Shown here: positions 1-64,000 of the stretch, piece after piece
How positions within the stretch are numbered: the first letter of the stretch is position 1
Layout: every line of letters starts with the position of its first letter
From: Jiella endophytica
GTDB taxonomy: Bacteria > Pseudomonadota > Alphaproteobacteria > Rhizobiales > Rhizobiaceae
Assembly (NCBI RefSeq): GCF_004519335.1
Contig: NZ_SOZD01000007.1
Location: forward strand, 62,001 to 126,000
Reading direction: 5' to 3'
Length of the DNA: 64,000 nucleotides
Notes under the pieces: model-generated
What the model saw: the letters and a program-made list of their open reading frames with translations, nothing else
Database searches by the model: none
Told to the model about the DNA's origin: nothing
Made by a program: the position numbers and the translations under genes

Positions 1-2190
1 CTCGCCTTCGAGGCGATCCAGCTCAATCGCTCCTTCCGCACCGTCGAAACGGTGCTGTCGGCCGTCGACCGGGTGTTCGCCGATCCCGACAACCGCAAGG
101 GCCTCGCCTCCGGCGACGAGGCGCCGGTGCATTCGGCGGCGCGGCGCGACGGGCCGGGCCTCGTCGAGCTGTGGCCGCCCTTCCAGTCCGAACCTCAGGA
201 GGAGCCCGACGACTGGACGAAACCGCTGGACGTCGAGCCGCAGAGCTCGCCTGCCCACCGGCTCGCCGACCGCATCGCCGGGCAGATCGCCGACTGGCTG
301 GGCGATCCGATCGCCGTCAAGGGCGAGACCCGCGCGCTCACCCCCGGCGACGTCATGGTGCTGGTGAGAAAACGCTCCGGCTTCGGCGCGGCGCTGGCAG
401 CGGCGCTGCGCGACCGGCATATCGCCGTCGCAGGCACGGACCGTCTGGTGATCACCGATCACATCGCCATCGAGGACCTGATGGCACTCGGCCGGGTGGT
501 GGCGAATTTCGACGACGACCTGTCGCTCGCCGCCGTCCTGAAGAGCCCGCTCTTCGCCTTCTCCGACGACGAGCTGATGGCGCTGGCTCTCTCGCGCGAG
601 GGCTCGCAGCCGCTGTCGCTCGGCCTCAGGCTGCTGGCCGGCGACGACGGCGCCGCCCGCCTGCCGGCCTTTTCGCCCGACGGCGAGGCGGCGAGCACGC
701 TGCTCGCCAAGGCCAAGGCCGCCATCGGGCGGCTCGACGACTTGCGCAGCCGCGCCGGCTTCCAGGGGGTGTTCGAGTTCTACGCCCGCATTCTCGGCCC
801 CGAGGGCGGGCGCAAGGCGCTGGTCTCGCGGCTCGGCCGCGACGCAGGCGAGGTGATCGACGCCTTTCTCGATCTCGCCCTCGCCAAGGAGGAGGCCGGC
901 CTTGCCGGGCTCGACGCCTTCCTCGCCGAGCTTGCCGAGAGCCCTCCGGTCCTGAAGCGCGAACTCGGCCACGGCCGCGGCGAGGTGCGGATCCTGACGG
1001 TGCATGCCTCGAAGGGCCTGGAAGCGCCGGTTGTCTTTCTGGTCGATCCCGGATCGGCGCCGTTCTCGGCCGCCCACGGGGCGAGCCTGATCGCCTGGGA
1101 GGCGATGCCGGGGCTCCATCACGGCGCGGCGCCGGGCTTTCTCTGGTGTCCGACCAAGGAGCTGAGGAACGCTGCCGTCGACGGGCTGAAGGCCACCGAA
1201 AAGGAACGCGCCGAGGAGGAATATCGCCGTCTCCTCTATGTCGGTATGACCCGGGCGGCCGACCGGCTGGTGCTCTGCGGCCTTGCGCCCCAGCGCGGAC
1301 CGAACGCCGAAAGCTGGCTGCAGCGGGCCGGGCGGGCGCTGGTCGAGGACGCCGAAGAGGTGACCAATGATGCCGGCGAGACGATCGCCCTGAGGATCGG
1401 CGCCGCCCCGTCCGGCGAAAAGCTCGCGCCGGCACGGCAGGCAGCGACGGCACTGCCGGACCTGCCGCTGTCGAAACTGCCGGCGGAGGTGCTGCCGCCG
1501 CGGCCCTTGTCGCCGTCGATCGCCGGCGCCGCGGCGGAGATCCTGCCGGAGCCCCAGGCGGCGGGACCTGGCGAAAGCGAGACCAAGGCAGACAGCGCGC
1601 CTGAGGCGCCCCCCGTCCCCTCGCCGGTCCTGACCAAGGCGGCGACCCCCTCCTTCGCCATCCGCCGGGGGCTTGCCGCCCACCGCATGCTGGAGCTGCT
1701 GCCGGATGTGGCAGTGGACGAGCGACCGGAGACGGCGCGGCGGATCCTCGCGGCGCTCGCCCACGACCTGCCGCCGGCCGAATGCGAGCGGCTGACGGCT
1801 TCGGTGCTGGCCGTCCTCGACGACCCGGCCTTCGCGCCGATCTTTGCGCCCGGCAGCCGGGCGGAGGTGGCGGTTTCCGGCGAAGTGACGCTGCGCGGGC
1901 GCGGCTACAGCGTCAACGGCACGGTCGACCGGCTGGCGGTCAGCGAGGACAAGGTGCTGATCGCCGACTTCAAGACCAACCGGTCGCCACCGCAGACGCT
2001 TTCGGAGGTGCCTGCGGGCTACGTCGTCCAGCTGGCGCTCTACCGGGCACTGATCTCGCCGCTCTATCCGGGACGGCAGGTCGAGGCGGCGCTGGTCTTC
2101 ACCGAGGGGCCGAACCTCGTCACCGTGCCGGCCGAAGCACTCGACGCCGCGCTTGCCGCGACGGCGCGGCCGGCGTCGTCTTCGCTCTGA
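1..2190 (+). CDS. addA: AddA, double-strand break repair helicase-nuclease (C-terminal part, 5' end outside window)
   Basis: The reading frame is open from base 1, so only the last 729 residues are present. AddA is the UvrD-type helicase and nuclease subunit of AddAB, which resects double-strand breaks for RecA recombination. Helicase motifs are visible: TVHASKG with VVFLVD (about 997-1050) and YVGMTRAADRL (about 1237-1270). A Pro/Ala-rich linker follows (about 1480-1650). The C-terminal PD-(D/E)XK nuclease contains GTVDRL and IADFKTN (about 1918-1980), where D and K are the expected catalytic residues. trxA follows on the same strand after 91 bases. The family assignment is strong; the true start cannot be seen. 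Confidence 0.95.
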   Translation, partial: LAFEAIQLNRSFRTVETVLSAVDRVFADPDNRKGLASGDEAPVHSAARRDGPGLVELWPPFQSEPQEEPDDWTKPLDVEPQSSPAHRLADRIAGQIADWLGDPIAVKGETRALTPGDVMVLVRKRSGFGAALAAALRDRHIAVAGTDRLVITDHIAIEDLMALGRVVANFDDDLSLAAVLKSPLFAFSDDELMALALSREGSQPLSLGLRLLAGDDGAARLPAFSPDGEAASTLLAKAKAAIGRLDDLRSRAGFQGVFEFYARILGPEGGRKALVSRLGRDAGEVIDAFLDLALAKEEAGLAGLDAFLAELAESPPVLKRELGHGRGEVRILTVHASKGLEAPVVFLVDPGSAPFSAAHGASLIAWEAMPGLHHGAAPGFLWCPTKELRNAAVDGLKATEKERAEEEYRRLLYVGMTRAADRLVLCGLAPQRGPNAESWLQRAGRALVEDAEEVTNDAGETIALRIGAAPSGEKLAPARQAATALPDLPLSKLPAEVLPPRPLSPSIAGAAAEILPEPQAAGPGESETKADSAPEAPPVPSPVLTKAATPSFAIRRGLAAHRMLELLPDVAVDERPETARRILAALAHDLPPAECERLTASVLAVLDDPAFAPIFAPGSRAEVAVSGEVTLRGRGYSVNGTVDRLAVSEDKVLIADFKTNRSPPQTLSEVPAGYVVQLALYRALISPLYPGRQVEAALVFTEGPNLVTVPAEALDAALAATARPASSSL

Positions 2191-2281
2191 AAACGCCGCG
2201 TTCGGAGAAGCGCCACCTTGCTTGAATTGCATTCCCGGCGGGTCTACCTAGTCGACGAAACCTTTTGACAAGGAGCCGGAC

Positions 2282-2599
2282 ATGGCCAGCAAGAAAGTCG
2301 ACAGCCAGAGTTTCAAGACCGACGTCCTCGACAGCCAGAAGCCGGTCGTCGTCGACTTCTGGGCCGAGTGGTGCGGGCCCTGCAAGATGATCGCGCCGAG
2401 CCTCGAGGAAATCTCGGAAGAGATGGCCGACATCGAGGTCGCCAAGGTCAATATCGACGAGAACCCGGATCTCGCCGCCCAGTTCGGCGTCCGCTCGATC
2501 CCGACGCTGCTGCTCTTCAAGAACGGCGAGCCGGCGGCGGTGCAGATCGGCGCCCAGTCGAAGTCGAAGCTGGTCGACTGGATCAAGGGCGCGGCCTGA
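2282..2599 (+). CDS. trxA: Thioredoxin
   Basis: This 105-residue protein has the usual length of a single-domain thioredoxin. The redox motif WCGPCK is at residues 30-35 with the cysteines at 31 and 34. The conserved cis-proline segment (SIPTLLLF) and the GAQSKSKL C-terminal helix are present. It is a cytoplasmic disulfide reductase, normally kept reduced by thioredoxin reductase. The ATG follows an AAGGAGC ribosome-binding site. It lies just after addA, an order common in rhizobia, and a strong terminator follows, so the addA-trxA unit probably ends here. Confidence 0.97.
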
Positions 2600-2632
2600 G
2601 CCGCTCGCCGATAGTTCGGCCGTCACCGAAAC

Positions 2633-2662
2633 GGGCTCGCGCGACAAGCGCGGGCCCTTTTT
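2633..2662 (+). terminator. Rho-independent terminator after trxA
   Basis: A GC-rich hairpin (GGGCTCGCGC, loop GACAA, GCGCGGGCCC) with one G-U-type pair is followed directly by five T residues. It starts 33 bases after the trxA stop. Confidence 0.85.
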
Positions 2663-2710
2663 CTATGATCTCGGCATCGCCGCCGCGAGGCGCGGCTGGA
2701 GGACGAGAGC

Positions 2711-3556
2711 ATGGCCACCACGGACGAGCGTCACGAACAATTCGCGGCCCTGCATCAAAGCAGCTGCTTCGTGATCCCCAATCCGTGGGACGCCGGCTCC
2801 GCCCGGCTGATGGCGGCTCTCGGCGCCAAGGCACTGGCGACGACGAGCTCCGGCTTCGCCTTCACCAAAGGCCGGCCGGACATGGGCCGCATCAGCCGCG
2901 ACGAGGCGCTGGCCCATGCCGAAGACATGCTCTCGGCAACGGCTCTGCCGGTCTCGGCGGATTTCGAGAACGGCTTTGCCGACGATCCGGGGGGTGTCGC
3001 GGAAACCGTCAGGCTCGGCGGCGAGATCGGGCTTTCCGGCTGCTCCATTGAAGACACCTCGATGGCGCCGGGCAATCCGCCCTATGAGTTCGATCTCGCG
3101 GTCGAGCGGATCCGCGCCGCGGTTTCGGCCGCCCGCGCCCTTGGCCGGCCCTTCGTCCTCTGCGCGAGGGCCGATGGCGTCCTCAACGGCCACTATGGCG
3201 TCGAGGAGGCGATCCGTCGCATCAGGGCCTATGAGGCAGCCGGCGCCGACCTCCTCTATGTGCCGATGCCGGGCGAGATGGCCGATCTGAAACGCGTCGT
3301 CGAAAGCGTCGAAAAGCCGGTCAACGCCCTGGCCGCCGGCCCCTTCGCCCGCTTCCGGAAAGCCGATTTCGCGGCGATCGGCGTGCGGCGGATTTCCGTC
3401 GGCGGGGCGCTCGCAAGGCTTGCCCAGGCAGCGGTCGTCAGGGCAAGCAGCGCGATCCTCGACGACGGCGACTTCTCGCCGCTCCTCGATGCGGCGCCCG
3501 GCGCGACGATCGACGCGCTGCTGGCGAAGGGCGCGGCTGGCGCGGCAGCGGAATGA
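2711..3556 (+). CDS. Isocitrate lyase/PEP mutase family protein
   Basis: This 281-residue protein has the TIM-barrel pattern of the isocitrate lyase/phosphoenolpyruvate mutase superfamily. FVIPNPWDAGSARL is near the N terminus, TTSSGFA follows, SADFENGF carries the metal-binding acid region, and GCSIEDT is a further conserved loop. The length matches the short PEP mutase-like/carboxyvinyl-phosphonate family, not true isocitrate lyase, which is longer. Members cleave or rearrange C-C or C-P bonds of 2-oxoacid-like substrates; the substrate here cannot be told. The ATG has a GGAGG site nine bases upstream. It stands alone between the trxA terminator and a convergent gene. Confidence 0.85.
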   Translation: MATTDERHEQFAALHQSSCFVIPNPWDAGSARLMAALGAKALATTSSGFAFTKGRPDMGRISRDEALAHAEDMLSATALPVSADFENGFADDPGGVAETVRLGGEIGLSGCSIEDTSMAPGNPPYEFDLAVERIRAAVSAARALGRPFVLCARADGVLNGHYGVEEAIRRIRAYEAAGADLLYVPMPGEMADLKRVVESVEKPVNALAAGPFARFRKADFAAIGVRRISVGGALARLAQAAVVRASSAILDDGDFSPLLDAAPGATIDALLAKGAAGAAAE

Positions 3557-3568
3557 CCGAGCCGGGCC

Positions 3569-4453
3569 CTATTCCTGACTGACCAGCTGGAATTTCCGCC
3601 CGTTCCAACTGTAGATCTCGGTGCAGCCCTCGGCGCCCGAGCGGTTGCAGGCGCTACCATGAACCGAGGCTTGGAGCGTCGGTCGGCCACCTTGTGAAAC
3701 GACGTCGATCTCATAAGCGAGGGTTTCGAAGACTTTGCGGAACGCGCCGCCTTCCGCCATGAAGACGGCGATCTGGCAGCCGCCCGACCCGCAGAAGGCG
3801 TTTGCGAAGGGCGTGCACTCCCCGTTGGCGGTATTGAAAACGACGAAATCGGTTCCGGCGACGGTCTGGCGCTTTGCTGCATCGGCTGAAAAGGAAACCG
3901 ACCCGCCATTCGCGGACCGGCACATGTCGTCGAATTCGGCCTTGTAGGCGGCGATCGCGGATTCGTCCGCGGTGCTGTCGTTACAGGCGCTCAGCACCCG
4001 GTCGATTTCCTCCGCCGAGCCCTTGAGCGAAAAATCTCCGGAATAGTCGAAACCCGGGATCCGGCTCCTGAGCATCACCGCGCTGCCCTCCCGCAGCCGG
4101 CGAACGAGCCCCTCGAGGCTCTCGTCGAAGCGGGCGACGAGGGCATCCGGCGACGACGCGGCCGGTTCGAAGCCGAGGGTCGTGGCACTTTCGCGATCGA
4201 CCGCCATGGCGAGGGCGACGGCCCCCTCGACGGTCCGCCCTGCCGGCAGTTGGACGAAGAAGTCGGCGGCTCCCTTGTTGCGACAGACGAGGCCGAAACA
4301 GCCGGCGGCATCGTCGCAGACGCGCGTCCCGGCCAGAGCGCCAGGCGGCGTTGCCGTCCCCCAGCCCTCTGCCGCGGCAACGCACGGCGCGAGCGCCATC
4401 GCCAGTGCCGCGCCGATCGCCAGACGAATCCTTCTCGCCAAATTGCCCGTCAT
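3569..4453 (-). CDS. Exported protein of unknown function
   Basis: This 294-residue protein starts MTGNLARRIRLAIG and has a clear Sec signal peptide ending near CVAAAEGW. The start at 4453 is chosen because GGAGGA lies directly upstream; a longer frame exists but lacks a site. The mature part contains several cysteines (CDDAAGCFGLVC and others), which suggests disulfides in the periplasm. The C-terminal half has repeated Trp/Cys short segments ending with EIYSWNGRKFQL. I do not recognise a characterised family. It converges with the upstream PEP mutase-like gene with 12 bases between stops. Confidence 0.75.
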   Translation of the reverse strand: MTGNLARRIRLAIGAALAMALAPCVAAAEGWGTATPPGALAGTRVCDDAAGCFGLVCRNKGAADFFVQLPAGRTVEGAVALAMAVDRESATTLGFEPAASSPDALVARFDESLEGLVRRLREGSAVMLRSRIPGFDYSGDFSLKGSAEEIDRVLSACNDSTADESAIAAYKAEFDDMCRSANGGSVSFSADAAKRQTVAGTDFVVFNTANGECTPFANAFCGSGGCQIAVFMAEGGAFRKVFETLAYEIDVVSQGGRPTLQASVHGSACNRSGAEGCTEIYSWNGRKFQLVSQE

Positions 4454-4661
4454 GTCTCCTCCGCGAAATGCTTCGACCAACTATGGCGCAGCCGGATGCA
4501 ACAATACAACCATGAGGCGTCCTGATGCGTTGTCCAGATCATCTCGTCGGGCGGCGGCCGTGCCCATTCACCGGCCGTCGGCAACGACGCGATACAACCG
4601 GCGCCACGGCGCGCTATGTCGCACTTGGATGAATGCCCGAGCCTGACGGGAGGACAACAGA

Positions 4662-5195
4662 CTGAGCGCTTTCCTTGCCCGGGTGTTCGCCGCGCTGTTC
4701 GGCGGGCTCGTCTTCAGCCAGTCGGCGGAGTTCACCCAGCAATATCTCCAGCGTCTCGGCGGAGCGACGGACGAGATGCGCGCCGTCGTCGAGCAGTTCG
4801 AGACGAGCGCCCGCGCTTCCGACCTCTCGCCCGACGAGGCGATCGGCCGGCTGAAGCAGAATTCCGACGAGGTTGCCGCGCGCCAGGGCACCGACGCCGA
4901 AACCAACCGCGAGCGCTATGGGGATCTGGAACGCCGCTACGACGCCCTGCGCAGCACGACGCCGCTGTTCAGGCCCTTCGAGATCGTTGCGGATCCGGAC
5001 TGGACCATCGCCGAGCGGGCGGCGGGTGACTATCGCCCGGCGATCCCTGCAACGGGCGACGGCGTGCTCTTGGCGCTCGGCGGCTTCATCTTCGGCTGGT
5101 GGTGCGGTGCCGGCGTCCACGGTGCCGCGACGATGCGCAAGCGGCGGAAAAGCCGGGCCGGCGTTACCGACGGCGAGGACGAGATCCTGCAATAG
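4662..5195 (+). CDS. DUF2937 family membrane protein
   Basis: The protein has a hydrophobic N terminus (FAALFGGLVFSQ), then AEFTQQYLQRLGGATDE, a charged alpha-helical middle, and a second membrane segment near the C terminus (GVLLALGGFIFGWWCG). This layout of about 170 residues matches the DUF2937 family; function is unknown. The first ordinary start is GTG at 4683, but the only good ribosome-binding site (GGGAGG, 4648-4653) fits a CTG start at 4662, eight bases downstream. That start restores a full first membrane segment, so I chose it. The GTG remains the alternative. Confidence 0.75.
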   Translation: MSAFLARVFAALFGGLVFSQSAEFTQQYLQRLGGATDEMRAVVEQFETSARASDLSPDEAIGRLKQNSDEVAARQGTDAETNRERYGDLERRYDALRSTTPLFRPFEIVADPDWTIAERAAGDYRPAIPATGDGVLLALGGFIFGWWCGAGVHGAATMRKRRKSRAGVTDGEDEILQ

Positions 5196-5217
5196 CAGCG
5201 GCAGCAACGCTTCGATC

Positions 5218-5340
5218 TAGCCCCTTGCGGGAGATCGATGACGGTATCGAGGGAGTGCGGCACGAACCGTCGAGAAGCTAGCGCGATCTCGCCCCCTCTG
5301 CCTGCCGGCATCTCGGGCGCCAGGGGAAAGATCAGGCCGC
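5218..5340. repeat. Dispersed rhizobial-type palindromic repeat (shares sequence with the insertion in the DNA ligase gene)
   Basis: The segment contains CTCTGCCTGCCGGCATCTC (5296-5314), which recurs exactly at 45276-45294 inside the ligase gene. GGGAGATCGATG (5227-5238) also recurs there. It lies in the 316-base gap between the DUF2937 gene and the end of folC. No gene is visible in the gap. Confidence 0.6.
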
Positions 5341-5463
5341 TCGCACGGCTCGGCTCGAATTCCGGGTCATCGCGCGGAAATACGATCCGGCAATTCTTGC
5401 CGCTCTCGGCTGCCAGAGTATCGTTCGACGGGCTGTGCGGATCATCCCGCACTTTGTTTGCTT

Positions 5464-5511
5464 GCGCATGATCTTTTCCGAAAACCGGTTCCCACTCTTC
5501 GGGATCATGCT
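5464..5511. repeat. Palindromic element directly behind folC
   Basis: The outer arms GCATGATC and GATCATGC, with inner CCGAA and TTCGG, form an imperfect hairpin enclosing an AACCGG core. The sequence resembles a repeat common between rhizobial genes. It abuts the folC stop codon, so it probably forms the 3' end structure of the folC transcript; no T-run is present. Confidence 0.6.
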
Positions 5512-6846
5512 TTATTGCGGCGCGAGGCCGTTTCGCCCGAGCACCTCGCCGACGAGATAGAGCGAGCCGCAGATCAGAAAGCGCGGCGCCGGCACCATCT
5601 GCCAGTTGGCCGAGACGAGACGGATCGCCTCCTCGACGGAATTCGACGGCTCGGCGTCGAGCCCTGCCTCGATCGCAGCGTCGGCGAGTTCGTCGGGATT
5701 GATGCCCGCCTCGCTCATGTTCACCGGCACGGTGAAGACGCGCCTCGCCATGCCGGCAAAGGCCGAGAAGAAGCCGACCGGTTCCTTGGTGTTGATCATC
5801 CCGGCGATCAAAAAGAGCGGCCGCTGCACCCGCTCCTCCATGTCGGCAAGGGTTTCGGCAATGGCGACGCCCGCGCCGGGATTGTGGCCACCGTCGATCC
5901 AGATTTCGGCGCCTTCGACGGCGATGTCGAGGAGCGGCCCGGTGGTGATGCGCTGCATCCGCCCGAACCATTCGACGCTGGCCATGCCCTTTTCCACCGC
6001 CGCGTCGGAGGGCGGCATCGGCCCCTGCCGCAGCGCGGCGATGGCGGTCGCGGCGTTGACGATCTGGTGGCGGCCGGGCAGCCGCGGCAGAGGCAGGTCG
6101 AGTAGGCCGTGATCGTCCTGATAGACCATCCGGCCATGCTCCTCATAGGCGAAGAAATCCTGGCCGTAGACGCAGAGGGGCGCGCCGACCCGATCGGCGA
6201 TCGAGGTCAGCACCTCGAGCGCCACCTCTTCCGGCTGCTGGCCGAGGACGACGGGCACACCGGGCTTGATGATGCCGCCCTTCTCGGCGGCGATCAGTTC
6301 CACCCGGTCCCCCAGAAAGGACTGGTGATCGAGCGAAATCGGGGTGATCACGCTGACCGCAGGCTTCGGCATCACATTGGTCGCGTCGAAGCGGCCGCCG
6401 AGCCCGACCTCGACGATCGCCATGTCCGCCGGATGCTCGGAGAACAGGATGAAGGTGACGGCGGTGAGGATCTCGAAGACGGTGATCGGCTGGTCGGCAT
6501 TCGCCTTGGCGGCCCGGGCGACGGCCTCGGCGAGGGTCTCGTCGTCGACGAGACGCGATTTCCCTGGCGCGCTCGCAAGGCGATAGCGCTCGTGCCAGTT
6601 GACCAGATGCGGCGAGGTGTGGCTGTGGACGGCGCGGCCGTCGGCCTCGAGGATCGCCCTGATGAAGGCGGTGACGGAGCCCTTGCCGTTGGTGCCGGCG
6701 ACGTGGATGGTCGGCGGCAGGTCGAGATGCGGGTCACCCAGTTCGGCCAGCAGCCGGAGAACGCGCTCCAGCGACAGGTCGAAACCTTTGGGATGGCGGC
6801 CGAGAAGCGTCTCGATTTCGGCGGTGGCGCGTGAGGTCGTGGTCAT
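5512..6846 (-). CDS. folC: Bifunctional folylpolyglutamate synthase/dihydrofolate synthase
   Basis: This 444-residue Mur-ligase-type enzyme adds glutamate to dihydropteroate and folates in the cytoplasm. The P-loop is VAGTNGKGSV near residue 50. HTSPHLVNWHERYRL is the typical folate-binding loop, and VEVGLGGRFDATN, ITPISLDHQ and DGGHNPGA are conserved ligase segments. It is the last gene of the trpA-accD-folC run, 45 bases after accD, the standard order in rhizobia. Confidence 0.95.
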   Translation of the reverse strand: MTTTSRATAEIETLLGRHPKGFDLSLERVLRLLAELGDPHLDLPPTIHVAGTNGKGSVTAFIRAILEADGRAVHSHTSPHLVNWHERYRLASAPGKSRLVDDETLAEAVARAAKANADQPITVFEILTAVTFILFSEHPADMAIVEVGLGGRFDATNVMPKPAVSVITPISLDHQSFLGDRVELIAAEKGGIIKPGVPVVLGQQPEEVALEVLTSIADRVGAPLCVYGQDFFAYEEHGRMVYQDDHGLLDLPLPRLPGRHQIVNAATAIAALRQGPMPPSDAAVEKGMASVEWFGRMQRITTGPLLDIAVEGAEIWIDGGHNPGAGVAIAETLADMEERVQRPLFLIAGMINTKEPVGFFSAFAGMARRVFTVPVNMSEAGINPDELADAAIEAGLDAEPSNSVEEAIRLVSANWQMVPAPRFLICGSLYLVGEVLGRNGLAPQ

Positions 6847-6891
6847 CGCGGCGTGTTACGCCAGACCTTTCCCGGATGCAAAAGGTCAGGC

Positions 6892-7839
6892 TCAGTCGAC
6901 AGTCTGCGGCTCGGTCTCGGCCGGGGCGGGTTCGCCCTCGCCGGCCGCAGCGCCCGCCCGATTCTCGATGAGGCCGGCCACCGGCTCGGTCGGCGTTTTC
7001 AAAAGCAGGCCGAGCAGCGTCGCGATGCGGCTCTTCAGCTGGTGGCGCGGCACGACCATGTCGACCATGCCGTGTTCCATCAGATATTCCGCCCGCTGGA
7101 AGCCGTCGGGCAGCTTCTCCCGGATCGTCTGCTCGATCACCCGCGCGCCGGCAAAGCCGATCACTGCGCCCGGCTCTGCAATGTGAACGTCGCCCAGCAT
7201 GGCGTAGGACGCCGAAACGCCGCCGGCGGTCGGGTTGGTGAGGACGACGATATAGGGGAGCCCCGCCTCCTTCAGCATCTCCACCATGGCGGTGGTGCGC
7301 GGCAGCTGCATGAGCGACAGGATGCCCTCCTGCATGCGGGCGCCGCCGGAGGCCGAGAACAGCACCATCGGCCGCTTTTCCTCGATGGCCGTCTCGAAGC
7401 CGCGGATGATCGCCTCGCCCGCCGCCATGCCGAGCGAGCCGCCCATGAAGGCGAAATCCTGCACCGTCGCGACGATCGGCAGGCCTTCGATCGCGCCCTT
7501 GGCGACGAGGACGGCATCGTCCATCTCGGCCTTGGCGCGGTTTTCCTTCAGCCGATCCACGTAACGCTTCTGGTCGCGGAACTTCAGCGGATCCACCGCG
7601 GCGGTCGGCAGATCGACGAGATCGTACGCGCCGCCGTCGAAGAAATGGCCGAGCCTGTCCTTCGCCCGGATGCGCATGTGGAAGCCTGAGGACGGCACCA
7701 CCCACTGATTGGCCTCGAGATCCTTGTGGAACACCATCTCGCCGGTCTCGGGACATTTGATCCAGAGATTTTCCGGCACCTGCCGGGTCGCGAGCAGGCT
7801 CGAGATCTTCGGGCGGACGTAGTTGGTGATCCAGTTCAC
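6892..7839 (-). CDS. accD: Acetyl-CoA carboxylase carboxyltransferase subunit beta
   Basis: This 315-residue protein is the beta subunit of the carboxyltransferase that makes malonyl-CoA. The start is GTG at 7839 ([11 protein letters not shown]). The crotonase-like core is seen in [12 protein letters not shown] and [17 protein letters not shown], followed by [17 protein letters not shown]. The N-terminal region that forms a four-cysteine zinc ribbon in E. coli retains only one cysteine here (KCPETGEM, then VVPSSGFHM). As far as I recall, this is usual for the Rhizobiales type. It sits between trpA and folC. Confidence 0.95.
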
Positions 7840-7899
7840 GGGGCGATCCGTCTCGTCATTCTAACGGGTTGTTGTCCAGGCCTTCAGATGGCCGCGCAG

Positions 7900-8730
7900 T
7901 CAGGCCTTGGCAAGCCGGGCGGTTCTGACGCCCACGGCGAGCTGCCTGACGATGTCGGTGACGGCCGAGACGGACGCATCGCCGCCGCCCTTTGCCAGCG
8001 AGGCCTCGATCGCCGAAACAAGCGCCGAGCCGACGACGACGCCATCGGCGCCGCGGCCGATCTCGGCGGCCTGCCCGGCCGTCCTGACGCCGAAGCCGAC
8101 GCAGACCGGCAGGTCGGTGTGGCGCTTGATCCGCGAGACCGCGGCGGAGACCTTGCCGGCATCCGGCGCGGCCGAGCCGGTGATGCCGGTGATCGAGACG
8201 TAGTAGACGAAGCCGGAGGTGTTCTTCAGAACCGCCGGCAGGCGCTTGTCGTCGGTGGTCGGCGTCGCCAGGCGGATGAAGTTCAGCCCGGCCTCGAGGG
8301 CCGGCAGGCAGAGCTCGTCGTCCATCTCCGGCGGCAGGTCGACGACGATGAGGCCGTCGACGCCGGATGCGAGCGCGTCCTTCACGAAGGCCTCGACGCC
8401 GTAGATGTAGATCGGGTTGAAATAGCCCATCAGGATGATCGGAGTGTCAGCATCGCCCTGCCGGAAATCCGTCACCAGCGACAGCGTCTTCTTCAGGCTT
8501 TCGCCGGCCTTCAGCGCCCGCAGCCCGGCCTTCTGGATTGCCGGCCCGTCGGCCATCGGATCGGAGAACGGCATGCCGAGTTCGATGACGTCGGCCCCGG
8601 CTTCGGGAAGCGCCTCGACGATCCTGAGCGCCGTTTCGTGATCCGGATCGCCGGCCATGACGAAGGTCACGAGGGCGGGACGGCCCTCCTCTTTCAGCTT
8701 GGCGAAACGGGCTTCGATGCGGGTCGTCAT
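7900..8730 (-). CDS. trpA: Tryptophan synthase alpha subunit
   Basis: This 276-residue TIM barrel cleaves indole-3-glycerol phosphate and passes indole to Trp[26 protein letters not shown] (catalytic Glu and substrate loop) and LIVVDLPPE (catalytic Asp) are all present. SITGITG and GFGVRTAGQ bind phosphate. It starts the trpA-accD-folC run and is separated from trpB by three small genes, which is unusual because trpB and trpA are normally adjacent. Confidence 0.96.
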
Positions 8731-8903
8731 GGCGGGCTTTCGAACGGGCGGCCCGGCGGCCCTTTGCGACGGGGCGCCGGAGGTCTGTTTGAGGTCATCG
8801 GTCGATGGACGCGTTCCTTACGCCATCCGGCAAGGACCTGCCAAGCACCAACGCTTTCGGCCGCGGCAGGAGCAGCGTCCCTTTCAGGTCGCGTTCAGCC
8901 GAA

Positions 8904-8921
8904 CCGGCGGATGTCCGCCGG
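8904..8921 (-). terminator. Hairpin at the end of cutA
   Basis: CCGGCGGA, a two-base loop and TCCGCCGG form a perfect eight-pair stem that touches the cutA stop codon. No T-run follows on the minus strand, so it may be a weak or Rho-assisted terminator or an RNA-stability element before the 190-base gap to trpA. Confidence 0.35.
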
Positions 8922-9248
8922 CTATGCCGGGCGGCAGGATTGCTCGATCCAGGATCGCGTCGCCGCGTCGACGAAATCGACTTTGAAGCCGAAGATCGCC
9001 GGCGTCTCGTAGGGGTGGGCATCGCGGATCAGCGCCGCGCAGGCCTCGAAGAGATCCGCCCTCGTCTTCACCTGCAGCCGCCACTCGTCCTGGCGCTCGC
9101 GCTTGGCCTTCCACCAGTAGCGGCTGTCGATCTCCTTGACCGGGATGTTGCAGCAGGCCGCGAGCTTCTCGTCGAGCAGCTTGCCGGCGATCTCCCGCGC
9201 ATCGAGCAGCGAGGGACAGGTGACGTGGATTTCGACGATGTCGGTCAT
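8922..9248 (-). CDS. cutA: Divalent cation tolerance protein CutA
   Basis: This 108-residue protein matches CutA in length and sequence. LAACCNIP, SRYWWK and the HPYETPAI segment are family hallmarks. CutA forms stable trimers and has been linked to metal tolerance; its cellular role is unclear. The ATG overlaps the stop of the upstream 117-residue gene (ATGA arrangement), so the two are probably translationally coupled. It lies in the three-gene group between trpB and trpA. Confidence 0.93.
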   Translation of the reverse strand: MTDIVEIHVTCPSLLDAREIAGKLLDEKLAACCNIPVKEIDSRYWWKAKRERQDEWRLQVKTRADLFEACAALIRDAHPYETPAIFGFKVDFVDAATRSWIEQSCRPA

Positions 9249-9598
9249 GGCGTCCCCGGCTGGCTCGTCGATGATGCAGCAGATGGCTTTGGTCCAGTCA
9301 CAAAAGACTGGATGCGGGACTGGAAGGTGACGAGCCCTGCAGTGACGGCAAAACCGATAATCAGGGCCGTGACGATGAAGCCTTTGCCGGGAAGATGCGA
9401 CACACGCTCCTCAAGCCGAGCGAGCCGATCACGGACGTCCTTCATGTCTGTGCGAAGTTCGGACACGTCCTGTTCAATATGCCCCACGCCCGCTTCGAGC
9501 TTGGCTACACGTGCTTCCATGCCGTCGCCGCCTCCTGCTCCACCGGCATCCCTGGGTCCACCGCCGTCTGGAAACTGGACGATGTTGTCGTCAGCCAC
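9245..9598 (-). CDS. Small coiled-coil membrane protein of unknown function
   Basis: This 117-residue protein has a Gly-rich N terminus, a heptad-like coiled coil (about residues 27-68, with MEARVAKLEAG and VRDRLARLEERV) and one membrane span (about 72-92, FIVTALIIGFAVTAGLVTF). A short Ser/Pro tail follows. The layout resembles small phage-type or DUF-type coiled-coil anchors, but I cannot assign a family. It overlaps the preceding zinc-ribbon gene by eight bases and cutA by four, so the three form a tight cassette. Confidence 0.7.
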   Translation of the reverse strand: MADDNIVQFPDGGGPRDAGGAGGGDGMEARVAKLEAGVGHIEQDVSELRTDMKDVRDRLARLEERVSHLPGKGFIVTALIIGFAVTAGLVTFQSRIQSFVTGPKPSAASSTSQPGTP

Positions 9599-9872
9599 TC
9601 GGATTCTCGTTGAGCCAATTCACCACCACGCTTTTTGCATGAGGCGAGACGAATCCGCAATTCGCACAATGCAGGACGATGGTGGTGTAGACACCCGAGA
9701 TATTTCCGCTGGCATCTGTGATACTCAAGCCAAGCATCTGGCCGTTTTCATCCTCCTGCGGATATATCCACTGCCTCGTGTCACACCTGGGGCAGGGCTG
9801 ATCGCTCCCGATCGTCGCATCCAAGAAACGCCTGATCTCTTCCGCGGTTAAAGGAGATCGGATCGTCTTCAT
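9591..9872 (-). CDS. Small zinc-ribbon protein of unknown function
   Basis: This 93-residue protein has two CxxC knuckles, CPRCDTRQW near residue 27 and CANCGFVS near residue 69. The pair is expected to bind one zinc ion. The start lies three bases after the trpB stop, and the GGAGATG at the trpB end can serve as ribosome-binding site. It is probably translated from the trp transcript. No function is evident. Confidence 0.72.
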   Translation of the reverse strand: MKTIRSPLTAEEIRRFLDATIGSDQPCPRCDTRQWIYPQEDENGQMLGLSITDASGNISGVYTTIVLHCANCGFVSPHAKSVVVNWLNENPSG

Positions 9873-9875
9873 AAA

Positions 9876-11093
9876 TTACATCTCCATGCCGAGATGTTTT
9901 GCCACCGTGTGGACGTCCTTGTCGCCGCGGCCGCAGAGATTCATCACGATGATCTGGTCGCGGCCCATCGTCGGCGCCCGCTTGATCACCTCGGCCAGCG
10001 CATGGGCGGGCTCCAGCGCCGGAATGATCCCCTCGGTGCGGGTCAGCATCTGGAAGGCGGCGAGCGCTTCGGTATCCATGATCGGGACGTATTCGACCCG
10101 GCCGGAATCCTTCAGCCAGGAATGCTCGGGCCCGATGCCCGGATAGTCGAGGCCGGCCGAGATCGAATGGCCTTCCTTGATCTGGCCGTCGCCGTCCTGG
10201 AGGAGATAGGTGCGGTTGCCGTGGAGAACGCCCGGCGAGCCGGCCGTCAACGAGGCGCAATGCTCCTCGCCGTCGAGCCCCTTGCCGCCGGCCTCGACGC
10301 CGACGATCGAGACATCCTTGTCGTCGAGGAAGGGATGGAAGAGACCGATGGCGTTCGAGCCGCCGCCGACAGCGGCGACCAGCATGTCCGGCAGCCGGCC
10401 CTCGGCCGCCATGATCTGCTCGCGGACCTCCTTGCCGATCACCGACTGGAACTCGCGCACCAGTTCCGGATAGGGGTGGGGGCCGGCGGCGGTGCCGATC
10501 AGATAATAGGTCGAATCGACATTGGTGACCCAGTCGCGCAGCGCCTCGTTCATCGCATCCTTTAGCGTGCCGTGGCCGGCGGTGACGGGGATCACCTCGG
10601 CGCCGAGGAGCTTCATGCGGAAGACGTTCGGCGCCTGCCGCTCAACGTCGGTGGCGCCCATATAGACGACGCAGGGCAGGCCGAAGCGGGCGCACACCGT
10701 CGCCGTCGCGACGCCGTGCTGGCCAGCGCCGGTCTCAGCGATGATCCGGGTCTTGCCCATCTTCCGAGCGAGCAGGATCTGGCCGAGGCAGTTGTTGATC
10801 TTGTGCGAGCCGGTGTGGTTGAGCTCGTCGCGCTTGAAGTAGATCTTGGCGCCGCCCAGCTCTTCCGTCAGCCGCTCGGCGAAATAGAGCGGCGACGGCC
10901 GGCCGGTGTAGTGCGTGTTCAGCCCGTCCAGTTCGGCGCGGAATTCCGGATCGTTGCGCGCGGCGTTCCAATGCTGCTGCAGATCGAGGATCAGCGGCAT
11001 CAGCGTTTCGGCGACGAAGCGGCCGCCGAACAGGCCGAAGCGGCCCTCTTCGTCGGGGCCGGCGCGGAAGGAGTTGGGCAGTTGCTGGTTCAT
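9876..11093 (-). CDS. trpB: Tryptophan synthase beta subunit
   Basis: This 405-residue PLP enzyme condenses indole with serine to make tryptophan. The PLP-lysine motif is HTGSHKINN, followed by [13 protein letters not shown], and the phosphate cup is [10 protein letters not shown]. Length is typical. It starts nine bases after the trpF stop. Its downstream neighbours are small unknown genes, not trpA. Confidence 0.97.
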
Positions 11094-11102
11094 GGTGGCC
11101 TT

Positions 11103-11762
11103 TCAGGCTGGCGTCCCGGCGGCGATCCGGCCCAGCGCGTCGAAGAAAGCGTTGATGCGGCCGACGTCCTTGATCCCCGGCGCGCTCTCGACGCCGGAGG
11201 AAATGTCGATGCCGCAGGGGCGCGCGATCCGCATCGCTTCGGCGACGTTCTCCGCGTCGATCCCTCCGGAAAGCATGTAGTCAAGATCCGGGTCAAGGGT
11301 TCGAAGCAGCGTCCAGTCGAAGGAAACGCCGTTGCCGCCGGGAAGGTTCGAGCCTTTCGGGCGCCTGGAATCGAGCAGGATGCGGTCGGCCACCGTCCGA
11401 TAGCGCGCGACGACATCAAGATCGGCGCTCTCGGCGACCGGTAGCGCCTTCATCACCTTCAGCCCGGTTCGCGACTTCACCTCGGCAACGCGCTCCGGCG
11501 TCTCGCGGCCATGCACCTGCAGCCAGTCCGGGCGCACCTCACCGGCAAAGCGGGCCAGAAGGTCGTCGTCCGGATCGACGGTGACGATGACGGTCTCGGC
11601 CCGGCCATTAACGAGGCGAACGAGATCGACCATCGGCGCGATGTCGAGGTGCCGCGGGCTCTTCTCGAAATGCACGAAGCCGACATGCGAGGCGCCGCGG
11701 GCGAGCGCCGCTTCGAGGGTCTCAGGCGTCGACAGGCCGCAGATTTTGACGTCGGTTTGCAT
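11103..11762 (-). CDS. trpF: Phosphoribosylanthranilate isomerase
   Basis: This 219-residue TIM barrel catalyses the third step of tryptophan synthesis. VKICGLSTPE contains the catalytic Cys, and VTVDPDDD and LLDSRRPKGSNLPGG match the family, with a catalytic Asp. MLSGGIDAENV and GIDISSGVES bind phosphate. It is the first gene of the minus-strand trp unit and lies back to back with the toxin-antitoxin pair. No leader peptide or attenuator was found upstream. Confidence 0.95.
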   Translation of the reverse strand: MQTDVKICGLSTPETLEAALARGASHVGFVHFEKSPRHLDIAPMVDLVRLVNGRAETVIVTVDPDDDLLARFAGEVRPDWLQVHGRETPERVAEVKSRTGLKVMKALPVAESADLDVVARYRTVADRILLDSRRPKGSNLPGGNGVSFDWTLLRTLDPDLDYMLSGGIDAENVAEAMRIARPCGIDISSGVESAPGIKDVGRINAFFDALGRIAAGTPA

Positions 11763-11862
11763 GGGAAGGGAAGTGGCATCGAACCGCGGCGATGTCGAGA
11801 GCGGAGACGAATCCTGTCCTGTAGGCGAGGTGCCAGCGGCTAGGGCATTGCCGAGATCGATG

Positions 11863-11875
11863 TATCATGGTGATA
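11863..11875. promoter_or_regulatory. Possible operator of the toxin-antitoxin operon
   Basis: TATCA-tgg-TGATA is a short inverted repeat in a small AT-rich patch just upstream of the GGGGAGG ribosome-binding site of the toxin gene. HTH antitoxins usually repress their own operon through such a site. The assignment rests on position and symmetry only. Confidence 0.35.
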
Positions 11876-11892
11876 TATGGGGAGGCATCGGG

Positions 11893-12276
11893 ATGCCTGC
11901 CCGTTCCTGCGGCAGAAGGAGAACGCTTCTGGCCTGGTCGACCCGCGACGCGACGGATGCCATTCGCAGCATCGCCAGGTCCGGCGACCTTGCCCTTTCG
12001 TACAGCTTGCATGCGCGCAACCGCCTGCTGGAGCGAGGACTGGTCATCTCCGACGTCCTCTATGCTCTGAGAAACGGTTTCGTTCGTCGTCCGGCCGAGC
12101 CGACAACCATTCCGGGACAGGATTGCTACCGGATGGAAAGCAGAACTCCCAACAGCGGCGCGCGATCGATCGGCGTGGTGGTGATCCCGGAGCAGGTGGC
12201 AGCAAAGCTTACGATCGTTACCGTGATGTGGCTCGACGAATTCGAGACACGCGCCGGATCGATCATCGGAGAATAA
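11893..12276 (+). CDS. DUF4258-type toxin of a type II toxin-antitoxin pair
   Basis: This 127-residue protein starts at the ATG that follows GGGGAGGCATCGGG. The core YSLHARNRLLERGLVISDV followed by ALRNGFV is the typical DUF4258 signature. The rest is beta-rich, with GVVVIPEQ and LTIVTVMWLDEF. DUF4258 proteins resemble MqsR/RelE-like folds and often precede an HTH antitoxin. Here the stop is one base before the start of such a gene. I infer an RNase-type toxin, but no catalytic residue can be named from the sequence. Confidence 0.8.
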   Translation: MPARSCGRRRTLLAWSTRDATDAIRSIARSGDLALSYSLHARNRLLERGLVISDVLYALRNGFVRRPAEPTTIPGQDCYRMESRTPNSGARSIGVVVIPEQVAAKLTIVTVMWLDEFETRAGSIIGE

Positions 12277-12277
12277 G

Positions 12278-12730
12278 ATGACGAGGCATCATTACGTCGA
12301 GAGCGGTCTCGACAATGTCTATATCGAGGGTATCGCGGTCGAACGCGACGCAAATGGCGAAGAGATGGTCACCATCCCTGCCGTCAATCAGCTTCATCGG
12401 ATCATTTCAGTCGCGATCATATCTCATCCGAAAGGCATCAGTGGCCCGGAGCTGCGGTTCCTGCGCAGCGAGATGGGCCTGACACAGGCTGAACTCGCCG
12501 CGATCGTCCATCGCGACAAGCAGTCGATCGGCCGTTGGGAACGCAATGAGATCGAGATCGACCCGACGGCCGAGACGCTGATCCGCCGGATGGCGATCGA
12601 AAAGCTGAAGCTGCCGGTCGACGTCGGCATCGAGCTCTTGGCGCAGCGCAGCGTTCCCACAGCCGAAGCTCAGCCAATCACCATCCGCGCGGCGGATGGC
12701 GGGACCGCCGGCTACTCGCTCGCCGCATAG
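12278..12730 (+). CDS. HTH antitoxin/transcriptional regulator paired with the DUF4258 toxin
   Basis: This 150-residue protein has an XRE-type helix-turn-helix at about residues 62-97 (LRFLRSEMGLTQAEL, then HRDKQSIGRWERNEIEID). This is the arrangement seen in MqsA-like antitoxins, though the N-terminal part lacks the zinc-binding cysteines of MqsA. The start is one base after the toxin stop. Toxin-first order also fits mqsRA/higBA-like modules. It probably neutralises the toxin and represses the operon. Confidence 0.8.
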   Translation: MTRHHYVESGLDNVYIEGIAVERDANGEEMVTIPAVNQLHRIISVAIISHPKGISGPELRFLRSEMGLTQAELAAIVHRDKQSIGRWERNEIEIDPTAETLIRRMAIEKLKLPVDVGIELLAQRSVPTAEAQPITIRAADGGTAGYSLAA

Positions 12731-12808
12731 GCAAGGTCGTCCACGTCCGGTGGTTGCACCGATATCATCGCTATCGACGGGCGCATCGGGTCGCGACCGC
12801 GCCCTTTC

Positions 12809-13684
12809 TTACCCCGCCCGGATCGCATGCAGCCCCGAGCCGTGCCGCTTCAGCCAGGCCTTGCCGGCCTCGGTATGCGGGCAAAGCCTTTCGCAGAGCG
12901 CCCAGAATTTCGCGCCGTGGTTCATCTCGACGAAATGCGCCACCTCGTGGGCGGCGAGATAGTCGAGGACGTCCGGCGGCGCCATGACGATCCGCCAGGA
13001 AAAGGCGAGGCGGCGATCGTGGGTGCAGGAGCCCCAGCGGCTGGTCGTATCCTTGATGCTGATCGACTTCGGATGGAGGCCGACGGTTTCGGCATGACGC
13101 CTGACCGCTGCCTCGAGCTCGCGGCGCGCCAGGCGCTTCAAAAAGTCGACGACCCGGCGGGAGAAATGACCCTCGTCGCCGCCGACGAGGAGCTGCCGCT
13201 GCACGCCTTCGACATCGGGCGTCGCCGCGCCTCCCGGTTGAGGCGTGACCTCGTCGAAGCTGAGCCCGGCGGCCGTGAAGAGATCATCAGCCGAGGTACG
13301 GTGGTTGCCGGCGTCGGGAGACAGCATCCCGCCGGTGCCGGGCAGCGTCTGGAGCCGCGTCACCAGCCGGCCGCCGCGATGAACGAGCAAAGTCGGCTCG
13401 CCATGAAGGGGGATCACCGCCCCCGGCGCGATGATCACCCGGTCGGGGGCGCCGGAGATGCGCTCCTCGACCCAGCCGCGATGGCGCTCGAGAAAGGCGC
13501 GGATCTTGCGGGCCGAAAGCCCCCGCGGCACCGTGACGATCAGGCTGCCGCCGCCCGGCGCGATGCGCATGATCATCCGTTTCGCCCGCGGGTTCTTGCG
13601 GAATGTCAGTGGTAATGCGCCGCCGGCGAGTTCGATCGTCTCGGGCAGCGGCGGTTCCGGTTTGCGGCGAAGAAGCTGGGGCAT
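12809..13684 (-). CDS. YgjP-like (SprT/DUF45) zinc metallopeptidase
   Basis: The protein has the HEVAHFVEMNHGAKFW segment, an HExxH zinc site with a downstream His, and DTTSRWGSC before it, both typical of YgjP/DUF45 proteins. The N-terminal part (PLTFRKNPRAKRMIMRI) also fits. Length is 291 residues from the ATG at 13684, which has AGGCG upstream; an ATG at 13702 is an alternative start. It is a cytoplasmic metal-dependent hydrolase of unknown substrate. Family members often sit near restriction or stress genes, but nothing here explains its role. Confidence 0.85.
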   Translation of the reverse strand: MPQLLRRKPEPPLPETIELAGGALPLTFRKNPRAKRMIMRIAPGGGSLIVTVPRGLSARKIRAFLERHRGWVEERISGAPDRVIIAPGAVIPLHGEPTLLVHRGGRLVTRLQTLPGTGGMLSPDAGNHRTSADDLFTAAGLSFDEVTPQPGGAATPDVEGVQRQLLVGGDEGHFSRRVVDFLKRLARRELEAAVRRHAETVGLHPKSISIKDTTSRWGSCTHDRRLAFSWRIVMAPPDVLDYLAAHEVAHFVEMNHGAKFWALCERLCPHTEAGKAWLKRHGSGLHAIRAG

Positions 13685-13805
13685 CAGGCGCCTGGCGATC
13701 ATCCGGCAAGAGCAAAAGGGTGGCGCGGCAAGGGCGGACCGGGCGAGTTTGCAACGCCCGCTCCGACGCGAATCCCCCGCGCCTCTCGAGGCAAGTCTAG
13801 CCCAC

Positions 13806-13843
13806 AAAAATGGCGGCGGCACCCCGGGGGATGCCGCCGCCAT
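13806..13843 (-). terminator. Rho-independent terminator of the DUF2852 gene
   Basis: An 11-pair stem (ATGGCGGCGGC with GCCGCCGCCAT, inner CCCC/GGGG) is followed on the minus strand by a run of T (13806-13810). It lies 46 bases beyond the stop of the DUF2852 gene. Confidence 0.8.
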
Positions 13844-13889
13844 TGTCATCACGTCAGCGTCGCATTGATTGGCCGCCGACGCTTTGGCC

Positions 13890-14339
13890 TCAGGCCGGAT
13901 GGCCGTCGACGATCGGGCCCTCACGGCCATTGTCGGGGCCGCTGTCGCGGGAGCGGCGATCGCGCATGAAACGATCGAACTCTTCCTGGTCCTTGGCGCG
14001 GCGCAGCTCGCGGGCATAGGCCTCGAACTCGGCGGCCGCCTCGTTCAGCTTGCGGCGCTGCTCGTCGAGACGGGCAAGCTCGGCCTCGCGCCAGTCGTCG
14101 AAGGCAACGTTGCCGGTCCGCTCGAAACCGAAGGGCTGCTTGAACCCTTTGCGCTTCATGCTGCACATGAACTTGTCCGTCGAAGTGTTGACATCGCGCT
14201 TGAAGCCTTCGAGACGCTCGCCCCACAGGATGTAGGCGAGCATTGCCAGTCCAATCGGCCACCAGACAAAGAATCCGCCGACCATCACGGCAATCGTCAC
14301 CGGCGTCCAGGCCGGGCGGATCAGGGCTTGTGAAGTCAT
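13890..14339 (-). CDS. DUF2852 family protein
   Basis: This 149-residue protein has one N-terminal membrane region (VTIAVMVGGFFVWWPIGLAM) followed by a charged coiled-coil half (WREAELARLDEQRRKLNE). RPAWTPVTIAVMV and the FDDWREAEL block match DUF2852, a family of unknown function common in Alphaproteobacteria. The start at 14339 was chosen over an upstream in-frame ATG because the protein then begins MTSQALIRPAW with an AGGAA site. A terminator follows. Confidence 0.82.
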   Translation of the reverse strand: MTSQALIRPAWTPVTIAVMVGGFFVWWPIGLAMLAYILWGERLEGFKRDVNTSTDKFMCSMKRKGFKQPFGFERTGNVAFDDWREAELARLDEQRRKLNEAAAEFEAYARELRRAKDQEEFDRFMRDRRSRDSGPDNGREGPIVDGHPA

Positions 14340-14534
14340 CGCAGTCACGTTCCTTTCGAATATGGCCGCGACAGCAAGCATCGCGGGAGAGCGACCTCTC
14401 GTTTGTTGGCGATGATTGAAAGATGGTGAGAGGTTTTTCGCCGTTCAATGCTTTCGGCAGGAAAATCGATGAGCCGATCACCGATTGTCGAGAACGCCAT
14501 TCCGGGGGCGCCCATCCGGTTCTCGTGGCAGACG

Positions 14535-15110
14535 TCAGCGGATGCCGCGTACCGGCGCCGACGGATCGTCAGCCGAGGCCTGGCTCGCGGAGCTTTCCAG
14601 GGTTTTCAGAACATCCTTGACGACGAAGTCGGCGGCATGGGCAAAGGCTGCATCGCTGTCGCCGCGAAACGTGATCACCCGATCGAAGACCAGGCGGTCC
14701 TCCGCCACATCGAGCACGTCCACCCGGCCGAAGCCGACGAGGGTGCTCATCTTGTGCACCTCGCCGAAGACGAAATAGTCGGCGCCGGCCTTGCGGGCCT
14801 CTTCGAGCAGCGGCGCGGGACGCTTCGTGCCGACGCTGCAGGCTTCGGTGTCGATGCATCCGAGCGACACGGCGGCGTAGCGGTCCCCGGTCAGCCCATC
14901 CTCCAACGCCTGGCGGAAGGCCTTCAGGCGAGCCGCGTGTTCGGCGGTCTGGTCGCGGACCTCGCCGGACGTATCCTCGTAGTCGAAGGCTGCGACGGCG
15001 ATCGTCGGCGCCGCCGTGCTGCCGACCTTGGCGGTCTCGGCACCTGCCACGGACGGGTCCGCGCTCGCGGCCAGCGCGGCGATCGCCAGCATCCTCACCC
15101 AGTTCCGCAT
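14535..15110 (-). CDS. Exported DUF2380/DUF3280-like protein
   Basis: This 191-residue protein starts at 15110 behind GGAGGAGATC and has a Sec signal ending near SVAGAETA. The mature part has TIAVAAFDYEDTSGE, an LEDGLTGDRYAAV segment, a CIDTEAC pair, and ADYFVFGEVHKMS. The pattern fits the DUF2380/DUF3280 type of periplasmic proteins, which look like TolB-N or CsgG-like stress components. Role unknown. It is 58 bases downstream of the anion symporter gene and may share its transcript. Confidence 0.75.
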   Translation of the reverse strand: MRNWVRMLAIAALAASADPSVAGAETAKVGSTAAPTIAVAAFDYEDTSGEVRDQTAEHAARLKAFRQALEDGLTGDRYAAVSLGCIDTEACSVGTKRPAPLLEEARKAGADYFVFGEVHKMSTLVGFGRVDVLDVAEDRLVFDRVITFRGDSDAAFAHAADFVVKDVLKTLESSASQASADDPSAPVRGIR

Positions 15111-15168
15111 GATCTCCTCCCGATCCGGCCGCGCCTTGCGCACGGCATCCCTTCCTCGCGGCGGCGCC

Positions 15169-16755
15169 TCAGTTCTTGCCGGCGGCGCCTTCGGAGGCCT
15201 CCGCCCCGCCGCCATTGGCCCATTCCGGCAGTTCGCCGGCGGTGACGCCGAACAGCGTCGTCAGCATCAGATATCCGACCGTCGAGATGACGATCAGCGC
15301 GGCGAGATTGTGGAAGCCGCCGAAGCGGACCATCTGCGGGATCGTCACCTTGCCCGAGGCAAAGACGAGGGCATTGGGCGGCGTCGCCACCGGCAGCATG
15401 AAGGCCATCGAGGCGGCGAGCGCCGCCGGCACGCTCAGCATCAGCGGGTTCTCGCCGAGGTCGAGGGACAAGGCGGCGACCAGCGGCAGGAAGGTCGCGG
15501 CCGTCGCGGTATTGGAGGTGAACTCGGTCAGAAGCAGGATCACCAGCGCGACGATCAGCACCAGGCCGATCAGCGGCACGGCGCTGCCGACGCTGCCGAG
15601 CGCCTCGCCGATCCATTTGTCGAGGCCGGTGCTGGAAACGGCCTTGGCGAGCGACAGGCCGCCGCCGAAGAGGAGGAGCACGCCCCAGGGAAGGTTCGTC
15701 GCCGTCTGCCAGTCGAGCACCGCATAGCCCTTGCCGCCCGGATCCCTGCGCTCCTTCCCGGCGGGGATCAGAAACAGGAGAAGCGCCGCGCCGATGGCAA
15801 TGCCGGCGTCGTCGAGCCCCGGAATGAGATCCTCGAGAAACGACCGGCCGATCCACAGGATCGCCGCCGCGAGGAAGACGGCGCCGACCACCGCCTCGCC
15901 GCGCGACCAGCCGCCGAGATCGGCGATCCGCCTGCCAATCAGCTCGGCGGCGCCCTCGATCTCGCGCCGGTCGAGCCGGACGAGGAAGCGGGTGAGGAGC
16001 AGCCAGGAGATCGCCAGCATCAGGATCGCCACCGGCACGCCGATCAGCATCCAGCGCCCGAAGCCGAGGTCGTAGCCATATTCCTGGCTGAGGCTGCCGG
16101 CGAGGAGCGCATTGGGCGGCGTGCCGATCAGCGTCGCGACGCCGCCGATCGAGGCGGCGTAGGCGACGCCCAGAAGCAGCGCCAGCGGAAAGCGGCCGAT
16201 GTCCTCGCCGGAGCCGGTCTCGCCCTCGAGCAGCCTTGCGACGGATAAAGCGATCGGCAGCATCATCACCGTCGTCGCCGTGTTCGACACCCACATCGAC
16301 AGGAACGCCGTCGCCAGCATGAAGCCGAGGACGATCATCGGCTGGCGCGAGCCGGTCCTGGCGACGATGTTGAGGGCGATGCGGCGATGGAGGTTCCACT
16401 TCTCCATCGCCGCCGCCAGCATGAAGCCGCCCATGAAGAGAAAGATGATCGGATCGGCATAGGGCGCGGCCGCGGCCTCCATCTCGACCGCGCCGAGAAG
16501 CGGAAAGAGGACGAGCGGCACCAGCGCCGTCGCCGGCACGGGGATCGCCTCGCTCACCCACCAGACGATCATCAACGCCGCGACGGCCACCACCCGCCAG
16601 GCTTCCGGCGACAGGCCCTCCGGCGCCGGGAACAGCAGGAGAGCGACGAACAGCGCAATCCCGATCAGCGCCGGAACGAGCCGGAGCGAGCCCTCTTTGC
16701 CGGTGTCATCGCCTGGAGCCTCGCGGTCCGTTTTCGACGCTTCGCCGGCACCCAT
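15169..16755 (-). CDS. SLC13/DASS family sodium-coupled anion symporter
   Basis: This 528-residue integral membrane protein has about 12 hydrophobic segments. The signature segments SNTATTVMMLPIALSV and, in the second repeat, TEFTSNTATAATFLPL match the two SNT motifs of the DASS family. GTPPNALLAGS and TPPNALVFASGK are the paired substrate loops. Such carriers import dicarboxylates, sulfate or phosphate with sodium; the substrate here cannot be told. GGGAGGAC precedes the ATG. It diverges from the glycerophosphodiesterase gene with 176 bases between. Confidence 0.92.
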   Translation of the reverse strand: MGAGEASKTDREAPGDDTGKEGSLRLVPALIGIALFVALLLFPAPEGLSPEAWRVVAVAALMIVWWVSEAIPVPATALVPLVLFPLLGAVEMEAAAAPYADPIIFLFMGGFMLAAAMEKWNLHRRIALNIVARTGSRQPMIVLGFMLATAFLSMWVSNTATTVMMLPIALSVARLLEGETGSGEDIGRFPLALLLGVAYAASIGGVATLIGTPPNALLAGSLSQEYGYDLGFGRWMLIGVPVAILMLAISWLLLTRFLVRLDRREIEGAAELIGRRIADLGGWSRGEAVVGAVFLAAAILWIGRSFLEDLIPGLDDAGIAIGAALLLFLIPAGKERRDPGGKGYAVLDWQTATNLPWGVLLLFGGGLSLAKAVSSTGLDKWIGEALGSVGSAVPLIGLVLIVALVILLLTEFTSNTATAATFLPLVAALSLDLGENPLMLSVPAALAASMAFMLPVATPPNALVFASGKVTIPQMVRFGGFHNLAALIVISTVGYLMLTTLFGVTAGELPEWANGGGAEASEGAAGKN

Positions 16756-16931
16756 ACGCTGTCCTCCCGATCACAATCGCCGGTTATGATCTGGCAGACT
16801 GACTGCCGGGAGCAAGGTGCAGCGCCGATCGCCGACGGAATTCCGACACCGAAATGACGTCACCCTGTCGCCCGGCCGTTGCAGCCGGCAGCTAGGCTGA
16901 GGCCCGCCATCCACCTTCGGGAGACGCCATC

Positions 16932-18227
16932 ATGCCGATGATCCGACGCGCCATCCTCCTTTTCGCCGCCATCGCAGCCGACAGCGGTGCGGCCCTTGCC
17001 GAGACCGCCGCAAAATCGCCGGTCACCGCCGCAGCCGCCATGGCCGAGGCGAGCGTCGGCGTGCGCCCGCTCGCCCTCGTCGACGGGCTCGAAGACGGGC
17101 CGCTGAAGGACAGGCTTTCCGCCTGCATCGGCAAGCCGACGAAGCCGACCGAATGGTCGATCGGCCATCGCGGCGCGCCGCTGCAGTTTCCCGAGCACTC
17201 GCGACAGTCCTATCTCGCCGCAGCGCGGCAGGGCGCCGGCATCATCGAATGCGACGTCGCCTTCACCAGCGATCGCGAGCTGGTCTGCCGGCATTCCCAA
17301 TGCGATCTCCACACCACCACCGACATCCTGACGCGGCCGGATCTCGCGGCAAAATGCAGCCAGCCCTTTGCGCCGGCCGATCCGGCGAGCGGCCGCGCGG
17401 CCAGCGCCAAATGCTGCACCTCGGACCTCACCCTCGCGGAGTTCATGACGCTGAAGGCGAAGATGGATTCCTCCGACAAGACGGCGACGACGCCCGAAGC
17501 CTATCAGGGCGGCAATCCGACCTGGCGCACGACGCTCTATGCGCCCGGCGAGGTGATGAGCCACAAGGGCTATATCGCTCTGATCAAGTCGCTCGGCCGC
17601 AAGTTCACCCCCGAGCTGAAGACGCCGGAAGTCGCCATGCCCTTCGGCGGCGACTACAGCCAGGAAGCCTATGCCAGCCAGATGATCGAGGACTACAAGG
17701 CCGCGGGCATTCCGGCTTCGGACGTCTTTGCGCAGTCCTTCCGCCTTGATGACGTGAAATTCTGGATCGCCCACTATCCGGACTTCGGCAGCCAGGCCGT
17801 CTATCTCGACGACCGCGACGAGACCCTGCCGGGCTTCGACCCGATGCAGCCGGAAAGCTTCGAGCCGACGATGGCCGAGCTCGCGGATGCCGGCGTCAAG
17901 ATCATCGCGCCGCCTTTGTGGATGCTGGTGACCGGCAAGGACGGCGCCATCGTCCCCTCGCCCTACGCAAAGGCGGCGAAGAAGGCCGGCCTCAAGATCA
18001 TCACCTGGTCGCTGGAACGCTCCGGCCCGCTCTCCGGCGGTGGCGGCTGGTACTATCAGAGCATTGCCGACGTGGTGCATTCCGACGCCGACATGCTGCG
18101 GCTGCTGGATACGCTGGCGAACGACATCGGCGTCGTCGGTGTCTTTTCCGACTGGCCGGCGACGACGACCTTCTTCGCCAACTGCCTCGGCCTCGACGGC
18201 TTGGGAACGGCCAGCGCCGGAAACTGA
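16932..18227 (+). CDS. Secreted glycerophosphodiester phosphodiesterase family protein
   Basis: This 431-residue protein has a signal peptide ([17 protein letters not shown], ending near ALAE). The GDPD core begins at [15 protein letters not shown], then [21 protein letters not shown] supplies the catalytic histidines and the Glu-x-Asp metal site. The later [10 protein letters not shown] and [10 protein letters not shown] segments complete the barrel. It would hydrolyse glycerophosphodiesters to glycerol 3-phosphate in the periplasm. An atypical Cys-rich insertion (AAKCSQPF and AKCCTSDL) follows the first catalytic block. Confidence 0.9.
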
Positions 18228-18300
18228 CCGGCACTCCGCCTTACGACCTCTATTTGCTGGAAAGCCGCCGCGAGACAGCCATAATCGGCTTGTCGCGCCT

Positions 18301-18396
18301 GCGTCGGCCCGAAAATCGAAATCGTTTTCGAAAGCGCGATGCGGTGATTGAATGACCCGGAGCGTCCCTGGCGCGTCCGATTGGACGCTCCAGGCG
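18301..18396 (+). repeat. Dispersed ~100-bp repeat, copy A
   Basis: This copy aligns along its full length with those at 23896-24000 and 36521-36625. Shared blocks are TCGGCCCGAAAATCG, CGATGCGGTGATT and AGCGTCCC. It ends in a palindrome (GCGTCC...GGACGC). It occupies the gap between the GDPD and ceramidase-like genes (18228-18581), where no gene is visible. Confidence 0.75.
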
Positions 18397-18544
18397 ACGT
18401 TTCGGGCGCCATGCGGCGAGGAATGCAGATCGATGGGTGAATGGCAGTGACGGAAATTTGCGGCGGGGCTCGCAGCTCTGAAGAGTGTCCCTGCCGCGCG
18501 GCAGGAGGTCGCCGGCAAACGGATGTCACCCCTGGCGGGGCGTT

Positions 18545-18572
18545 GCCCGGCACCCAGAAGATCATGCCGGGC
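18545..18572 (+). promoter_or_regulatory. Hairpin immediately upstream of the ceramidase-like gene
   Basis: GCCCGGCA and TGCCGGGC form a perfect eight-pair stem around a 12-base loop, ending nine bases before the TTG start at 18582. It covers the place where a ribosome-binding site should be, and no ordinary site is seen. It may limit translation. Confidence 0.4.
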
Positions 18573-18581
18573 TGACTGCCG

Positions 18582-19253
18582 TTGGACTGGAGCGAATCGA
18601 TCGACGGCTATTGCGAGCGGACCTCCGCCGCCTTCTGGGCCGAACCGCTGAATGCCTGGTCGAACCTTGCCTTCATCGCCGTCGCCTTTCTCGGCTACGG
18701 CCTGTGGAAGATGCGCGGCGGCAGGGACAAGGCGAGCGAGGCGCTGTGCCTCCTCGTCGGGGTGATCGGCGCCGGATCCTTCACCTTCCACACCGTCGCG
18801 ACGCGCTGGGCGAGCCTTGCCGACGTGATCCCCATCGCGGTCTTCATCTACGGCTATTTCGCGCTGGCGCTGCGCCGCTATTTCCTGCTGCCGCCGCTCG
18901 TCGCGGGGCTCGGGACGCTCGCCTTCTTCGCCGCATCCTTCGGGGCGGAGCCGGCGCTCGCCGCCATTGCCGGTTCCTCGGCGGGCTATTTGCCGGGGCT
19001 GCTGGCGATGCTTCTCATCGGCGGCATTCTCGTCGCCCGGCACAGGGAGCCGGGGCCGCTGATCCTTGCGGCCGGCGCGACCTTCTTCGTCTCCCTCGCC
19101 TTTCGCATGGTCGACGAGCCGGTCTGCGCCGCGCTGCCGACGGGCACGCACTTCCTCTGGCACATCCTCAATGCGGCAACGCTCGGGCTGCTTGTCGCCG
19201 CCGCGATCGACACCGTCCCCGCCTCGGAGCGCCGAACCACCGACCGCGCGTGA
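18582..19253 (+). CDS. Ceramidase-like integral membrane protein
   Basis: This 223-residue protein has about seven hydrophobic segments and belongs to the alkaline ceramidase/PAQR-like hydrolase group. The opening (DGYCERTSAAFWAEPLNAWS) is the family hallmark. SFTFHTVATRW supplies Ser and His residues of the zinc site, and GTHFLWHILNA supplies the C-terminal histidines. It could hydrolyse amide-linked lipids, but no bacterial substrate is known to me. The start is TTG at 18582, since the in-frame region upstream is closed by a stop at 18573; translation initiation looks weak. Confidence 0.82.
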   Translation: MDWSESIDGYCERTSAAFWAEPLNAWSNLAFIAVAFLGYGLWKMRGGRDKASEALCLLVGVIGAGSFTFHTVATRWASLADVIPIAVFIYGYFALALRRYFLLPPLVAGLGTLAFFAASFGAEPALAAIAGSSAGYLPGLLAMLLIGGILVARHREPGPLILAAGATFFVSLAFRMVDEPVCAALPTGTHFLWHILNAATLGLLVAAAIDTVPASERRTTDRA

Positions 19254-19292
19254 CGACCTTCTTTCCAGGAACTCCGCGTGTGGACGCGCCGC

Positions 19293-20390
19293 TCAGGCCG
19301 GCGGCGGGCCGGCGAGGAGATCGTCGACCCGACGGTCGCGCAGCGCAGAGATCGTCTCGATATCGCCCATGTCGAGCACCCGCAGCATGCCCTTCAGGAT
19401 CCGCGCCGGCAGATGCGGGCCACCATAGACGAGGCCGGTATAGAGCTGGACGAGATCGGCCCCCGCCTCGATCTTCATGATCGCGGTGCGTGCATCCTCG
19501 ATGCCGCCGACGCCGATCAGCGGAAAATCCGGCCCGACGGCGCGGCGAAAGCGCGCCAGAACCCAGGTGGAGCGTCGCATCAGCGGCCGGCCGGAAAGGC
19601 CGCCGGCCTCGCCCGCGACGGGATCTTTCTCGACGCCGTCGCGCGACAGCGTGGTGTTGCCGACGATCAGCCCGTCGACCTTGCGGTGGCGGGCGGCATC
19701 GGCGATCTCCTCGATCTGGTCCTCGGTCAGATCCGGCGCGACCTTGACGAAGACCGGCTTGCGCTCGCCCGCCGTCATCGCCGCATAGCCGTTGCGCGCC
19801 GCGACCACCGCCTTCAACAGCCGGTCGAGCTCGCTTCCCGACTGGAAGGCCCGCAGACCCGGCGTGTTCGGCGAGGAGATGTTGATCGTCAGATAGCTGG
19901 CGAAGCTCTCGAAGACGTTGACGCCTTCCACATAGTCGGCGAGCCGGTCTGGCGAATCCTTGTTGGCGCCGACATTCACGCCGACGATGCCGGGCTTCTT
20001 CGCCCGCGCCGCCAGCCGCTCGGCGGCGTCGGCATGGCCGTCATTGTTGAAGCCGAGGCGGTTGATCACCCCGCGCGCCTTCGGCAGCCGGAAGATTCGC
20101 GGGCGGGGATTGCCCTCCTGGGGCTGCGGCGTCAGCGTGCCGACCTCGACGAAGCCGAAGCCGAGCTTCAGCGCCGCGTCCGGCACCTCGGCGTTCTTGT
20201 CGTAGCCCGCCGCAAGGCCGAGCGGATTGGGAAAGCGGATGCCGGCGACGTCGACATGCAGCCGGCCGTCCACAGGGATGTCGAGATCGCGGATCAGGCC
20301 GCGCCGCAGCGCCTCGATCGACAGGCCATGGGCGCGCTCGGCATCGAGCCGGAACAGCGCCGGCCGGGCAAGACGATAAAGAAGGCTCAT
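19293..20390 (-). CDS. pyrD: Dihydroorotate dehydrogenase (quinone), class 2
   Basis: This 365-residue flavoenzyme oxidises dihydroorotate to orotate with quinone in pyrimidine synthesis. The N-terminal amphipathic membrane-binding region is MSLLYRLARPALF. NISSPNTPGLRAFQ contains the catalytic Ser of class 2 enzymes, and KVAPDLTEDQ, GLIVGNTT, GGLSGRPL and GVGGIEDA bind FMN. It is followed closely upstream by the DUF952 gene, as in other rhizobia. Confidence 0.96.
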   Translation of the reverse strand: MSLLYRLARPALFRLDAERAHGLSIEALRRGLIRDLDIPVDGRLHVDVAGIRFPNPLGLAAGYDKNAEVPDAALKLGFGFVEVGTLTPQPQEGNPRPRIFRLPKARGVINRLGFNNDGHADAAERLAARAKKPGIVGVNVGANKDSPDRLADYVEGVNVFESFASYLTINISSPNTPGLRAFQSGSELDRLLKAVVAARNGYAAMTAGERKPVFVKVAPDLTEDQIEEIADAARHRKVDGLIVGNTTLSRDGVEKDPVAGEAGGLSGRPLMRRSTWVLARFRRAVGPDFPLIGVGGIEDARTAIMKIEAGADLVQLYTGLVYGGPHLPARILKGMLRVLDMGDIETISALRDRRVDDLLAGPPPA

Positions 20391-20432
20391 GCGGCCGGCC
20401 TCGTTACGGGCTTGAACGCGCTGGGGCGGCCA

Positions 20433-20780
20433 TTACCGCATCGCGCCGGGAAAGAGATGGTGCCCGTCCGCCCCGATCGGCAGATCCTCGACCCAGAGCA
20501 CCGCGGTGATCGGCAGGCTGGCGTAAAGATGCGGAAACAGCGCGCCGCCGCGGGATTTTTCGTATTTCAGCGCATCCCCGAGCAGCGCCGGATCGACGGC
20601 GACGAGGACGAGATCGTCGATGCCGGCAAAATGCCGGTCGGCTGTCTCGCGGACCTGGGCGCTGGTCGAGAAGTGGATGTAGCCGTCGGCGAGATCGACG
20701 GGCGCCCCGTCGAGCCGGCCGGCGGCCTTGGCTTCGGCCCAGAGGCCGCGGGGCAGGATTTTGTAGATCGTCCGTTCCAT
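20433..20780 (-). CDS. DUF952 family protein
   Basis: This 115-residue protein begins MERTIYKILPRGLW, with an alternative start 18 bases upstream at 20798. DLADGYIHFSTSAQVRET and LFPHLYASLP with AVLWVEDLP are typical of DUF952, a small cytoplasmic family often encoded beside pyrD. No enzymatic function is established. The stop lies 42 bases before the pyrD start, so the two are likely co-transcribed. Confidence 0.85.
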   Translation of the reverse strand: MERTIYKILPRGLWAEAKAAGRLDGAPVDLADGYIHFSTSAQVRETADRHFAGIDDLVLVAVDPALLGDALKYEKSRGGALFPHLYASLPITAVLWVEDLPIGADGHHLFPGAMR

Positions 20781-20933
20781 GGAAAACAGCGGTGCCAAAC
20801 AATCGGCGGAAAATCAATTCGCCAGGCGTCACATCGTGGCCACCCTGGCTTGCGACACTACTGGTCGAGACGGCAGCGGCAAGCTCCAGCCGGTTGCAGG
20901 CGGGCCAGCGCCGGCTGGCGGGGAAGCGGGGAG

Positions 20934-21440
20934 ATGGCGATGACGAACGGCCACAGGACGACTGCCCTTCGGATGCTGGCCGGCTTTGCCGCAGCCAGCT
21001 TTCTCGCCGGTCCGGCGCTCGCCCAATCCGCCATAGGTGAGATGCATGGGGGCGCGATGCATGGCGGCGCGATGCATGGTGGCGAGAGCGAACGCCCCGG
21101 CCGCTACGAGATCGTCAGGATCGACGGTGTCGTCGCGAGACTCGACACCGCCACCGGCCAGCTCGCCAGCTGCCGGGTGGCTGCCGAGACCATCCGCTGC
21201 GGCAAGGCGCCGGCGGCCGGCGAGCCGCAGCCCTTTGAGGCGCGGATCAGGGCGCTGGAGCGGCGGGTCTCGGCGCTCGAGAGCGAGCTTGCCGAGGGCG
21301 GCTCGGCGCTGACCGGCAGCGACGAGACCGACATTGCGATCGAGCGGATGCAGAAGCTGTTCCGGGGTTTTGCCGACATCGTCAAGGAACTCGAAGAGGG
21401 TCGCGAGGACGGGGCCAAGCCGCTGCCGAACCGCACCTGA
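20934..21440 (+). CDS. Exported Met/His-rich coiled-coil protein of unknown function
   Basis: This 168-residue protein has a Sec signal (GFAAASFLAGPALAQS). Three consecutive MHGGA-type units follow at the mature N terminus, encoded by 15-base direct repeats at 21042-21086. A short beta domain (YEIVRIDGVVARLD, LASCRVAAETIRC) with two cysteines is next, then a coiled coil (RIRALERRVSALESEL). The Met/His repeats could bind copper or another soft metal, which is inference. Starts at 20934 and 20940 are both possible; GGGGAG favours the second. Confidence 0.7.
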   Translation: MAMTNGHRTTALRMLAGFAAASFLAGPALAQSAIGEMHGGAMHGGAMHGGESERPGRYEIVRIDGVVARLDTATGQLASCRVAAETIRCGKAPAAGEPQPFEARIRALERRVSALESELAEGGSALTGSDETDIAIERMQKLFRGFADIVKELEEGREDGAKPLPNRT

Positions 21441-21955
21441 GCGGGCCGGGCGATCGCTTCGAATTGCCGCAAGTGGGCAGCCAGATCGGTCCTCGGACTT
21501 CCATCGCGCCAGGCCGACTGGCTCGATGAGCTCACGGGCCCAGACGGGCGCACGGGCAGCGTCCATCCTGCGGGTTCGGATCGACGCCCGGGGTCATACC
21601 TGCTCATCCACGAACTCCGCCGGCCCGCCCTTATGTGCTCCCCCCTTGCGAGACCTCGGCTCCCGCACGCTTGCCCCGGTCTCGCGCGAAACACCGGCAT
21701 TGCCCCGACCCCGTGCCGTAGATGGCTGCCCCACCGCCGCTTCGCCGGCACATGACCGGACGGTGACAGCCTGCCCTCGCCCGGTCGCCCGACCGGCAAA
21801 GCGAAATCAGGGCTTGAAGATGCGGGCGTTCTGTCATATCCCCGCGCCGTTCGAAGACGGGCCGCAACCGGGCCCGGGCGCTCACCTCAGACCGCTTCGC
21901 GACGAGAGCCTGCCGGGCCTCATGCGGCCGCAGGGTGTCAGACGTCTTTCGGATT
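21441..21955. other. Gap without recognised gene
   Basis: This 515-base stretch precedes tRNA-Ser. Open frames exist on both strands, as expected at this GC content, but none has a ribosome-binding site together with a recognisable protein. I see no hairpin with a T-run and no repeat copy. Confidence 0.5.
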
Positions 21956-22045
21956 GGTGAGGTGGCCGAGTGGTTGAAGGCGCACGCCTGGAACGCGTGT
22001 ATACGGGAAACCGTATCGAGGGTTCGAATCCCTCTCTCACCGCCA
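21956..22045 (+). tRNA. tRNA-Ser (GGA anticodon)
   Basis: The 90-base sequence folds as a class II tRNA. The acceptor GGTGAGG pairs with TCTCACC with one wobble. The anticodon loop CTGGAAC gives GGA. The variable arm is long, the T arm is GGGTTCGAATCCC, and CCA is encoded. Confidence 0.97.
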
Positions 22046-22655
22046 CTTGCCCTCTGTCCGGCCCGGAGACATGGGTACCGGATCGTCCCGAAGACTTGCG
22101 GCGCAGACCTCTCACGACCATCGCTGTTCCGGAAACCGACCAAAGATGCCGGATCGGTCTTAGCCAGCGACGGAGAGGTATCCGCCTGGAGCGCAGTGCG
22201 TCCAACTAAACGGCGCTCCCTGTCGACGGGGCGCCGTGCGATCGACGATCCTGAACTCTTTTGCGCGGATTGCCAGGCGGCCTGCCGGCGCTTCGCGGGC
22301 CATCGTGGCTGCGTCTTGCCGAGCGCCACCTATCTTGGAAAGCTATAGCGCCGGCGAACGAACCATCATTGTCGTCGCGGTCGGAACGCTGGCCATTTCC
22401 AAAAACCATGCCGCGGCGCGAGCGCATATGCCACGGGTAGCAATCGCGGCTACCTCAATCCAGAGCCAAGGCGGCCGCGGGACGGCTCGGCGCCAAGCCA
22501 TATCAATTCGATATAGCTTCCGAGGAATATACTATTATGCCTCGCCAGCGCTTCGCCGATAGGTTCCGGCCGAAGCATGGCCTTGATGGGGAGGACCATG
22601 CCTTCGGCAGATTGCGCCGTCGAACCGACGGCTCGACGAACAGGGAGGAAGGAAT
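22046..22655. other. Long upstream region of the first Liv transporter
   Basis: This 610-base stretch holds no recognised gene. It separates the core region and tRNA-Ser from the catabolic island. Its last 160 bases contain a less GC-rich patch with the possible promoter described separately. Open frames crossing it are not supported by sites or similarity. Confidence 0.5.
22500..22533 (+). promoter_or_regulatory. Possible promoter/operator upstream of the first substrate-binding protein
   Basis: An inverted repeat ATATC-aattc-GATAT (22500-22514) is followed by a TATACT -10-like hexamer (22528-22533). The patch is AT-rich against a very GC-rich background and lies about 125 bases before the start codon. 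No convincing -35 hexamer is seen. The inverted repeat could be a regulator site. Confidence 0.35.
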
Positions 22656-23873
22656 ATGGTCACCAAGCCAAAGGGGGCGCTCGGAGCGTTTGCTCTCGCC
22701 ATGCTCTGCAGTGCCGCGTTCGGCGCCGATGCATCGGCGCAGGACGGCCCGGTGAGGCTCGGCATCCTGACGCCGAAACAGGGCGCCAGCGCGTCGATCG
22801 GTCAGAGCATGGCACGCGGCGCCGAACTGGCGATCGAGCTCCATGGCGGCAAGGTTCTCGGCAGGGACATCAAGACCGTCTGGCTCGACGAGGCGAGCCC
22901 GCAGGTGGCCCAGCAGAACATGCAGAAGATGGCCGACGACTATAGCGTCGCCGGCGTGGTGGGCGGCAATTCCAGTTCCGCGACGCTGGCGATGATGCCG
23001 GTCGCCGAGCGCGAGAAGATCCCCTTCATTTCCGCCGGGTCCGCGGCGTCCGAGGTGACCGGGGCGAGCTGCAACCGCTATACGTTTCGCACCCAGGCAC
23101 CCGTGCCGGTGCAGGTCTCGGCCGTGTTCGACCGGCTGAAGGATCAGAAGCTCTATTTCATGACGCCGTCCTACGCCTTCGGCCAGGACGTGCTGCGCAC
23201 GGCGCGCTCGATGCTGGACGGTGTCGGTGCCTCGGAAGCCGGCAATGACGAAGTCCCGGTCAACACCGCCGACTACTCTTCCTACATTCTCAAGATCCGC
23301 CAGGCCTCGCCAGATGCCGTGTTCGGCGCCCTCGTCGGCCTCGATCTGTCGAACTTTTTGAAGCAGTGGCGCGAACTCGGGATGCAAGGCGAGATCCCGG
23401 TCTACGAAGTCGCCGTTTCGGACACCGACTTCTGGGACATCGGTCCGGACGCTTCGACCGGAATCCACGTGAAGCCCTGGTACTACAACGATCCCGCCAA
23501 TCCCGACGTCGAGAAGAAGTTCGTCGAGGCCTATGAGGAGGAGCACGGCCAGCCGCCTTCGGACAAGGCCTGGTCCGGCTGGTTCGCGATGACCGCCATG
23601 CTCGATTCGATCGAAGCTGCCGGCAGCACCGATCCGAAGGAGGTCGTCAAGCAGATCGAATCCTGGACCTACGACGCCGGCGAGTTCCCCTATTACTTCC
23701 GCAAATGGGATCACCAGCTCATCCGCCCGTCGGTGATCGTCCAGGTGAAGGACGAGATCACCGACAAGTGGGACTACATGAACGTGATCGGCACCTCGAC
23801 CAGCGGCAAGGAGGACACCCTCAAGGCCTTCGGCACGCAGGAAGAGATCGGCTGCAAGATGGGCGAGCTCTGA
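22656..23873 (+). CDS. Liv-type ABC transporter substrate-binding protein (system 1)
   Basis: This 405-residue periplasmic protein has a Sec signal (GAFALAMLCSAAFGADASAQ) and the two-lobed Peripla_BP_6 pattern: VRLGILTPKQGASASIG, VAGVVGGNSSSATLAM, then IPFISAGSAAS. Cys139 (GASCNRYTF) and Cys400 (IGCKMGEL) match the cysteine positions of the second system's protein and may form a disulfide. The family binds amino acids, amides, aromatic or other organic acids. GGGAGGA precedes the ATG. Permease genes follow after a 198-base gap that contains a dispersed repeat and a hairpin. Confidence 0.92.
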   Translation: MVTKPKGALGAFALAMLCSAAFGADASAQDGPVRLGILTPKQGASASIGQSMARGAELAIELHGGKVLGRDIKTVWLDEASPQVAQQNMQKMADDYSVAGVVGGNSSSATLAMMPVAEREKIPFISAGSAASEVTGASCNRYTFRTQAPVPVQVSAVFDRLKDQKLYFMTPSYAFGQDVLRTARSMLDGVGASEAGNDEVPVNTADYSSYILKIRQASPDAVFGALVGLDLSNFLKQWRELGMQGEIPVYEVAVSDTDFWDIGPDASTGIHVKPWYYNDPANPDVEKKFVEAYEEEHGQPPSDKAWSGWFAMTAMLDSIEAAGSTDPKEVVKQIESWTYDAGEFPYYFRKWDHQLIRPSVIVQVKDEITDKWDYMNVIGTSTSGKEDTLKAFGTQEEIGCKMGEL

Positions 23874-23895
23874 GCCAAGCCCGGAGAAGGCGCCA

Positions 23896-24000
23896 CAGCA
23901 TCGGCCCGAAAATCGGGAACGATTTTCTCAAAAGCACGATGCGGTGATTCGATCACTTTGAGCGTCCCTTGTGCGTCCGTTCGGACGCACGGCGCTCCAG
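23896..24000 (+). repeat. Dispersed ~100-bp repeat, copy B
   Basis: The most complete of three copies. It ends in a strong palindrome, GTGCGTCCG-TT-CGGACGCAC. It lies between the substrate-binding protein and livH of system 1, in the same orientation as copies A and C. Confidence 0.8.
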
Positions 24001-24016
24001 GCGGCTTCTCCCCCTT

Positions 24017-24039
24017 GCTGTCGGCAACATCCCGACAGC
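24017..24039 (+). promoter_or_regulatory. Intercistronic hairpin before livH (system 1)
   Basis: GCTGTCGG and CCGACAGC form a perfect eight-pair stem with a seven-base loop. Together with the palindrome of repeat copy B it could protect the upstream mRNA, so that the binding protein is made in excess over the membrane subunits. No T-run is present. Confidence 0.45.
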
Positions 24040-24071
24040 CAGCAGATCGCCCCTTCCGAAAGCGGAACCTT

Positions 24072-24938
24072 ATGGAAATCATCCTCTCGCAAGCCGCCAA
24101 CGGCGTCGTGCTGGGAGTGATCTACATCCTGATCTCGGTCGGGCTGTCGATCACCTTCGGCATGCTCGGCATCATCAATTTCGCCCACGGGGCGTTCTTC
24201 GCCCTCGGCGCCTATTTTTCCTATGAGCTCGCCAGCCGCTTCGGATGGAGCGCGGCGATCGCGGCTCCGCTTCTGGCCGCGGCCATCGGAATGCTCGTCG
24301 AGGTCGTCCTGATCCGCCGTCTCTACGGCAAGGAACCGCTGCTCAGCCTCGTCGTCACCTTCGCCCTCGCTCTGCTGATCGAGGCGGTGATCCGCTCGGT
24401 CTGGGGCACCGGCGGACGGCCGCTCTCGCCGCCGGCGATCTTCAATGGCATCGTCGAGATCGGCCCGATCCTGATGACCACCTACCGCTTTGCGGTGCTC
24501 GTCATTACCGTCGCCGTCCTGCTTGCGCTGTGGGCCTTCCTGGCGCTGACGCCCTATGGCCGGGTGATCCGCGCCGGCAGCCGGGATCCGGAGATGGTCG
24601 ACATGCTCGGCATCAACCTGCCGCGCGTCTTCACCGCCGTCTTCGGCCTCGGCTGCGGCATTGCCGCGATCGCCGGCGTTCTCGCCGGGCCGCTCTGGAC
24701 GGTGTCTCCCTCGATGGCCGCCAACGCCATCATGCCGGCCTTCGTCATCGTCGCCATCGGCGGGCTGGGGTCGTTCAGCGGGGCGGTGATCGCCGGGCTG
24801 TTCGTCGGCATCACCACGGCGCTGACCGTCCAGTTCTGGCCCGAGGCCTCCTCGGCGGCGATGTACGTCCTGATGCTGCTCATCCTCCTCGTACGCCCGC
24901 GCGGTCTGCTCGGCACTCAGTGGGAACGTTTCGAATGA
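24072..24938 (+). CDS. Liv-type ABC transporter permease LivH (system 1)
   Basis: This 288-residue protein has about eight membrane segments. SITFGMLGIINFAHGAFFALGAY near the N terminus and the late loop FVIVAIGGLGSFSGAVIAGL are hallmarks of LivH permeases. It pairs with the LivM part of the following fusion protein. The ATG at 24072 begins MEIILSQAANG. The stop overlaps the start of the fusion gene (ATGA), indicating translational coupling. Confidence 0.93.
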   Translation: MEIILSQAANGVVLGVIYILISVGLSITFGMLGIINFAHGAFFALGAYFSYELASRFGWSAAIAAPLLAAAIGMLVEVVLIRRLYGKEPLLSLVVTFALALLIEAVIRSVWGTGGRPLSPPAIFNGIVEIGPILMTTYRFAVLVITVAVLLALWAFLALTPYGRVIRAGSRDPEMVDMLGINLPRVFTAVFGLGCGIAAIAGVLAGPLWTVSPSMAANAIMPAFVIVAIGGLGSFSGAVIAGLFVGITTALTVQFWPEASSAAMYVLMLLILLVRPRGLLGTQWERFE

Positions 24939-27445
24939 AGATGCCCGCAGTCTTGAAGCATCCGGTGCTGGTCAGCACGCTGGTGCTGCTCGCCCTGAGC
25001 CTGTTCACGCTCTGGGAGGGTGACGCGATCACCTACACCACCAAGATCACCATCTACGTCCTCTATGCCATGGGCGTGAATCTGATGATCGGCTATATCG
25101 GCCTGGTGCCGTTCGGCGCGTCCGTGTTCTTCGGATGCGCTAGCTACGCGGTGGCGATTTCGCTTTTCGGACCGGTCGTCAACAACGAGATCGTCGCGCT
25201 GCTGTTCGCCGCCGCCTTCTCGCTCGTCGCGGCGGTCCTCCTTGGCGCCGTCATCCTGCACCGCACCGGGGTCTATTTCGCCCTCATCACCCTCGCTCTG
25301 TCGCAGGTTGGCTACGAGGTCGCCTTCCAGTGGACGGACCTGACCGGCGGCGAGAACGGCATCCAGGGCGTGCCCCGCCCGCTCTTCACCGATGCCCTGT
25401 CGTTCCACTGGTTCACCGTCGCGCTGGTGATCCTGCTGATCGCCGGCATGTGGCGGCTGGCGCACATCCCGTTCGGCCGGACGATGCAGGCGGTGCGCGA
25501 CAACGAACAGCGCGCCATGACCCTCGGCTACAACACCTTCGCGATCAAGTGGATCGGATTTGCCATCGGCGCCACCATCGTCGGCATCGCCGGCGGCCTG
25601 CTCGCGCTTCTCTTGCAGGGCGCCTATGCCGACAACATGAACTGGCAGCGCGCCGGCGATCCGGTGCTGATGGCGGCCCTTGGAGGCGTACATCATTTCC
25701 TCGGACCGCTGTGGGGCGCCATCACGTTCCTGCTGCTCGAGGAGCAGCTGAGCGTCATCACCGACAACTGGTGGCTCTATTTCGCGCCGATCATCATCAT
25801 CTTCGCGATCCTGTCGCCGGAGGGGATGCAGGGCATCTTCCTGAAGCTCTTCAAGCGCGACCACTGGACGCTGACCCGCAACACGGTCCCGCCGATGCCG
25901 TCCAGCATCCAGCCCTTCACCGCACGGACCGGCGAAAGCCGCGAGGCAGGCGCCGCCGTGCTGGAGGTCCGCAAGCTGTCGAAGTCGTTCGGCTCGATCG
26001 TCACCCAGAAGGACATCTCCCTGGCGTTTCACGAGCGCACGCTGCACAGCGTGATCGGCCCGAACGGCGCCGGCAAGACGACGTTCTTCAACCTCCTGAC
26101 CGGGCTCCAGCGACCGGACGGCGGCCAGATCCTCTTCCGCGGCAAGGACATCACCGCCCTTTCGACCCACAAGCGGGCGCGGCTCGGCATCGCCCGGTCC
26201 TTCCAGATCATCAGCGTCTTTCCCAACCTGACGGCCTTCGAGAACGTGCGGATGGCGGTGCAGGCCGGCCGCAAGGGTACCATCGCCTTCTGGCGCGACG
26301 CCCATAGCGATGCCGCGATCTGCGAGGAGACCTGGTCCATCCTCGACGCGGTCGGCCTTCTCGACCGCGCCTCCAGGCCCTGCACCGAACTGCCGCATGG
26401 CGAGATCCGGCTTCTCGAGATCGCCGTCACTTTGGCAGGCAAGGCGGAGATCCTGCTTCTCGACGAGCCTCTGGCAGGCCTTGGCGAGAGCGACCGCATC
26501 GTCGTGTCCGACCTGATCAAGAAGCTCTCGACCACCCATCCGGTGGTGCTGATCGAACACGACATCGACCGTGTGATCGCGATGTCCGACCGCATCACCG
26601 TGCTCCACGAAGGGCGGCTGATCGCCGATGGCGAGCCGGCGCGAGTCGCCCGGGACCCGGCGGTGATCGAGGCCTATATGGGCAGCGGCAGTTCCGAAAC
26701 GGTGCCGGCGGGATCGGCCAAGGCCGCAAGCACCGATCGAACGGCGGCCGAACCGCTGCTCGAACTCAAGGACGTCAGCGCCGGCTATGGCGGGGGCACC
26801 GTTCTCGAGGGTGTCGACATGGTCATCCGCGAAAACCAGGTGGTCGCCCTGCTCGGCCGCAACGGCGTCGGCAAGACGACGACCCTGAAGACCATCATGG
26901 GCACGATCCACCCCAAGCGCGGGCAGATCCTCTTCGGCGGCCGGGACATCGGCAATCTGCGGCCTGACCTCATCAACCGCGCCGGCATTTCCATCGTGCC
27001 GGAAGGACGCCGGCTGTTCCCGAACCTCACGGTCAACGAGAACCTCGCATTGGCCGCGCGCAGCGGCGGTGCGAGCCTCGAGGAAATCCACGACCTGTTC
27101 CCCAGGCTGCGCGTTCTGACCCGCTCCAAGGCGCAGAACCTTTCGGGCGGCGAGCGCCAGATGGTGGCGATCGCCCGTGCGCTGATGGTGCCGAGCCAGC
27201 TCATCCTTCTGGACGAGCCCTATGAGGGACTGGCGCCGGCCGTCGTGGCGGAGGTGAAGGCGGCGGTCCGCACGATCAGCACCCGCAGTTCGCTGCTGAT
27301 CGTCGAACACCATGCCGACGAGGTCATCGCCCTCGCCGACTGGGTCTACGTCCTCGTCAACGGCAAGGTCGCTTTCGATGGCGCGTCCGACGAACTCGCC
27401 GGCAATCCGACGCTGAAGGATCAGCTTCTCGGCATCGCCGCCTGA
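24935..27445 (+). CDS. Fused LivM permease - LivG ATPase - LivF ATPase (system 1)
   Basis: One uninterrupted frame of 836 residues. LivM occupies about residues 1-320 (NLMIGYIGLVPFG, DLTGGENGIQG). LivG spans about 342-590 with Walker A GPNGAGKTT near 374 and Walker B ILLLDEPLAGLG. LivF spans about 605-836 with GRNGVGKTT, NLSGGERQM and LILLDEPYEGLAP. These three are normally separate genes. The LivG signature reads LPHGE where LSYGQ/LSGGQ is usual. Short Ser/Ala/Pro-rich linkers join the domains. It overlaps livH by four bases. No frameshift or internal start site is evident. Confidence 0.93.
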   Translation: MKMPAVLKHPVLVSTLVLLALSLFTLWEGDAITYTTKITIYVLYAMGVNLMIGYIGLVPFGASVFFGCASYAVAISLFGPVVNNEIVALLFAAAFSLVAAVLLGAVILHRTGVYFALITLALSQVGYEVAFQWTDLTGGENGIQGVPRPLFTDALSFHWFTVALVILLIAGMWRLAHIPFGRTMQAVRDNEQRAMTLGYNTFAIKWIGFAIGATIVGIAGGLLALLLQGAYADNMNWQRAGDPVLMAALGGVHHFLGPLWGAITFLLLEEQLSVITDNWWLYFAPIIIIFAILSPEGMQGIFLKLFKRDHWTLTRNTVPPMPSSIQPFTARTGESREAGAAVLEVRKLSKSFGSIVTQKDISLAFHERTLHSVIGPNGAGKTTFFNLLTGLQRPDGGQILFRGKDITALSTHKRARLGIARSFQIISVFPNLTAFENVRMAVQAGRKGTIAFWRDAHSDAAICEETWSILDAVGLLDRASRPCTELPHGEIRLLEIAVTLAGKAEILLLDEPLAGLGESDRIVVSDLIKKLSTTHPVVLIEHDIDRVIAMSDRITVLHEGRLIADGEPARVARDPAVIEAYMGSGSSETVPAGSAKAASTDRTAAEPLLELKDVSAGYGGGTVLEGVDMVIRENQVVALLGRNGVGKTTTLKTIMGTIHPKRGQILFGGRDIGNLRPDLINRAGISIVPEGRRLFPNLTVNENLALAARSGGASLEEIHDLFPRLRVLTRSKAQNLSGGERQMVAIARALMVPSQLILLDEPYEGLAPAVVAEVKAAVRTISTRSSLLIVEHHADEVIALADWVYVLVNGKVAFDGASDELAGNPTLKDQLLGIAA

Positions 27446-27528
27446 CCGGGGGCGCACCCAGCCAACCCATACCGGCCGCATCCCGAAGAGGTTGCGACCG
27501 CCGAACGTAACGATCAGCGAAGACGGGC

Positions 27529-28440
27529 ATGATGACTGACAAGGGTTTCGTACTGGTCACGGGGGCTGCGGGCCTGCTCGGCCGCCATATCGTCAGGGAC
27601 CTGACGGAGGCCGGCTACCGGGTCAGGGGATTCGACCTCGGCGTCGGCCCCGAACCCTGCGAATGGATGGTCGGCGACGTCACGTCCGCCGCCGATGTCG
27701 CTGCGGCCGTCGACGGGGTCGACGCGGTCATCCATGCCGCCGCCCGCGCCAATATCTGGAGCGGCTCGGGCGAGGAGATCATGCAGACCAACGTGATGGG
27801 CACCTGGCAGGTGTTCGAGGCGGCCCGCAAGGCGGGGATCGGCAACGTCATCTTCTGCTCCAGCGATTCCGTTGTCGGCTACACCGTGCGCGAAGGCGCG
27901 ATGGTGCCGCCGCGCTACATGCCGGTCGATCTCGATCATCCGCTGCAGGCGACGGATCCCTATGCGCTGAGCAAGATCATCGGCGAGGACATCGCGCGCT
28001 CTTACACCCATTGGGGCATGAGCGTGGTGGCCCTTCGCACCGTCTTCGTCGCCTATCCGGAGATGGAGGGGGAGATCCGCGCCCGCCACGCCGACCCGCA
28101 GGCCTACAAGGGCACCCCGGCCGGGGGACCGTCCAGCGCAGGCGGCGGGGCCTTCTACAACTATATCGAGCCGCGCGACCTCGCGCGGGCGTTCCGCCTC
28201 GCTTTGGAGCGGCCGGTCAATCCTGGCGAATTCCGCGCCTATTTCATCGCCAATGCCGAGACGCTGTCGCCGGAACCGACCCTGGAACGGGCACGGCGCC
28301 TGCATGGCGACGCGATCGCGGTCCGCGATCCCGCGCTCTACCGGAACAGGCCGTTCGCCAGCCTCTACGACACAGAACTGGCCGCGCGCGACCTTGGCTT
28401 CGTCGCCCGGAACAGCCTGCGGCATCTGGTCGAGGAATGA
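27529..28440 (+). CDS. NAD-dependent epimerase/dehydratase family protein (first)
   Basis: This 303-residue extended SDR has the nucleotide motif TGAAGLLG at the N terminus, the VIHAAARAN segment, an SSDS catalytic Ser region and the YALSK active-site Tyr/Lys pair. The C-terminal substrate part has a Gly-rich insertion (GGPSSAGGGAF). Related proteins oxidise, epimerise or reduce sugar-nucleotides, uronates or hydroxy acids; the substrate is unknown. It starts 83 bases after the transporter fusion gene and is followed closely by a second member. Starts at 27529 and 27532 are both possible. Confidence 0.85.
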   Translation: MMTDKGFVLVTGAAGLLGRHIVRDLTEAGYRVRGFDLGVGPEPCEWMVGDVTSAADVAAAVDGVDAVIHAAARANIWSGSGEEIMQTNVMGTWQVFEAARKAGIGNVIFCSSDSVVGYTVREGAMVPPRYMPVDLDHPLQATDPYALSKIIGEDIARSYTHWGMSVVALRTVFVAYPEMEGEIRARHADPQAYKGTPAGGPSSAGGGAFYNYIEPRDLARAFRLALERPVNPGEFRAYFIANAETLSPEPTLERARRLHGDAIAVRDPALYRNRPFASLYDTELAARDLGFVARNSLRHLVEE

Positions 28441-28483
28441 TGCGTCCAGGACGGCTCCCGGCGCCAACGAAAGGAAGACGAGG

Positions 28484-29437
28484 ATGAAGACGATACTGGT
28501 GACCGGCGGTGCCGGCTGGCTCGGAGGCGCCATTGTCCGCAAACTCGTCGGGCGCGGCGACCGCGTGGTGGCGGCCGATCTGCGCTTTGGCCCCCAGGCC
28601 GAGGCGCTCGCCGCCGGCAATGCCAACCTCGTCAATGCGACCCTCGACCTGACCGATGGCGAAGAGGCGCGTCGCGTCATCGGCGAATACCGTCCGGATA
28701 CGGTAATTCACTGCGCGGCGATCGTCGGCGTCCTGCAATGCGCCGACGCGCCGGAACTGTCGATCCGGGTCAATGTCGGCGGCATGGCCAATCTTCTGGA
28801 GGCGATGCGACAGACCGGCGTGCGGCGCATGATCCATGTCTCGACCGAGGAGACATACGGCGACTTCGAGCGCCCGGTCATCGACGAGGACCACCCGCAA
28901 CGGCCGAAGAGCATCTACGGCCTGACCAAGCTCGCGGCGGAAAATCTCGGCCGGACCTTTGCCCGCAACCATGAAATGGAGTGTATCCATGTGCGGACCT
29001 GCTGGGTCTACGGTCCCGACCTGCCGCGTCCGAGAATGCCGAAGACCTATGTCGATGCCGCGCTCTCCGGCAAAGCGTTCCGGCAGGCGAGCGGCGGCGA
29101 TTTCGCCGTCGACCAGGTCCATATCGACGACACGGTCGACGGCATCGTGCTGGCCCTCGACAAAGCGGACCACCGTTTCGATACCTATCAGATCGCCACT
29201 GGCGAGGCCCCGACGCTCGGCGACGTCGCGGATATCGTCAACCGCGCGGTTCGGGGCGCCAGCGTCACCGTCGAGGCGGGGCCCTATTACCTGGACGACA
29301 AGATTCTCTCCGTCGGAAAGGGCGCGCTAAATATCGCCCGGGCCAAAGCCGAACTCGGCTTTAAGCCGCGCTTTCCCATCGAGCGGGGCATCAGGCTGCT
29401 GATCGACGAAGCGCGCAACAGCGCAGGGCGGCGCTAA
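28484..29437 (+). CDS. NAD-dependent epimerase/dehydratase family protein (second)
   Basis: This 317-residue extended SDR starts at the ATG following AAGGAAGACGAGG. It has TGGAGWLG for NAD(P) binding, VIHCAAIVGV, VSTEETYGD and the YGLTK catalytic pair. DQVHIDDTVDGI is the usual C-terminal substrate-domain motif of this family. It differs from the preceding member, so this is not a recent duplication. It ends four bases into the convergent LysR gene. Presumed cytoplasmic dehydrogenase or epimerase of the island. Confidence 0.87.
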   Translation: MKTILVTGGAGWLGGAIVRKLVGRGDRVVAADLRFGPQAEALAAGNANLVNATLDLTDGEEARRVIGEYRPDTVIHCAAIVGVLQCADAPELSIRVNVGGMANLLEAMRQTGVRRMIHVSTEETYGDFERPVIDEDHPQRPKSIYGLTKLAAENLGRTFARNHEMECIHVRTCWVYGPDLPRPRMPKTYVDAALSGKAFRQASGGDFAVDQVHIDDTVDGIVLALDKADHRFDTYQIATGEAPTLGDVADIVNRAVRGASVTVEAGPYYLDDKILSVGKGALNIARAKAELGFKPRFPIERGIRLLIDEARNSAGRR

Positions 29438-30399
29438 TGCTTCGGACGCGGCAAGACCTGACCGATGAAGGTGCAACCGGGCCAGGACCCGTCGGCCGTC
29501 AGGTCGTGGGACAGCTGGTTGATCTCGTCGACGACCACCCGGGCCGCCGGAAGATGGTCGGTGGCGGAAGAGCTGTAGAGATAGTTGACGCGGGTCAGCG
29601 AGACGTCGTTCACACGCAGGCATCGCCAGCGCGAGGCGAGGTCCATGCCATGAACCTTGATCGCCGCGCTCGGCTTGATCGTCGCGCCCATGCCGCGGGC
29701 GAGGCACTGCATCAGGACGGTCAGGGAATCGATCTCGGCGATCGGTGCGATGGTGATTTCCAGCCGCTCGAACTCCATGTCGATGCGCCGACGCAGACTG
29801 TGCTTGCTGCTGGGCAGGATCAGCGGCAGGCCGGCGATCTCGCGAAGCGAGACGCTCGTCGTCTCGAAGGGAAAATAGCGCTCGTCCATCGGCAGGACGA
29901 GGAACAGCTCCTCGCGCAGCAGCGCCTCGCAGGACCAGCCGGGGACCCCCTCCTGGGTGAACAAGACGGTGATGTCCAGATCGCCGGCACGGGCCTGCCG
30001 CTGAAGATCGCCGCTCAGACCCTCGACGAGATTCAGCTGGATGCCCGGCTGGCTTTCCCTCAGGCGTTCCGTCAGCGCCACGCCGATATTGGCCATGGTC
30101 GTCGGCGGCAGACCGAGGGTGACCAGCCCGGTGATGACGTCCTTGGTCTCCCGCGCCGAGGTCATCGCCTGTTCGATCTGGCGAAGGATGGTCTTGGCCT
30201 GGCGGTAGAGGATCCGGCCCGCGCTGGTCGGGCTGACGCCGCGGCTCGAGCGGATGAGGAGCGGCGTTCCGACGTCGTGCTCGAGGCGCGAGATCTGCTG
30301 GCTCAGAGCCGGCTGGGCGATGTTGAGGCTGCGGGACGCCTGCGAAAAGCTGGCACCCTCGATGATCTCCACGAGGTAGCGCATCTGGCGGACGTCCAT
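29434..30399 (-). CDS. LysR-family transcriptional regulator
   Basis: This 321-residue regulator starts MDVRQMRYLVEII. The N-terminal winged HTH contains ASFSQASRSLNIAQPALSQ, followed by the linker helix RQAKTILRQIEQAM and a type 2 periplasmic-binding-like effector domain (IQLNLVEGLSGDL, VLMQCLARGMG). An upstream in-frame ATG at 30462 would add 21 residues without similarity; 30399 fits LysR proteins best. It is divergent from the FAD oxidoreductase gene and is the only regulator in the island, so it probably controls it in response to the substrate or an intermediate. Its 3' end overlaps the second epimerase gene by four bases. Confidence 0.92.
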   Translation of the reverse strand: MDVRQMRYLVEIIEGASFSQASRSLNIAQPALSQQISRLEHDVGTPLLIRSSRGVSPTSAGRILYRQAKTILRQIEQAMTSARETKDVITGLVTLGLPPTTMANIGVALTERLRESQPGIQLNLVEGLSGDLQRQARAGDLDITVLFTQEGVPGWSCEALLREELFLVLPMDERYFPFETTSVSLREIAGLPLILPSSKHSLRRRIDMEFERLEITIAPIAEIDSLTVLMQCLARGMGATIKPSAAIKVHGMDLASRWRCLRVNDVSLTRVNYLYSSSATDHLPAARVVVDEINQLSHDLTADGSWPGCTFIGQVLPRPKH

Positions 30400-30628
30400 G
30401 AACCGCTCGGTGCGTCTGCCACCGCTGTCGGGCGCGTTGTCGACAACTGCATCCATGGCCACCGTAAATCACCCTTGTCCTGGAATGGAGCCGAGGATCG
30501 GGCGGAAGGCCGTATCGCCTTTGCGCGCCAACCGGACCGAAGCGGCGTCCGCGCCCGGCCGTACCGGGTGGAATACCGAAGTCACGCGGCTCAGACCGGC
30601 TATATCGCAGGAAGGGCGGACTTTGCCA
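30400..30628. promoter_or_regulatory. Divergent promoter region between LysR gene and FAD oxidoreductase gene
   Basis: LysR regulators usually bind the region between their own gene and a divergent target. This 229-base space is the obvious candidate. A short inverted repeat CGGAC...GTCCG is present near 30532-30552, but no clear T-N11-A palindrome was identified. Confidence 0.4.
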
Positions 30629-32350
30629 ATGCCGTTTGACCCCAAGCAGCGTCCGCCCCTCGATCGCGTTCGAGACGCGGACCTCATCATCCTCGGCAGT
30701 GGCGCGTCGGGGTTGACCGCCGCGCTGACCGCGCTTCTCGCCGGGTTGCGGGTCGTCGTCCTCGAAAAGGCGCCGCATTTCGGCGGCACCACCGCACGCT
30801 CTTCCGGTACCGCCTGGGTGCCGAACAACCGGATGATGCGCAACGAAGGCATCACTGGCGACGACGAACGGGCAGCCACCTATCTCGAAGGCCTGGTCGG
30901 CAATCGCGGTCCGCGCCGACCCTGGCAGGCCTTTCTCGACACGGCGCCGCGCATGCAGGCGGACCTTGCGGATCGGGCCGAGATCGCCTTCCGCCCGATG
31001 CCCGCTGCGCCGGACTACCGGCCGGAGATCGACGGGGCCGGCAGCGGCTGGCGGCCGCTCGAACCGCTGCCCTTCGACGGCCGCAAGCTTGGCGGTTACT
31101 TCGATCTCCTGGCGCCTCCCATTCCGGAACTGACGGTCTTCGGCGGGATGATGGTCACCCGCGCCGAGGCCGGTCAGCTGGTGCATGCGGAAAAGTCGCT
31201 GCGGGCGATGATGCTCGGTGCGCGTCTGACCGGCCGCTATGTCAGAGACCGGTTGAAATACAAACGCGGCACCCGCCTGGTCATGGGCAACGGGCTGGTG
31301 GCACGCCTGCTCCACGAGGTGCTGAAGCGGGGCGGGCTCGTCTACGAGGACGTCACCGTCACAGGCCTGAACACCGACGACGGCGAGGCCGTCACCGGCG
31401 TGTCATATCAGCGCGACGGCAAGGCCGGCGCGTTGAACGCCGCCCGCGGCGTCGTGCTGGCCGGCGGCGGCTATCCGTCGAGCCAGGCGTGGCGGGCTCG
31501 CGAACTGCCGACACCGACGCCGGACCATTCCCCGGCCGCGCCCTTTGCCTGCGGCACGACGATCGAACTCGCGCTGGCAATTGGAGCGACACTCGGCGCG
31601 CCCGGGCTCGACAACGGGCTCTGGTTCCCCTCGTCGCTGCGCAAGCGCGCAGATGGCAGCCTTGCCGTCTTCCCGCACATCGCCCTCGACCGGGCGAAGC
31701 CGGGCGGCATCATCGTCAATCAGCGGGGACGCCGTTTCGCCAACGAGGCGCTCTCCTATCACGATTTCGTCCGCGCGATGTACGCCGCGAACGACGACGA
31801 ACCCTGCATTCCCGCCTGGATCATCGGCGATCGCCGGTTCCTGCGGCGCTACGGGATGGGCATCATCCGCCCGCGCACGCCGTTCCTCAAACCTTATCTC
31901 GCTGACGGCTATCTGAAATACGGCGCGACGGTCGAGGAATTGGCGGCGAAGATCGACGTCCCGGCGGAGGAATTGCAAAAGACCATCCAGCGGTTCAACG
32001 GTTTCGTCCGCTCGGGCGTCGACGAAGATTTTTCGCGCGGCTCGACGATCTATCAGCGCTCGAACGGCGACCCGGCCCAGGAGCCGAACCCCTGCATCGG
32101 GACGGTCGGCGAGACGCAGCTCTACGCTGTCGAATTGCACCCGACCCCGCTCGGGACGAGCCGGGGCCTTTCGGCCTCGATCGACGGTGAGGTGCTCCGA
32201 GAGACCGGCGATCCCATTCCCGGCCTTTATGTGTGCGGCAACGACATGCAGTCCTGCTTTGCCGGAGAATATCCAGGTGCCGGGGCTCAGATCGGAATGG
32301 GAATGACGTTCGGCTGGCGGGTGGCGCGATGCACCGCCGACCGGACCTGA
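30629..32350 (+). CDS. FAD-dependent oxidoreductase (fumarate reductase/3-ketosteroid dehydrogenase-like)
   Basis: This 573-residue flavoprotein has the Rossmann FAD motif IILGSGASGLTAALTA (about 19-34), then LEKAPHFGGTTARSSG, typical of the flavocytochrome c/fumarate reductase and ketosteroid delta1-dehydrogenase superfamily. The C-terminal FAD contact is LYVCGNDMQSCFAGEYPGAG. LHPTPLGTSRGLSAS contains the usual substrate-side Arg region. No heme or signal peptide is seen, so it is cytoplasmic. It could introduce or reduce a C=C bond next to a carbonyl. It heads the plus-strand group with the TPP enzyme, cupin and aldehyde dehydrogenase, and is divergent from the LysR gene. Confidence 0.88.
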   Translation: MPFDPKQRPPLDRVRDADLIILGSGASGLTAALTALLAGLRVVVLEKAPHFGGTTARSSGTAWVPNNRMMRNEGITGDDERAATYLEGLVGNRGPRRPWQAFLDTAPRMQADLADRAEIAFRPMPAAPDYRPEIDGAGSGWRPLEPLPFDGRKLGGYFDLLAPPIPELTVFGGMMVTRAEAGQLVHAEKSLRAMMLGARLTGRYVRDRLKYKRGTRLVMGNGLVARLLHEVLKRGGLVYEDVTVTGLNTDDGEAVTGVSYQRDGKAGALNAARGVVLAGGGYPSSQAWRARELPTPTPDHSPAAPFACGTTIELALAIGATLGAPGLDNGLWFPSSLRKRADGSLAVFPHIALDRAKPGGIIVNQRGRRFANEALSYHDFVRAMYAANDDEPCIPAWIIGDRRFLRRYGMGIIRPRTPFLKPYLADGYLKYGATVEELAAKIDVPAEELQKTIQRFNGFVRSGVDEDFSRGSTIYQRSNGDPAQEPNPCIGTVGETQLYAVELHPTPLGTSRGLSASIDGEVLRETGDPIPGLYVCGNDMQSCFAGEYPGAGAQIGMGMTFGWRVARCTADRT

Positions 32351-32372
32351 AGACATCGAGAGGAGGTCTCAC

Positions 32373-34154
32373 ATGGCAATGCAAAAAGGTGGCCAATACA
32401 TCGCCGAGGCGTTGGTGCGCGAAGGGATACCCTACGTGTTCGGCGTTTGCGGCCACGGCACCGTCGGTCTGATCGACCATCTCTACGATGTGCGCGACGC
32501 GGTGAAGATGATCTCGCCGCGCCACGAGCAGACCGCCGTGCACATGGCCGACGGATACTTCCGCGTCTCGCACAAGGTCGCCGCGACGCTGACCTCGACC
32601 GGACCGGGCTCGGCCAACCAGATCATGGGCCTCGCCGTCGCCCAGACCGACAGCTCGGCGGTCCTCGCGATCACCGCCAACGTGCCGACCCAGCAGTTCA
32701 ATCGCGGCCCGTTCCAGGAGCTGAACCTGCACCATCAGGCCGATTTCAACAGCGTCATCCGGCCGGTGGTCAAACGCTCCTTCCAGCCGACCCGGCCGGA
32801 AATGCTGCCGCTGCAGATCCGCCAGGCCTGCGCGACGATGACCACCGGCCGGCCCGGCCCGGTCAATCTCGACATCCCCTACAACCTGTTCCAGGAAGAA
32901 GCCGACCTGACCCCCGAGGTGAAGGGCAGCGCGTTCGGTGAACGCCGGCCGGGCGCGAGCCCCGACGATGTCGCGAACGTCGTCGACCGGCTGCTCGCCG
33001 CAAAGCGCCCGGTCATCTTCGTCGGCCACGGCGTGACACTGTCAGAAGCATCGCGCGAACTGACCAGGCTCGCCCACTGGCTGAGCATTCCGGTGATCTC
33101 TTCGCCGAACGGCATGGGCACGATCGACATGGACGATCCGCTGTCGCTCGGCTTCATCGGCCGCAACGGCGCCTATCAGGCCAATCAGGCCGGCCGGCAC
33201 GCGGATCTGGTGCTGGCGATCGGCGCCCGCTTCGACGACCGCTCGGCCTCCAGCTGGAAACCCGGCTATTCCTGGAATTTCCCCCATACGGCGCTGGTCC
33301 ATGTCGACCTCGACCACGCCGAGATGACCCGCAACTACACGCCGGACCTGGCGATCCTCGCGGATGCCCGCACCTTCCTCACCCAGGTGATGAGCGAGCT
33401 GTCCGGGCGCGGTGTCGGCGAGGAACCCCGCCTTGCCGGCTGGCAAGAGCAGATCGGCAAATGGCGGCAGGAATGGAACGAGTTCCTGGCTCCCAACTGG
33501 GGGCAGCACGTCTCGCCGATCTCTCCCTATCGGATCGTCGAGGACTGCCTGAAGGTCATTCCGGAAAACGCCATCCTGTCCTTCGATTCCGGCGTCCATC
33601 ACAACTGGTACATGCAGTTCTGGAAGGCGCGCGGCCCGCAGAGCATGCTGAACACCTGGGGCTATTCCGGCATGGGCTTCGGGCCGAGCTCGATCCTCGG
33701 CGCCAAGCTCGCCGCGCCCGACCGTCCCTGCATCAGCGTCTGCGGCGATGGCGGCTTCACCATGGTGCCGCACGTTCTCTGCACGGCGGTCGAATACGAC
33801 ATCCCGGTGATCTGGGTGGTCTGGAACAACTTCGTCTGGGGCGCCATCCGCGACCTGCAATACGGCTATTTCGACGGCCGCGAATACGGCACCGGCTTCT
33901 ATCGCGGCGACAATGCCGAGCCCTATAACCCCGACTTCGCCGCCTGGGCGCGCGCTGCCGGCGTCGAGGGTTTCACCGTCACCCGGTCCGAGGATTTCGC
34001 GGGCGTCCTCGAAAACGCCATCGCCCTCAACAAGCCGGTGCTCATCGACGTCCATGTCGACGGGAATGTCCGCCCGCCGGCGACCGGCTCCTGGGAGCTG
34101 CCGCCGCTCACCCCGAAGGAACCGGCTTTCGGCAAGGCCTGGCAACCCGAATGA
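32373..34154 (+). CDS. Thiamine-diphosphate enzyme of the acetolactate synthase/2-oxoacid decarboxylase type
   Basis: This 593-residue protein has the three-domain layout of the family. The N-terminal PYR domain has SPRHEQTAVHMADGY with Glu52 as the cofactor-activating acid. A central domain resembles that of acetolactate synthase. The C-terminal PP domain has CGDGGFTMVPHVLCT ending in NN, the GDG...NN thiamine-diphosphate site, from about residue 456. It could decarboxylate a 2-oxoacid to an aldehyde or join two carbonyl compounds. No regulatory subunit gene is nearby, so it is unlikely to be the biosynthetic IlvB. GAGGAGG precedes the ATG. Aldehyde dehydrogenases in the island would take the product. 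Confidence 0.88.
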   Translation: MAMQKGGQYIAEALVREGIPYVFGVCGHGTVGLIDHLYDVRDAVKMISPRHEQTAVHMADGYFRVSHKVAATLTSTGPGSANQIMGLAVAQTDSSAVLAITANVPTQQFNRGPFQELNLHHQADFNSVIRPVVKRSFQPTRPEMLPLQIRQACATMTTGRPGPVNLDIPYNLFQEEADLTPEVKGSAFGERRPGASPDDVANVVDRLLAAKRPVIFVGHGVTLSEASRELTRLAHWLSIPVISSPNGMGTIDMDDPLSLGFIGRNGAYQANQAGRHADLVLAIGARFDDRSASSWKPGYSWNFPHTALVHVDLDHAEMTRNYTPDLAILADARTFLTQVMSELSGRGVGEEPRLAGWQEQIGKWRQEWNEFLAPNWGQHVSPISPYRIVEDCLKVIPENAILSFDSGVHHNWYMQFWKARGPQSMLNTWGYSGMGFGPSSILGAKLAAPDRPCISVCGDGGFTMVPHVLCTAVEYDIPVIWVVWNNFVWGAIRDLQYGYFDGREYGTGFYRGDNAEPYNPDFAAWARAAGVEGFTVTRSEDFAGVLENAIALNKPVLIDVHVDGNVRPPATGSWELPPLTPKEPAFGKAWQPE

Positions 34155-34173
34155 ACCGCAAGGAGACGAGACC

Positions 34174-34563
34174 ATGAGCGAAAGAGACACACCGGCAACG
34201 GTCGAACGGCGGACCGTCGTCCGCAACATTGCGGAGGTTCCGTGGCAGCAGTTTCCCGCCCATCACGGCGGGGCGCTGTCGAAGCCGCTGGCGCATCCGA
34301 CGACCACCGGCTCGCACCAACTCGACTACCGCATCTCGACCTATCAGCCGATGGCCTATGTCGAGCGCCACGTCCACGAGGTTCAGGAGCAGGTCTACCA
34401 CATCCTCGACGGCGAAGGGCTGATGGAGATCGACGACGAGAAGCGCGTGGTGCGCAAGAACGACGTGATCTTCCTGGCGCCCGGCACCTACCACAGCATC
34501 GTCAACACCGGGCTCGGGGATCTCACCTTCATCGTCGTGACGACCCCGATCAACGACATCTGA
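34174..34563 (+). CDS. Small cupin-domain protein
   Basis: This 129-residue single-domain cupin starts behind AAGGAGACGAGACC. Motif 1 is ERHVHEVQEQVYHILDGEG and motif 2 is PGTYHSIVNTG, supplying the His and Glu residues that bind a metal. Small cupins in catabolic clusters act as isomerases, dioxygenases or ring/enol-handling enzymes; this one cannot be placed further. It lies 19 bases after the thiamine-diphosphate enzyme, so the two are very likely co-transcribed. Confidence 0.86.
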   Translation: MSERDTPATVERRTVVRNIAEVPWQQFPAHHGGALSKPLAHPTTTGSHQLDYRISTYQPMAYVERHVHEVQEQVYHILDGEGLMEIDDEKRVVRKNDVIFLAPGTYHSIVNTGLGDLTFIVVTTPINDI

Positions 34564-34943
34564 GCCCGCTGGCGGCTCCTTCTTCGCAACAGAGGAAAGA
34601 GGGCCGCCGGTGAGATCGCACGCACCGGCACCGCTGCCGGAGGCCGACATAGCGGCGCTTCGTCCGGACTTCTCGGGCGGCAGATCCGGGGCCGCTGCAA
34701 CGGCCTCTCTGCGCCGGCAATATCGGCGCGGCAGGGCCGCCCGGCCATTCGCTATCGGGACGCTCGCCGCCCCGAGAGCCTAGAAAACAGACCGTTTTGC
34801 CGCTGGACCCTGGCCGGGTGACCCCCGCCTTCCCGGTGCAGGGAAGGTGCGTGCCGCGCGCAGGCCGGCGGCGAGTGCCCGTCGTGGCGCCGAGACCGGC
34901 TACGCCGGCGGACCGTCCAAGTCCGAGATCCGAAGAGAGAGCA
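34564..34943. other. Gap without recognised gene
   Basis: This 380-base stretch lies between the cupin and the first aldehyde dehydrogenase. I see no repeat copy, no terminator with a T-run and no supported small gene. It may hold a separate promoter for the aldehyde dehydrogenase. Confidence 0.45.
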
Positions 34944-36395
34944 ATGGCATATCCTTTTGAAACGACATCCGACGGCATCGCGACATGTCTCATGTTGCTC
35001 GACGGGGAATGGATCGGCGGCGAGGAGGACGGCTGCGAGGTGCTCGACAAGTTCACCCTCGAACCCGTCGCGCGGCTGCCCTCCTCCTCGCCCCGGCAGA
35101 TCGCCGCGATGCTGGACGTCGCCGCCGGGCGTTTCGAGGCGGACCAGCTCTCCGCCTTCGAGCGTGGCGAAATCCTCGACCGGGTCGCAGACCGGATCCT
35201 GGCTCAGGCGGATACCTTCCTCGAAGTGATGCAGATCGAGACCGGCTATACGACCTCGGACTGCCGCAACGAGATCAACCGCACCGTCGAGACCTATCGC
35301 CTGTCGGCCGAAGAGGCCCGGCGCCTCGCCGGCGAGGTGGTAGCGATCGCCGGTGCGAGGGGTCAGGCGAAGCGCACCGCCTATACGCTGCGCGTGCCTC
35401 TGGGCGTCGTCCTCGCCGTCACGCCCTTCAACGCGCCGATGAACACCGTGGCCCACAAGCTCGGCCCGGCACTTGCCGCCGGAAACACGGTGGTGCTGAA
35501 GCCGGCCAGCCAGACGCCGCGGACGGCGTGCCTGGTGGCGCAGACCTTTCTCGACGCAGGACTTCCGGCCGGCCATCTCCAGGTCTTCCACGGGTCAGGT
35601 CCCGCCGTTTCTGCGGCCCTGCGGGACGAACGCGTCCGATATGTCGCCTTCACCGGCTCGACCGGGGTCGGCCGAAAGATCCAGGAACAGGCCGGCCTGC
35701 GGCGAACGCAGATGGAACTCGGCTCGATCGCCTTCACGATCCTCGACAAGGACGCCGATCTCGAGCGCGCGGTGCCCAAGGCTATCGCCGCCGGTTATCG
35801 CAAGGCCGGCCAGGTCTGCACGTCGGTGCAGATCCTGCTGGTGCACGAAGACGTCGCGGACCTCGTCGCCACGCAAATGGCGAGGGGGGTCAAGGATCTC
35901 GTCTACGGCGATCCCAGCAAGGACGGCTGTGTCACCGGACCGCTGATCTCGCTGCAGGACGCCGAGCGGGTCGAAGGCTGGATCAAGGACGCGCTGAATG
36001 ATGGCGCCACCCTTCTTGCCGGCGGCACGCGGGAAAACGCGGTGGTGGCACCGACGCTGCTCTCCAACGTCACTCCGACCATGCGCGTCGGTTGCAACGA
36101 GATCTTCGGCCCGGTCGTCTGCATCGAGACCTTTCAGAATTTCGATGCCGCGATCGCCCGTGTGAATTCGACGCCCTACGGCCTCGCCACGGGGGTCTTC
36201 ACCAACCGTCTCGACCATGCGCTGCGCGCGACGCAGGCGCTGCGCGTCGGCGGCGTGCACATCAACGAGACCTCCTCGTCGCGGGCCGACATGATGCCCT
36301 ATGGCGGCTCGAAGGACAGCGGTTTCGGCCGCGAAGGGCCCGCCTATGCGATCAAGGAAATGACCGAAGAGCGGCTGGTGTCGTTCAGCTTCTGA
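34944..36395 (+). CDS. Aldehyde dehydrogenase family protein (first)
   Basis: This 483-residue NAD(P)-dependent enzyme has the family motifs: VTPFNAPMN for cofactor binding, TGSTGVGRKI, the Glu motif as MELGSIAF (ELGG is usual), and GQVCTS with the catalytic Cys at residue 292. EIFGPVVCIETF and PYGGSKDSGFGREG are conserved C-terminal segments. It oxidises an aldehyde to an acid; relatives include lactaldehyde and semialdehyde dehydrogenases. It is clearly paralogous to the enzyme at 41479-42942 and shares the same ELGS variant. The site before the ATG (AGAGAG) is weak. Confidence 0.92.
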   Translation: MAYPFETTSDGIATCLMLLDGEWIGGEEDGCEVLDKFTLEPVARLPSSSPRQIAAMLDVAAGRFEADQLSAFERGEILDRVADRILAQADTFLEVMQIETGYTTSDCRNEINRTVETYRLSAEEARRLAGEVVAIAGARGQAKRTAYTLRVPLGVVLAVTPFNAPMNTVAHKLGPALAAGNTVVLKPASQTPRTACLVAQTFLDAGLPAGHLQVFHGSGPAVSAALRDERVRYVAFTGSTGVGRKIQEQAGLRRTQMELGSIAFTILDKDADLERAVPKAIAAGYRKAGQVCTSVQILLVHEDVADLVATQMARGVKDLVYGDPSKDGCVTGPLISLQDAERVEGWIKDALNDGATLLAGGTRENAVVAPTLLSNVTPTMRVGCNEIFGPVVCIETFQNFDAAIARVNSTPYGLATGVFTNRLDHALRATQALRVGGVHINETSSSRADMMPYGGSKDSGFGREGPAYAIKEMTEERLVSFSF

Positions 36396-36520
36396 GCGGG
36401 AAGCTCGGGCAGGCCATACATTCTGCTTATAGCCTTCTGCTTTAATCATATTTCCGAATGGTCCGCGGCTTCCGTAGTCTCGCGCAATCGGTGGCAGACC
36501 GATCGCGCAAGCAACACGCC

Positions 36521-36625
36521 GCAGCATCGGCCCGGAAATCGGCATCGATTATCGGAACGCCCGATGCGGCGAGTCAGACAGTTGGAGCGTCCCCTTCTGC
36601 GTCCATTCGGACGCACGGCGCTCTA
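36521..36625 (+). repeat. Dispersed ~100-bp repeat, copy C
   Basis: It begins GCAGCATCGGCCCGGAAATC and ends with the TGCGTCC...GGACGCA palindrome. It is the most diverged of the three copies in its middle part. It lies between the first aldehyde dehydrogenase and the second substrate-binding protein, a 287-base gap with no gene. Confidence 0.75.
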
Positions 36626-36682
36626 TCGGCGCAGCCGCGGGCGACCGTGGGCTCTGCGCCCGCTTTGGGAGGAGCGGGACCT

Positions 36683-37933
36683 ATGAACCATACACCGAAG
36701 ACGATTTCCGGCGGGCTCACCCGCCGCGCCACGTTGCAGCTCGGCCTCGCCGGCGCCGCCACGCTCGGATTTCCGTCGATCGTCAGAGCACAGGGTGGAC
36801 CGATCAATGTCGGCCACCTGACGCCGAAGACCGGCTTTCTCGGTGCTCTCGGCGAATGGGCGACCCTCGGCATCCAGATGGCGGCCGAGGAGATCAACCA
36901 GGCCGGCGGCGTCAACGGCCGTCAGCTGAACATCATGTCGGAAGACAGCATCAACCCCGACACCGCTGCCACCAAAGCGCAGCGGATGCTGGAGCGCGAC
37001 AAGGCCGACTTCCTGATCGGCGAGATCAGCTCGGCCTCGGCGCTGGCGATTTCCCAGGTCGCGGCGCGGAACGAGAAGCTGTTCGTCGCCGTCGGCCCAC
37101 GCTCCGACGTGCTGCGCGGCGACAACTGCAGCAAGTACATGTTCTGCACCGACATTCCGAACACCGTCATGGTCAACGCCGTCGGTACGGCGCTGAAACG
37201 CGACGGCATGGTCGAAGGCAAGAAGTTCATGACGCTGACGGCGGATTACGTCTTCGGCCACGATCTTCTCAAGGCGGCCAAGGACTTCTTCGACCGCAAC
37301 GGCGCCGAACTCGTCGCCGACGAGCTGGTCGCCACCGACCTCACCGACTTCAGCCCGCTTCTGATCAAGATCCGCCAGACCAATCCCGACGTTGTCTGCC
37401 TCAACCTGGCGGGCAATCAGGTGACGAACTTCGTCAAGCAGTATTCCGAGTTCGGGCTGCCCTATCCGACGGTCGGCTTCAACCTGAACACGGCGGACGC
37501 CTGGGCCGCGGGCCTCGGCAATCTGCAAGGCACCTGGCCGACGGTCTGGTACCACACGCTGGAGACCCCGGAATCCAAGGCCTTCGTCGAGGCGTTCAAG
37601 GCGAAATACGACAAGATCCCGGAAAACCACGCCTGGATCTCGTACATCGCCCTGAAGATCATGGCCAAGAGCATCGGCGAGACCGGTTCGGCGGAAACGC
37701 CGGAACTGATCAAATATCTGGAATCGGGCGCCGAGTTCGACATTCTCAAGGCCCGCCCGGCGCATTTCCGGGCCTGGGACCATCAGCTGATCCAGGAAGC
37801 CTATTCGTTCACCGTCGATCCCGATGCCGAGGACGAATACGCGATGATCAAGCTCGGCGAGGCCGTTCCCGCCGCCGATGTCGACCTCGAGACGATCTAT
37901 CCCGACGAGAAGCAGAACAGCTGCAAGCTCTGA
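36683..37933 (+). CDS. Liv-type ABC transporter substrate-binding protein (system 2)
   Basis: This 416-residue periplasmic protein has a twin-arginine signal (LTRRATLQLGLAGAATLGF), unlike system 1 which has a Sec signal. The Peripla_BP_6 pattern is INVGHLTPKTGFLGALGEW, then MLERDKADFLIGEISSA. Cys149 (GDNCSKYMF) and Cys414 (NSCKL at the very end) match the cysteine pair of system 1, and both share a WDHQLI segment near the C terminus. GGGAGGA precedes the ATG. The two proteins are homologous but clearly different, so they probably bind different ligands. Confidence 0.92.
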   Translation: MNHTPKTISGGLTRRATLQLGLAGAATLGFPSIVRAQGGPINVGHLTPKTGFLGALGEWATLGIQMAAEEINQAGGVNGRQLNIMSEDSINPDTAATKAQRMLERDKADFLIGEISSASALAISQVAARNEKLFVAVGPRSDVLRGDNCSKYMFCTDIPNTVMVNAVGTALKRDGMVEGKKFMTLTADYVFGHDLLKAAKDFFDRNGAELVADELVATDLTDFSPLLIKIRQTNPDVVCLNLAGNQVTNFVKQYSEFGLPYPTVGFNLNTADAWAAGLGNLQGTWPTVWYHTLETPESKAFVEAFKAKYDKIPENHAWISYIALKIMAKSIGETGSAETPELIKYLESGAEFDILKARPAHFRAWDHQLIQEAYSFTVDPDAEDEYAMIKLGEAVPAADVDLETIYPDEKQNSCKL

Positions 37934-38046
37934 GGGTCGGAACCGCCGCCCCTGCCCCGGGGCGGCCGACGCACCATTCGCATCCCGGCTTTCTCGAAAG
38001 CAGGGCCGGGATGCCCTTCGACCCATCCCTCCCATTCGGCTGAACC

Positions 38047-38925
38047 ATGCAGATCGTCTTTCTGCTCGAACAGGTCGTCAACGGCCTCGTCCTCGGCGGC
38101 TACTATCTCCTGATCGCCCTCGGCCTGTCGCTGATCTTCAGCGTCGGCGGCATCGTCAATCTGGCACACGGGGCGTTCTACGCCCTCGGCGCCTATGTCT
38201 TCGTGACGCTCGTCGACACGGTCGGCTTCGCGCCGGCGGTGGCGGTTTCGCCGGTCGCCGTCGGCGTCCTCGGCATCCTGTTCGAGCGCTTCATCCTGAG
38301 GCGCTTCTATCGCGAGGACCCGATCCTCAGCCTGCTCGTCACCTTTGGGCTCGCCATGGTCGCCGAACAGGCGATCCGGATGATCTGGGGTGCCGCCCCG
38401 ATCCCCGCCACGATGCCGGCCGCCATGCGCGGCGCCGTCATCGTCGGGCCGTTCCTGTTTTCCCAGTACCGGCTGCTGATGATCGCGATCGTCGCTCTCA
38501 TCCTGCTCGGCATCTGGCTGCTTCTCAACAAGAGCGCCTTCGGCCGCGTGGTGCGGGCCGGGATCCAGAACCCCGACATGGTCGCCGCGCTCGGCATCCG
38601 GCTGCAGCCCTACATGACCAGCGTCATCGTCATCGGCGTCGCGATCGCGGCGCTCGCCGGCGCCCTCTTTGCCCCGATCACCATCGTCCATCCCGCCATG
38701 GGAGCGGAGATCATCACCGTCGCCTTCGTCGTCGTCATCATCGGCGGGCTCGGCAGCTTCTGGGGCGTCGTCCTCGCCGCCCTCCTCGTCGGCGTCGTGC
38801 GCGGCGTCACGATCCATTTCCTGCCGGCAGCCGGCGAAGCGTCGATCTACGTCCTGATGTTCGTGGTTCTGCTGTTGCGCCCGCGCGGACTGCTCGGCGA
38901 GTCGATCGAGAAATTCGACAAATGA
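38047..38925 (+). CDS. Liv-type ABC transporter permease LivH (system 2)
   Basis: This 292-residue membrane protein has about eight spans. The motif LIFSVGGIVNLAHGAFYALGAYVF and the late VVIIGGLGSFWGVVLAALLVG loop identify LivH. It follows the system 2 binding protein by 113 bases. Its TGA overlaps the ATG of the fusion gene by four bases, exactly as in system 1. Confidence 0.94.
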   Translation: MQIVFLLEQVVNGLVLGGYYLLIALGLSLIFSVGGIVNLAHGAFYALGAYVFVTLVDTVGFAPAVAVSPVAVGVLGILFERFILRRFYREDPILSLLVTFGLAMVAEQAIRMIWGAAPIPATMPAAMRGAVIVGPFLFSQYRLLMIAIVALILLGIWLLLNKSAFGRVVRAGIQNPDMVAALGIRLQPYMTSVIVIGVAIAALAGALFAPITIVHPAMGAEIITVAFVVVIIGGLGSFWGVVLAALLVGVVRGVTIHFLPAAGEASIYVLMFVVLLLRPRGLLGESIEKFDK

Positions 38926-41456
38926 CCACCGCTCGCATCGACATCTATCGCCCTCTGCTGGTCGCGGCCGTGTCGCTGGTGGCGCTCCCCTTCGCCATGT
39001 CGCTGATCGGGCTCACCATCAATACGGCGACCGTCGTCGTCTTCCTGTCGATCGCCGTCCTCGGCCTCAACATGATGATGGGCTATACCGGCCTCGTCTC
39101 CTTCGGCCATGGGGCCTGGTTCGGCATCGGCGCCTATGCAGCCGCCATCGCCCAGCGCGAATGGTTCAGCGGCCAGATCATCCTCCCGCTGCTTTTCGCG
39201 GTCGTCTTCGTCGCGATCCTCTCCGCGGTGGTCGGCGCGCTGATGCTGCGGCGCCGCGGCGTCTATTTCGCCCTGATGACCCTTGCCCTGTCGGCGCTCA
39301 CCTACACGATCTCGTTCCGATGGACGGCGCTCACCGGCGGCGAGGACGGCCTCGGCAATCTTCAGCGCGGCAGTCTCGGCCCGATCCATCTCGCCGACCC
39401 GAAGGCCTATTACATCTTCGTGGCGCTGGTCGCGCTGATCGTCCTGTTCTGCCTGATCCGGGTCCTGCGCTCCCCCTTCGGCCACGTTCTCGTCGCCATC
39501 CGCGAGAACCAACAGCGGGCCACCTTCCAGGGCTACAAGGTCCAGCGCTACAAGCTCGGCGTCTTCGTCCTCTCCTCCGCCGTCACGGCGCTGGCCGGCG
39601 GCCTGTCGGGCTTCCAGCACTATCTGGTCACCGCCGAGGCGACCTCGGTCGAGATGTCCGGCGAGCTCCTCGCCATGGTCGTCATCGGAGGCATGCACAA
39701 CATCCTCGGACCGGCGATCGGCGTCGTCTTCTTCATCGTCTTCCGCGAGCTCTTCTCGATCTGGACCGGCGACTGGATGTTCTGGTTCGGGCTGATCTTC
39801 GTCGCCTTCGTCATGTACTCGCCGGGCGGGATCGTCGGCATCTGGTCGCTGGTGAGGAAGCGCTGGAAGCCGGAGCCCGAAGACAGCGCGGCGATGAGCC
39901 GGCGCAAGATCTACGAAGGCCTAGCCCTGCCGGCCTTCCTGCAGCCGGAACCCGTCGCCGGCACGGTTCTCGAAGTCGAAGGGGTATCCCGGCGCTTCGG
40001 CGGCATCCAGGCGGTCAGGGATTCCAGCCTGACGGTCAAGTCCGGCGAGATCCACGCTCTGATCGGACCGAACGGCGCCGGCAAGACGACGCTCTTCAAC
40101 CTGATCTCCGGACGCTTCCCGCCCCATGGCGGACGGGTGCGGCTGCATGGCCGGGAGATCCACAGGCTGCAGGCGGACGCCATCTGCCAGTCCGGGCTCG
40201 CCCGCTCATTCCAGATCACCAACCTCTTCGAGGGGCTGACGATCTACGAAAATCTCAGGCTGTCCGCGCAGGCGCGTCACCCGGGGCGCTTCAACGCGTG
40301 GCGGGACATCGACAGCTATGGCGCGATCCATTCCGATACCGTCGAGCTGATGAAATTCCTCGGCCTCGAGGGCATCGAGGACATCAAGGCCGGCGACCTC
40401 TCCTATGGTGGCCAGCGCCTCGTCGATCTTGGCATCGCGCTCGCCTCGCGGCCGAAGGTCCTGCTCCTGGACGAGCCGTTGGCAGGGCTTGCCGCGGCCG
40501 AACGCGAGCGTGTCTCGCGGCTGGTGACGACGGTGGCGGCGAACATTCCCGTCCTCATCGTCGAACACGACATCGACCGTGTCCTCGGCTTCTCCCAGAA
40601 CGTCACGGTGATGAACGAGGGCTCGGTCCTCGTCACCGGCTGCCCCGAGGCGATCCGGGCCGACCGGCGCGTCCAGGAAATCTATACCGGTACCGGAACG
40701 CCCCAGGTTACCGGCCGGGCAGCTGCCGGTTCGGCTCCCGCCGAACCGGTACTGAAGGTCGACAAGGTCAACACCTACTACGGCAAGTGCCATATCCTCG
40801 ACGACGCCTGCCTCGAGATCCGCAAGGGCGAGATCGTCGCGCTTCTCGGCCGCAACGGCGCCGGCAAGTCGACCTTCCTGAAGACGATCGCCGGGCTGGT
40901 CGCCGCCCGGTCCGGCTCGATCGACTTCGAGGGCCGGGAACTCGTCGGTCTCGATGCCCCTGCCATCGCGCGTCTCGGCGTCGGCTACGTGCCGCAGGGT
41001 CGCGGCCTGTTCGCCGGAATGAGCGTTGCCGACAATCTCAGCCTCGGCCGGCTCGCGCGCAGGACCGACGGGTCGGACGGCGTGGTGTGGAGCGAGGAGG
41101 AGATCCTTCAGATGTTCCCCCGCCTGAGGGAGCGCTACCGCTCCAGCGCCGATTTCCTGTCGGGCGGCGAGCAGCAGATGCTGGCGGTGGCGCGGGCCCT
41201 GTCGGGCAATTGCCGGCTGCTGCTTCTCGACGAGCCGTTCGAGGGGCTCGCACCCGCCGTGGTGGAAGAATTGTTCCGGGTCTTCGACCGGCTGCGCAGC
41301 AGGCTGCCGATCCTCATCGTCGAGCACAACCTCGATCTGGTGCTGGCTTTGGCCGACCGCGTCTTCGCGCTCGAACGCGGCACCGTCTTCCACGAGGGCC
41401 CGGCCGACGCGCTTCTCAACGACATCGACTACCGCAAGGAAATCCTGTGGCTCTGA
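38922..41456 (+). CDS. Fused LivM permease - LivG ATPase - LivF ATPase (system 2)
   Basis: One frame of 844 residues. LivM occupies about 1-325 (NMMMGYTGLVSFGHGAW, ALTGGEDGLGN). LivG spans about 348-590 with Walker A GPNGAGKTT, signature LSYGGQRLVDL and Walker B VLLLDEPLAGLAA. LivF spans about 607-844 with GRNGAGKST, FLSGGEQQM and LLLLDEPFEGLAP. Here all ATPase motifs are canonical, unlike the LivG part of system 1. It has the same three-domain order as the fusion at 24935-27445. Confidence 0.94.
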   Translation: MTTARIDIYRPLLVAAVSLVALPFAMSLIGLTINTATVVVFLSIAVLGLNMMMGYTGLVSFGHGAWFGIGAYAAAIAQREWFSGQIILPLLFAVVFVAILSAVVGALMLRRRGVYFALMTLALSALTYTISFRWTALTGGEDGLGNLQRGSLGPIHLADPKAYYIFVALVALIVLFCLIRVLRSPFGHVLVAIRENQQRATFQGYKVQRYKLGVFVLSSAVTALAGGLSGFQHYLVTAEATSVEMSGELLAMVVIGGMHNILGPAIGVVFFIVFRELFSIWTGDWMFWFGLIFVAFVMYSPGGIVGIWSLVRKRWKPEPEDSAAMSRRKIYEGLALPAFLQPEPVAGTVLEVEGVSRRFGGIQAVRDSSLTVKSGEIHALIGPNGAGKTTLFNLISGRFPPHGGRVRLHGREIHRLQADAICQSGLARSFQITNLFEGLTIYENLRLSAQARHPGRFNAWRDIDSYGAIHSDTVELMKFLGLEGIEDIKAGDLSYGGQRLVDLGIALASRPKVLLLDEPLAGLAAAERERVSRLVTTVAANIPVLIVEHDIDRVLGFSQNVTVMNEGSVLVTGCPEAIRADRRVQEIYTGTGTPQVTGRAAAGSAPAEPVLKVDKVNTYYGKCHILDDACLEIRKGEIVALLGRNGAGKSTFLKTIAGLVAARSGSIDFEGRELVGLDAPAIARLGVGYVPQGRGLFAGMSVADNLSLGRLARRTDGSDGVVWSEEEILQMFPRLRERYRSSADFLSGGEQQMLAVARALSGNCRLLLLDEPFEGLAPAVVEELFRVFDRLRSRLPILIVEHNLDLVLALADRVFALERGTVFHEGPADALLNDIDYRKEILWL

Positions 41457-41478
41457 GCAGGCATGGAAGGATGACATC

Positions 41479-42942
41479 GTGACAGGCACGACAGCCGATC
41501 GAACGAATGGTCAGGGCAAGGCATCCGATTATCCGCTCCTGATCGGAGGGACATGGACCGCTGGCGACGGTCCCGAGCTGCCGGTGCTCGACAAATACGC
41601 CCTCTCGGCCTTTGCGGCGACGAGGCAGGCCAGCGGCGCGCAGGTCACCGCGGCGGTGGCTGCCGCCGACCGGGCCTTCAGGTCGGGCGCACCGGCCCCC
41701 TACCAGCGCGGCTCGATCCTCGATCGGGCGGCCGAACTCGTCGCCGAGCGCCGCGGAACGCTGATCGCCACCATGCAGGCCGAAGCAGGCTTCACTGCCG
41801 CCGACGCCGGCGGCGAAGTCAGCCGCTGCATCGAGACCCTGCGGCTCTCGGCCGAGGAGGCCAGACGCCTTTCCGGCGACATGATCCCCCTCGAAGGGGC
41901 GCCGAACCAGGCCGGCCGAATGGGCTTCACGCTGCGGGTGCCGCTCGGCGTCGTGGCCGCCATCACGCCGTTCAATTCGCCGCTCAACACGGTGACCCAC
42001 AAGCTGGCGCCGGCCTTTGCCGCCGGCAATGCGGTCGTCCTCAAGCCCTCGAGCCATACGCCCCTCACCGCCTTCGAACTCTGCCGCATCCTCGTCGACG
42101 CCGGGATGCCGGAGGGCTTTCTGTCGCTCGTCCAGGGAGGCGGCGAGACGGCGCGCCAGCTGCTCGAGGATCAGGCGGTCCGGTTCTTCGCCTTCACCGG
42201 CTCCACCGAGGTCGGGCGGGCGATCCAGGCCGCGGCGGGGCTTCGCCGGACCCAGATGGAGCTCGGGTCGATCGCCTTCACCATCCTCTGCGAAGACGCC
42301 GATCTCGACCGGGCTTTGCCGAAGATCGCCGGCGCCGGCTATCGCAAGGCCGGGCAGGTATGCACCTCGGTGCAGATCCTGCTCGTCGCAGAACCGTTGC
42401 GCAACGAGGTCGAGGAGCGTCTCGCCGAACTCGTCGGGAAGCTCGTTTTCGGCGATCCGCGGGATCCGGCGACGGTCGTCGGGCCGCTGATCGCCGAACG
42501 TGAAGCCGCCCGTGTCGAGGCCTGGATCGATGAGGCGAGGTCGAAGGGCGCCAGGCAGCTGGTCGGCGGCCCGCGAAAGGGCGCCGTCCTGCCACCGACG
42601 CTCCTGACCGACATCAATCCGTCCATGCGGGTCGGCTGCCAGGAGATCTTCGGACCGGTGGTCTGCCTGTCGCCCTTCGCGACCCTCGACGAGGCGATCG
42701 ACCGGGTGAACCAGACGCCCTACGGCCTTGCCACCGGCATCTTCACCAACCGGCTGACCGACGCGCTTGGCGCGGCACGGCGGCTGAATGTCGGCGGCGT
42801 CCACATCAACGAAACCTCGAGTTCGCGCGTCGACATGATGCCCTATGGCGGCTCGAAGGATTCCGGCTTCGGGCGGGAAGGCCCACACTATGCCATCCGC
42901 GAGATGACCGAGGAGCGGGTGGTGACGATCTCCGGCCTCTGA
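41479..42942 (+). CDS. Aldehyde dehydrogenase family protein (second)
   Basis: This 487-residue enzyme starts at GTG 41479, with GGAAGG eight bases upstream. Motifs are ITPFNSPLN, TGSTEVGRAI, MELGSIAF and GQVCTS with catalytic Cys295, and EIFGPVVCLSPF. It keeps long identical stretches with the enzyme at 34944-36395, especially around the active site, so the two probably handle related aldehydes. It begins 22 bases after the system 2 transporter fusion gene and is very likely in that operon. Confidence 0.93.
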   Translation: MTGTTADRTNGQGKASDYPLLIGGTWTAGDGPELPVLDKYALSAFAATRQASGAQVTAAVAAADRAFRSGAPAPYQRGSILDRAAELVAERRGTLIATMQAEAGFTAADAGGEVSRCIETLRLSAEEARRLSGDMIPLEGAPNQAGRMGFTLRVPLGVVAAITPFNSPLNTVTHKLAPAFAAGNAVVLKPSSHTPLTAFELCRILVDAGMPEGFLSLVQGGGETARQLLEDQAVRFFAFTGSTEVGRAIQAAAGLRRTQMELGSIAFTILCEDADLDRALPKIAGAGYRKAGQVCTSVQILLVAEPLRNEVEERLAELVGKLVFGDPRDPATVVGPLIAEREAARVEAWIDEARSKGARQLVGGPRKGAVLPPTLLTDINPSMRVGCQEIFGPVVCLSPFATLDEAIDRVNQTPYGLATGIFTNRLTDALGAARRLNVGGVHINETSSSRVDMMPYGGSKDSGFGREGPHYAIREMTEERVVTISGL

Positions 42943-43028
42943 CGGAGCGAAGCGAGAGACATTTCGAGGCAGCCGGCGCGGACAGACGGGCGATTCCGGC
43001 TCCGCCTCACCAGCAAAGGAGAACGATC

Positions 43029-43748
43029 ATGACCAAGACCGCAATCGTGTTCGGCGGCTCGCGCGGCATCGGCGCGGCCTGCGTCGAGGCCCTCGGCGCC
43101 GAAGGCTTCGACGTCGCGCTGACCTATGTTGCCAGCGAGCCGCAGGATATCGGCACCGCGGCCGGCCGCACGGTGCGCGCCTACAAGGCCGACATCACCC
43201 GGGCCGAAGAGGTCGCAAAGGTCTTTGCCGACGTCGAGGCCGACTTCGGCGGACGGCCGAGCTGCGTCGTCGCCAATGCCGGCATCAACGTTCCGCCGGG
43301 GCCGATGGCCTCCTTCGATCCGGAAGCTTTCCGCCGTCTCGTCGAGGTCAACATCGTCGGCGCCTTCAACATCCTGGCGGAGGCGGCTCGACGGGTCGCC
43401 GACGGCGGTTCGGTCGTCGCCCTAACGACGTCGCTGGTCCGCCACGCGGCCCCCGGTCTTGGCCCCTACAGCGCCTCGAAGGGGGCGGTCGAATGCCTCG
43501 TGCGCTCGATGTCGAAGGAACTCGCCGGCCGCGGCGTCAGGGTGAACGGCGTCGCGCCGGGGCCGGTCGACACCGACCTCTTCCGTTCCGGCAAGGACGA
43601 GGCTGCGCTGCAGCGCTCGGCTGCCATGAGCCCGCTCAACCGGGTGGGCAGGCCCGAGGAGATCGCCGCCGTCGTTGCCTTTCTCGCCTCGGACAGGGCC
43701 TCATGGATGCTCGGCCAGATCGTCCAGCCGAATGGCGGCCTGATCTGA
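43029..43748 (+). CDS. SDR family oxidoreductase
   Basis: This 239-residue classical short-chain dehydrogenase has GGSRGIG for cofactor binding, VANAGI, the catalytic Tyr/Lys as PYSASKGAVE with an upstream Ser in TTSLVRH, and the NGVAPGPVDTDLF loop. AAAGGAGAACGATC precedes the ATG. It lies 86 bases after the second aldehyde dehydrogenase and is the last gene of the island. The substrate is unknown. It converges with the DNA ligase gene. Confidence 0.9.
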   Translation: MTKTAIVFGGSRGIGAACVEALGAEGFDVALTYVASEPQDIGTAAGRTVRAYKADITRAEEVAKVFADVEADFGGRPSCVVANAGINVPPGPMASFDPEAFRRLVEVNIVGAFNILAEAARRVADGGSVVALTTSLVRHAAPGLGPYSASKGAVECLVRSMSKELAGRGVRVNGVAPGPVDTDLFRSGKDEAALQRSAAMSPLNRVGRPEEIAAVVAFLASDRASWMLGQIVQPNGGLI

Positions 43749-43884
43749 TCGGCGGCAGGAGCCGGGAGCGCGTGCCTGACGCGGATCGTGCCCGAAGGCG
43801 TCTCGACCACCACCCCGGTCCACTCGGCGGACGGATGTGGTCGAGGCGCCCCGGATCGGCGATCCGAAAATCGCACGTTCGTTG

Positions 43885-45747
43885 TCAATCGGGCAGCATC
43901 GCCTGCAGCATCTCGATCCGGTCGGCCTCGCGGGCGGGCTTGTCCCATCGCAGCCGCGAGACCCTCGGAAAGCGCATGGCGACACCGGACTTGTGGCGGT
44001 TCGAGCGCGCCAGCCCCTCGAAGGCGACCTCGATGACGAGGCCATGGTCCGGCTCGGCCCTGACCGCGCGCACCGGCCCGAAGCGCTCGATGGTGTTGGC
44101 ACGCACATAGCGGTCGAGGCGCTTCAGCTCCTCGTCGGTGAAGCCGAAATAGGCCTTGCCAACCGGCACCAGCTCCGGATCGTCGGCCGGCCCGCTCCAC
44201 ACCCCGAACGTATAGTCCGAATAAAAGCTCGAGCGCTTGCCGTGGCCGCGCTGGGCATACATCAGCACCGCGTCGACGAGATGGGGGTCCTTCTTCCACT
44301 TGAACCACGGCCCCTTCGGCCGGCCGGGGACATAGGCCGAATCGCGGCGCTTCAGCATCAGCCCCTCGATCACCGGATGCGGCGGCTCGGCCCGCAGCCC
44401 CGCAAGCTCGCCGAAATCGGCAAACGGCACCAGCGGCGAGAGGTCGAAGCGGCTCGGCTCCAGCCGCGCGACGAAGGCGGCGAGGCGCTCGCGCCGTTCG
44501 GCAAAGGTGAGACTGCGCAGATCCTCGCCGTCGGCGACGAGAAGATCGTAGCAGCGCAGGAAGACCGGGTGCTTCTTCAGCATCGCCGCCGAGACGCTCT
44601 TGCGGTTCAATCTCTGCTGAAGATCGGAAAAGGTCCCGGCGACGATGTCGTCCGGCTCGCTGCCGGCGATCTTCGGCGTGCCGCCCGCGCCGGTCTCGGC
44701 GACCAGCAGCTCGCCGTCGAGGGTTCCCGAAAAGGTCATGAAGTCGACAAGGTCCGGAAAGGCGCCGGAAATGTCGTCGCCGGTCCGCGAATAGAGCCGG
44801 CGCACGCCGCCCTCGGCGCTCGCCTGGACGCGGATGCCGTCCCACTTCCATTCGGCGGCGTAGCTGTCGGGGTCGATCAGCCCGTGGTCGGGCTCTTCCA
44901 GCGGCTGCGACAGCATCACCGGTCGGAACGGCGCCAGCGCCGCGGAAACCGGCTTGTCGCCGCGCCCCTCCAGCCAGGCGAACAGCGCCTCATAGGGCGG
45001 CTCGAGCCCGTGCCAGAGCTCCTCGATCTCGGCTACGTCCCTGCCGCCGAACTCGGCCAGCGCCTGCTTGGCGAGGCGGGCCGAGACGCCGATGCGCAGA
45101 CCGCCGGTGACGAGCTTCAAAAGGGCGTAGCGGCCGGACGCATCGAGCCGGTCGAGCCAGGCTTCCACCAGCTTCGGCCCCTCCCGGCGGGAGGCCGCGC
45201 CGAGGCGGGCGACGATCTCGGCGAGCGAGGGGGCGGTTTGATGCTCGATGGTCGAGGCCGCGCCATCATACCCCCCTCTGCCTGCCGGCATCTCCCCCGC
45301 AAGGGGGGAGATCGATGGGTCCGACCAGCTGTCGCCCGTCCGGTCGCGATCGGCATCGGCGTTTGTCCGGTCGTCGGGACTTCCCGCCGGTAACCTCCCT
45401 CCTTCAGCGGGAGATGTCGGAAAAGCCGACGAAGGGGGATGGATCGGCACGGGCGCCGAATGCCCGTTCCCGCCGGCTTCCGGCCAGACCAGCGAGATCG
45501 TCTCGGCAAGATCGCCGACATAGTCGTAGGAATAGCCAAACAGCACCTCGTCCATCCGGTCGGTGACGAGATCGCGCAGCATCGCCGGCTTGACGCTGGC
45601 GATGTCGAGATCGCCGGTGATTGCGGCGAGCGCATAGCCTCTTTCAGGATCCGGCACGGCGGCGAAATGATCGGCGAGCAGCTTCAGCTTGCCGTTGCGG
45701 GACGGCTGCAGGACGAGGGCGTCGAGGAGATCGGCAAAGGCTTTCAT
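43885..45747 (-). CDS. ATP-dependent DNA ligase with in-frame repeat insertion
   Basis: This 620-residue protein matches the stand-alone ATP-dependent ligases of Alphaproteobacteria. EWKWDGIRVQ carries the adenylated Lys301, followed by DGELLV, EGLMLKRRDS and WFKWKKDP (motifs III-V), and a C-terminal OB domain. The N-terminal DNA-binding part is split by about 64 residues (100-163) rich in Pro, Gly and Asp that are encoded by palindromic repeat DNA; without them the length would be ordinary. The ligase-associated exonuclease and helicase genes that often accompany this family are not adjacent. The frame is intact. Confidence 0.9.
   Translation of the reverse strand: MKAFADLLDALVLQPSRNGKLKLLADHFAAVPDPERGYALAAITGDLDIASVKPAMLRDLVTDRMDEVLFGYSYDYVGDLAETISLVWPEAGGNGHSAPVPIHPPSSAFPTSPAEGGRLPAGSPDDRTNADADRDRTGDSWSDPSISPLAGEMPAGRGGYDGAASTIEHQTAPSLAEIVARLGAASRREGPKLVEAWLDRLDASGRYALLKLVTGGLRIGVSARLAKQALAEFGGRDVAEIEELWHGLEPPYEALFAWLEGRGDKPVSAALAPFRPVMLSQPLEEPDHGLIDPDSYAAEWKWDGIRVQASAEGGVRRLYSRTGDDISGAFPDLVDFMTFSGTLDGELLVAETGAGGTPKIAGSEPDDIVAGTFSDLQQRLNRKSVSAAMLKKHPVFLRCYDLLVADGEDLRSLTFAERRERLAAFVARLEPSRFDLSPLVPFADFGELAGLRAEPPHPVIEGLMLKRRDSAYVPGRPKGPWFKWKKDPHLVDAVLMYAQRGHGKRSSFYSDYTFGVWSGPADDPELVPVGKAYFGFTDEELKRLDRYVRANTIERFGPVRAVRAEPDHGLVIEVAFEGLARSNRHKSGVAMRFPRVSRLRWDKPAREADRIEMLQAMLPD
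45259..45450. repeat. Palindromic repeat element inserted in frame in the DNA ligase gene
   Basis: CTCTGCCTGCCGGCATCTC (45276-45294) is identical to an intergenic copy at 5296-5314. It continues with CCCCC...GGGGGG arms and GGGAGATCGATG. A second unit with GCGGGAGATGTCGG lies at 45408-45421. The encoded low-complexity peptide (SISPLAGEMPAGRGG and others) does not resemble ligase sequence. Confidence 0.75.
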
Positions 45748-45860
45748 CGCCGATCAAGATGCAATGGCGATCGGCAACGGCAAGGCGGCGCTGCCTGCCG
45801 ATCCGCCCCATCGATCCCAGGAGGGCTCGGCGAGGAAAAGGCGGCCCGCGGCCGTCTCGG

Positions 45861-46211
45861 TCAGGGCCGCGACCAGGTCTGCACCGTCCGGCAGAAGACC
45901 CGGGCGAGACACCCGCGCAATTCGAGCTTCCGCCCGTTCAAGCGAAGCGAGCCGTCATAGCTCTGGTCCTTGCGCGGATCGCGCACCCGTCCCTTCCATT
46001 CCGGCAGGGCGCCGGAAACGGTGGCGACGTTGGCGCCGCGAAAGGCACCGCTGGCAATCGTGGCGCAGACGGCCGGGCCGCAGGGTTTGACGGCAATCCT
46101 GGTCCCGTCCTCGGCGACCCAGTTGCCGAGGATGGCGGGCGCGGCATTCGCCGCCTCGGCGGTCACAGCGACGATCAAGGAAGCCGCGAATAGTCTGCGT
46201 CGTTTGTCCAT
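45861..46211 (-). CDS. Exported DUF2147 family protein
   Basis: This 116-residue protein has a Sec signal (LFAASLIVAVTAEAANAAP). The mature part has LGNWVAEDGTRIAVKPCG and ends with SYDGSLRLNGRKLELRGC and QTWSRP, the usual DUF2147 pattern with paired cysteines. The family is a small periplasmic beta-barrel-like fold of unknown function. The start at 46211 lacks a good ribosome-binding site, but upstream in-frame sequence looks non-coding. Confidence 0.82.
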   Translation of the reverse strand: MDKRRRLFAASLIVAVTAEAANAAPAILGNWVAEDGTRIAVKPCGPAVCATIASGAFRGANVATVSGALPEWKGRVRDPRKDQSYDGSLRLNGRKLELRGCLARVFCRTVQTWSRP

Positions 46212-46264
46212 GACGAGGAGCCTAGGCCAATCCTGGCGCAAAAAGGTGGCGGGCGCTGCGGCGA

Positions 46265-47065
46265 TCAGACGCGCTGGGGCAGCGCCCGAGCGCCGCGGAT
46301 GCCGCGCAGCTGCAGGTGATGCTTCGCGGTGAAGACGGCATCGGCGTTCATGCCGGGCTCGCGGGTCAGCCATTCGAGATAGTCGTCGGGCACCTGTGCC
46401 AAGGGGATGTCCTTGTGCCGGCCGAAGCGGAGCTTGGCGAGCAGCGCCGGCTCGCGCGAGGCCCTCTCCGCCCGCTCGAGGAAGTCGGCAAGGTCGTGGC
46501 AGCGCGGCATCAGCACCTCGGCGATCCGGCGCAACAGGACAGCGGTGCAGACGGCGTCATAGAGCGCCCGGTGCGGGCTGAGGCCGGACAGCAGCGGCTC
46601 GACCGGAGAAAGATCGAGCGGCACGTATTTGACGAGGCTCTGCAGCCCGTGCGCCTTGGCGCCCGGGAAGGCTCGCAGCGCCAGCTTGTGGGTGCACAGC
46701 CAGCGACCGGCAAATCTGAGACGGGACCGGTCGAACTCGGCGCGCTGGGCGGCGAAGACCGGGGCGGTGCGGAACGGCGCGGCGGCCGTCTCGAAGGCCG
46801 GCGCGCCGGCGAGCATCACGTCGGAGATGTGGTGGACGTTGCGCGCATGGGGATTGATGGGAACGCCGGCCGGATCGCAGAAGCTCTGCATCGGATTGAA
46901 AATCTCGCCGGTCACGAGATCGAGGTCGACCGAGCCGATCTCGATCACCGCATCCTCTTCCAGCCGCTGGCCGGCGGTCTCGGTGTCGATCACCCGGACG
47001 AGCGACGGCGGGGCTTCGGCGAACAGCGACGGGGTGGTCCGCACGGGTGGGAAGAGATCGGTCAT
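46265..47065 (-). CDS. DEDDh 3'-5' exonuclease (DNA polymerase III epsilon-like)
   Basis: This 266-residue exonuclease has the DEDDh motifs: VIDTETAG with the first two acids, a middle Asp region near NPHARNVHHISD, and HRALYDAVCTA with the final His and Asp. The C-terminal tail (RFGRHKDIPLAQVPDDYLEWL) resembles the small domain often found in exonuclease X. It would remove 3' nucleotides in repair or proofreading. I chose the ATG at 47065 because similarity starts there. The same frame stays open upstream through the 8-bp repeat array, so an upstream start cannot be excluded. Confidence 0.87.
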   Translation of the reverse strand: MTDLFPPVRTTPSLFAEAPPSLVRVIDTETAGQRLEEDAVIEIGSVDLDLVTGEIFNPMQSFCDPAGVPINPHARNVHHISDVMLAGAPAFETAAAPFRTAPVFAAQRAEFDRSRLRFAGRWLCTHKLALRAFPGAKAHGLQSLVKYVPLDLSPVEPLLSGLSPHRALYDAVCTAVLLRRIAEVLMPRCHDLADFLERAERASREPALLAKLRFGRHKDIPLAQVPDDYLEWLTREPGMNADAVFTAKHHLQLRGIRGARALPQRV

Positions 47066-47171
47066 CACCCGACAAGATCGGTGCTTGCGACGATCAAAAC
47101 AAGAACTTTCTGGCGGCAGGCGGCGCCGGGGCGCGGCGCGCCGAAAGGGCAGCGTCGCAATCGAGCGCCTG

Positions 47172-47291
47172 AGCCGCAGAGCCGCAGAGCCGCAGAGCCG
47201 CAGAGCCGCAGAGCCGCAGAGCCGCAGAGCCGCAGAGCCGCAGAGCCGCAGAGCCGCAGAGCCGCAGAGCCGCAGAGCCGCAGAGCCGCAG
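47172..47291. repeat. Perfect tandem octanucleotide array, AGCCGCAG x15
   Basis: Fifteen exact head-to-tail copies of an 8-base unit (120 bases) without a single mismatch. It lies 106 bases upstream of the exonuclease start, inside the 441-base gap between that gene and tRNA-Thr (47066-47506). No other gene is visible in the gap. Because eight is not a multiple of three, each unit change would shift any frame crossing it. Confidence 0.97.
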
Positions 47292-47506
47292 GAAGGTTGC
47301 GGACGCAAGCCATCGTTGGCAAGCGCTCCGCGCTTTTTCCGAGATCTCCAGCGATAGCCGGCCGGTTCCCGCGTGCGGGCCATTGGCGCCCGGCTGTCTC
47401 CAGGCTGACGCGGTTTCGGCCCGCCGCGGGAATGGCCCTTGAACCCCCGGCCTTTTGCCGGTATCAGGGCGGCGTCGTCGGGTGGCGCATGCCCTCGCCG
47501 CGGAGT

Positions 47507-47582
<76 letters not shown>

Positions 47583-47721
47583 TTTTTCAAAGACTTACCC
47601 CTCCCTGTGGGCATTGTCGGCGGTGCAAACTCCCTTGCCGATAGTCGTAGTGGACTGCAGGCGGAAGTTGCGGTTGATTGCAAACTTCCGGACATAGCCG
47701 GCGTCTTCAAGGGAGGCTTTG

Positions 47722-48057
47722 GTGGAAGATTACCGAAATGCGGTCAATACCGCCGTAGCTCTCTTAATTTTAATTTCCGTGCTAGCTTTAATTTTCGCAG
47801 CTTGGCTTAACAGATTTGACCCAATACTAACCAAAATTGTTTTCAGAAATTTTGCAGCGATTATTGGATTGCCATTTGCATTTATCGGTTCATTTGCCAT
47901 CGTAGCTCTGTTTCGTCAGACCGAGGGTCCAATCAATTTTGAAGGATTCGGCATGAAATTGTCTGGATCCTCCGGACAAATTGTCCTTTGGGTGATCTGC
48001 TTCCTAGCAATAGCGGGGGCTATCAAACTTTTGTGGCATGGCGGACCATCACTTTGA
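47722..48057 (+). CDS. AT-rich orphan membrane protein of unknown function
   Basis: This protein of 111 residues starts at GTG 47722 with GGGAGG five bases upstream (a TTG one codon earlier is too close). Three membrane segments are evident: about 11-29 (AVALLILISVLALIFAAWL), 43-64 (NFAAIIGLPFAFIGSFAIVALF) and 86-105 (IVLWVICFLAIAGAIKLLW). The gene and its flanks are much richer in A and T than the rest of the window, with TTA, ATT and AAT codons that neighbours avoid. It lies just after tRNA-Thr, a usual integration target. It looks recently acquired; I do not recognise a family. Confidence 0.68.
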   Translation: MEDYRNAVNTAVALLILISVLALIFAAWLNRFDPILTKIVFRNFAAIIGLPFAFIGSFAIVALFRQTEGPINFEGFGMKLSGSSGQIVLWVICFLAIAGAIKLLWHGGPSL

Positions 48058-48160
48058 TATGATATGACCCTGTATGTATTCCGCCGCCCTGCCAGTCGGT
48101 GCGGCCGGATGATCAAGTCGACAACCGAAAAGCCGACGCGCTGGAAATCGGCAGGCAAAG

Positions 48161-48183
48161 AAAAAGCCGGGCCGGGCCCGGCT
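48161..48183 (-). terminator. Rho-independent terminator of rpmF
   Basis: On the minus strand AGCCGGG, loop CCCGG and CCCGGCT form a perfect stem followed by TTTTTC. It lies 33 bases after the rpmF stop. Confidence 0.82.
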
Positions 48184-48215
48184 GATTCATGCGTCTAGCG
48201 ATGACCGAGGTCCGG

Positions 48216-48395
48216 TCAGTCCTTGACGGTGAGGATCTGCTTGCCGCGATACATGCCGGTCTTCAGGTCGATGTGATGCGGCCGGCGCAGCTCACCGGAA
48301 TTCTTGTCCTCGATATAGGTCGGCGCCTTGATGGCGTCGGCCGAGCGGCGCATGCCGCGCTTGGACGGGGTGGTCTTCCGTTTGGGTACGGCCAT
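48216..48395 (-). CDS. rpmF: 50S ribosomal protein L32
   Basis: This 59-residue basic protein begins [18 protein letters not shown], the conserved L32 N terminus. The start at 48395 has GGAGCAG upstream; a longer frame would add seven foreign residues. The zinc-binding cysteines seen in some L32 proteins are absent, as in the alphaproteobacterial form. A terminator follows, so it is probably transcribed alone. Confidence 0.95.
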
Positions 48396-48712
48396 GGTCT
48401 GCTCCATTTCCGGCACCGGCCCCCAAGGGAAACCACGGCCGGTCGCGTTCGTCGTCTGTCACTCGTCGTCCGGCGAAAGGCTCTTGCCCTGCTGCCGGGA
48501 TCCGCGTCGCATAGCGTCCTTGCCTGCGGGTCGCGGCCGCAAAACAGGAACACCGGCATGACGGGAATTCGGAAAGAGCCCATAGCAAAGCCCGGGGCAA
48601 AAGAAAAGAGCCCGTCCGGATCCTCGGCCGCATGAGCTTCGGGTGCGAAAGAGGGGCGAGAACGGCCGCGCGGCACCGCCCTTGCAAGCGGCCGCCTCGC
48701 AAGGCCTGCCGC
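48396..48712. other. Gap between rpmF and mtgA
   Basis: This 317-base stretch contains the rpmF upstream region. A GC-rich inverted repeat (CGGCCGC...GCGGCCG, near 48663-48700) lies just after the mtgA stop and may end that transcript, although it has no T-run. No gene is recognised. Confidence 0.45.
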
Positions 48713-49402
48713 TCAGTCGGCGTCGAGGCAGCCGACATAGGCGCCCGAGCGCGAGGCGAGGCGCTCGACCCGTCTGGCGAGCTTGCGCATGGTCGGGCTC
48801 GGATCGGCGGGATTGCGCAGGTCCGGCGCCGGCAGCGAGATGGTGATCAGCGCCGCCTCGCGGGCCGTCAGCTTGCTCGCCGGCTTGCCGAAATAGTGCT
48901 GGCTCGCCGCCTCGATGCCGTAGACGCCAGTGTCCCATTCGGCGATGTTGACGTAGATCTCCATGATCCGGCGCTTCGACAGGACGAGGTCGAAATAAAG
49001 CGCCAGCGGCAGCTCCAGCCCCTTGCGGACGAAGGAGCGATCGTTCCAGAGGAAGAGGTTCTTCACCGTCTGCATGGTGATCGTCGAGGCGCCGCGGGTC
49101 TCCTCGCCGTCGAGCGCCTGATCGACGACGGCGAGCATCTCGCCCCAGTCGACACCGCGATGGCGGCAGAACTGGCCGTCCTCGGACATGACGATCGAAT
49201 GCAGGAGAACCGGCGCGACGTCGTCGATCGAGACCCAGTCGCGCAGCTGCGGGCGCACCGTCACCGTGTCCCACAGCATCAGCGTCGACACCGGATGGAC
49301 GGAGCGAATCGCGTAGACCGGCGTCAGGACGAGCGGGATCGCCGCGAGGACCAAGACGATGATGATGACCCAGGCGGCTATGCGCTTCGTCGTTCGGAGC
49401 AT
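48713..49402 (-). CDS. mtgA: Monofunctional biosynthetic peptidoglycan transglycosylase
   Basis: This 229-residue inner-membrane protein polymerises lipid II glycan strands. One N-terminal span (AAWVIIIVLVLAAIPLVL) is followed by the GT51 domain: SEDGQFCRHRGVDW with the catalytic Glu, RGASTITMQTVKNLFL and RRIMEIYVNIAEW with the second acid, then GIEAASQHYF. Length fits MtgA and there is no transpeptidase domain. It is divergent from ispA, with 161 bases between. Confidence 0.95.
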   Translation of the reverse strand: MLRTTKRIAAWVIIIVLVLAAIPLVLTPVYAIRSVHPVSTLMLWDTVTVRPQLRDWVSIDDVAPVLLHSIVMSEDGQFCRHRGVDWGEMLAVVDQALDGEETRGASTITMQTVKNLFLWNDRSFVRKGLELPLALYFDLVLSKRRIMEIYVNIAEWDTGVYGIEAASQHYFGKPASKLTAREAALITISLPAPDLRNPADPSPTMRKLARRVERLASRSGAYVGCLDAD

Positions 49403-49563
49403 CGAAAGATCAGTGGGTTCGGCGTGATGGCGCGGATCGGTCGGCGGAAGGGCTACCTTTACTTATCGGTGCTATAAGCCTGGCGCAATGGCTCCTGGAC
49501 GATGCGCGAAAAAAGCCTCCACTGCTGACTATAAGCCACACGGACCTGGAAGAGATTGGCAAG

Positions 49564-50463
49564 ATGAAACCCGGTGAATTCGAAGCGATACTCAAGGCCA
49601 ATGCCTCGGCGGTTGGTGATCTTCTCGACGACTTTCTCTCCTCGAACCAGTTGATCGCCGGGACGCCGCATCATTTGCTGAACGCGATGCGGCACGGGGT
49701 CTTGAATGGCGGCAAGCGGCTGCGGCCGTTTCTGGTCTGCGAGGTTGCCAAGCTCTTCGACGGCAATCCCAAGGCGGCGATGCAGGTCGGGCTGGCGATC
49801 GAGTGCATCCATTCCTATTCGCTGGTCCATGACGACCTGCCGGCGATGGACGACGATGACATCCGGCGCGGCAAGCCGACCGTCCACAAGGCGTTCGACG
49901 AGGCGACGGCGATCCTTGCCGGCGACGCGCTGCTGACGCTCGCCTTCGGCATCGTCGCCTCGGTCGATACCGTGCCCCACGACATCCGCATCAAGCTGAT
50001 CACGCTGATGGCCAAGAAGGCCGGCGCGCCGGGCATGGTCGGCGGCCAGGTGCTCGACATGCAAGCGAGCGGCAAGGCGCGCTCGGAGATCGAGATCACC
50101 CGCATGCAGGCGATGAAGACCGGCGCGCTGATCTCCTGCGCCTGCGAGGCCGGGGCGCTGGTTTCCGGCGCCAGCGACGACGACCGTACCCGCATGCGCC
50201 GCTATGGCGAGAATGTCGGCATCGCCTTCCAGCTCGCCGACGACATTCTCGACGAGTATGGCGATGCCTCGGTCGTCGGCAAGGCGACCCGCAAGGACCG
50301 CGACCAGGGCAAGCAGACGCTGGCGCAGATCTACGGCAAGCGGGCGCTGGAGGATCGGCTGGCCGCCCTCGTCAGCGGCGCCGAGGAGATGCTGGAGCCG
50401 TTCGGCGAGCGCGCCGAAAGGCTCGTCGAGGCGGCCCGCTTCGTCTCGATCCGCAAGAGCTGA
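49564..50463 (+). CDS. ispA: Short-chain polyprenyl (farnesyl-type) diphosphate synthase
   Basis: This 299-residue all-helical enzyme condenses isopentenyl and allylic diphosphates. The first Asp-rich motif is HDDLPAMDDDDIRRG, and the second is LADDILDEYGD. GGKRLRPFLV binds the substrate pyrophosphate, and GDALLTLAF is conserved. Its position between mtgA and rpmF and its size match the IspA protein of rhizobia. Product chain length (C15 or C20) cannot be fixed from sequence alone. Confidence 0.92.
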   Translation: MKPGEFEAILKANASAVGDLLDDFLSSNQLIAGTPHHLLNAMRHGVLNGGKRLRPFLVCEVAKLFDGNPKAAMQVGLAIECIHSYSLVHDDLPAMDDDDIRRGKPTVHKAFDEATAILAGDALLTLAFGIVASVDTVPHDIRIKLITLMAKKAGAPGMVGGQVLDMQASGKARSEIEITRMQAMKTGALISCACEAGALVSGASDDDRTRMRRYGENVGIAFQLADDILDEYGDASVVGKATRKDRDQGKQTLAQIYGKRALEDRLAALVSGAEEMLEPFGERAERLVEAARFVSIRKS

Positions 50464-50548
50464 CCGCCGCCTGAAGATCGAAGAAGGAAAAGCGTTGCCG
50501 GCCGGGACGGGCGATCGTTCTGGCCGGCTGCTGCTTTGTCTGAAAGGG

Positions 50549-52159
50549 TCAGCCGGCCCGCCGCCGCGCGACATTCGCTTCTTCGCCAGGGCCGGCCGCC
50601 ACCGGCTTTTCGGGAAAGGCGAGGGTTTTCACCGGCGGCCCGTCGACGGCGAGCCGCTCCTTGGATGCGCGGCGCTCGCGGACGGCGGCAAGGCCCATCG
50701 GCCTTGCCAGATGATAACCCTGGAAGAGATCGGCGCCGGCCTCGGCGCCGAGCCGATGCTGCTCCGCCGTCTCGACCCCTTCCGCCACCACATGCATGCC
50801 CGCCGCATGGGCGACGCTGACCAGCGCCGTCACCATGACGTTGGAGGCGGCGCTGGTGCCGAGCTTGGTGACGAAGGCGCGGTCGATCTTGATGGCGTCG
50901 ACGGGGAAGGACTGCAGATAGGCAAAGCCGCTGAAGCCGGCACCGAAGTCGTCGAGGGCGATCTTCACGCCGAGACTGCGCAGGGCGTTCAGCCGCTCCC
51001 GGACGTCCTCGCTATGGCTCATCGCCATGCTCTCGGTGATTTCGACGACGAGGCGTGGCGGCGCGATGCCGGTTTCGGCGAGCACCGACTGGACCATCGC
51101 CACCACGGTGTCCCGCTTGAACTGATTGGCCGAGAAGTTCACCGAGAAATACATCTCCGGGAATTCCCGCATGTCGCGGCAGGCCTGGCGCAGCACCCAC
51201 TCGCCGACGAGGTCGATCAGCACCGAGCGCTCTGCAACGGGGATGAACTCGGCCGGCGAGATCATGCCGCGCAACGAATGCCGCCACCGGACCAGCGCCT
51301 CGCAGCCGGCCATGCTGCCGTCGCGGCGCAGCACGGGCTGATAGACGAGCTCGAGCTCGCCGAGCATGATCGCCGCGCGCAATTCCCGCTCGATCAGCCG
51401 CGTGTAGCGGAGATCGGTGAGCATCTCGTTCTCGAACAGCGTCGCCTGGGCGCGGCCGTTGCGCTTGCTCTGATAGAGCGCGAGGTCGGCCCGGTGCACC
51501 AGCTCGTCGAAACCGGAAATCTCCCCGACGATCGGTGCGACGCCGATCGAGGCCGAGAGGTTGAGCGGCTGGCCGTCGTGCCAGACCGTCATCGAGAGCT
51601 GCGACAGAAACCGGTTGGCGAAGCCCATCGCCTCGCCATGGGGCCGATGCATCATCAACAGCGCGAACTCGTCGCCGCCGAGCCGGCCGAAGGCGCAGCC
51701 GGGCGCCAGCGCCCGGGCGATATCGGCAAGGTGGCGCAGCGCCGCGTCGCCCCTGGCATGGCCGAGGCTGTCGTTGATGCGCTTCAGATAGTCGAGATCG
51801 ATGTGGAGGAAGTAGCCGCTGTCGGCCCGGCGCTCGTGCAGCTTCGTCTCGCATTCGCCGATGAAGGCGGCGCGGTTGAGGGCGCCGGTCATCTCATCGT
51901 AGCGATAGGCCGATTCCCGTTGGCGGGCGAGGCGCAGCTCGCGGTCGACGCTGGCGGAAAACGCCCGGCGCATCTCGAACAGCCCGGCTGCGACGGCCAG
52001 CGTCGCGAGCGCCTGCATGGCCGGGCCGAACACCGCCGCATGGCGCAGATCGACGATGTCGAGGGCGGCGAGAACATCGACCGCGAAGATGGCAAAGAGT
52101 GTGAAGACGAGCAGCCAGAAGACCGGCTTCCAGCGCTCGGCGTGACGGTGAACGACCAT
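50549..52159 (-). CDS. Membrane GGDEF-EAL protein (c-di-GMP synthesis/degradation)
   Basis: This 536-residue protein has two N-terminal membrane segments (FWLLVFTLFAIFAVDVL and QALATLAVAAGLF). A GGDEF domain follows with an intact GGDEF at 161-165 (GRLGGDEFALL), then an EAL domain with an intact CEALVRW at about 286-292, plus EITES and ALDDFGAGFSG. Both active sites are complete, so it could make or break c-di-GMP. There is no recognisable sensor domain outside the membrane part. The gene stands alone, with 126 bases to the next. Confidence 0.93.
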   Translation of the reverse strand: MVVHRHAERWKPVFWLLVFTLFAIFAVDVLAALDIVDLRHAAVFGPAMQALATLAVAAGLFEMRRAFSASVDRELRLARQRESAYRYDEMTGALNRAAFIGECETKLHERRADSGYFLHIDLDYLKRINDSLGHARGDAALRHLADIARALAPGCAFGRLGGDEFALLMMHRPHGEAMGFANRFLSQLSMTVWHDGQPLNLSASIGVAPIVGEISGFDELVHRADLALYQSKRNGRAQATLFENEMLTDLRYTRLIERELRAAIMLGELELVYQPVLRRDGSMAGCEALVRWRHSLRGMISPAEFIPVAERSVLIDLVGEWVLRQACRDMREFPEMYFSVNFSANQFKRDTVVAMVQSVLAETGIAPPRLVVEITESMAMSHSEDVRERLNALRSLGVKIALDDFGAGFSGFAYLQSFPVDAIKIDRAFVTKLGTSAASNVMVTALVSVAHAAGMHVVAEGVETAEQHRLGAEAGADLFQGYHLARPMGLAAVRERRASKERLAVDGPPVKTLAFPEKPVAAGPGEEANVARRRAG

Positions 52160-52285
52160 GAATTCCGAGATCCGGGCTGCGTTCAGAGGGCAGCCGGTCT
52201 TGGCACGGATTGTCTTAACAACTTCGATAAGTGCCGCGAATTTATCAACTCGCGGCCCACGGTTGTCGCCAGGGACGGCCGGCGC

Positions 52286-53083
52286 TCAGTCGTCGTCGCT
52301 CTCGCTGACATCGACGGTGTAGTTCAGCGGCAGGCGGCCGCCATCGGCATAGATCGTCTGGCCGGTGATGTAGCTGGATTCGTCGGAGGCGAGGAAGCTG
52401 GCGATGGCGGCGATCTCGCGCGGCTCGCCGATCCTGCCGAGCGGCGTGCGCGACAGAACCTTGCGGGTCGCCGCCTCGTCCTCGACGACGCCCTTCAGGA
52501 GATCGGTCATGATCGAGCCCGGCCCGATGGCATTGACGCGGATCGCATAAGGCGCGAGCGCCAGCGCCATCACCTTGGTCAGTTGGCTGACGCCGCCCTT
52601 CGACACCGAATAGGCGACCTGATCGGGAAGCGCGAAGACGGCGTTGACCGAGGACATGTTGACGATGACGCCGGCCGGCCCGCCGCGCTTGACCTTGTCG
52701 ACGAGATGGCGCGCGACGGCCTGGCCGCAGAGGAAGGCGCCCTTCAGATTGATGTCGAGGACCCGCGAGAAGTCGGCCTCGTCGAGATCGAGAAAGGGCG
52801 CCTTGCTGACGACGCCGGCATTGTTGACGAGAATGTCGACGTCGCCGAAGCGATCGAGCGCCGCGGCGAGGAGATTGTGGACGTCGAGCCGTTCGGCGAC
52901 GTTGCAGCCGACCGCCACGACGTCGCCGAGATCGCCGAGTTCCTCGGCGGCGAGATTGCCGGCCTTCTCGTCATTGTCGGCGATGACGACCCTTGCGCCG
53001 TCATGGAGAAAGCGGCGGGCAATGGCGTAGCCGATCCCCTTCGCGCCACCGGTGACGATGGCGACACGTCCGTCGAGTGCCAT
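52286..53083 (-). CDS. SDR family oxidoreductase
   Basis: This 265-residue classical short-chain dehydrogenase starts at 53083 (MALDGRVAIVTGG) behind an AGGAG site. It has TGGAKGIG, VNNAGV, the catalytic Tyr/Lys as YSVSKGGVSQ and NAIGPGSIMTD. The C-terminal tail is acidic (SESDDD). It lies 107 bases downstream of another SDR and the GH15 gene and may share their transcript. Likely a sugar or polyol dehydrogenase by context, but this is inference. Confidence 0.9.
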   Translation of the reverse strand: MALDGRVAIVTGGAKGIGYAIARRFLHDGARVVIADNDEKAGNLAAEELGDLGDVVAVGCNVAERLDVHNLLAAALDRFGDVDILVNNAGVVSKAPFLDLDEADFSRVLDINLKGAFLCGQAVARHLVDKVKRGGPAGVIVNMSSVNAVFALPDQVAYSVSKGGVSQLTKVMALALAPYAIRVNAIGPGSIMTDLLKGVVEDEAATRKVLSRTPLGRIGEPREIAAIASFLASDESSYITGQTIYADGGRLPLNYTVDVSESDDD

Positions 53084-53190
53084 GGCGATACTCCTGTCCT
53101 TCGGCTCTAAGTCGAGCAGTTCGCATGGCATAGCAGGCGCCAGGCGGGTTGGACACGGGGGGCCGGCGAGCCCGGCCGCCGCGCCGGAGA

Positions 53191-54000
53191 TCAGCCGTTG
53201 CCGCGAAAGCCCGGATAGAGCGTCATGCCGCCATCGGCGAAGATCGTCTGGCCGACGATGTAGTCCGCCGCGTCAGAGACCAGCCAGGAGACCACCCGGC
53301 CGATATCCTGCGGATCGCCGATGCGACCGTAGGGGATCAGCTTCAGCATCTCCGCCTCGTTGTCCTTGCGCTCCTCGGCGTTGATCGCGGTGGCGATGGC
53401 GCCCGGCGCGACGGCATTCACCCGGATCCCCTCCTCGGCGACCTCCTGGGCGAGCGACTGCATCAGCATGTGGATGCCGCCCTTGGCGGCGGCGTAGTTG
53501 ACGTGGAACGCCCAGGGAATGATCTGATGGACGGAAGAATCAAAGACCAGCTTGCCGAGCGCCCGGCTGACATCGGGCCGCCTCCCCTTGGCCCGGAAGC
53601 GCTTGATCGCCTCGCGGCCGACCAGAAAGCCGCCGGTGAGATTGACCGCGATGACGGCGTTCCAGTGGTCGAGGCTCATCTCGCCGATCCTGGCATCCTT
53701 CTGGATGCCGGCATTCGACATGACGATGTCGAGCGGCCCGAGCGCCTTCTCCGCCTCGTCGAACATCGCGGCGACCTCGTCTTCCTTCGAAACGTCGCCC
53801 TGCACCGCGACCGCCCGGCCGCCGGCCTTCTCGATCTCCGCGACCACGGCATCGGCCTCGTCGGGGCTGCCGCGATAGTTGACGGCGACGGCCGCGCCGG
53901 CGGCTGCGAACGCGATGGCCGAGGCCCGGCCGATGCCAGACGAGGCGCCGGTGACCAGCGCCGCCTGTCCGCCCAGCCGCGTCGGGTCAGTAGATGCCAT
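53191..54000 (-). CDS. SDR family glucose 1-dehydrogenase-like oxidoreductase
   Basis: This 269-residue protein has TGASSGIG for cofactor binding, MSNAGIQKDA, the catalytic pair in YAAAKGGIHML, NAVAPGAIATAI, and a C-terminal SDAADYIVGQTIFADGG. The pattern is close to bacterial glucose 1-dehydrogenases. It overlaps the start-distal end of the GH15 gene by 14 bases, so the two are coupled. If GH15 releases glucose, this enzyme could oxidise it. Confidence 0.9.
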   Translation of the reverse strand: MASTDPTRLGGQAALVTGASSGIGRASAIAFAAAGAAVAVNYRGSPDEADAVVAEIEKAGGRAVAVQGDVSKEDEVAAMFDEAEKALGPLDIVMSNAGIQKDARIGEMSLDHWNAVIAVNLTGGFLVGREAIKRFRAKGRRPDVSRALGKLVFDSSVHQIIPWAFHVNYAAAKGGIHMLMQSLAQEVAEEGIRVNAVAPGAIATAINAEERKDNEAEMLKLIPYGRIGDPQDIGRVVSWLVSDAADYIVGQTIFADGGMTLYPGFRGNG

Positions 54001-55855
54001 CGGGATCCTCCATCATCTTGAACTCGAAATAGCCGGGATCGGCCTTGTCGCCGTTCAACGATCGATCGAGCCAGATGGCTGCAGAGATCAGCGAAAGATG
54101 GGTGAGCCCCTGGGGGAAGTTGCCGAGATGGTCGCCGGTCTCGGAGAGCTCCTCCGAGAACAGGCCGAGATGGTTGGCATAGGTGTGGAGCTTCTCGAAC
54201 AGGAGCCGCGCGTCGGCGACGTAGCCGGTGCGCGCCAGCGCCTCGACATACCAGAAGGAGCAGATGGTGAAGGCCACCTCCTCACCGCCCAGCCCGTCGT
54301 CGTTCTCCGCGGTGTTGATGTAGCGCTTGACCAGGCAGTCGCGCACCAGATGGGTGCGCACCGCCTTCAGCGTCGAGGTCCACATCGGGTCGCGGGGGTT
54401 GATGAACTTGACCAGCGGCATCAGGAGGACGACCGCGTCGAGGGTCGAGGAGCCCTCGAACTGGGTGAAGGCGCCGACATCGGGGTTCCAGAAGTTCTCG
54501 AGGATGGTCTTCTGGATCTTGTCGCGCTCGCCCCGCCAGCGCAGGACGTCGGCCGGCAGCGAATGGACGTCGGCGATCCTCAGCGCGCGGTCGAGCGCCA
54601 CCCAGCACATCAGCCGCGAGGAGAGATAGGCCCTCGGCTCGCCGCGGCTCTCCCAGATGCCGCGATCCTCAAGGTGCCAGTTGTGCGACAGCCAGTCGAC
54701 GATGCGGGAGATCTTCTCCCAGACGGCATAGGCCGGCTTTCCCCGCGCCTTGGTCGAGATGTAGAGCGCGTCGAGGAACTCGCCGTAGATGTCCATCTGG
54801 CGCTGCTGGTACGCCGCATTGCCGACCCGCACCGGCTGCGAGCCGGCATAGCCCTCGAGGTGATCGAGGGAAGATTCCGGCATCTCGCCGCCGCCATCCA
54901 TGCGGTACATGATCTGCAGGCCGGACTCGCCGGTCTCGACGGCCCTCTCCATCAGGAAATGGATGAAGGATTCCGCCTCGTCGTAGTAGCCGAGACGCGA
55001 CAGCGAATAGAGCGTGAAGGCGGAATCGCGGACCCAGCAGTAGCGATAGTCCCAGTTGCGCTCGCCGCCGATGACTTCCGGCAGGCCGAAGGTCGCCGCC
55101 GCGGCGATCGAGCCGTATTGCGACGAGGTGAGCAGCTTCAGCGTCAGGGCGGAGCGCACCACCAGTTCGCGCCAGAAGGTCGGATAGCTGCCGCGGTTCA
55201 CCCATTTGTGCCAGTAGTCGCGGGTCCGGTCGAAGGACCGGCGGACATATTTCGCCGACACCGCAGGCGCATCGGGGTGGCCCGGACACAGCACCACCCA
55301 GCACTCCTCGCCCTCGGCGAGCTCGATCTTCGCGTCGATGTCCTCGCCGACGATCGTCAGCGGCCGCGAGGCATAGAGGGTGACCTTCTGCTCGCTGCCG
55401 TCCTGGTCCGTCCAGGCGACGGCGACGCCGCCCTCGATCGGCGAGAGCGTCGGCCTGGCTCTCGCATAGTCCGGGCGGGGCGACACCGACAGGCGGAAGG
55501 TCTTCGTCCCGACGATCGCCTTGGCGCGCCGGACGATCCGCCCGAAGCCGTCGATCGGCATGTAGTCGCAGACTTCGCCGATGCCCTCGTCGCCGAGGAA
55601 GCGGCTGACCAGGATGTTGGTGTCGGGCAGATAGATCTGCCGGTAGGTGATCGTCCCGTCCTCGACATGGAAGGCGAAACGGCCGCCCCGCTCGGGATCG
55701 AGCAGCGCCGCAAACAGCGTCGGCGCGTCGATGTGCTGGTGGGACAGGAAGTCGATGGTCCCGTCCTGCGCCACCAGCGCGATGGTGTTCATGTCGCCGA
55801 TCACGCCATGGGCGGATATTGGATTGGGCGGCTCGGGGGTCTGACGGTCGGGCAT
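53987..55855 (-). CDS. Glycoside hydrolase family 15 protein (glucoamylase/trehalase-like)
   Basis: This 622-residue protein has the bacterial GH15 layout: an N-terminal beta-sandwich (GDMNTIALVAQDGTIDF) and an (alpha/alpha)6 barrel with RNWDYRYCWVRDSAF. ESRGEPRAYLSSRLMCWVALDRAL and the late GGEEVAFTICSFWYVEAL segment, which should carry the second catalytic Glu, follow. No signal peptide is seen, so it acts in the cytoplasm, possibly on trehalose or maltodextrins. AGGAAGCTC precedes the ATG. It heads a unit with two SDR genes. Confidence 0.92.
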   Translation of the reverse strand: MPDRQTPEPPNPISAHGVIGDMNTIALVAQDGTIDFLSHQHIDAPTLFAALLDPERGGRFAFHVEDGTITYRQIYLPDTNILVSRFLGDEGIGEVCDYMPIDGFGRIVRRAKAIVGTKTFRLSVSPRPDYARARPTLSPIEGGVAVAWTDQDGSEQKVTLYASRPLTIVGEDIDAKIELAEGEECWVVLCPGHPDAPAVSAKYVRRSFDRTRDYWHKWVNRGSYPTFWRELVVRSALTLKLLTSSQYGSIAAAATFGLPEVIGGERNWDYRYCWVRDSAFTLYSLSRLGYYDEAESFIHFLMERAVETGESGLQIMYRMDGGGEMPESSLDHLEGYAGSQPVRVGNAAYQQRQMDIYGEFLDALYISTKARGKPAYAVWEKISRIVDWLSHNWHLEDRGIWESRGEPRAYLSSRLMCWVALDRALRIADVHSLPADVLRWRGERDKIQKTILENFWNPDVGAFTQFEGSSTLDAVVLLMPLVKFINPRDPMWTSTLKAVRTHLVRDCLVKRYINTAENDDGLGGEEVAFTICSFWYVEALARTGYVADARLLFEKLHTYANHLGLFSEELSETGDHLGNFPQGLTHLSLISAAIWLDRSLNGDKADPGYFEFKMMEDPDGIY

Positions 55856-56043
55856 GAGCTTCCTGGCAGGGTGATCGGTCGTGCGAAGATTGGTCTTCGA
55901 GGCGGAAGGTGAAGGCCGGCGGCCGCCGGTGCAGCGCGCTCACCGCCCATCTGAACCATTTGCAACATCGCGTCCGACTGTTACATATCGCTGCAGTGCG
56001 GCGTAGCGGACGTGCGGCATCCGATTGAAAGGGATGGCAGTTT

Positions 56044-57174
56044 TTGGGAAGCGCGATCGAAAGGAGCCTGCGGCGTGCCCTTGCGAAAGGTGACGCCGCC
56101 GATCCGGACTTCCGCCTGCAGATCTATGAAGCCGCCGAACGGGCGCTGTTGCGCCTGGAAGCCGACAAGCAGACGCCGGAGGCTGCCAAGGAGGCCCATC
56201 GCCGTGAATTGATCGGCGCGATCGAAGCCATCGAGAACGACTTCGCCGAGGCCGGGCCGCCTGCGGAGGCTGAAGACGATGCGCCGCCGCTTGGCCCCGC
56301 CACGCCCGGCAAGACGCCGGCCGACGAGAGGCTGGAAGCCCCGGCGGCGGAGGACGAGGCGGCAGTGGAGGCGCAGGATGCCGGTCACGAGGCTCCCGAG
56401 CCGATGGCCGCCGACCTCCTCGAAGACAGATATTCAGACCGCGAGCCGCTGAACGCCGCAAGCGAGGACGAGGACGACGAGGCTCCCCGCCGGCGGTCGC
56501 GGGCGGGGCGCACGCTGGTCAGCCTGGTCATCGTTTTGCTTCTGCTGTTCCTGGTGGGCGCGGCCGTCTGGATCGTCCTGCCGATGCTGCCGTCCGACGA
56601 CACGGCGTCGCGCGGCGCCCCCTCCACGGACGCCGGCGGCCTGTCGGTGGCGGAGGCGATCCGCGAAAATTCCGGCACGGCGCCGACGGCCGATGCGGCG
56701 CCGGAATGGGTCGAGGTCTACACGCCCGAGGCGTTGCGCGAATTTGCCGGCAGCGACGACGCCATCGAGGACGCGACGCCCGCCGGCGGCGAACCGGTCC
56801 TGAAGCTGATGCAGCCGGCGGATGCCGCCCAGCAGGATGGCAGCGGAGCGGGCGACGCCGGTTCCCGGGAGATCGAACTGCCGATCAGCGGCGATGTCGC
56901 ACGGGGATTTGCCGGCAAGAAGGTCGAGGGCGAGATCGTCGTCGGCTCGCCGGACGGCAAGCCGCGGGAATTCTCGCTGCGCTGCCTGTTCGGCGGCGAC
57001 AGCGCCTGCGGCCGCCAGCGCTTCACCACTTCGCTGCCGGAGGAGAATTTCCTCTTTCACCTGGAATTTCCGCCGGAGGCCGGCACCGGCGGCCAGATCG
57101 CCATCGATCCCTCCGTCGGGGCGGGCGGCAAGGACCTGATGTTCTACGGCCTGAAGCTGCGCCATGCCTCCTGA
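56044..57174 (+). CDS. Single-span membrane protein of unknown function
   Basis: This 376-residue protein begins at a TTG codon with AAAGGG ten bases upstream. Residues 1-70 form a charged helical region (IYEAAERALLRLEAD). About 70-150 is acidic and Ala/Pro-rich. One membrane span lies at about 158-180 (LVSLVIVLLLLFLVGAAVWI). The C-terminal part (about 185-376) is a compact beta-rich domain with DVARGFAGKKVEGEIVV and two cysteines (RCLFGGDSACG). I do not recognise the family. It stands between the divergent GH15 gene and phoR. Confidence 0.75.
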   Translation: MGSAIERSLRRALAKGDAADPDFRLQIYEAAERALLRLEADKQTPEAAKEAHRRELIGAIEAIENDFAEAGPPAEAEDDAPPLGPATPGKTPADERLEAPAAEDEAAVEAQDAGHEAPEPMAADLLEDRYSDREPLNAASEDEDDEAPRRRSRAGRTLVSLVIVLLLLFLVGAAVWIVLPMLPSDDTASRGAPSTDAGGLSVAEAIRENSGTAPTADAAPEWVEVYTPEALREFAGSDDAIEDATPAGGEPVLKLMQPADAAQQDGSGAGDAGSREIELPISGDVARGFAGKKVEGEIVVGSPDGKPREFSLRCLFGGDSACGRQRFTTSLPEENFLFHLEFPPEAGTGGQIAIDPSVGAGGKDLMFYGLKLRHAS

Positions 57175-57317
57175 ATCAAACCGGCAGAAGCCGCGTCCTG
57201 ATCTTCACAATCGCATGGTAACGAGTTTCGAATAGGCCGTCTGATTCGCGTGTCGCAGCGGCATCTGCGGCGCGCCGGTCAAAGCCCCCGGCAACCCCGA
57301 ACGGCGAAGAAGCCGCC

Positions 57318-58577
57318 ATGCGCAGGAAACGCCTCACCTTCATCGCAGCCCTCGCGCTGCTGGCGCTCGCGGCATGGTATCCGCAGGCGGCCTTCGCCGC
57401 GGCCGGCGTCTTTGCGGTGATCGTGCTGGCGATCCTCTGGCCGAGCCGCGAGCGCACCAGGCGCAGCGAGGCGGACGGGCGCTCGGCCGACCAGATCTGG
57501 CCGGACCGCGGCATGAAGGCGGTCCTGGAAGCGCTGCAGGAGCCGGCGCTGATCGTCGATCGCGAACTCCTGATCCGCTACCGCAACCCGGTCTCGGCGG
57601 TCGCCTTCGGCAACATGGCGCTGGCCGATCCCCTGTCGCTGCGCTTCCGCTCGCCGGAGCTCCTCGCCTCGATCGAGGCGGCGATCGCCAATGCCGCGGC
57701 CACCACCGCGACCCTCGACGAGCGCCGGCCGATCGAGCGCCACTGGCTGATCGAGATCCTCCCCGTCCCGGCCTATCAGGGCATGCAGCCGAACTTCTTC
57801 CTGGTGCTGTTCCACGACCGGACGGCCGAGCGGCGGGTCGAGCGGATGCGCTCGGACTTCGTCGCCAACGCCTCCCATGAGCTGAGGACGCCGCTCGCCT
57901 CGCTCGCCGGCTTCATCGAGACGCTGCAGGGCCCGGCCCGCGACGATCCGCAGGCGCGCGACCGGTTCCTCGCCATCATGCGCGAGCAGGCGACGCGGAT
58001 GTCGCGGCTGATCGACGACCTTTTGTCGCTGTCGCGGATCGAGATGCGCCGCCACGTGGCGCCTCAGGCCAGGGCCGATCTCGTTGCCGTCATCGCCAAG
58101 GTCCGCTCGCAGCTCGGGCCGCTCGCCGAGGATCTCGGCCTCAAGCTCGACTTCACCCCGCCCAACGAACGCTTCGTCGTCGTCGGCGACGAGGACGAGC
58201 TGATCCAGGTCTTCGCCAATCTGATTGAGAACGCCTGCAAATACGGCGCCGATGGCGGCAAGGTGGAAATCGCCCTCGAGCGATCGAGCGAACGCGGCGA
58301 GCCGGTCATCGACGCTTCGGTGCGCGATTTCGGGGCCGGCATCCCGGCCGAACACGTGCCGCGGCTGACCGAACGCTTCTACCGCGTCGATGTCGGCAAT
58401 TCCCGGTCCAAACGCGGCACTGGGCTCGGCCTGTCGATCGTCCGCAACATCCTTCTGCGCCACAAAAGCCGCCTCATCGTCGACTCCGTCGTCGGCCGCG
58501 GCTCGACCTTCACGGTGCGCTTTCCCGCCCTGGCCCAAAATGACAAGGAATCTCCGAAGATTCTGGAAACGTCATAG
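57318..58577 (+). CDS. phoR: Phosphate regulon sensor histidine kinase
   Basis: This 419-residue membrane kinase has an N-terminal hydrophobic hairpin (about 5-42), a PAS-like region (about 65-165) and the H-box NASHELRTPLASL with phospho-accepting His187. NLIENACKYG, RDFGAGIP and RGTGLGLSIV complete the ATPase domain. It senses the activity of the Pst transporter and phosphorylates PhoB. The adjacent pst operon fixes the assignment. phoB is not in the window and would be expected beyond phoU. Confidence 0.94.
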   Translation: MRRKRLTFIAALALLALAAWYPQAAFAAAGVFAVIVLAILWPSRERTRRSEADGRSADQIWPDRGMKAVLEALQEPALIVDRELLIRYRNPVSAVAFGNMALADPLSLRFRSPELLASIEAAIANAAATTATLDERRPIERHWLIEILPVPAYQGMQPNFFLVLFHDRTAERRVERMRSDFVANASHELRTPLASLAGFIETLQGPARDDPQARDRFLAIMREQATRMSRLIDDLLSLSRIEMRRHVAPQARADLVAVIAKVRSQLGPLAEDLGLKLDFTPPNERFVVVGDEDELIQVFANLIENACKYGADGGKVEIALERSSERGEPVIDASVRDFGAGIPAEHVPRLTERFYRVDVGNSRSKRGTGLGLSIVRNILLRHKSRLIVDSVVGRGSTFTVRFPALAQNDKESPKILETS

Positions 58578-58593
58578 TTTTCAATATCTTATA

Positions 58594-58647
58594 CTGTCAT
58601 ACAACGGCAACAAGTTTGTCATAGAGCTTTCTTACGGAGCCTATAGC
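58594..58647 (+). promoter_or_regulatory. Tandem Pho box and promoter of pstS
   Basis: Four PhoB half-sites occur with exact 11-base spacing: CTGTCAT (58594), CGGCAAC (58605), TTGTCAT (58616) and CTTTCTT (58627). A TATAGC -10-like hexamer at 58642 follows eight bases later, the geometry expected where PhoB replaces the -35 element. It lies between phoR and pstS. Confidence 0.8.
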
Positions 58648-58729
58648 TAATGGACCCGAACCGCAGTCGCGCGTTGTGACTGAACAGCCAATGGTTCGTC
58701 CGAAAAACCTCCACAGGGAGAGCCAATCC

Positions 58730-59782
58730 ATGAACAAGACCCTTCTTGCCGGCCTTGCGCTCGGCACCGCGACCGTGTTCGCCGGTCCGGCCTTCGCCCA
58801 GAGCAACCAGCAGATCCACGTCGCCGGTTCGTCGACGGTTCTGCCCTATGCGCAGATCGTTGCCGAGAACTTCGGCGAGACCTTCCCGGACTACCAGACG
58901 CCGATCATCGAGTCGGGCGGCTCGTCGGCCGGCCTGAAGCAGTTCTGCCAGGGCGTCGGCCCCGACACCATCGACGTCGCCGATGCCTCGCGCTCGATCC
59001 GCGAAAAGGAAATCAAGGCCTGCGCCGACGCCGGCGTGACCGAGATCTCGGAAGTCAAGTTCGGCTATGACGGCATCGTCTTCGCCTCTTCGGCTTCCGG
59101 CCCGGACTTCAAGCTGACCCCGGCGATGATCTTCACGGCGATGGCCGCCAAGGTCCCGCAGGACGGCAAGGTCGTCGACAACGCCGCCAAGTCGTGGAAC
59201 GAGGTCGACTCCTCGCTGCCCGACCAGGAGATCACCGCCTTCATCCCGGCCTCCAACCACGGCACCCGCGAAGTGTTCGAGGAGAAGGTCCTGAAGCAGG
59301 GCTGTGAAGACTCCGGCGCGATGGAAGCCTTCACCAAGTCCGGCATGGACAAGGACGCGGCCGAAGAAGCTTGCATGAGCGTCCGCAACGACGGCTCGAT
59401 CTCCGAGATCTCCGGCGACTACACCGAGACCCTCGCCCGCATCGAGGCCAACCAGAAGGCCATCGGCGTCTTCGGCCTGGCCTTCTACGAGCAGAACCAG
59501 GACAAGCTGAAGGTCGCCACGATCAACGACGTCGTCCCGTCGGCCGACACCATCGCCTCGGGCGAATATCCGGTCTCGCGTCCGCTGTTCTTCTACGTCA
59601 AGCGCGCTCACCTCGGCGTCGTTCCGGGCCTGTCGGAATACGTCCAGTTCTTCCTCTCCGAGCAGATGACCGGCGAAGGCTCGCCGACCGTCGAATACGG
59701 CCTGGTTCCGCTGCCGGCCGACGAGCGTGACGAGCAGGTCTCGAACTTCGAGAACGGCGTCACCCTCGGCTCGAAGTCGTAA
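58730..59782 (+). CDS. pstS: Phosphate ABC transporter substrate-binding protein
   Basis: This 350-residue periplasmic protein has a signal peptide ending FAGPAFAQS. The phosphate-binding segments are VAGSSTVLPYAQ, IESGGSSAGLK, DVADASRSI and FIPASNHGTREVF. It delivers phosphate to PstCA. The ATG at 58730 has GGGAG ten bases upstream. The Pho box is directly upstream. Codon use is very regular, with preferred codons throughout, consistent with high expression. Stem-loops follow its stop. Confidence 0.95.
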   Translation: MNKTLLAGLALGTATVFAGPAFAQSNQQIHVAGSSTVLPYAQIVAENFGETFPDYQTPIIESGGSSAGLKQFCQGVGPDTIDVADASRSIREKEIKACADAGVTEISEVKFGYDGIVFASSASGPDFKLTPAMIFTAMAAKVPQDGKVVDNAAKSWNEVDSSLPDQEITAFIPASNHGTREVFEEKVLKQGCEDSGAMEAFTKSGMDKDAAEEACMSVRNDGSISEISGDYTETLARIEANQKAIGVFGLAFYEQNQDKLKVATINDVVPSADTIASGEYPVSRPLFFYVKRAHLGVVPGLSEYVQFFLSEQMTGEGSPTVEYGLVPLPADERDEQVSNFENGVTLGSKS

Positions 59783-59852
59783 TCGACTTCGAAAGGCCCT
59801 TCTCTCCGGCCAAGGAGAGACACAGTCCGCCGACCGCTCACGCGGTCGGCGG
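59771..59852 (+). promoter_or_regulatory. Three consecutive stem-loops between pstS and pstC
   Basis: Hairpin 1 (59771-59792) is TCGAAGTCG/CGACTTCGA and spans the pstS stop. Hairpin 2 (59801-59820) is TCTCTCC/GGAGAGA. Hairpin 3 (59827-59852) is CCGCCGACCGC/GCGGTCGGCGG. None has a T-run. They probably protect the pstS mRNA or cause partial termination so that PstS exceeds the membrane subunits. Confidence 0.7.
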
Positions 59853-59952
59853 CATCGCCGTACAAGAGCCCCTTGCCCGTCGCGTCCCCGTCGGCCACAC
59901 GGCGACCTGACCGGCCCTTGTTCTCCCGAGCCCGGCGGCAGAAGTTTCCCCC

Positions 59953-61443
59953 GTGTCGACCTTCACGATCATCCTTGTCGTTCTCGCGATCGGCCTCGCC
60001 GGCGCGTTTCTCGGCTACCGGCACAGCCGGGCGCTGCAGGCGCCCGCGGGCGTCAAGCCGCATTCCCGGCCGGTCTACCATGCCTCCTACGTCGCTTCCT
60101 GGGCGATCATTCCGTCGCTGCTGCTGCTGGCGGTCTGGCTCATCGCCTCGCCGATCGTCATCGAGAGCCAGGTCCGCGGCAGCTTTCCCGAAGGCGTCCT
60201 CGCCGAGAGCCAGCTGACCGAGGACCTCGCCTACGGCATCGTCGAATCCCTCGGCAACGGCCTCTCGGTCCTGCCCGACGACGAGCGCGCGACCGTCACC
60301 GACGAGATGCCGGTCAAGGATCTCGCCGCCCTGTTGCGCAATCGCGGCCTGCCGGTCGCCTCTGCCAGCGCCGACTGGATGGTGCCGCTGGCGCTCGACA
60401 TCGACACCATGCAGTTCTGGAGCCGGCTGGCGATGACGGTGGTCGTCATTGCCCTCGCTCTTGCCGGCGCCTACTGGGGCTACCGCCAGATCGCGCCGCG
60501 GCTGCGTGCCCGCAACAAGGTGGAGGGCGTCGTCAAGGGCGCGCTGATCGCGGCCTCCTCGATCGCCATCATGACCACCATCGGCATCGTCTTCTCGATG
60601 CTGTTCGAGACCATCGACTTCTTCTCGCGGATCTCGCCGGCGGAGTTCTTCTTCGGCACGGTCTGGGAGCCGCGCTTCTCCGCCGCGGGCTCGACCGGCA
60701 ATGCCGGCAGCTTCGGCTTCATCCCGCTGCTCGCCGGCACGCTCTACATCAGCGCCGTCGCCATGCTGATCGCCGTGCCGATCGGCCTCTTCGCCGCGAT
60801 CTACATGGCGGAATATGCCGACAACCGGACGCGGTCGGTGGTCAAGCCGCTGCTCGAGGTGCTGGCCGGTATCCCGACCATCGTCTACGGCTTCTTCGCC
60901 CTCGTCACGGTCGGGCCGTTCCTGCGCGACCTCTCGGCACAGATCAGCGGCATCGTCACCGGCGACTATGCCAGCTTCATCCAGGCCCAGAGCGTGCTGA
61001 CCGCCGGCCTGGTGATGGCGATCATGCTGATCCCCTTCGTGTCGTCGCTGTCGGACGACATCATCACCTCGGTACCGCAGTCGCTGCGTGACGGCTCGCT
61101 CGGCCTCGGCGCGACCCGCTCCGAGACGGTGAAGCGGGTGATCCTACCGGCGGCGCTTCCGGGCATCGTCTCGGCGTTGCTGCTCACCGCATCGCGCGCC
61201 ATCGGCGAGACGATGATCGTGGTGCTGGCGGCCGGCGTCGCCGCCAATCTCACCATCAACCCCTTCGATGCGATGACGACGATCACCGTGAAGATCGTCG
61301 CGCAGCTGACCGGCGACCTCGAATTCAATTCGCCGCAGACCCTCGTCGCCTTCGCGCTCGGCATGACGCTCTTCGTCATCACCTTGTGCCTCAACGTCTA
61401 TGCGCTCTACATCGTGCGCAAATACAAGGAGCAGTACGAATGA
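59953..61443 (+). CDS. pstC: Phosphate ABC transporter permease PstC
   Basis: This 496-residue membrane protein starts at GTG 59953. It has an N-terminal extension with two spans (ILVVLAIGLAGAFLG and WAIIPSLLLLAVWLI), as in other long alphaproteobacterial PstC proteins, then the permease domain. FIPLLAGTLYIS, GIPTIVYGFFAL and the ABC-contact loop LGATRSETVKRVILPAALPGI are typical. Its stop overlaps the pstA start (ATGA). Confidence 0.95.
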   Translation: MSTFTIILVVLAIGLAGAFLGYRHSRALQAPAGVKPHSRPVYHASYVASWAIIPSLLLLAVWLIASPIVIESQVRGSFPEGVLAESQLTEDLAYGIVESLGNGLSVLPDDERATVTDEMPVKDLAALLRNRGLPVASASADWMVPLALDIDTMQFWSRLAMTVVVIALALAGAYWGYRQIAPRLRARNKVEGVVKGALIAASSIAIMTTIGIVFSMLFETIDFFSRISPAEFFFGTVWEPRFSAAGSTGNAGSFGFIPLLAGTLYISAVAMLIAVPIGLFAAIYMAEYADNRTRSVVKPLLEVLAGIPTIVYGFFALVTVGPFLRDLSAQISGIVTGDYASFIQAQSVLTAGLVMAIMLIPFVSSLSDDIITSVPQSLRDGSLGLGATRSETVKRVILPAALPGIVSALLLTASRAIGETMIVVLAAGVAANLTINPFDAMTTITVKIVAQLTGDLEFNSPQTLVAFALGMTLFVITLCLNVYALYIVRKYKEQYE

Positions 61444-62762
61444 GCGACGCCACCGCCAACGGCATCGCCGCAACGGCTGCCGAACGAAAGCCACGCCGCG
61501 ACATCGGCATCGGCCGGCGCTATGCCGCCGAGCGCCGCTTCAAGGCCTATGGCATCATCGCCATCGCCATCGGCCTCGCCTTCCTGGTGATGCTGCTGAC
61601 GAGCATCATCTCGAAGGGCTACACCGCCTTCTGGCAGACCGAGATCAAGGTGCCGATCACCTTCACGGAAAAGGTGCTCGGCACGCCGGAGCAGGCGGTC
61701 AAGAGCCAGACCAAGCTCTTGATGGCGAACTATCCGCAGCTCGCCCGCGACGGCCTCGTCCAGCTTCTCGGGATCAGCGCCGACGACAAGAAGGCGGTCT
61801 CCGCCGCCAACGGGCTGATCTCCTCCGGTACCCGCGTCACCCTGCGCGACATGGTGATGAACGACCTGTCGATCATCGGCACGACCGAGGACGTCTGGCT
61901 CTATGCGAGCTCCGAGCTCGACAGCGCCATGAAGGGGCAATACGACCTTTCGGTGCCTGAAAACCGGCGCCCGATCAGCGACCTGCAGCTGGAATATATC
62001 GACAAGCTGAAGTCGCAAGGGGCGATCGAGGAGCGCTTCAACTGGGGGCTCTTCACCTTCGGCGCCTCGTCCAGAGCCGAGACCGCCGGCCTCGGCGTCG
62101 CCATCATCGGCTCGTTCTACATGATGCTGATCGTGCTGGCTCTGGCGCTGCCGATCGGCGTCGCCGCCTCGATCTATCTCGAGGAGTTCGCGCCGAAGAA
62201 CAAGTTCACCGACCTCATCGAGGTGAACATCAACAATCTCGCCGCCGTGCCGTCGATCGTCTTCGGCCTGCTCGGCCTTGCCGTCTTCATCAACTGGTTC
62301 GGTCTGCCGCGCTCGGCGCCGCTGGTCGGCGGCCTCGTCCTCACTTTGATGACGCTGCCGACGATCATCATCGCCACGCGGGCGGCGCTGCGCGCCGTGC
62401 CGCCGTCGATCCGCTGGGCCGCCCTTGGCCTCGGCGCCTCGCGCACCCAGACGATCTTCCACCACGTCCTGCCGCTGGCGGCGCCCGGCATCCTGACCGG
62501 CACGATCATCGGCCTCGCCCAGGCGCTCGGCGAAACCGCGCCGCTTCTGCTGATCGGCATGGTCGCCTTCGTCGCCGACTATCCGGCGACGCCGATGGAG
62601 CCGGCGACGGCGCTGCCGGTGCAGATCTACATGTGGGCCAACGAGGCCGAGCGCGCCTTCGTCGAGAGGACGTCCGGCGCGATCATCATTCTTCTCGCAT
62701 TCCTGGCAATCATGAACCTCACGGCGATCTTCCTTCGCCGCCGCTTCGAACGCCGCTGGTAG
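61440..62762 (+). CDS. pstA: Phosphate ABC transporter permease PstA
   Basis: This 440-residue membrane protein starts MSDATANGIAATAAER. It has a soluble N-terminal insertion (about 60-200) typical of the long PstA form. The permease core has GVAASIYLEEFAPKN, NNLAAVPSIVFGLLGLA and the EAA-like loop ALGLGASRTQTIFHHVLPLA. It pairs with PstC and ends nine bases before pstB. Confidence 0.95.
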   Translation: MSDATANGIAATAAERKPRRDIGIGRRYAAERRFKAYGIIAIAIGLAFLVMLLTSIISKGYTAFWQTEIKVPITFTEKVLGTPEQAVKSQTKLLMANYPQLARDGLVQLLGISADDKKAVSAANGLISSGTRVTLRDMVMNDLSIIGTTEDVWLYASSELDSAMKGQYDLSVPENRRPISDLQLEYIDKLKSQGAIEERFNWGLFTFGASSRAETAGLGVAIIGSFYMMLIVLALALPIGVAASIYLEEFAPKNKFTDLIEVNINNLAAVPSIVFGLLGLAVFINWFGLPRSAPLVGGLVLTLMTLPTIIIATRAALRAVPPSIRWAALGLGASRTQTIFHHVLPLAAPGILTGTIIGLAQALGETAPLLLIGMVAFVADYPATPMEPATALPVQIYMWANEAERAFVERTSGAIIILLAFLAIMNLTAIFLRRRFERRW

Positions 62763-62771
62763 GAGCCAGAG

Positions 62772-63584
62772 ATGATGGAAAACATTCAAGCCACTCTGAA
62801 CAGGGGCCCGGCCGTGCAAGCTGCCAAACCGATCAAGATGAAGACCAAGGACGTCACCGTCCATTACGGCGCCAAGCAGGCCCTCAACGGCGTCACGCTG
62901 AACATCCCCGAGAACCAGGTGACGGCGCTGATCGGCCCGTCGGGCTGCGGCAAGTCCACCTATCTGCGCTGCCTCAACCGGATGAACGACACGATCGACA
63001 TCGCCAAGGTCGGCGGCGAGATCCTGCTCGACGGCGAGGACGTCTACGACCCGGACATCGACGTCGTGGAGCTCAGGGCCCGGGTCGGCATGGTCTTCCA
63101 GAAGCCGAACCCGTTTCCGAAGTCGATCTTCGACAATGTCGCCTACGGCCCGAAGATTCACGGCCTCGCCCGCTCCAAGCAGGAGCTCGACGAGATCGTC
63201 CATACCAGCCTGCGCCGCGCCGGCCTCTACAAGGAGGTTCACGACCGTCTCGACGAGCCGGGCACCGGGCTTTCCGGCGGCCAGCAGCAGCGCCTCTGCA
63301 TCGCCAGAGCCATCGCCGTCTCGCCCGAGGTCATCCTGATGGACGAGCCCTGCTCGGCGCTCGACCCGATCGCCACGGCGACGGTCGAGGAGCTGATCGA
63401 CGAGCTGCGCGAGAACTACACCATCGTCATCGTCACCCACTCCATGCAGCAGGCGGCGCGTGTCTCGCAGCTGACCGCCATGTTCCATCTCGGCGACCTC
63501 GCCGAGGTCGGCCCGACCGAGAAGATGTTCTCCAATCCGGACGACAAGCGGACCCAGGACTACATCACGGGCCGCTTCGGCTGA
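62772..63584 (+). CDS. pstB: Phosphate ABC transporter ATP-binding protein PstB
   Basis: This 270-residue ATPase has Walker [10 protein letters not shown], a Q-loop in [13 protein letters not shown], signature [15 protein letters not shown], Walker [14 protein letters not shown] and the switch His in [11 protein letters not shown]. All match PstB closely. An AGGAG site precedes the first of two adjacent ATG codons (62772 and 62775). phoU follows after 25 bases. Confidence 0.97.
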
Positions 63585-63609
63585 CGGGAACCATCACGAG
63601 GAGACCAGA

Positions 63610-64000
63610 ATGGCCGAACACATCGTCACGTCCTACGAGGACGAGCTGAAGTTCATCATCCGCCGCATTTCCGAAATGGGCGGCCAGGCCGAGCGCATGG
63701 TCGAACAGTCGGTCAGCGCCCTGATGCATTCCGACTGGGGGCTTGCCCAGTCGGTCGTCGCCGACGACGTGCTGCTCGACGCCGTGCAGCGCGAGATCGA
63801 CGAACGGGCGATCCGCACCATCGCCAAGCGCCAGCCGATGGCCGTTGACCTGCGCGAGATCGTCGGCGCGATCCGCATTTCCAACGACCTCGAGCGCATC
63901 GGCGATCTCGCCAAGAACACCGCCAAGCGCGTCATCGCGGTTCACGAACACTCCCAGCCGATGCAGCTGGTGCGCGGCATCGAGCACCTCTCCGACCTCG
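63610..64000 (+). CDS. phoU: PhoU phosphate signalling protein (3' end outside window)
   Basis: The first 130 codons are present and the frame is open at the window edge. The N-terminal half of the PhoU helical bundle is seen: FIIRRISEMGGQAERMVEQSV, then RQPMAVDLREIVGAIRISNDLERIGD, a conserved E/D-rich metal-binding motif, and KNTAKRV. PhoU relays Pst transporter state to PhoR and dampens uptake. GAGGAG precedes the ATG. Confidence 0.95.
   Translation, partial: MAEHIVTSYEDELKFIIRRISEMGGQAERMVEQSVSALMHSDWGLAQSVVADDVLLDAVQREIDERAIRTIAKRQPMAVDLREIVGAIRISNDLERIGDLAKNTAKRVIAVHEHSQPMQLVRGIEHLSDL

Follow-up and report, generated by a model that had tools for sequence, protein, structure and literature searches.

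The closest described counterparts of the two importers reported here are the Liv/HAAT importers, represented by LivKHMGF of E. coli, which we take to be 3.A.1.4. Five parts are alike, comprising a binding protein, two permeases of the BPD_transp_2 family, and ATPases of the LivG and LivF types. In contrast to E. coli LivKHMGF, the systems described here unite M, G, and F in a single chain, lie beside catabolic genes, and probably carry another substrate. An earlier note on this DNA had called such a three-part fusion uncommon. Novelty of the architecture is not supported, as RefSeq plasmid records already carry the label "branched-chain amino acid ABC transporter ATP-binding protein/permease." The first of our chains has 40 plasmid records in its listing, of which 21 have a single unbroken piece over at least 95% of the chain; 12 of these 21 pieces are annotated, ten of them under that name and the remaining two as "livG" and "ABC transporter." The hosts of the plasmid records with the fusion are Alphaproteobacteria and Betaproteobacteria. 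A literature search found no paper on a LivM-LivG-LivF triple fusion, and the passages of PMC2821768 and PMC3654945 found by term contain no description of one.

The window, i.e. the whole stretch of 64,000 nucleotides from Jiella endophytica that was analyzed, holds an island with two such fusions, termed A and B, whose gene order was obtained by comparing annotated relatives with the window:

22656..23873, plus strand, substrate-binding protein of system A (Peripla_BP_6)
24069..24938, plus strand, livH of system A (BPD_transp_2), with the start placed at MEIIL instead of the TTG that opens the mechanical ORF
24935..27445, plus strand, livM-livG-livF fusion A, 836 residues, frame open throughout
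27529..28440, plus strand, NAD-dependent epimerase/dehydrogenase-like protein 1, a neighbor of lineage A elsewhere
28484..29437, plus strand, NAD-dependent epimerase/dehydrogenase-like protein 2, a neighbor of lineage A elsewhere
29458..30399, minus strand, LysR-type regulator, 46-58% to annotated LysR proteins
30659..32350, plus strand, FAD-dependent dehydrogenase, ketosteroid-dehydrogenase-like, start position approximate
32373..34154, plus strand, thiamine-pyrophosphate (TPP) enzyme, acetolactate-synthase-like
34195..34563, plus strand, cupin protein, start position approximate
34944..36395, plus strand, aldehyde dehydrogenase 2
36683..37933, plus strand, substrate-binding protein of system B
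38047..38925, plus strand, livH of system B
38922..41456, plus strand, livM-livG-livF fusion B, 844 residues, frame open throughout
41479..42942, plus strand, aldehyde dehydrogenase 1
43029..43748, plus strand, short-chain dehydrogenase (SDR)

Each fused chain contains one BPD_transp_2 domain followed by two ABC_tran stretches in one frame (Pfam), and in both chains the first ATPase is of the LivG/UrtD type and the second of the LivF/UrtE type (NCBIfam). Walker A is present in all four ATPase domains, two sites per chain, and the remaining ATPase motifs are visible by direct reading of both translations. A Peripla_BP_6 substrate-binding protein is found beside each fused system, and in both systems the stop of livH overlaps the start of the fused gene by ATGA. 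The description in the earlier note, of M, G, and F joined twice within one island as a chain of about 840 residues with its Walker A sites and with an identical four-base livH overlap at both starts, was thereby confirmed. The overlap itself is an ordinary feature: among fused systems with livH in view, the two genes share an in-frame ATGA or GTGA in 17 of 17 cases in lineage A, 16 of 31 in lineage B, and 10 of 19 in lineage C (lineages defined below), and the same is true of 4 of 23 systems other than triple fusions. A quadruple fusion including LivH was considered and rejected; ORFs of 1066 and 1192 residues extend beyond the start of livM but stay in its frame, and livH lies in a different one. 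No similar chain was found when the PDB copy was searched with LivH of system A, and the PDB matches listed for the fused chain and the profile (best 60 of 125 and best 60 of 160) all fall within the ATPase part. From this anatomy, LivH together with the LivM-LivG-LivF chain would form a complete importer of two chains instead of four, with a dedicated LivH and a dedicated binding protein for each fused chain. The fusion had also been proposed to set the side, order, and ratio of the ATPases. This argument is weak: the M:G:F ratio is fixed at 1:1:1, but LivH remains separate, and the ATPases lie on the cytoplasmic side in every ABC importer, fused or not.

Both chains exceed the NCBIfam cut-offs for UrtD and UrtE, as would be expected of urea transporters (UrtABCDE), but each score was computed over a whole chain with both of its ATPase domains, and the LptB cut-off is exceeded as well, so that the scores carry little weight. 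In the NCBIfam scan for UrtA and UrtB, which covered system A, LivH reaches 195 where UrtB requires 250, and the binding protein reaches 93 where UrtA requires 493. The families shown for the 10 scanned proteins of the window include no urease, and the neighboring genes encode dehydrogenases and a TPP enzyme. We therefore regard urea transport as very unlikely. The equivalog cut-offs for E. coli LivG and LivF are reached by neither chain.

The possibility that separate genes had been joined artificially by sequencing or assembly error is excluded, because relatives with the fusion unbroken and at full length are present in numerous other genomes. Once duplicates and incomplete systems had been taken out, 93 of 137 systems remained, 68 of which are M-G-F fusions with intact frames, and 66 of these 68 come from other genomes or records. 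Intact relatives of chain B with 74% identity are present in G005 and G037, and as no point in favor of an error was found, its probability is practically nil. The frequency of the fusion was estimated with a profile (A1) built from eight fused chains, a match being counted when it began at or before model position 41, ended at or after position 820, and contained no stop. At least one uninterrupted full-length fusion is present in at least 36 of 249 genomes of the order (E 1e-130), at least 8 of 297 genomes of the family (E 1e-160), at least 13 of 385 genomes of the class (E 1e-170), and at least 24 of 398 genomes of the phylum (E 1e-130), in samples that overlap and include the genome of the window. 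These counts are lower bounds because two or three candidates were scored per genome. Within the genus, 3 of 10 genomes have the fusion (G000, G001, and G005) when the two chains are used as queries. Two uninterrupted fusions occur in 5 of the 36 fusion-bearing genomes of the order, including that of the window; in the other four a distance of more than 2 Mb separates the fusions, or they sit on different contigs, and among these 36 genomes only that of the window has them side by side. In the same genome, BPD_transp_2 matches at 49 places, which form 28 clusters when grouped by eye (21 pairs and 7 singles). Of these clusters 22 were read (20 stretches plus both window clusters, all apart from six with a single permease). 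Thirteen of the 22 are Liv-type systems with H, M, G, and F; two of the 13 are fused, both in the window, and the other 11 have M, G, and F in three different frames. The triple fusion is thus neither the common form nor unique. The earlier view of it as uncommon holds in that it is not the common form in the order or in this genome, and the alternative that it is the usual arrangement in the order was checked and does not apply; it does not hold if uncommon is read as unique. The fusion is a patchily spread old architecture rather than a curiosity of a single genome.

The 68 fusions split into three lineages, named only after the trees were inspected: A (18, including the first chain of the window), B (31, including the second chain), and C (19). 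One lineage A chain, in the metagenome assembly L036 (open frame 4110-7337), has a shortened LivF part and counts 785 residues when read from its ATGA. Other make-ups were seen among the systems examined, with LivM-LivG in one open frame at L009, L017, L019, L060, and L082, LivH-LivM fusions at L161 and L164 (Rhizobium sp. WYJ-E13 and Natrinema zhouii), and a LivG-LivF fusion at L165 (Thermus thermophilus). On concatenated M+G+F trees, A and B form one clade, with SH-aLRT support of 98.5 against 21 other rows and 97.6 against 28, the sample of unfused systems being limited, and the G-domain tree likewise joins A with B (94, a value under the star mark). The single-domain trees proposed in the earlier note for recognizing one fusion event thus agree in part, as the M-domain tree leaves one unfused row beside A and B and the F-domain tree separates A from B (support 91) with unfused rows between them. 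A single clade of A, B, and C is rejected (p-AU 1.6e-89), which means that the fusion arose repeatedly or arose once with later splitting; more than one origin is the likelier of the two. As judged from these trees, lineage C is separate from A and B, and A and B are probably two old lineages that share one fusion event. If the description of the two transporters as "independent" was meant to refer to their origin, it is not supported by the A+B clade. The F-domain tree, the rejection of the A+B+C clade, and the occurrence of other make-ups in the importer family (LivM-LivG, and H-M and G-F in named records) would all be compatible with separate fusion events in A and B, i.e. true convergence, which we nevertheless consider unlikely in view of the concatenated and G-domain trees. 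A further alternative is local duplication of one fused system within the island. The two systems are 11.5 kb apart, and the livH, fused-gene, and aldehyde dehydrogenase stretches align as direct repeats (60-79% over 101-300 nucleotides), as a duplication would predict. The two chains are just 39% identical to each other, compared with 69-70% between chain A and relatives in other genera and 74% between chain B and relatives in another species of the genus and in another family of the order. With the domain and concatenated trees also contradicting it, and with B loci free of A genes in the stretch read from three relatives (see below), local duplication appears highly improbable.

The segment between the permease and the first ATPase (M-G linker) is 32-38 residues long in A and 34-41 in B. 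Patterns written after inspection of the linkers distinguish the two lineages: R-x-x-[IVL]-P-x-x-P is present in 18 of 18 A chains and in none of B, and A-M-x-x-R in 31 of 31 B chains, in none of A, and in 1 of 19 C chains. The mean pairwise identity of the linker is 0.42 in A and B and 0.19 in C, compared with 0.63-0.68 for the domains of A and B. Shorter linkers and different neighbors were noted in lineage C at L134, L136-L141, L144, and L156. A separate LivG-LivF product from an internal start, for which the Met invariant in the B linker would serve, was considered and found no support from a Shine-Dalgarno signal, the anti-Shine-Dalgarno binding upstream of this ATG averaging -4.4 kcal/mol compared with -5.7 kcal/mol in synonymous shuffles (31 of 31 B rows). 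The absence of this signal makes a role of the Met at the protein level likelier. The clade-wide motifs, retained although the linker overall varies, are the one new structural hint. A linker motif could dock on the permease or on the partner ATPase and thereby keep the LivG-type ATPase in fixed register. That the linker is a working element that gives a two-chain importer built-in coupling, with two such importers placed around one catabolic pathway, is a tentative and rather doubtful proposal.

The neighborhoods of 51 loci were compared for eight types of protein: NAD-enzyme 1, NAD-enzyme 2, the FAD enzyme, the TPP enzyme, the cupin, either aldehyde dehydrogenase, and the SDR of the island, together with a TIM-barrel protein of Methylobacterium nodulans. 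A locus was scored as having the enzyme set when at least three of the eight types were found with at least 39% identity and 60% coverage, cut-offs that were chosen after seeing the table. The set is near 10 of 16 A loci, four of these ten being close kin (L033, L034, L036, and L038), and near 4 of 11 B loci. It is near none of the 9 C loci, none of the 11 unfused systems in the window's genome, and none of the 4 unfused systems on plasmids. The flanks available varied in length. Among the 13 of 27 A and B loci with fewer than three types, some stretches end at contig ends or have about 5 kb of flank, and the B locus of G005, scored as a miss, does hold the FAD, TPP, and cupin genes in a longer stretch. 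At lineage C locus L156, where the neighbors differ, a kynureninase gene was noted. Lineage A and B loci elsewhere are thus often accompanied by the same catabolic enzymes. The cupin, TPP enzyme, aldehyde dehydrogenase 1, and SDR of the window are closest to those of B loci, NAD-enzymes 1 and 2 were matched only at A loci among the loci tested, and the TIM-barrel protein has no match in the window. Three relatives, one of the same genus, have the order FAD-TPP-cupin-LysR-binding protein-LivH-MGF of type B and no A genes in the 19-19.5 kb read. The island therefore reads as a B locus with an adjoining A block, giving two fused importers with one catabolic enzyme set. Of the two halves, B was probably in place first at this site and the A block was added beside it, this direction being one that we infer.

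A tRNA-Ser(GGA) gene, a usual kind of insertion site, lies at 21956-22045, about 0.6 kb upstream of the first island gene. No 16S rRNA gene was found in the draft genome. A second copy of the tRNA end at the island's border was looked for; among direct repeats in 21900-45000 (exact seed of 14) none equals the tRNA sequence, in a search that a short or diverged copy would escape, and no integrase was found among the window ORFs scanned, which are part of all ORFs. An ATP-dependent DNA ligase gene (43885-45747, minus strand) directly follows the island. The aldehyde dehydrogenase genes flank the second importer, one on each side, and their DNA is 71-79% alike over 209 and 300 bases. A 32-base palindromic repeat is found at 23966-23997, before livH of system A, and at 36592-36623, before the binding protein of system B. 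It was considered as a shared control element and rejected, because it occurs at 76 places of the genome with at most 3 mismatches, compared with 0 for a reversed control, and is accordingly a dispersed REP-like palindromic repeat.

Both importers probably take up related organic compounds that feed a single breakdown pathway. The FAD enzyme resembles ketosteroid and oxocyclohexane-carboxylate dehydrogenases, and together with the neighboring TPP enzyme, aldehyde dehydrogenases, SDR, and cupin it suggests that an organic acid or a cyclic compound is degraded. Candidate imports are perhaps carboxylated alicyclic, aromatic, or sugar-acid compounds. The Liv name denotes a family and not a substrate, and the imported substrate is probably other than branched-chain amino acids. 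Taken together, it is likely that the fused chains are working Liv/HAAT half-transporters, as predicted from their anatomy, that A and B share one fusion, and that an A block beside a B locus serves one pathway. The link of two fused lineages to one recurring catabolic enzyme set provides a handle for substrate discovery in importers that databases call only branched-chain amino acid transporters, and the fused chain may be a convenient construct for structural work.

When compared with known systems, the chains of the window share the M-G-F order with RefSeq entries WP_203101472.1 (Skermanella rosea), WP_015934189.1 (M. nodulans), and WP_066111908.1 (Salipiger). The coding sequences of the RefSeq-labeled fusions are 2517-2580 bases long, a length like that of the window chains, and the M. 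nodulans example belongs to lineage A and those of Skermanella rosea and Salipiger to lineage B. The M. nodulans fusion is adjoined by the same enzyme set as in the window. Lineage C, e.g. QIE43126.1 of Rhodobacteraceae bacterium SC52, is also a single chain with the domain order of A and B; in contrast to these it lies outside the A+B clade, has a shorter and more variable M-G linker, and lacks the enzyme set at the loci tested. Sugar-type importers, presumably those of the RbsA type with two ATPase domains in one chain, resemble our systems in the fusion of the ATPases, but their permease is unfused and they belong to another subfamily; such fused ATPases are present in 6 of the 22 permease clusters read in the window's genome. 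The architecture is therefore already known. Whereas each of the RefSeq stretches opened has one fused importer, in the window two of them accompany a single enzyme set, and it is this pairing of two fused importers around one breakdown pathway that is unusual.
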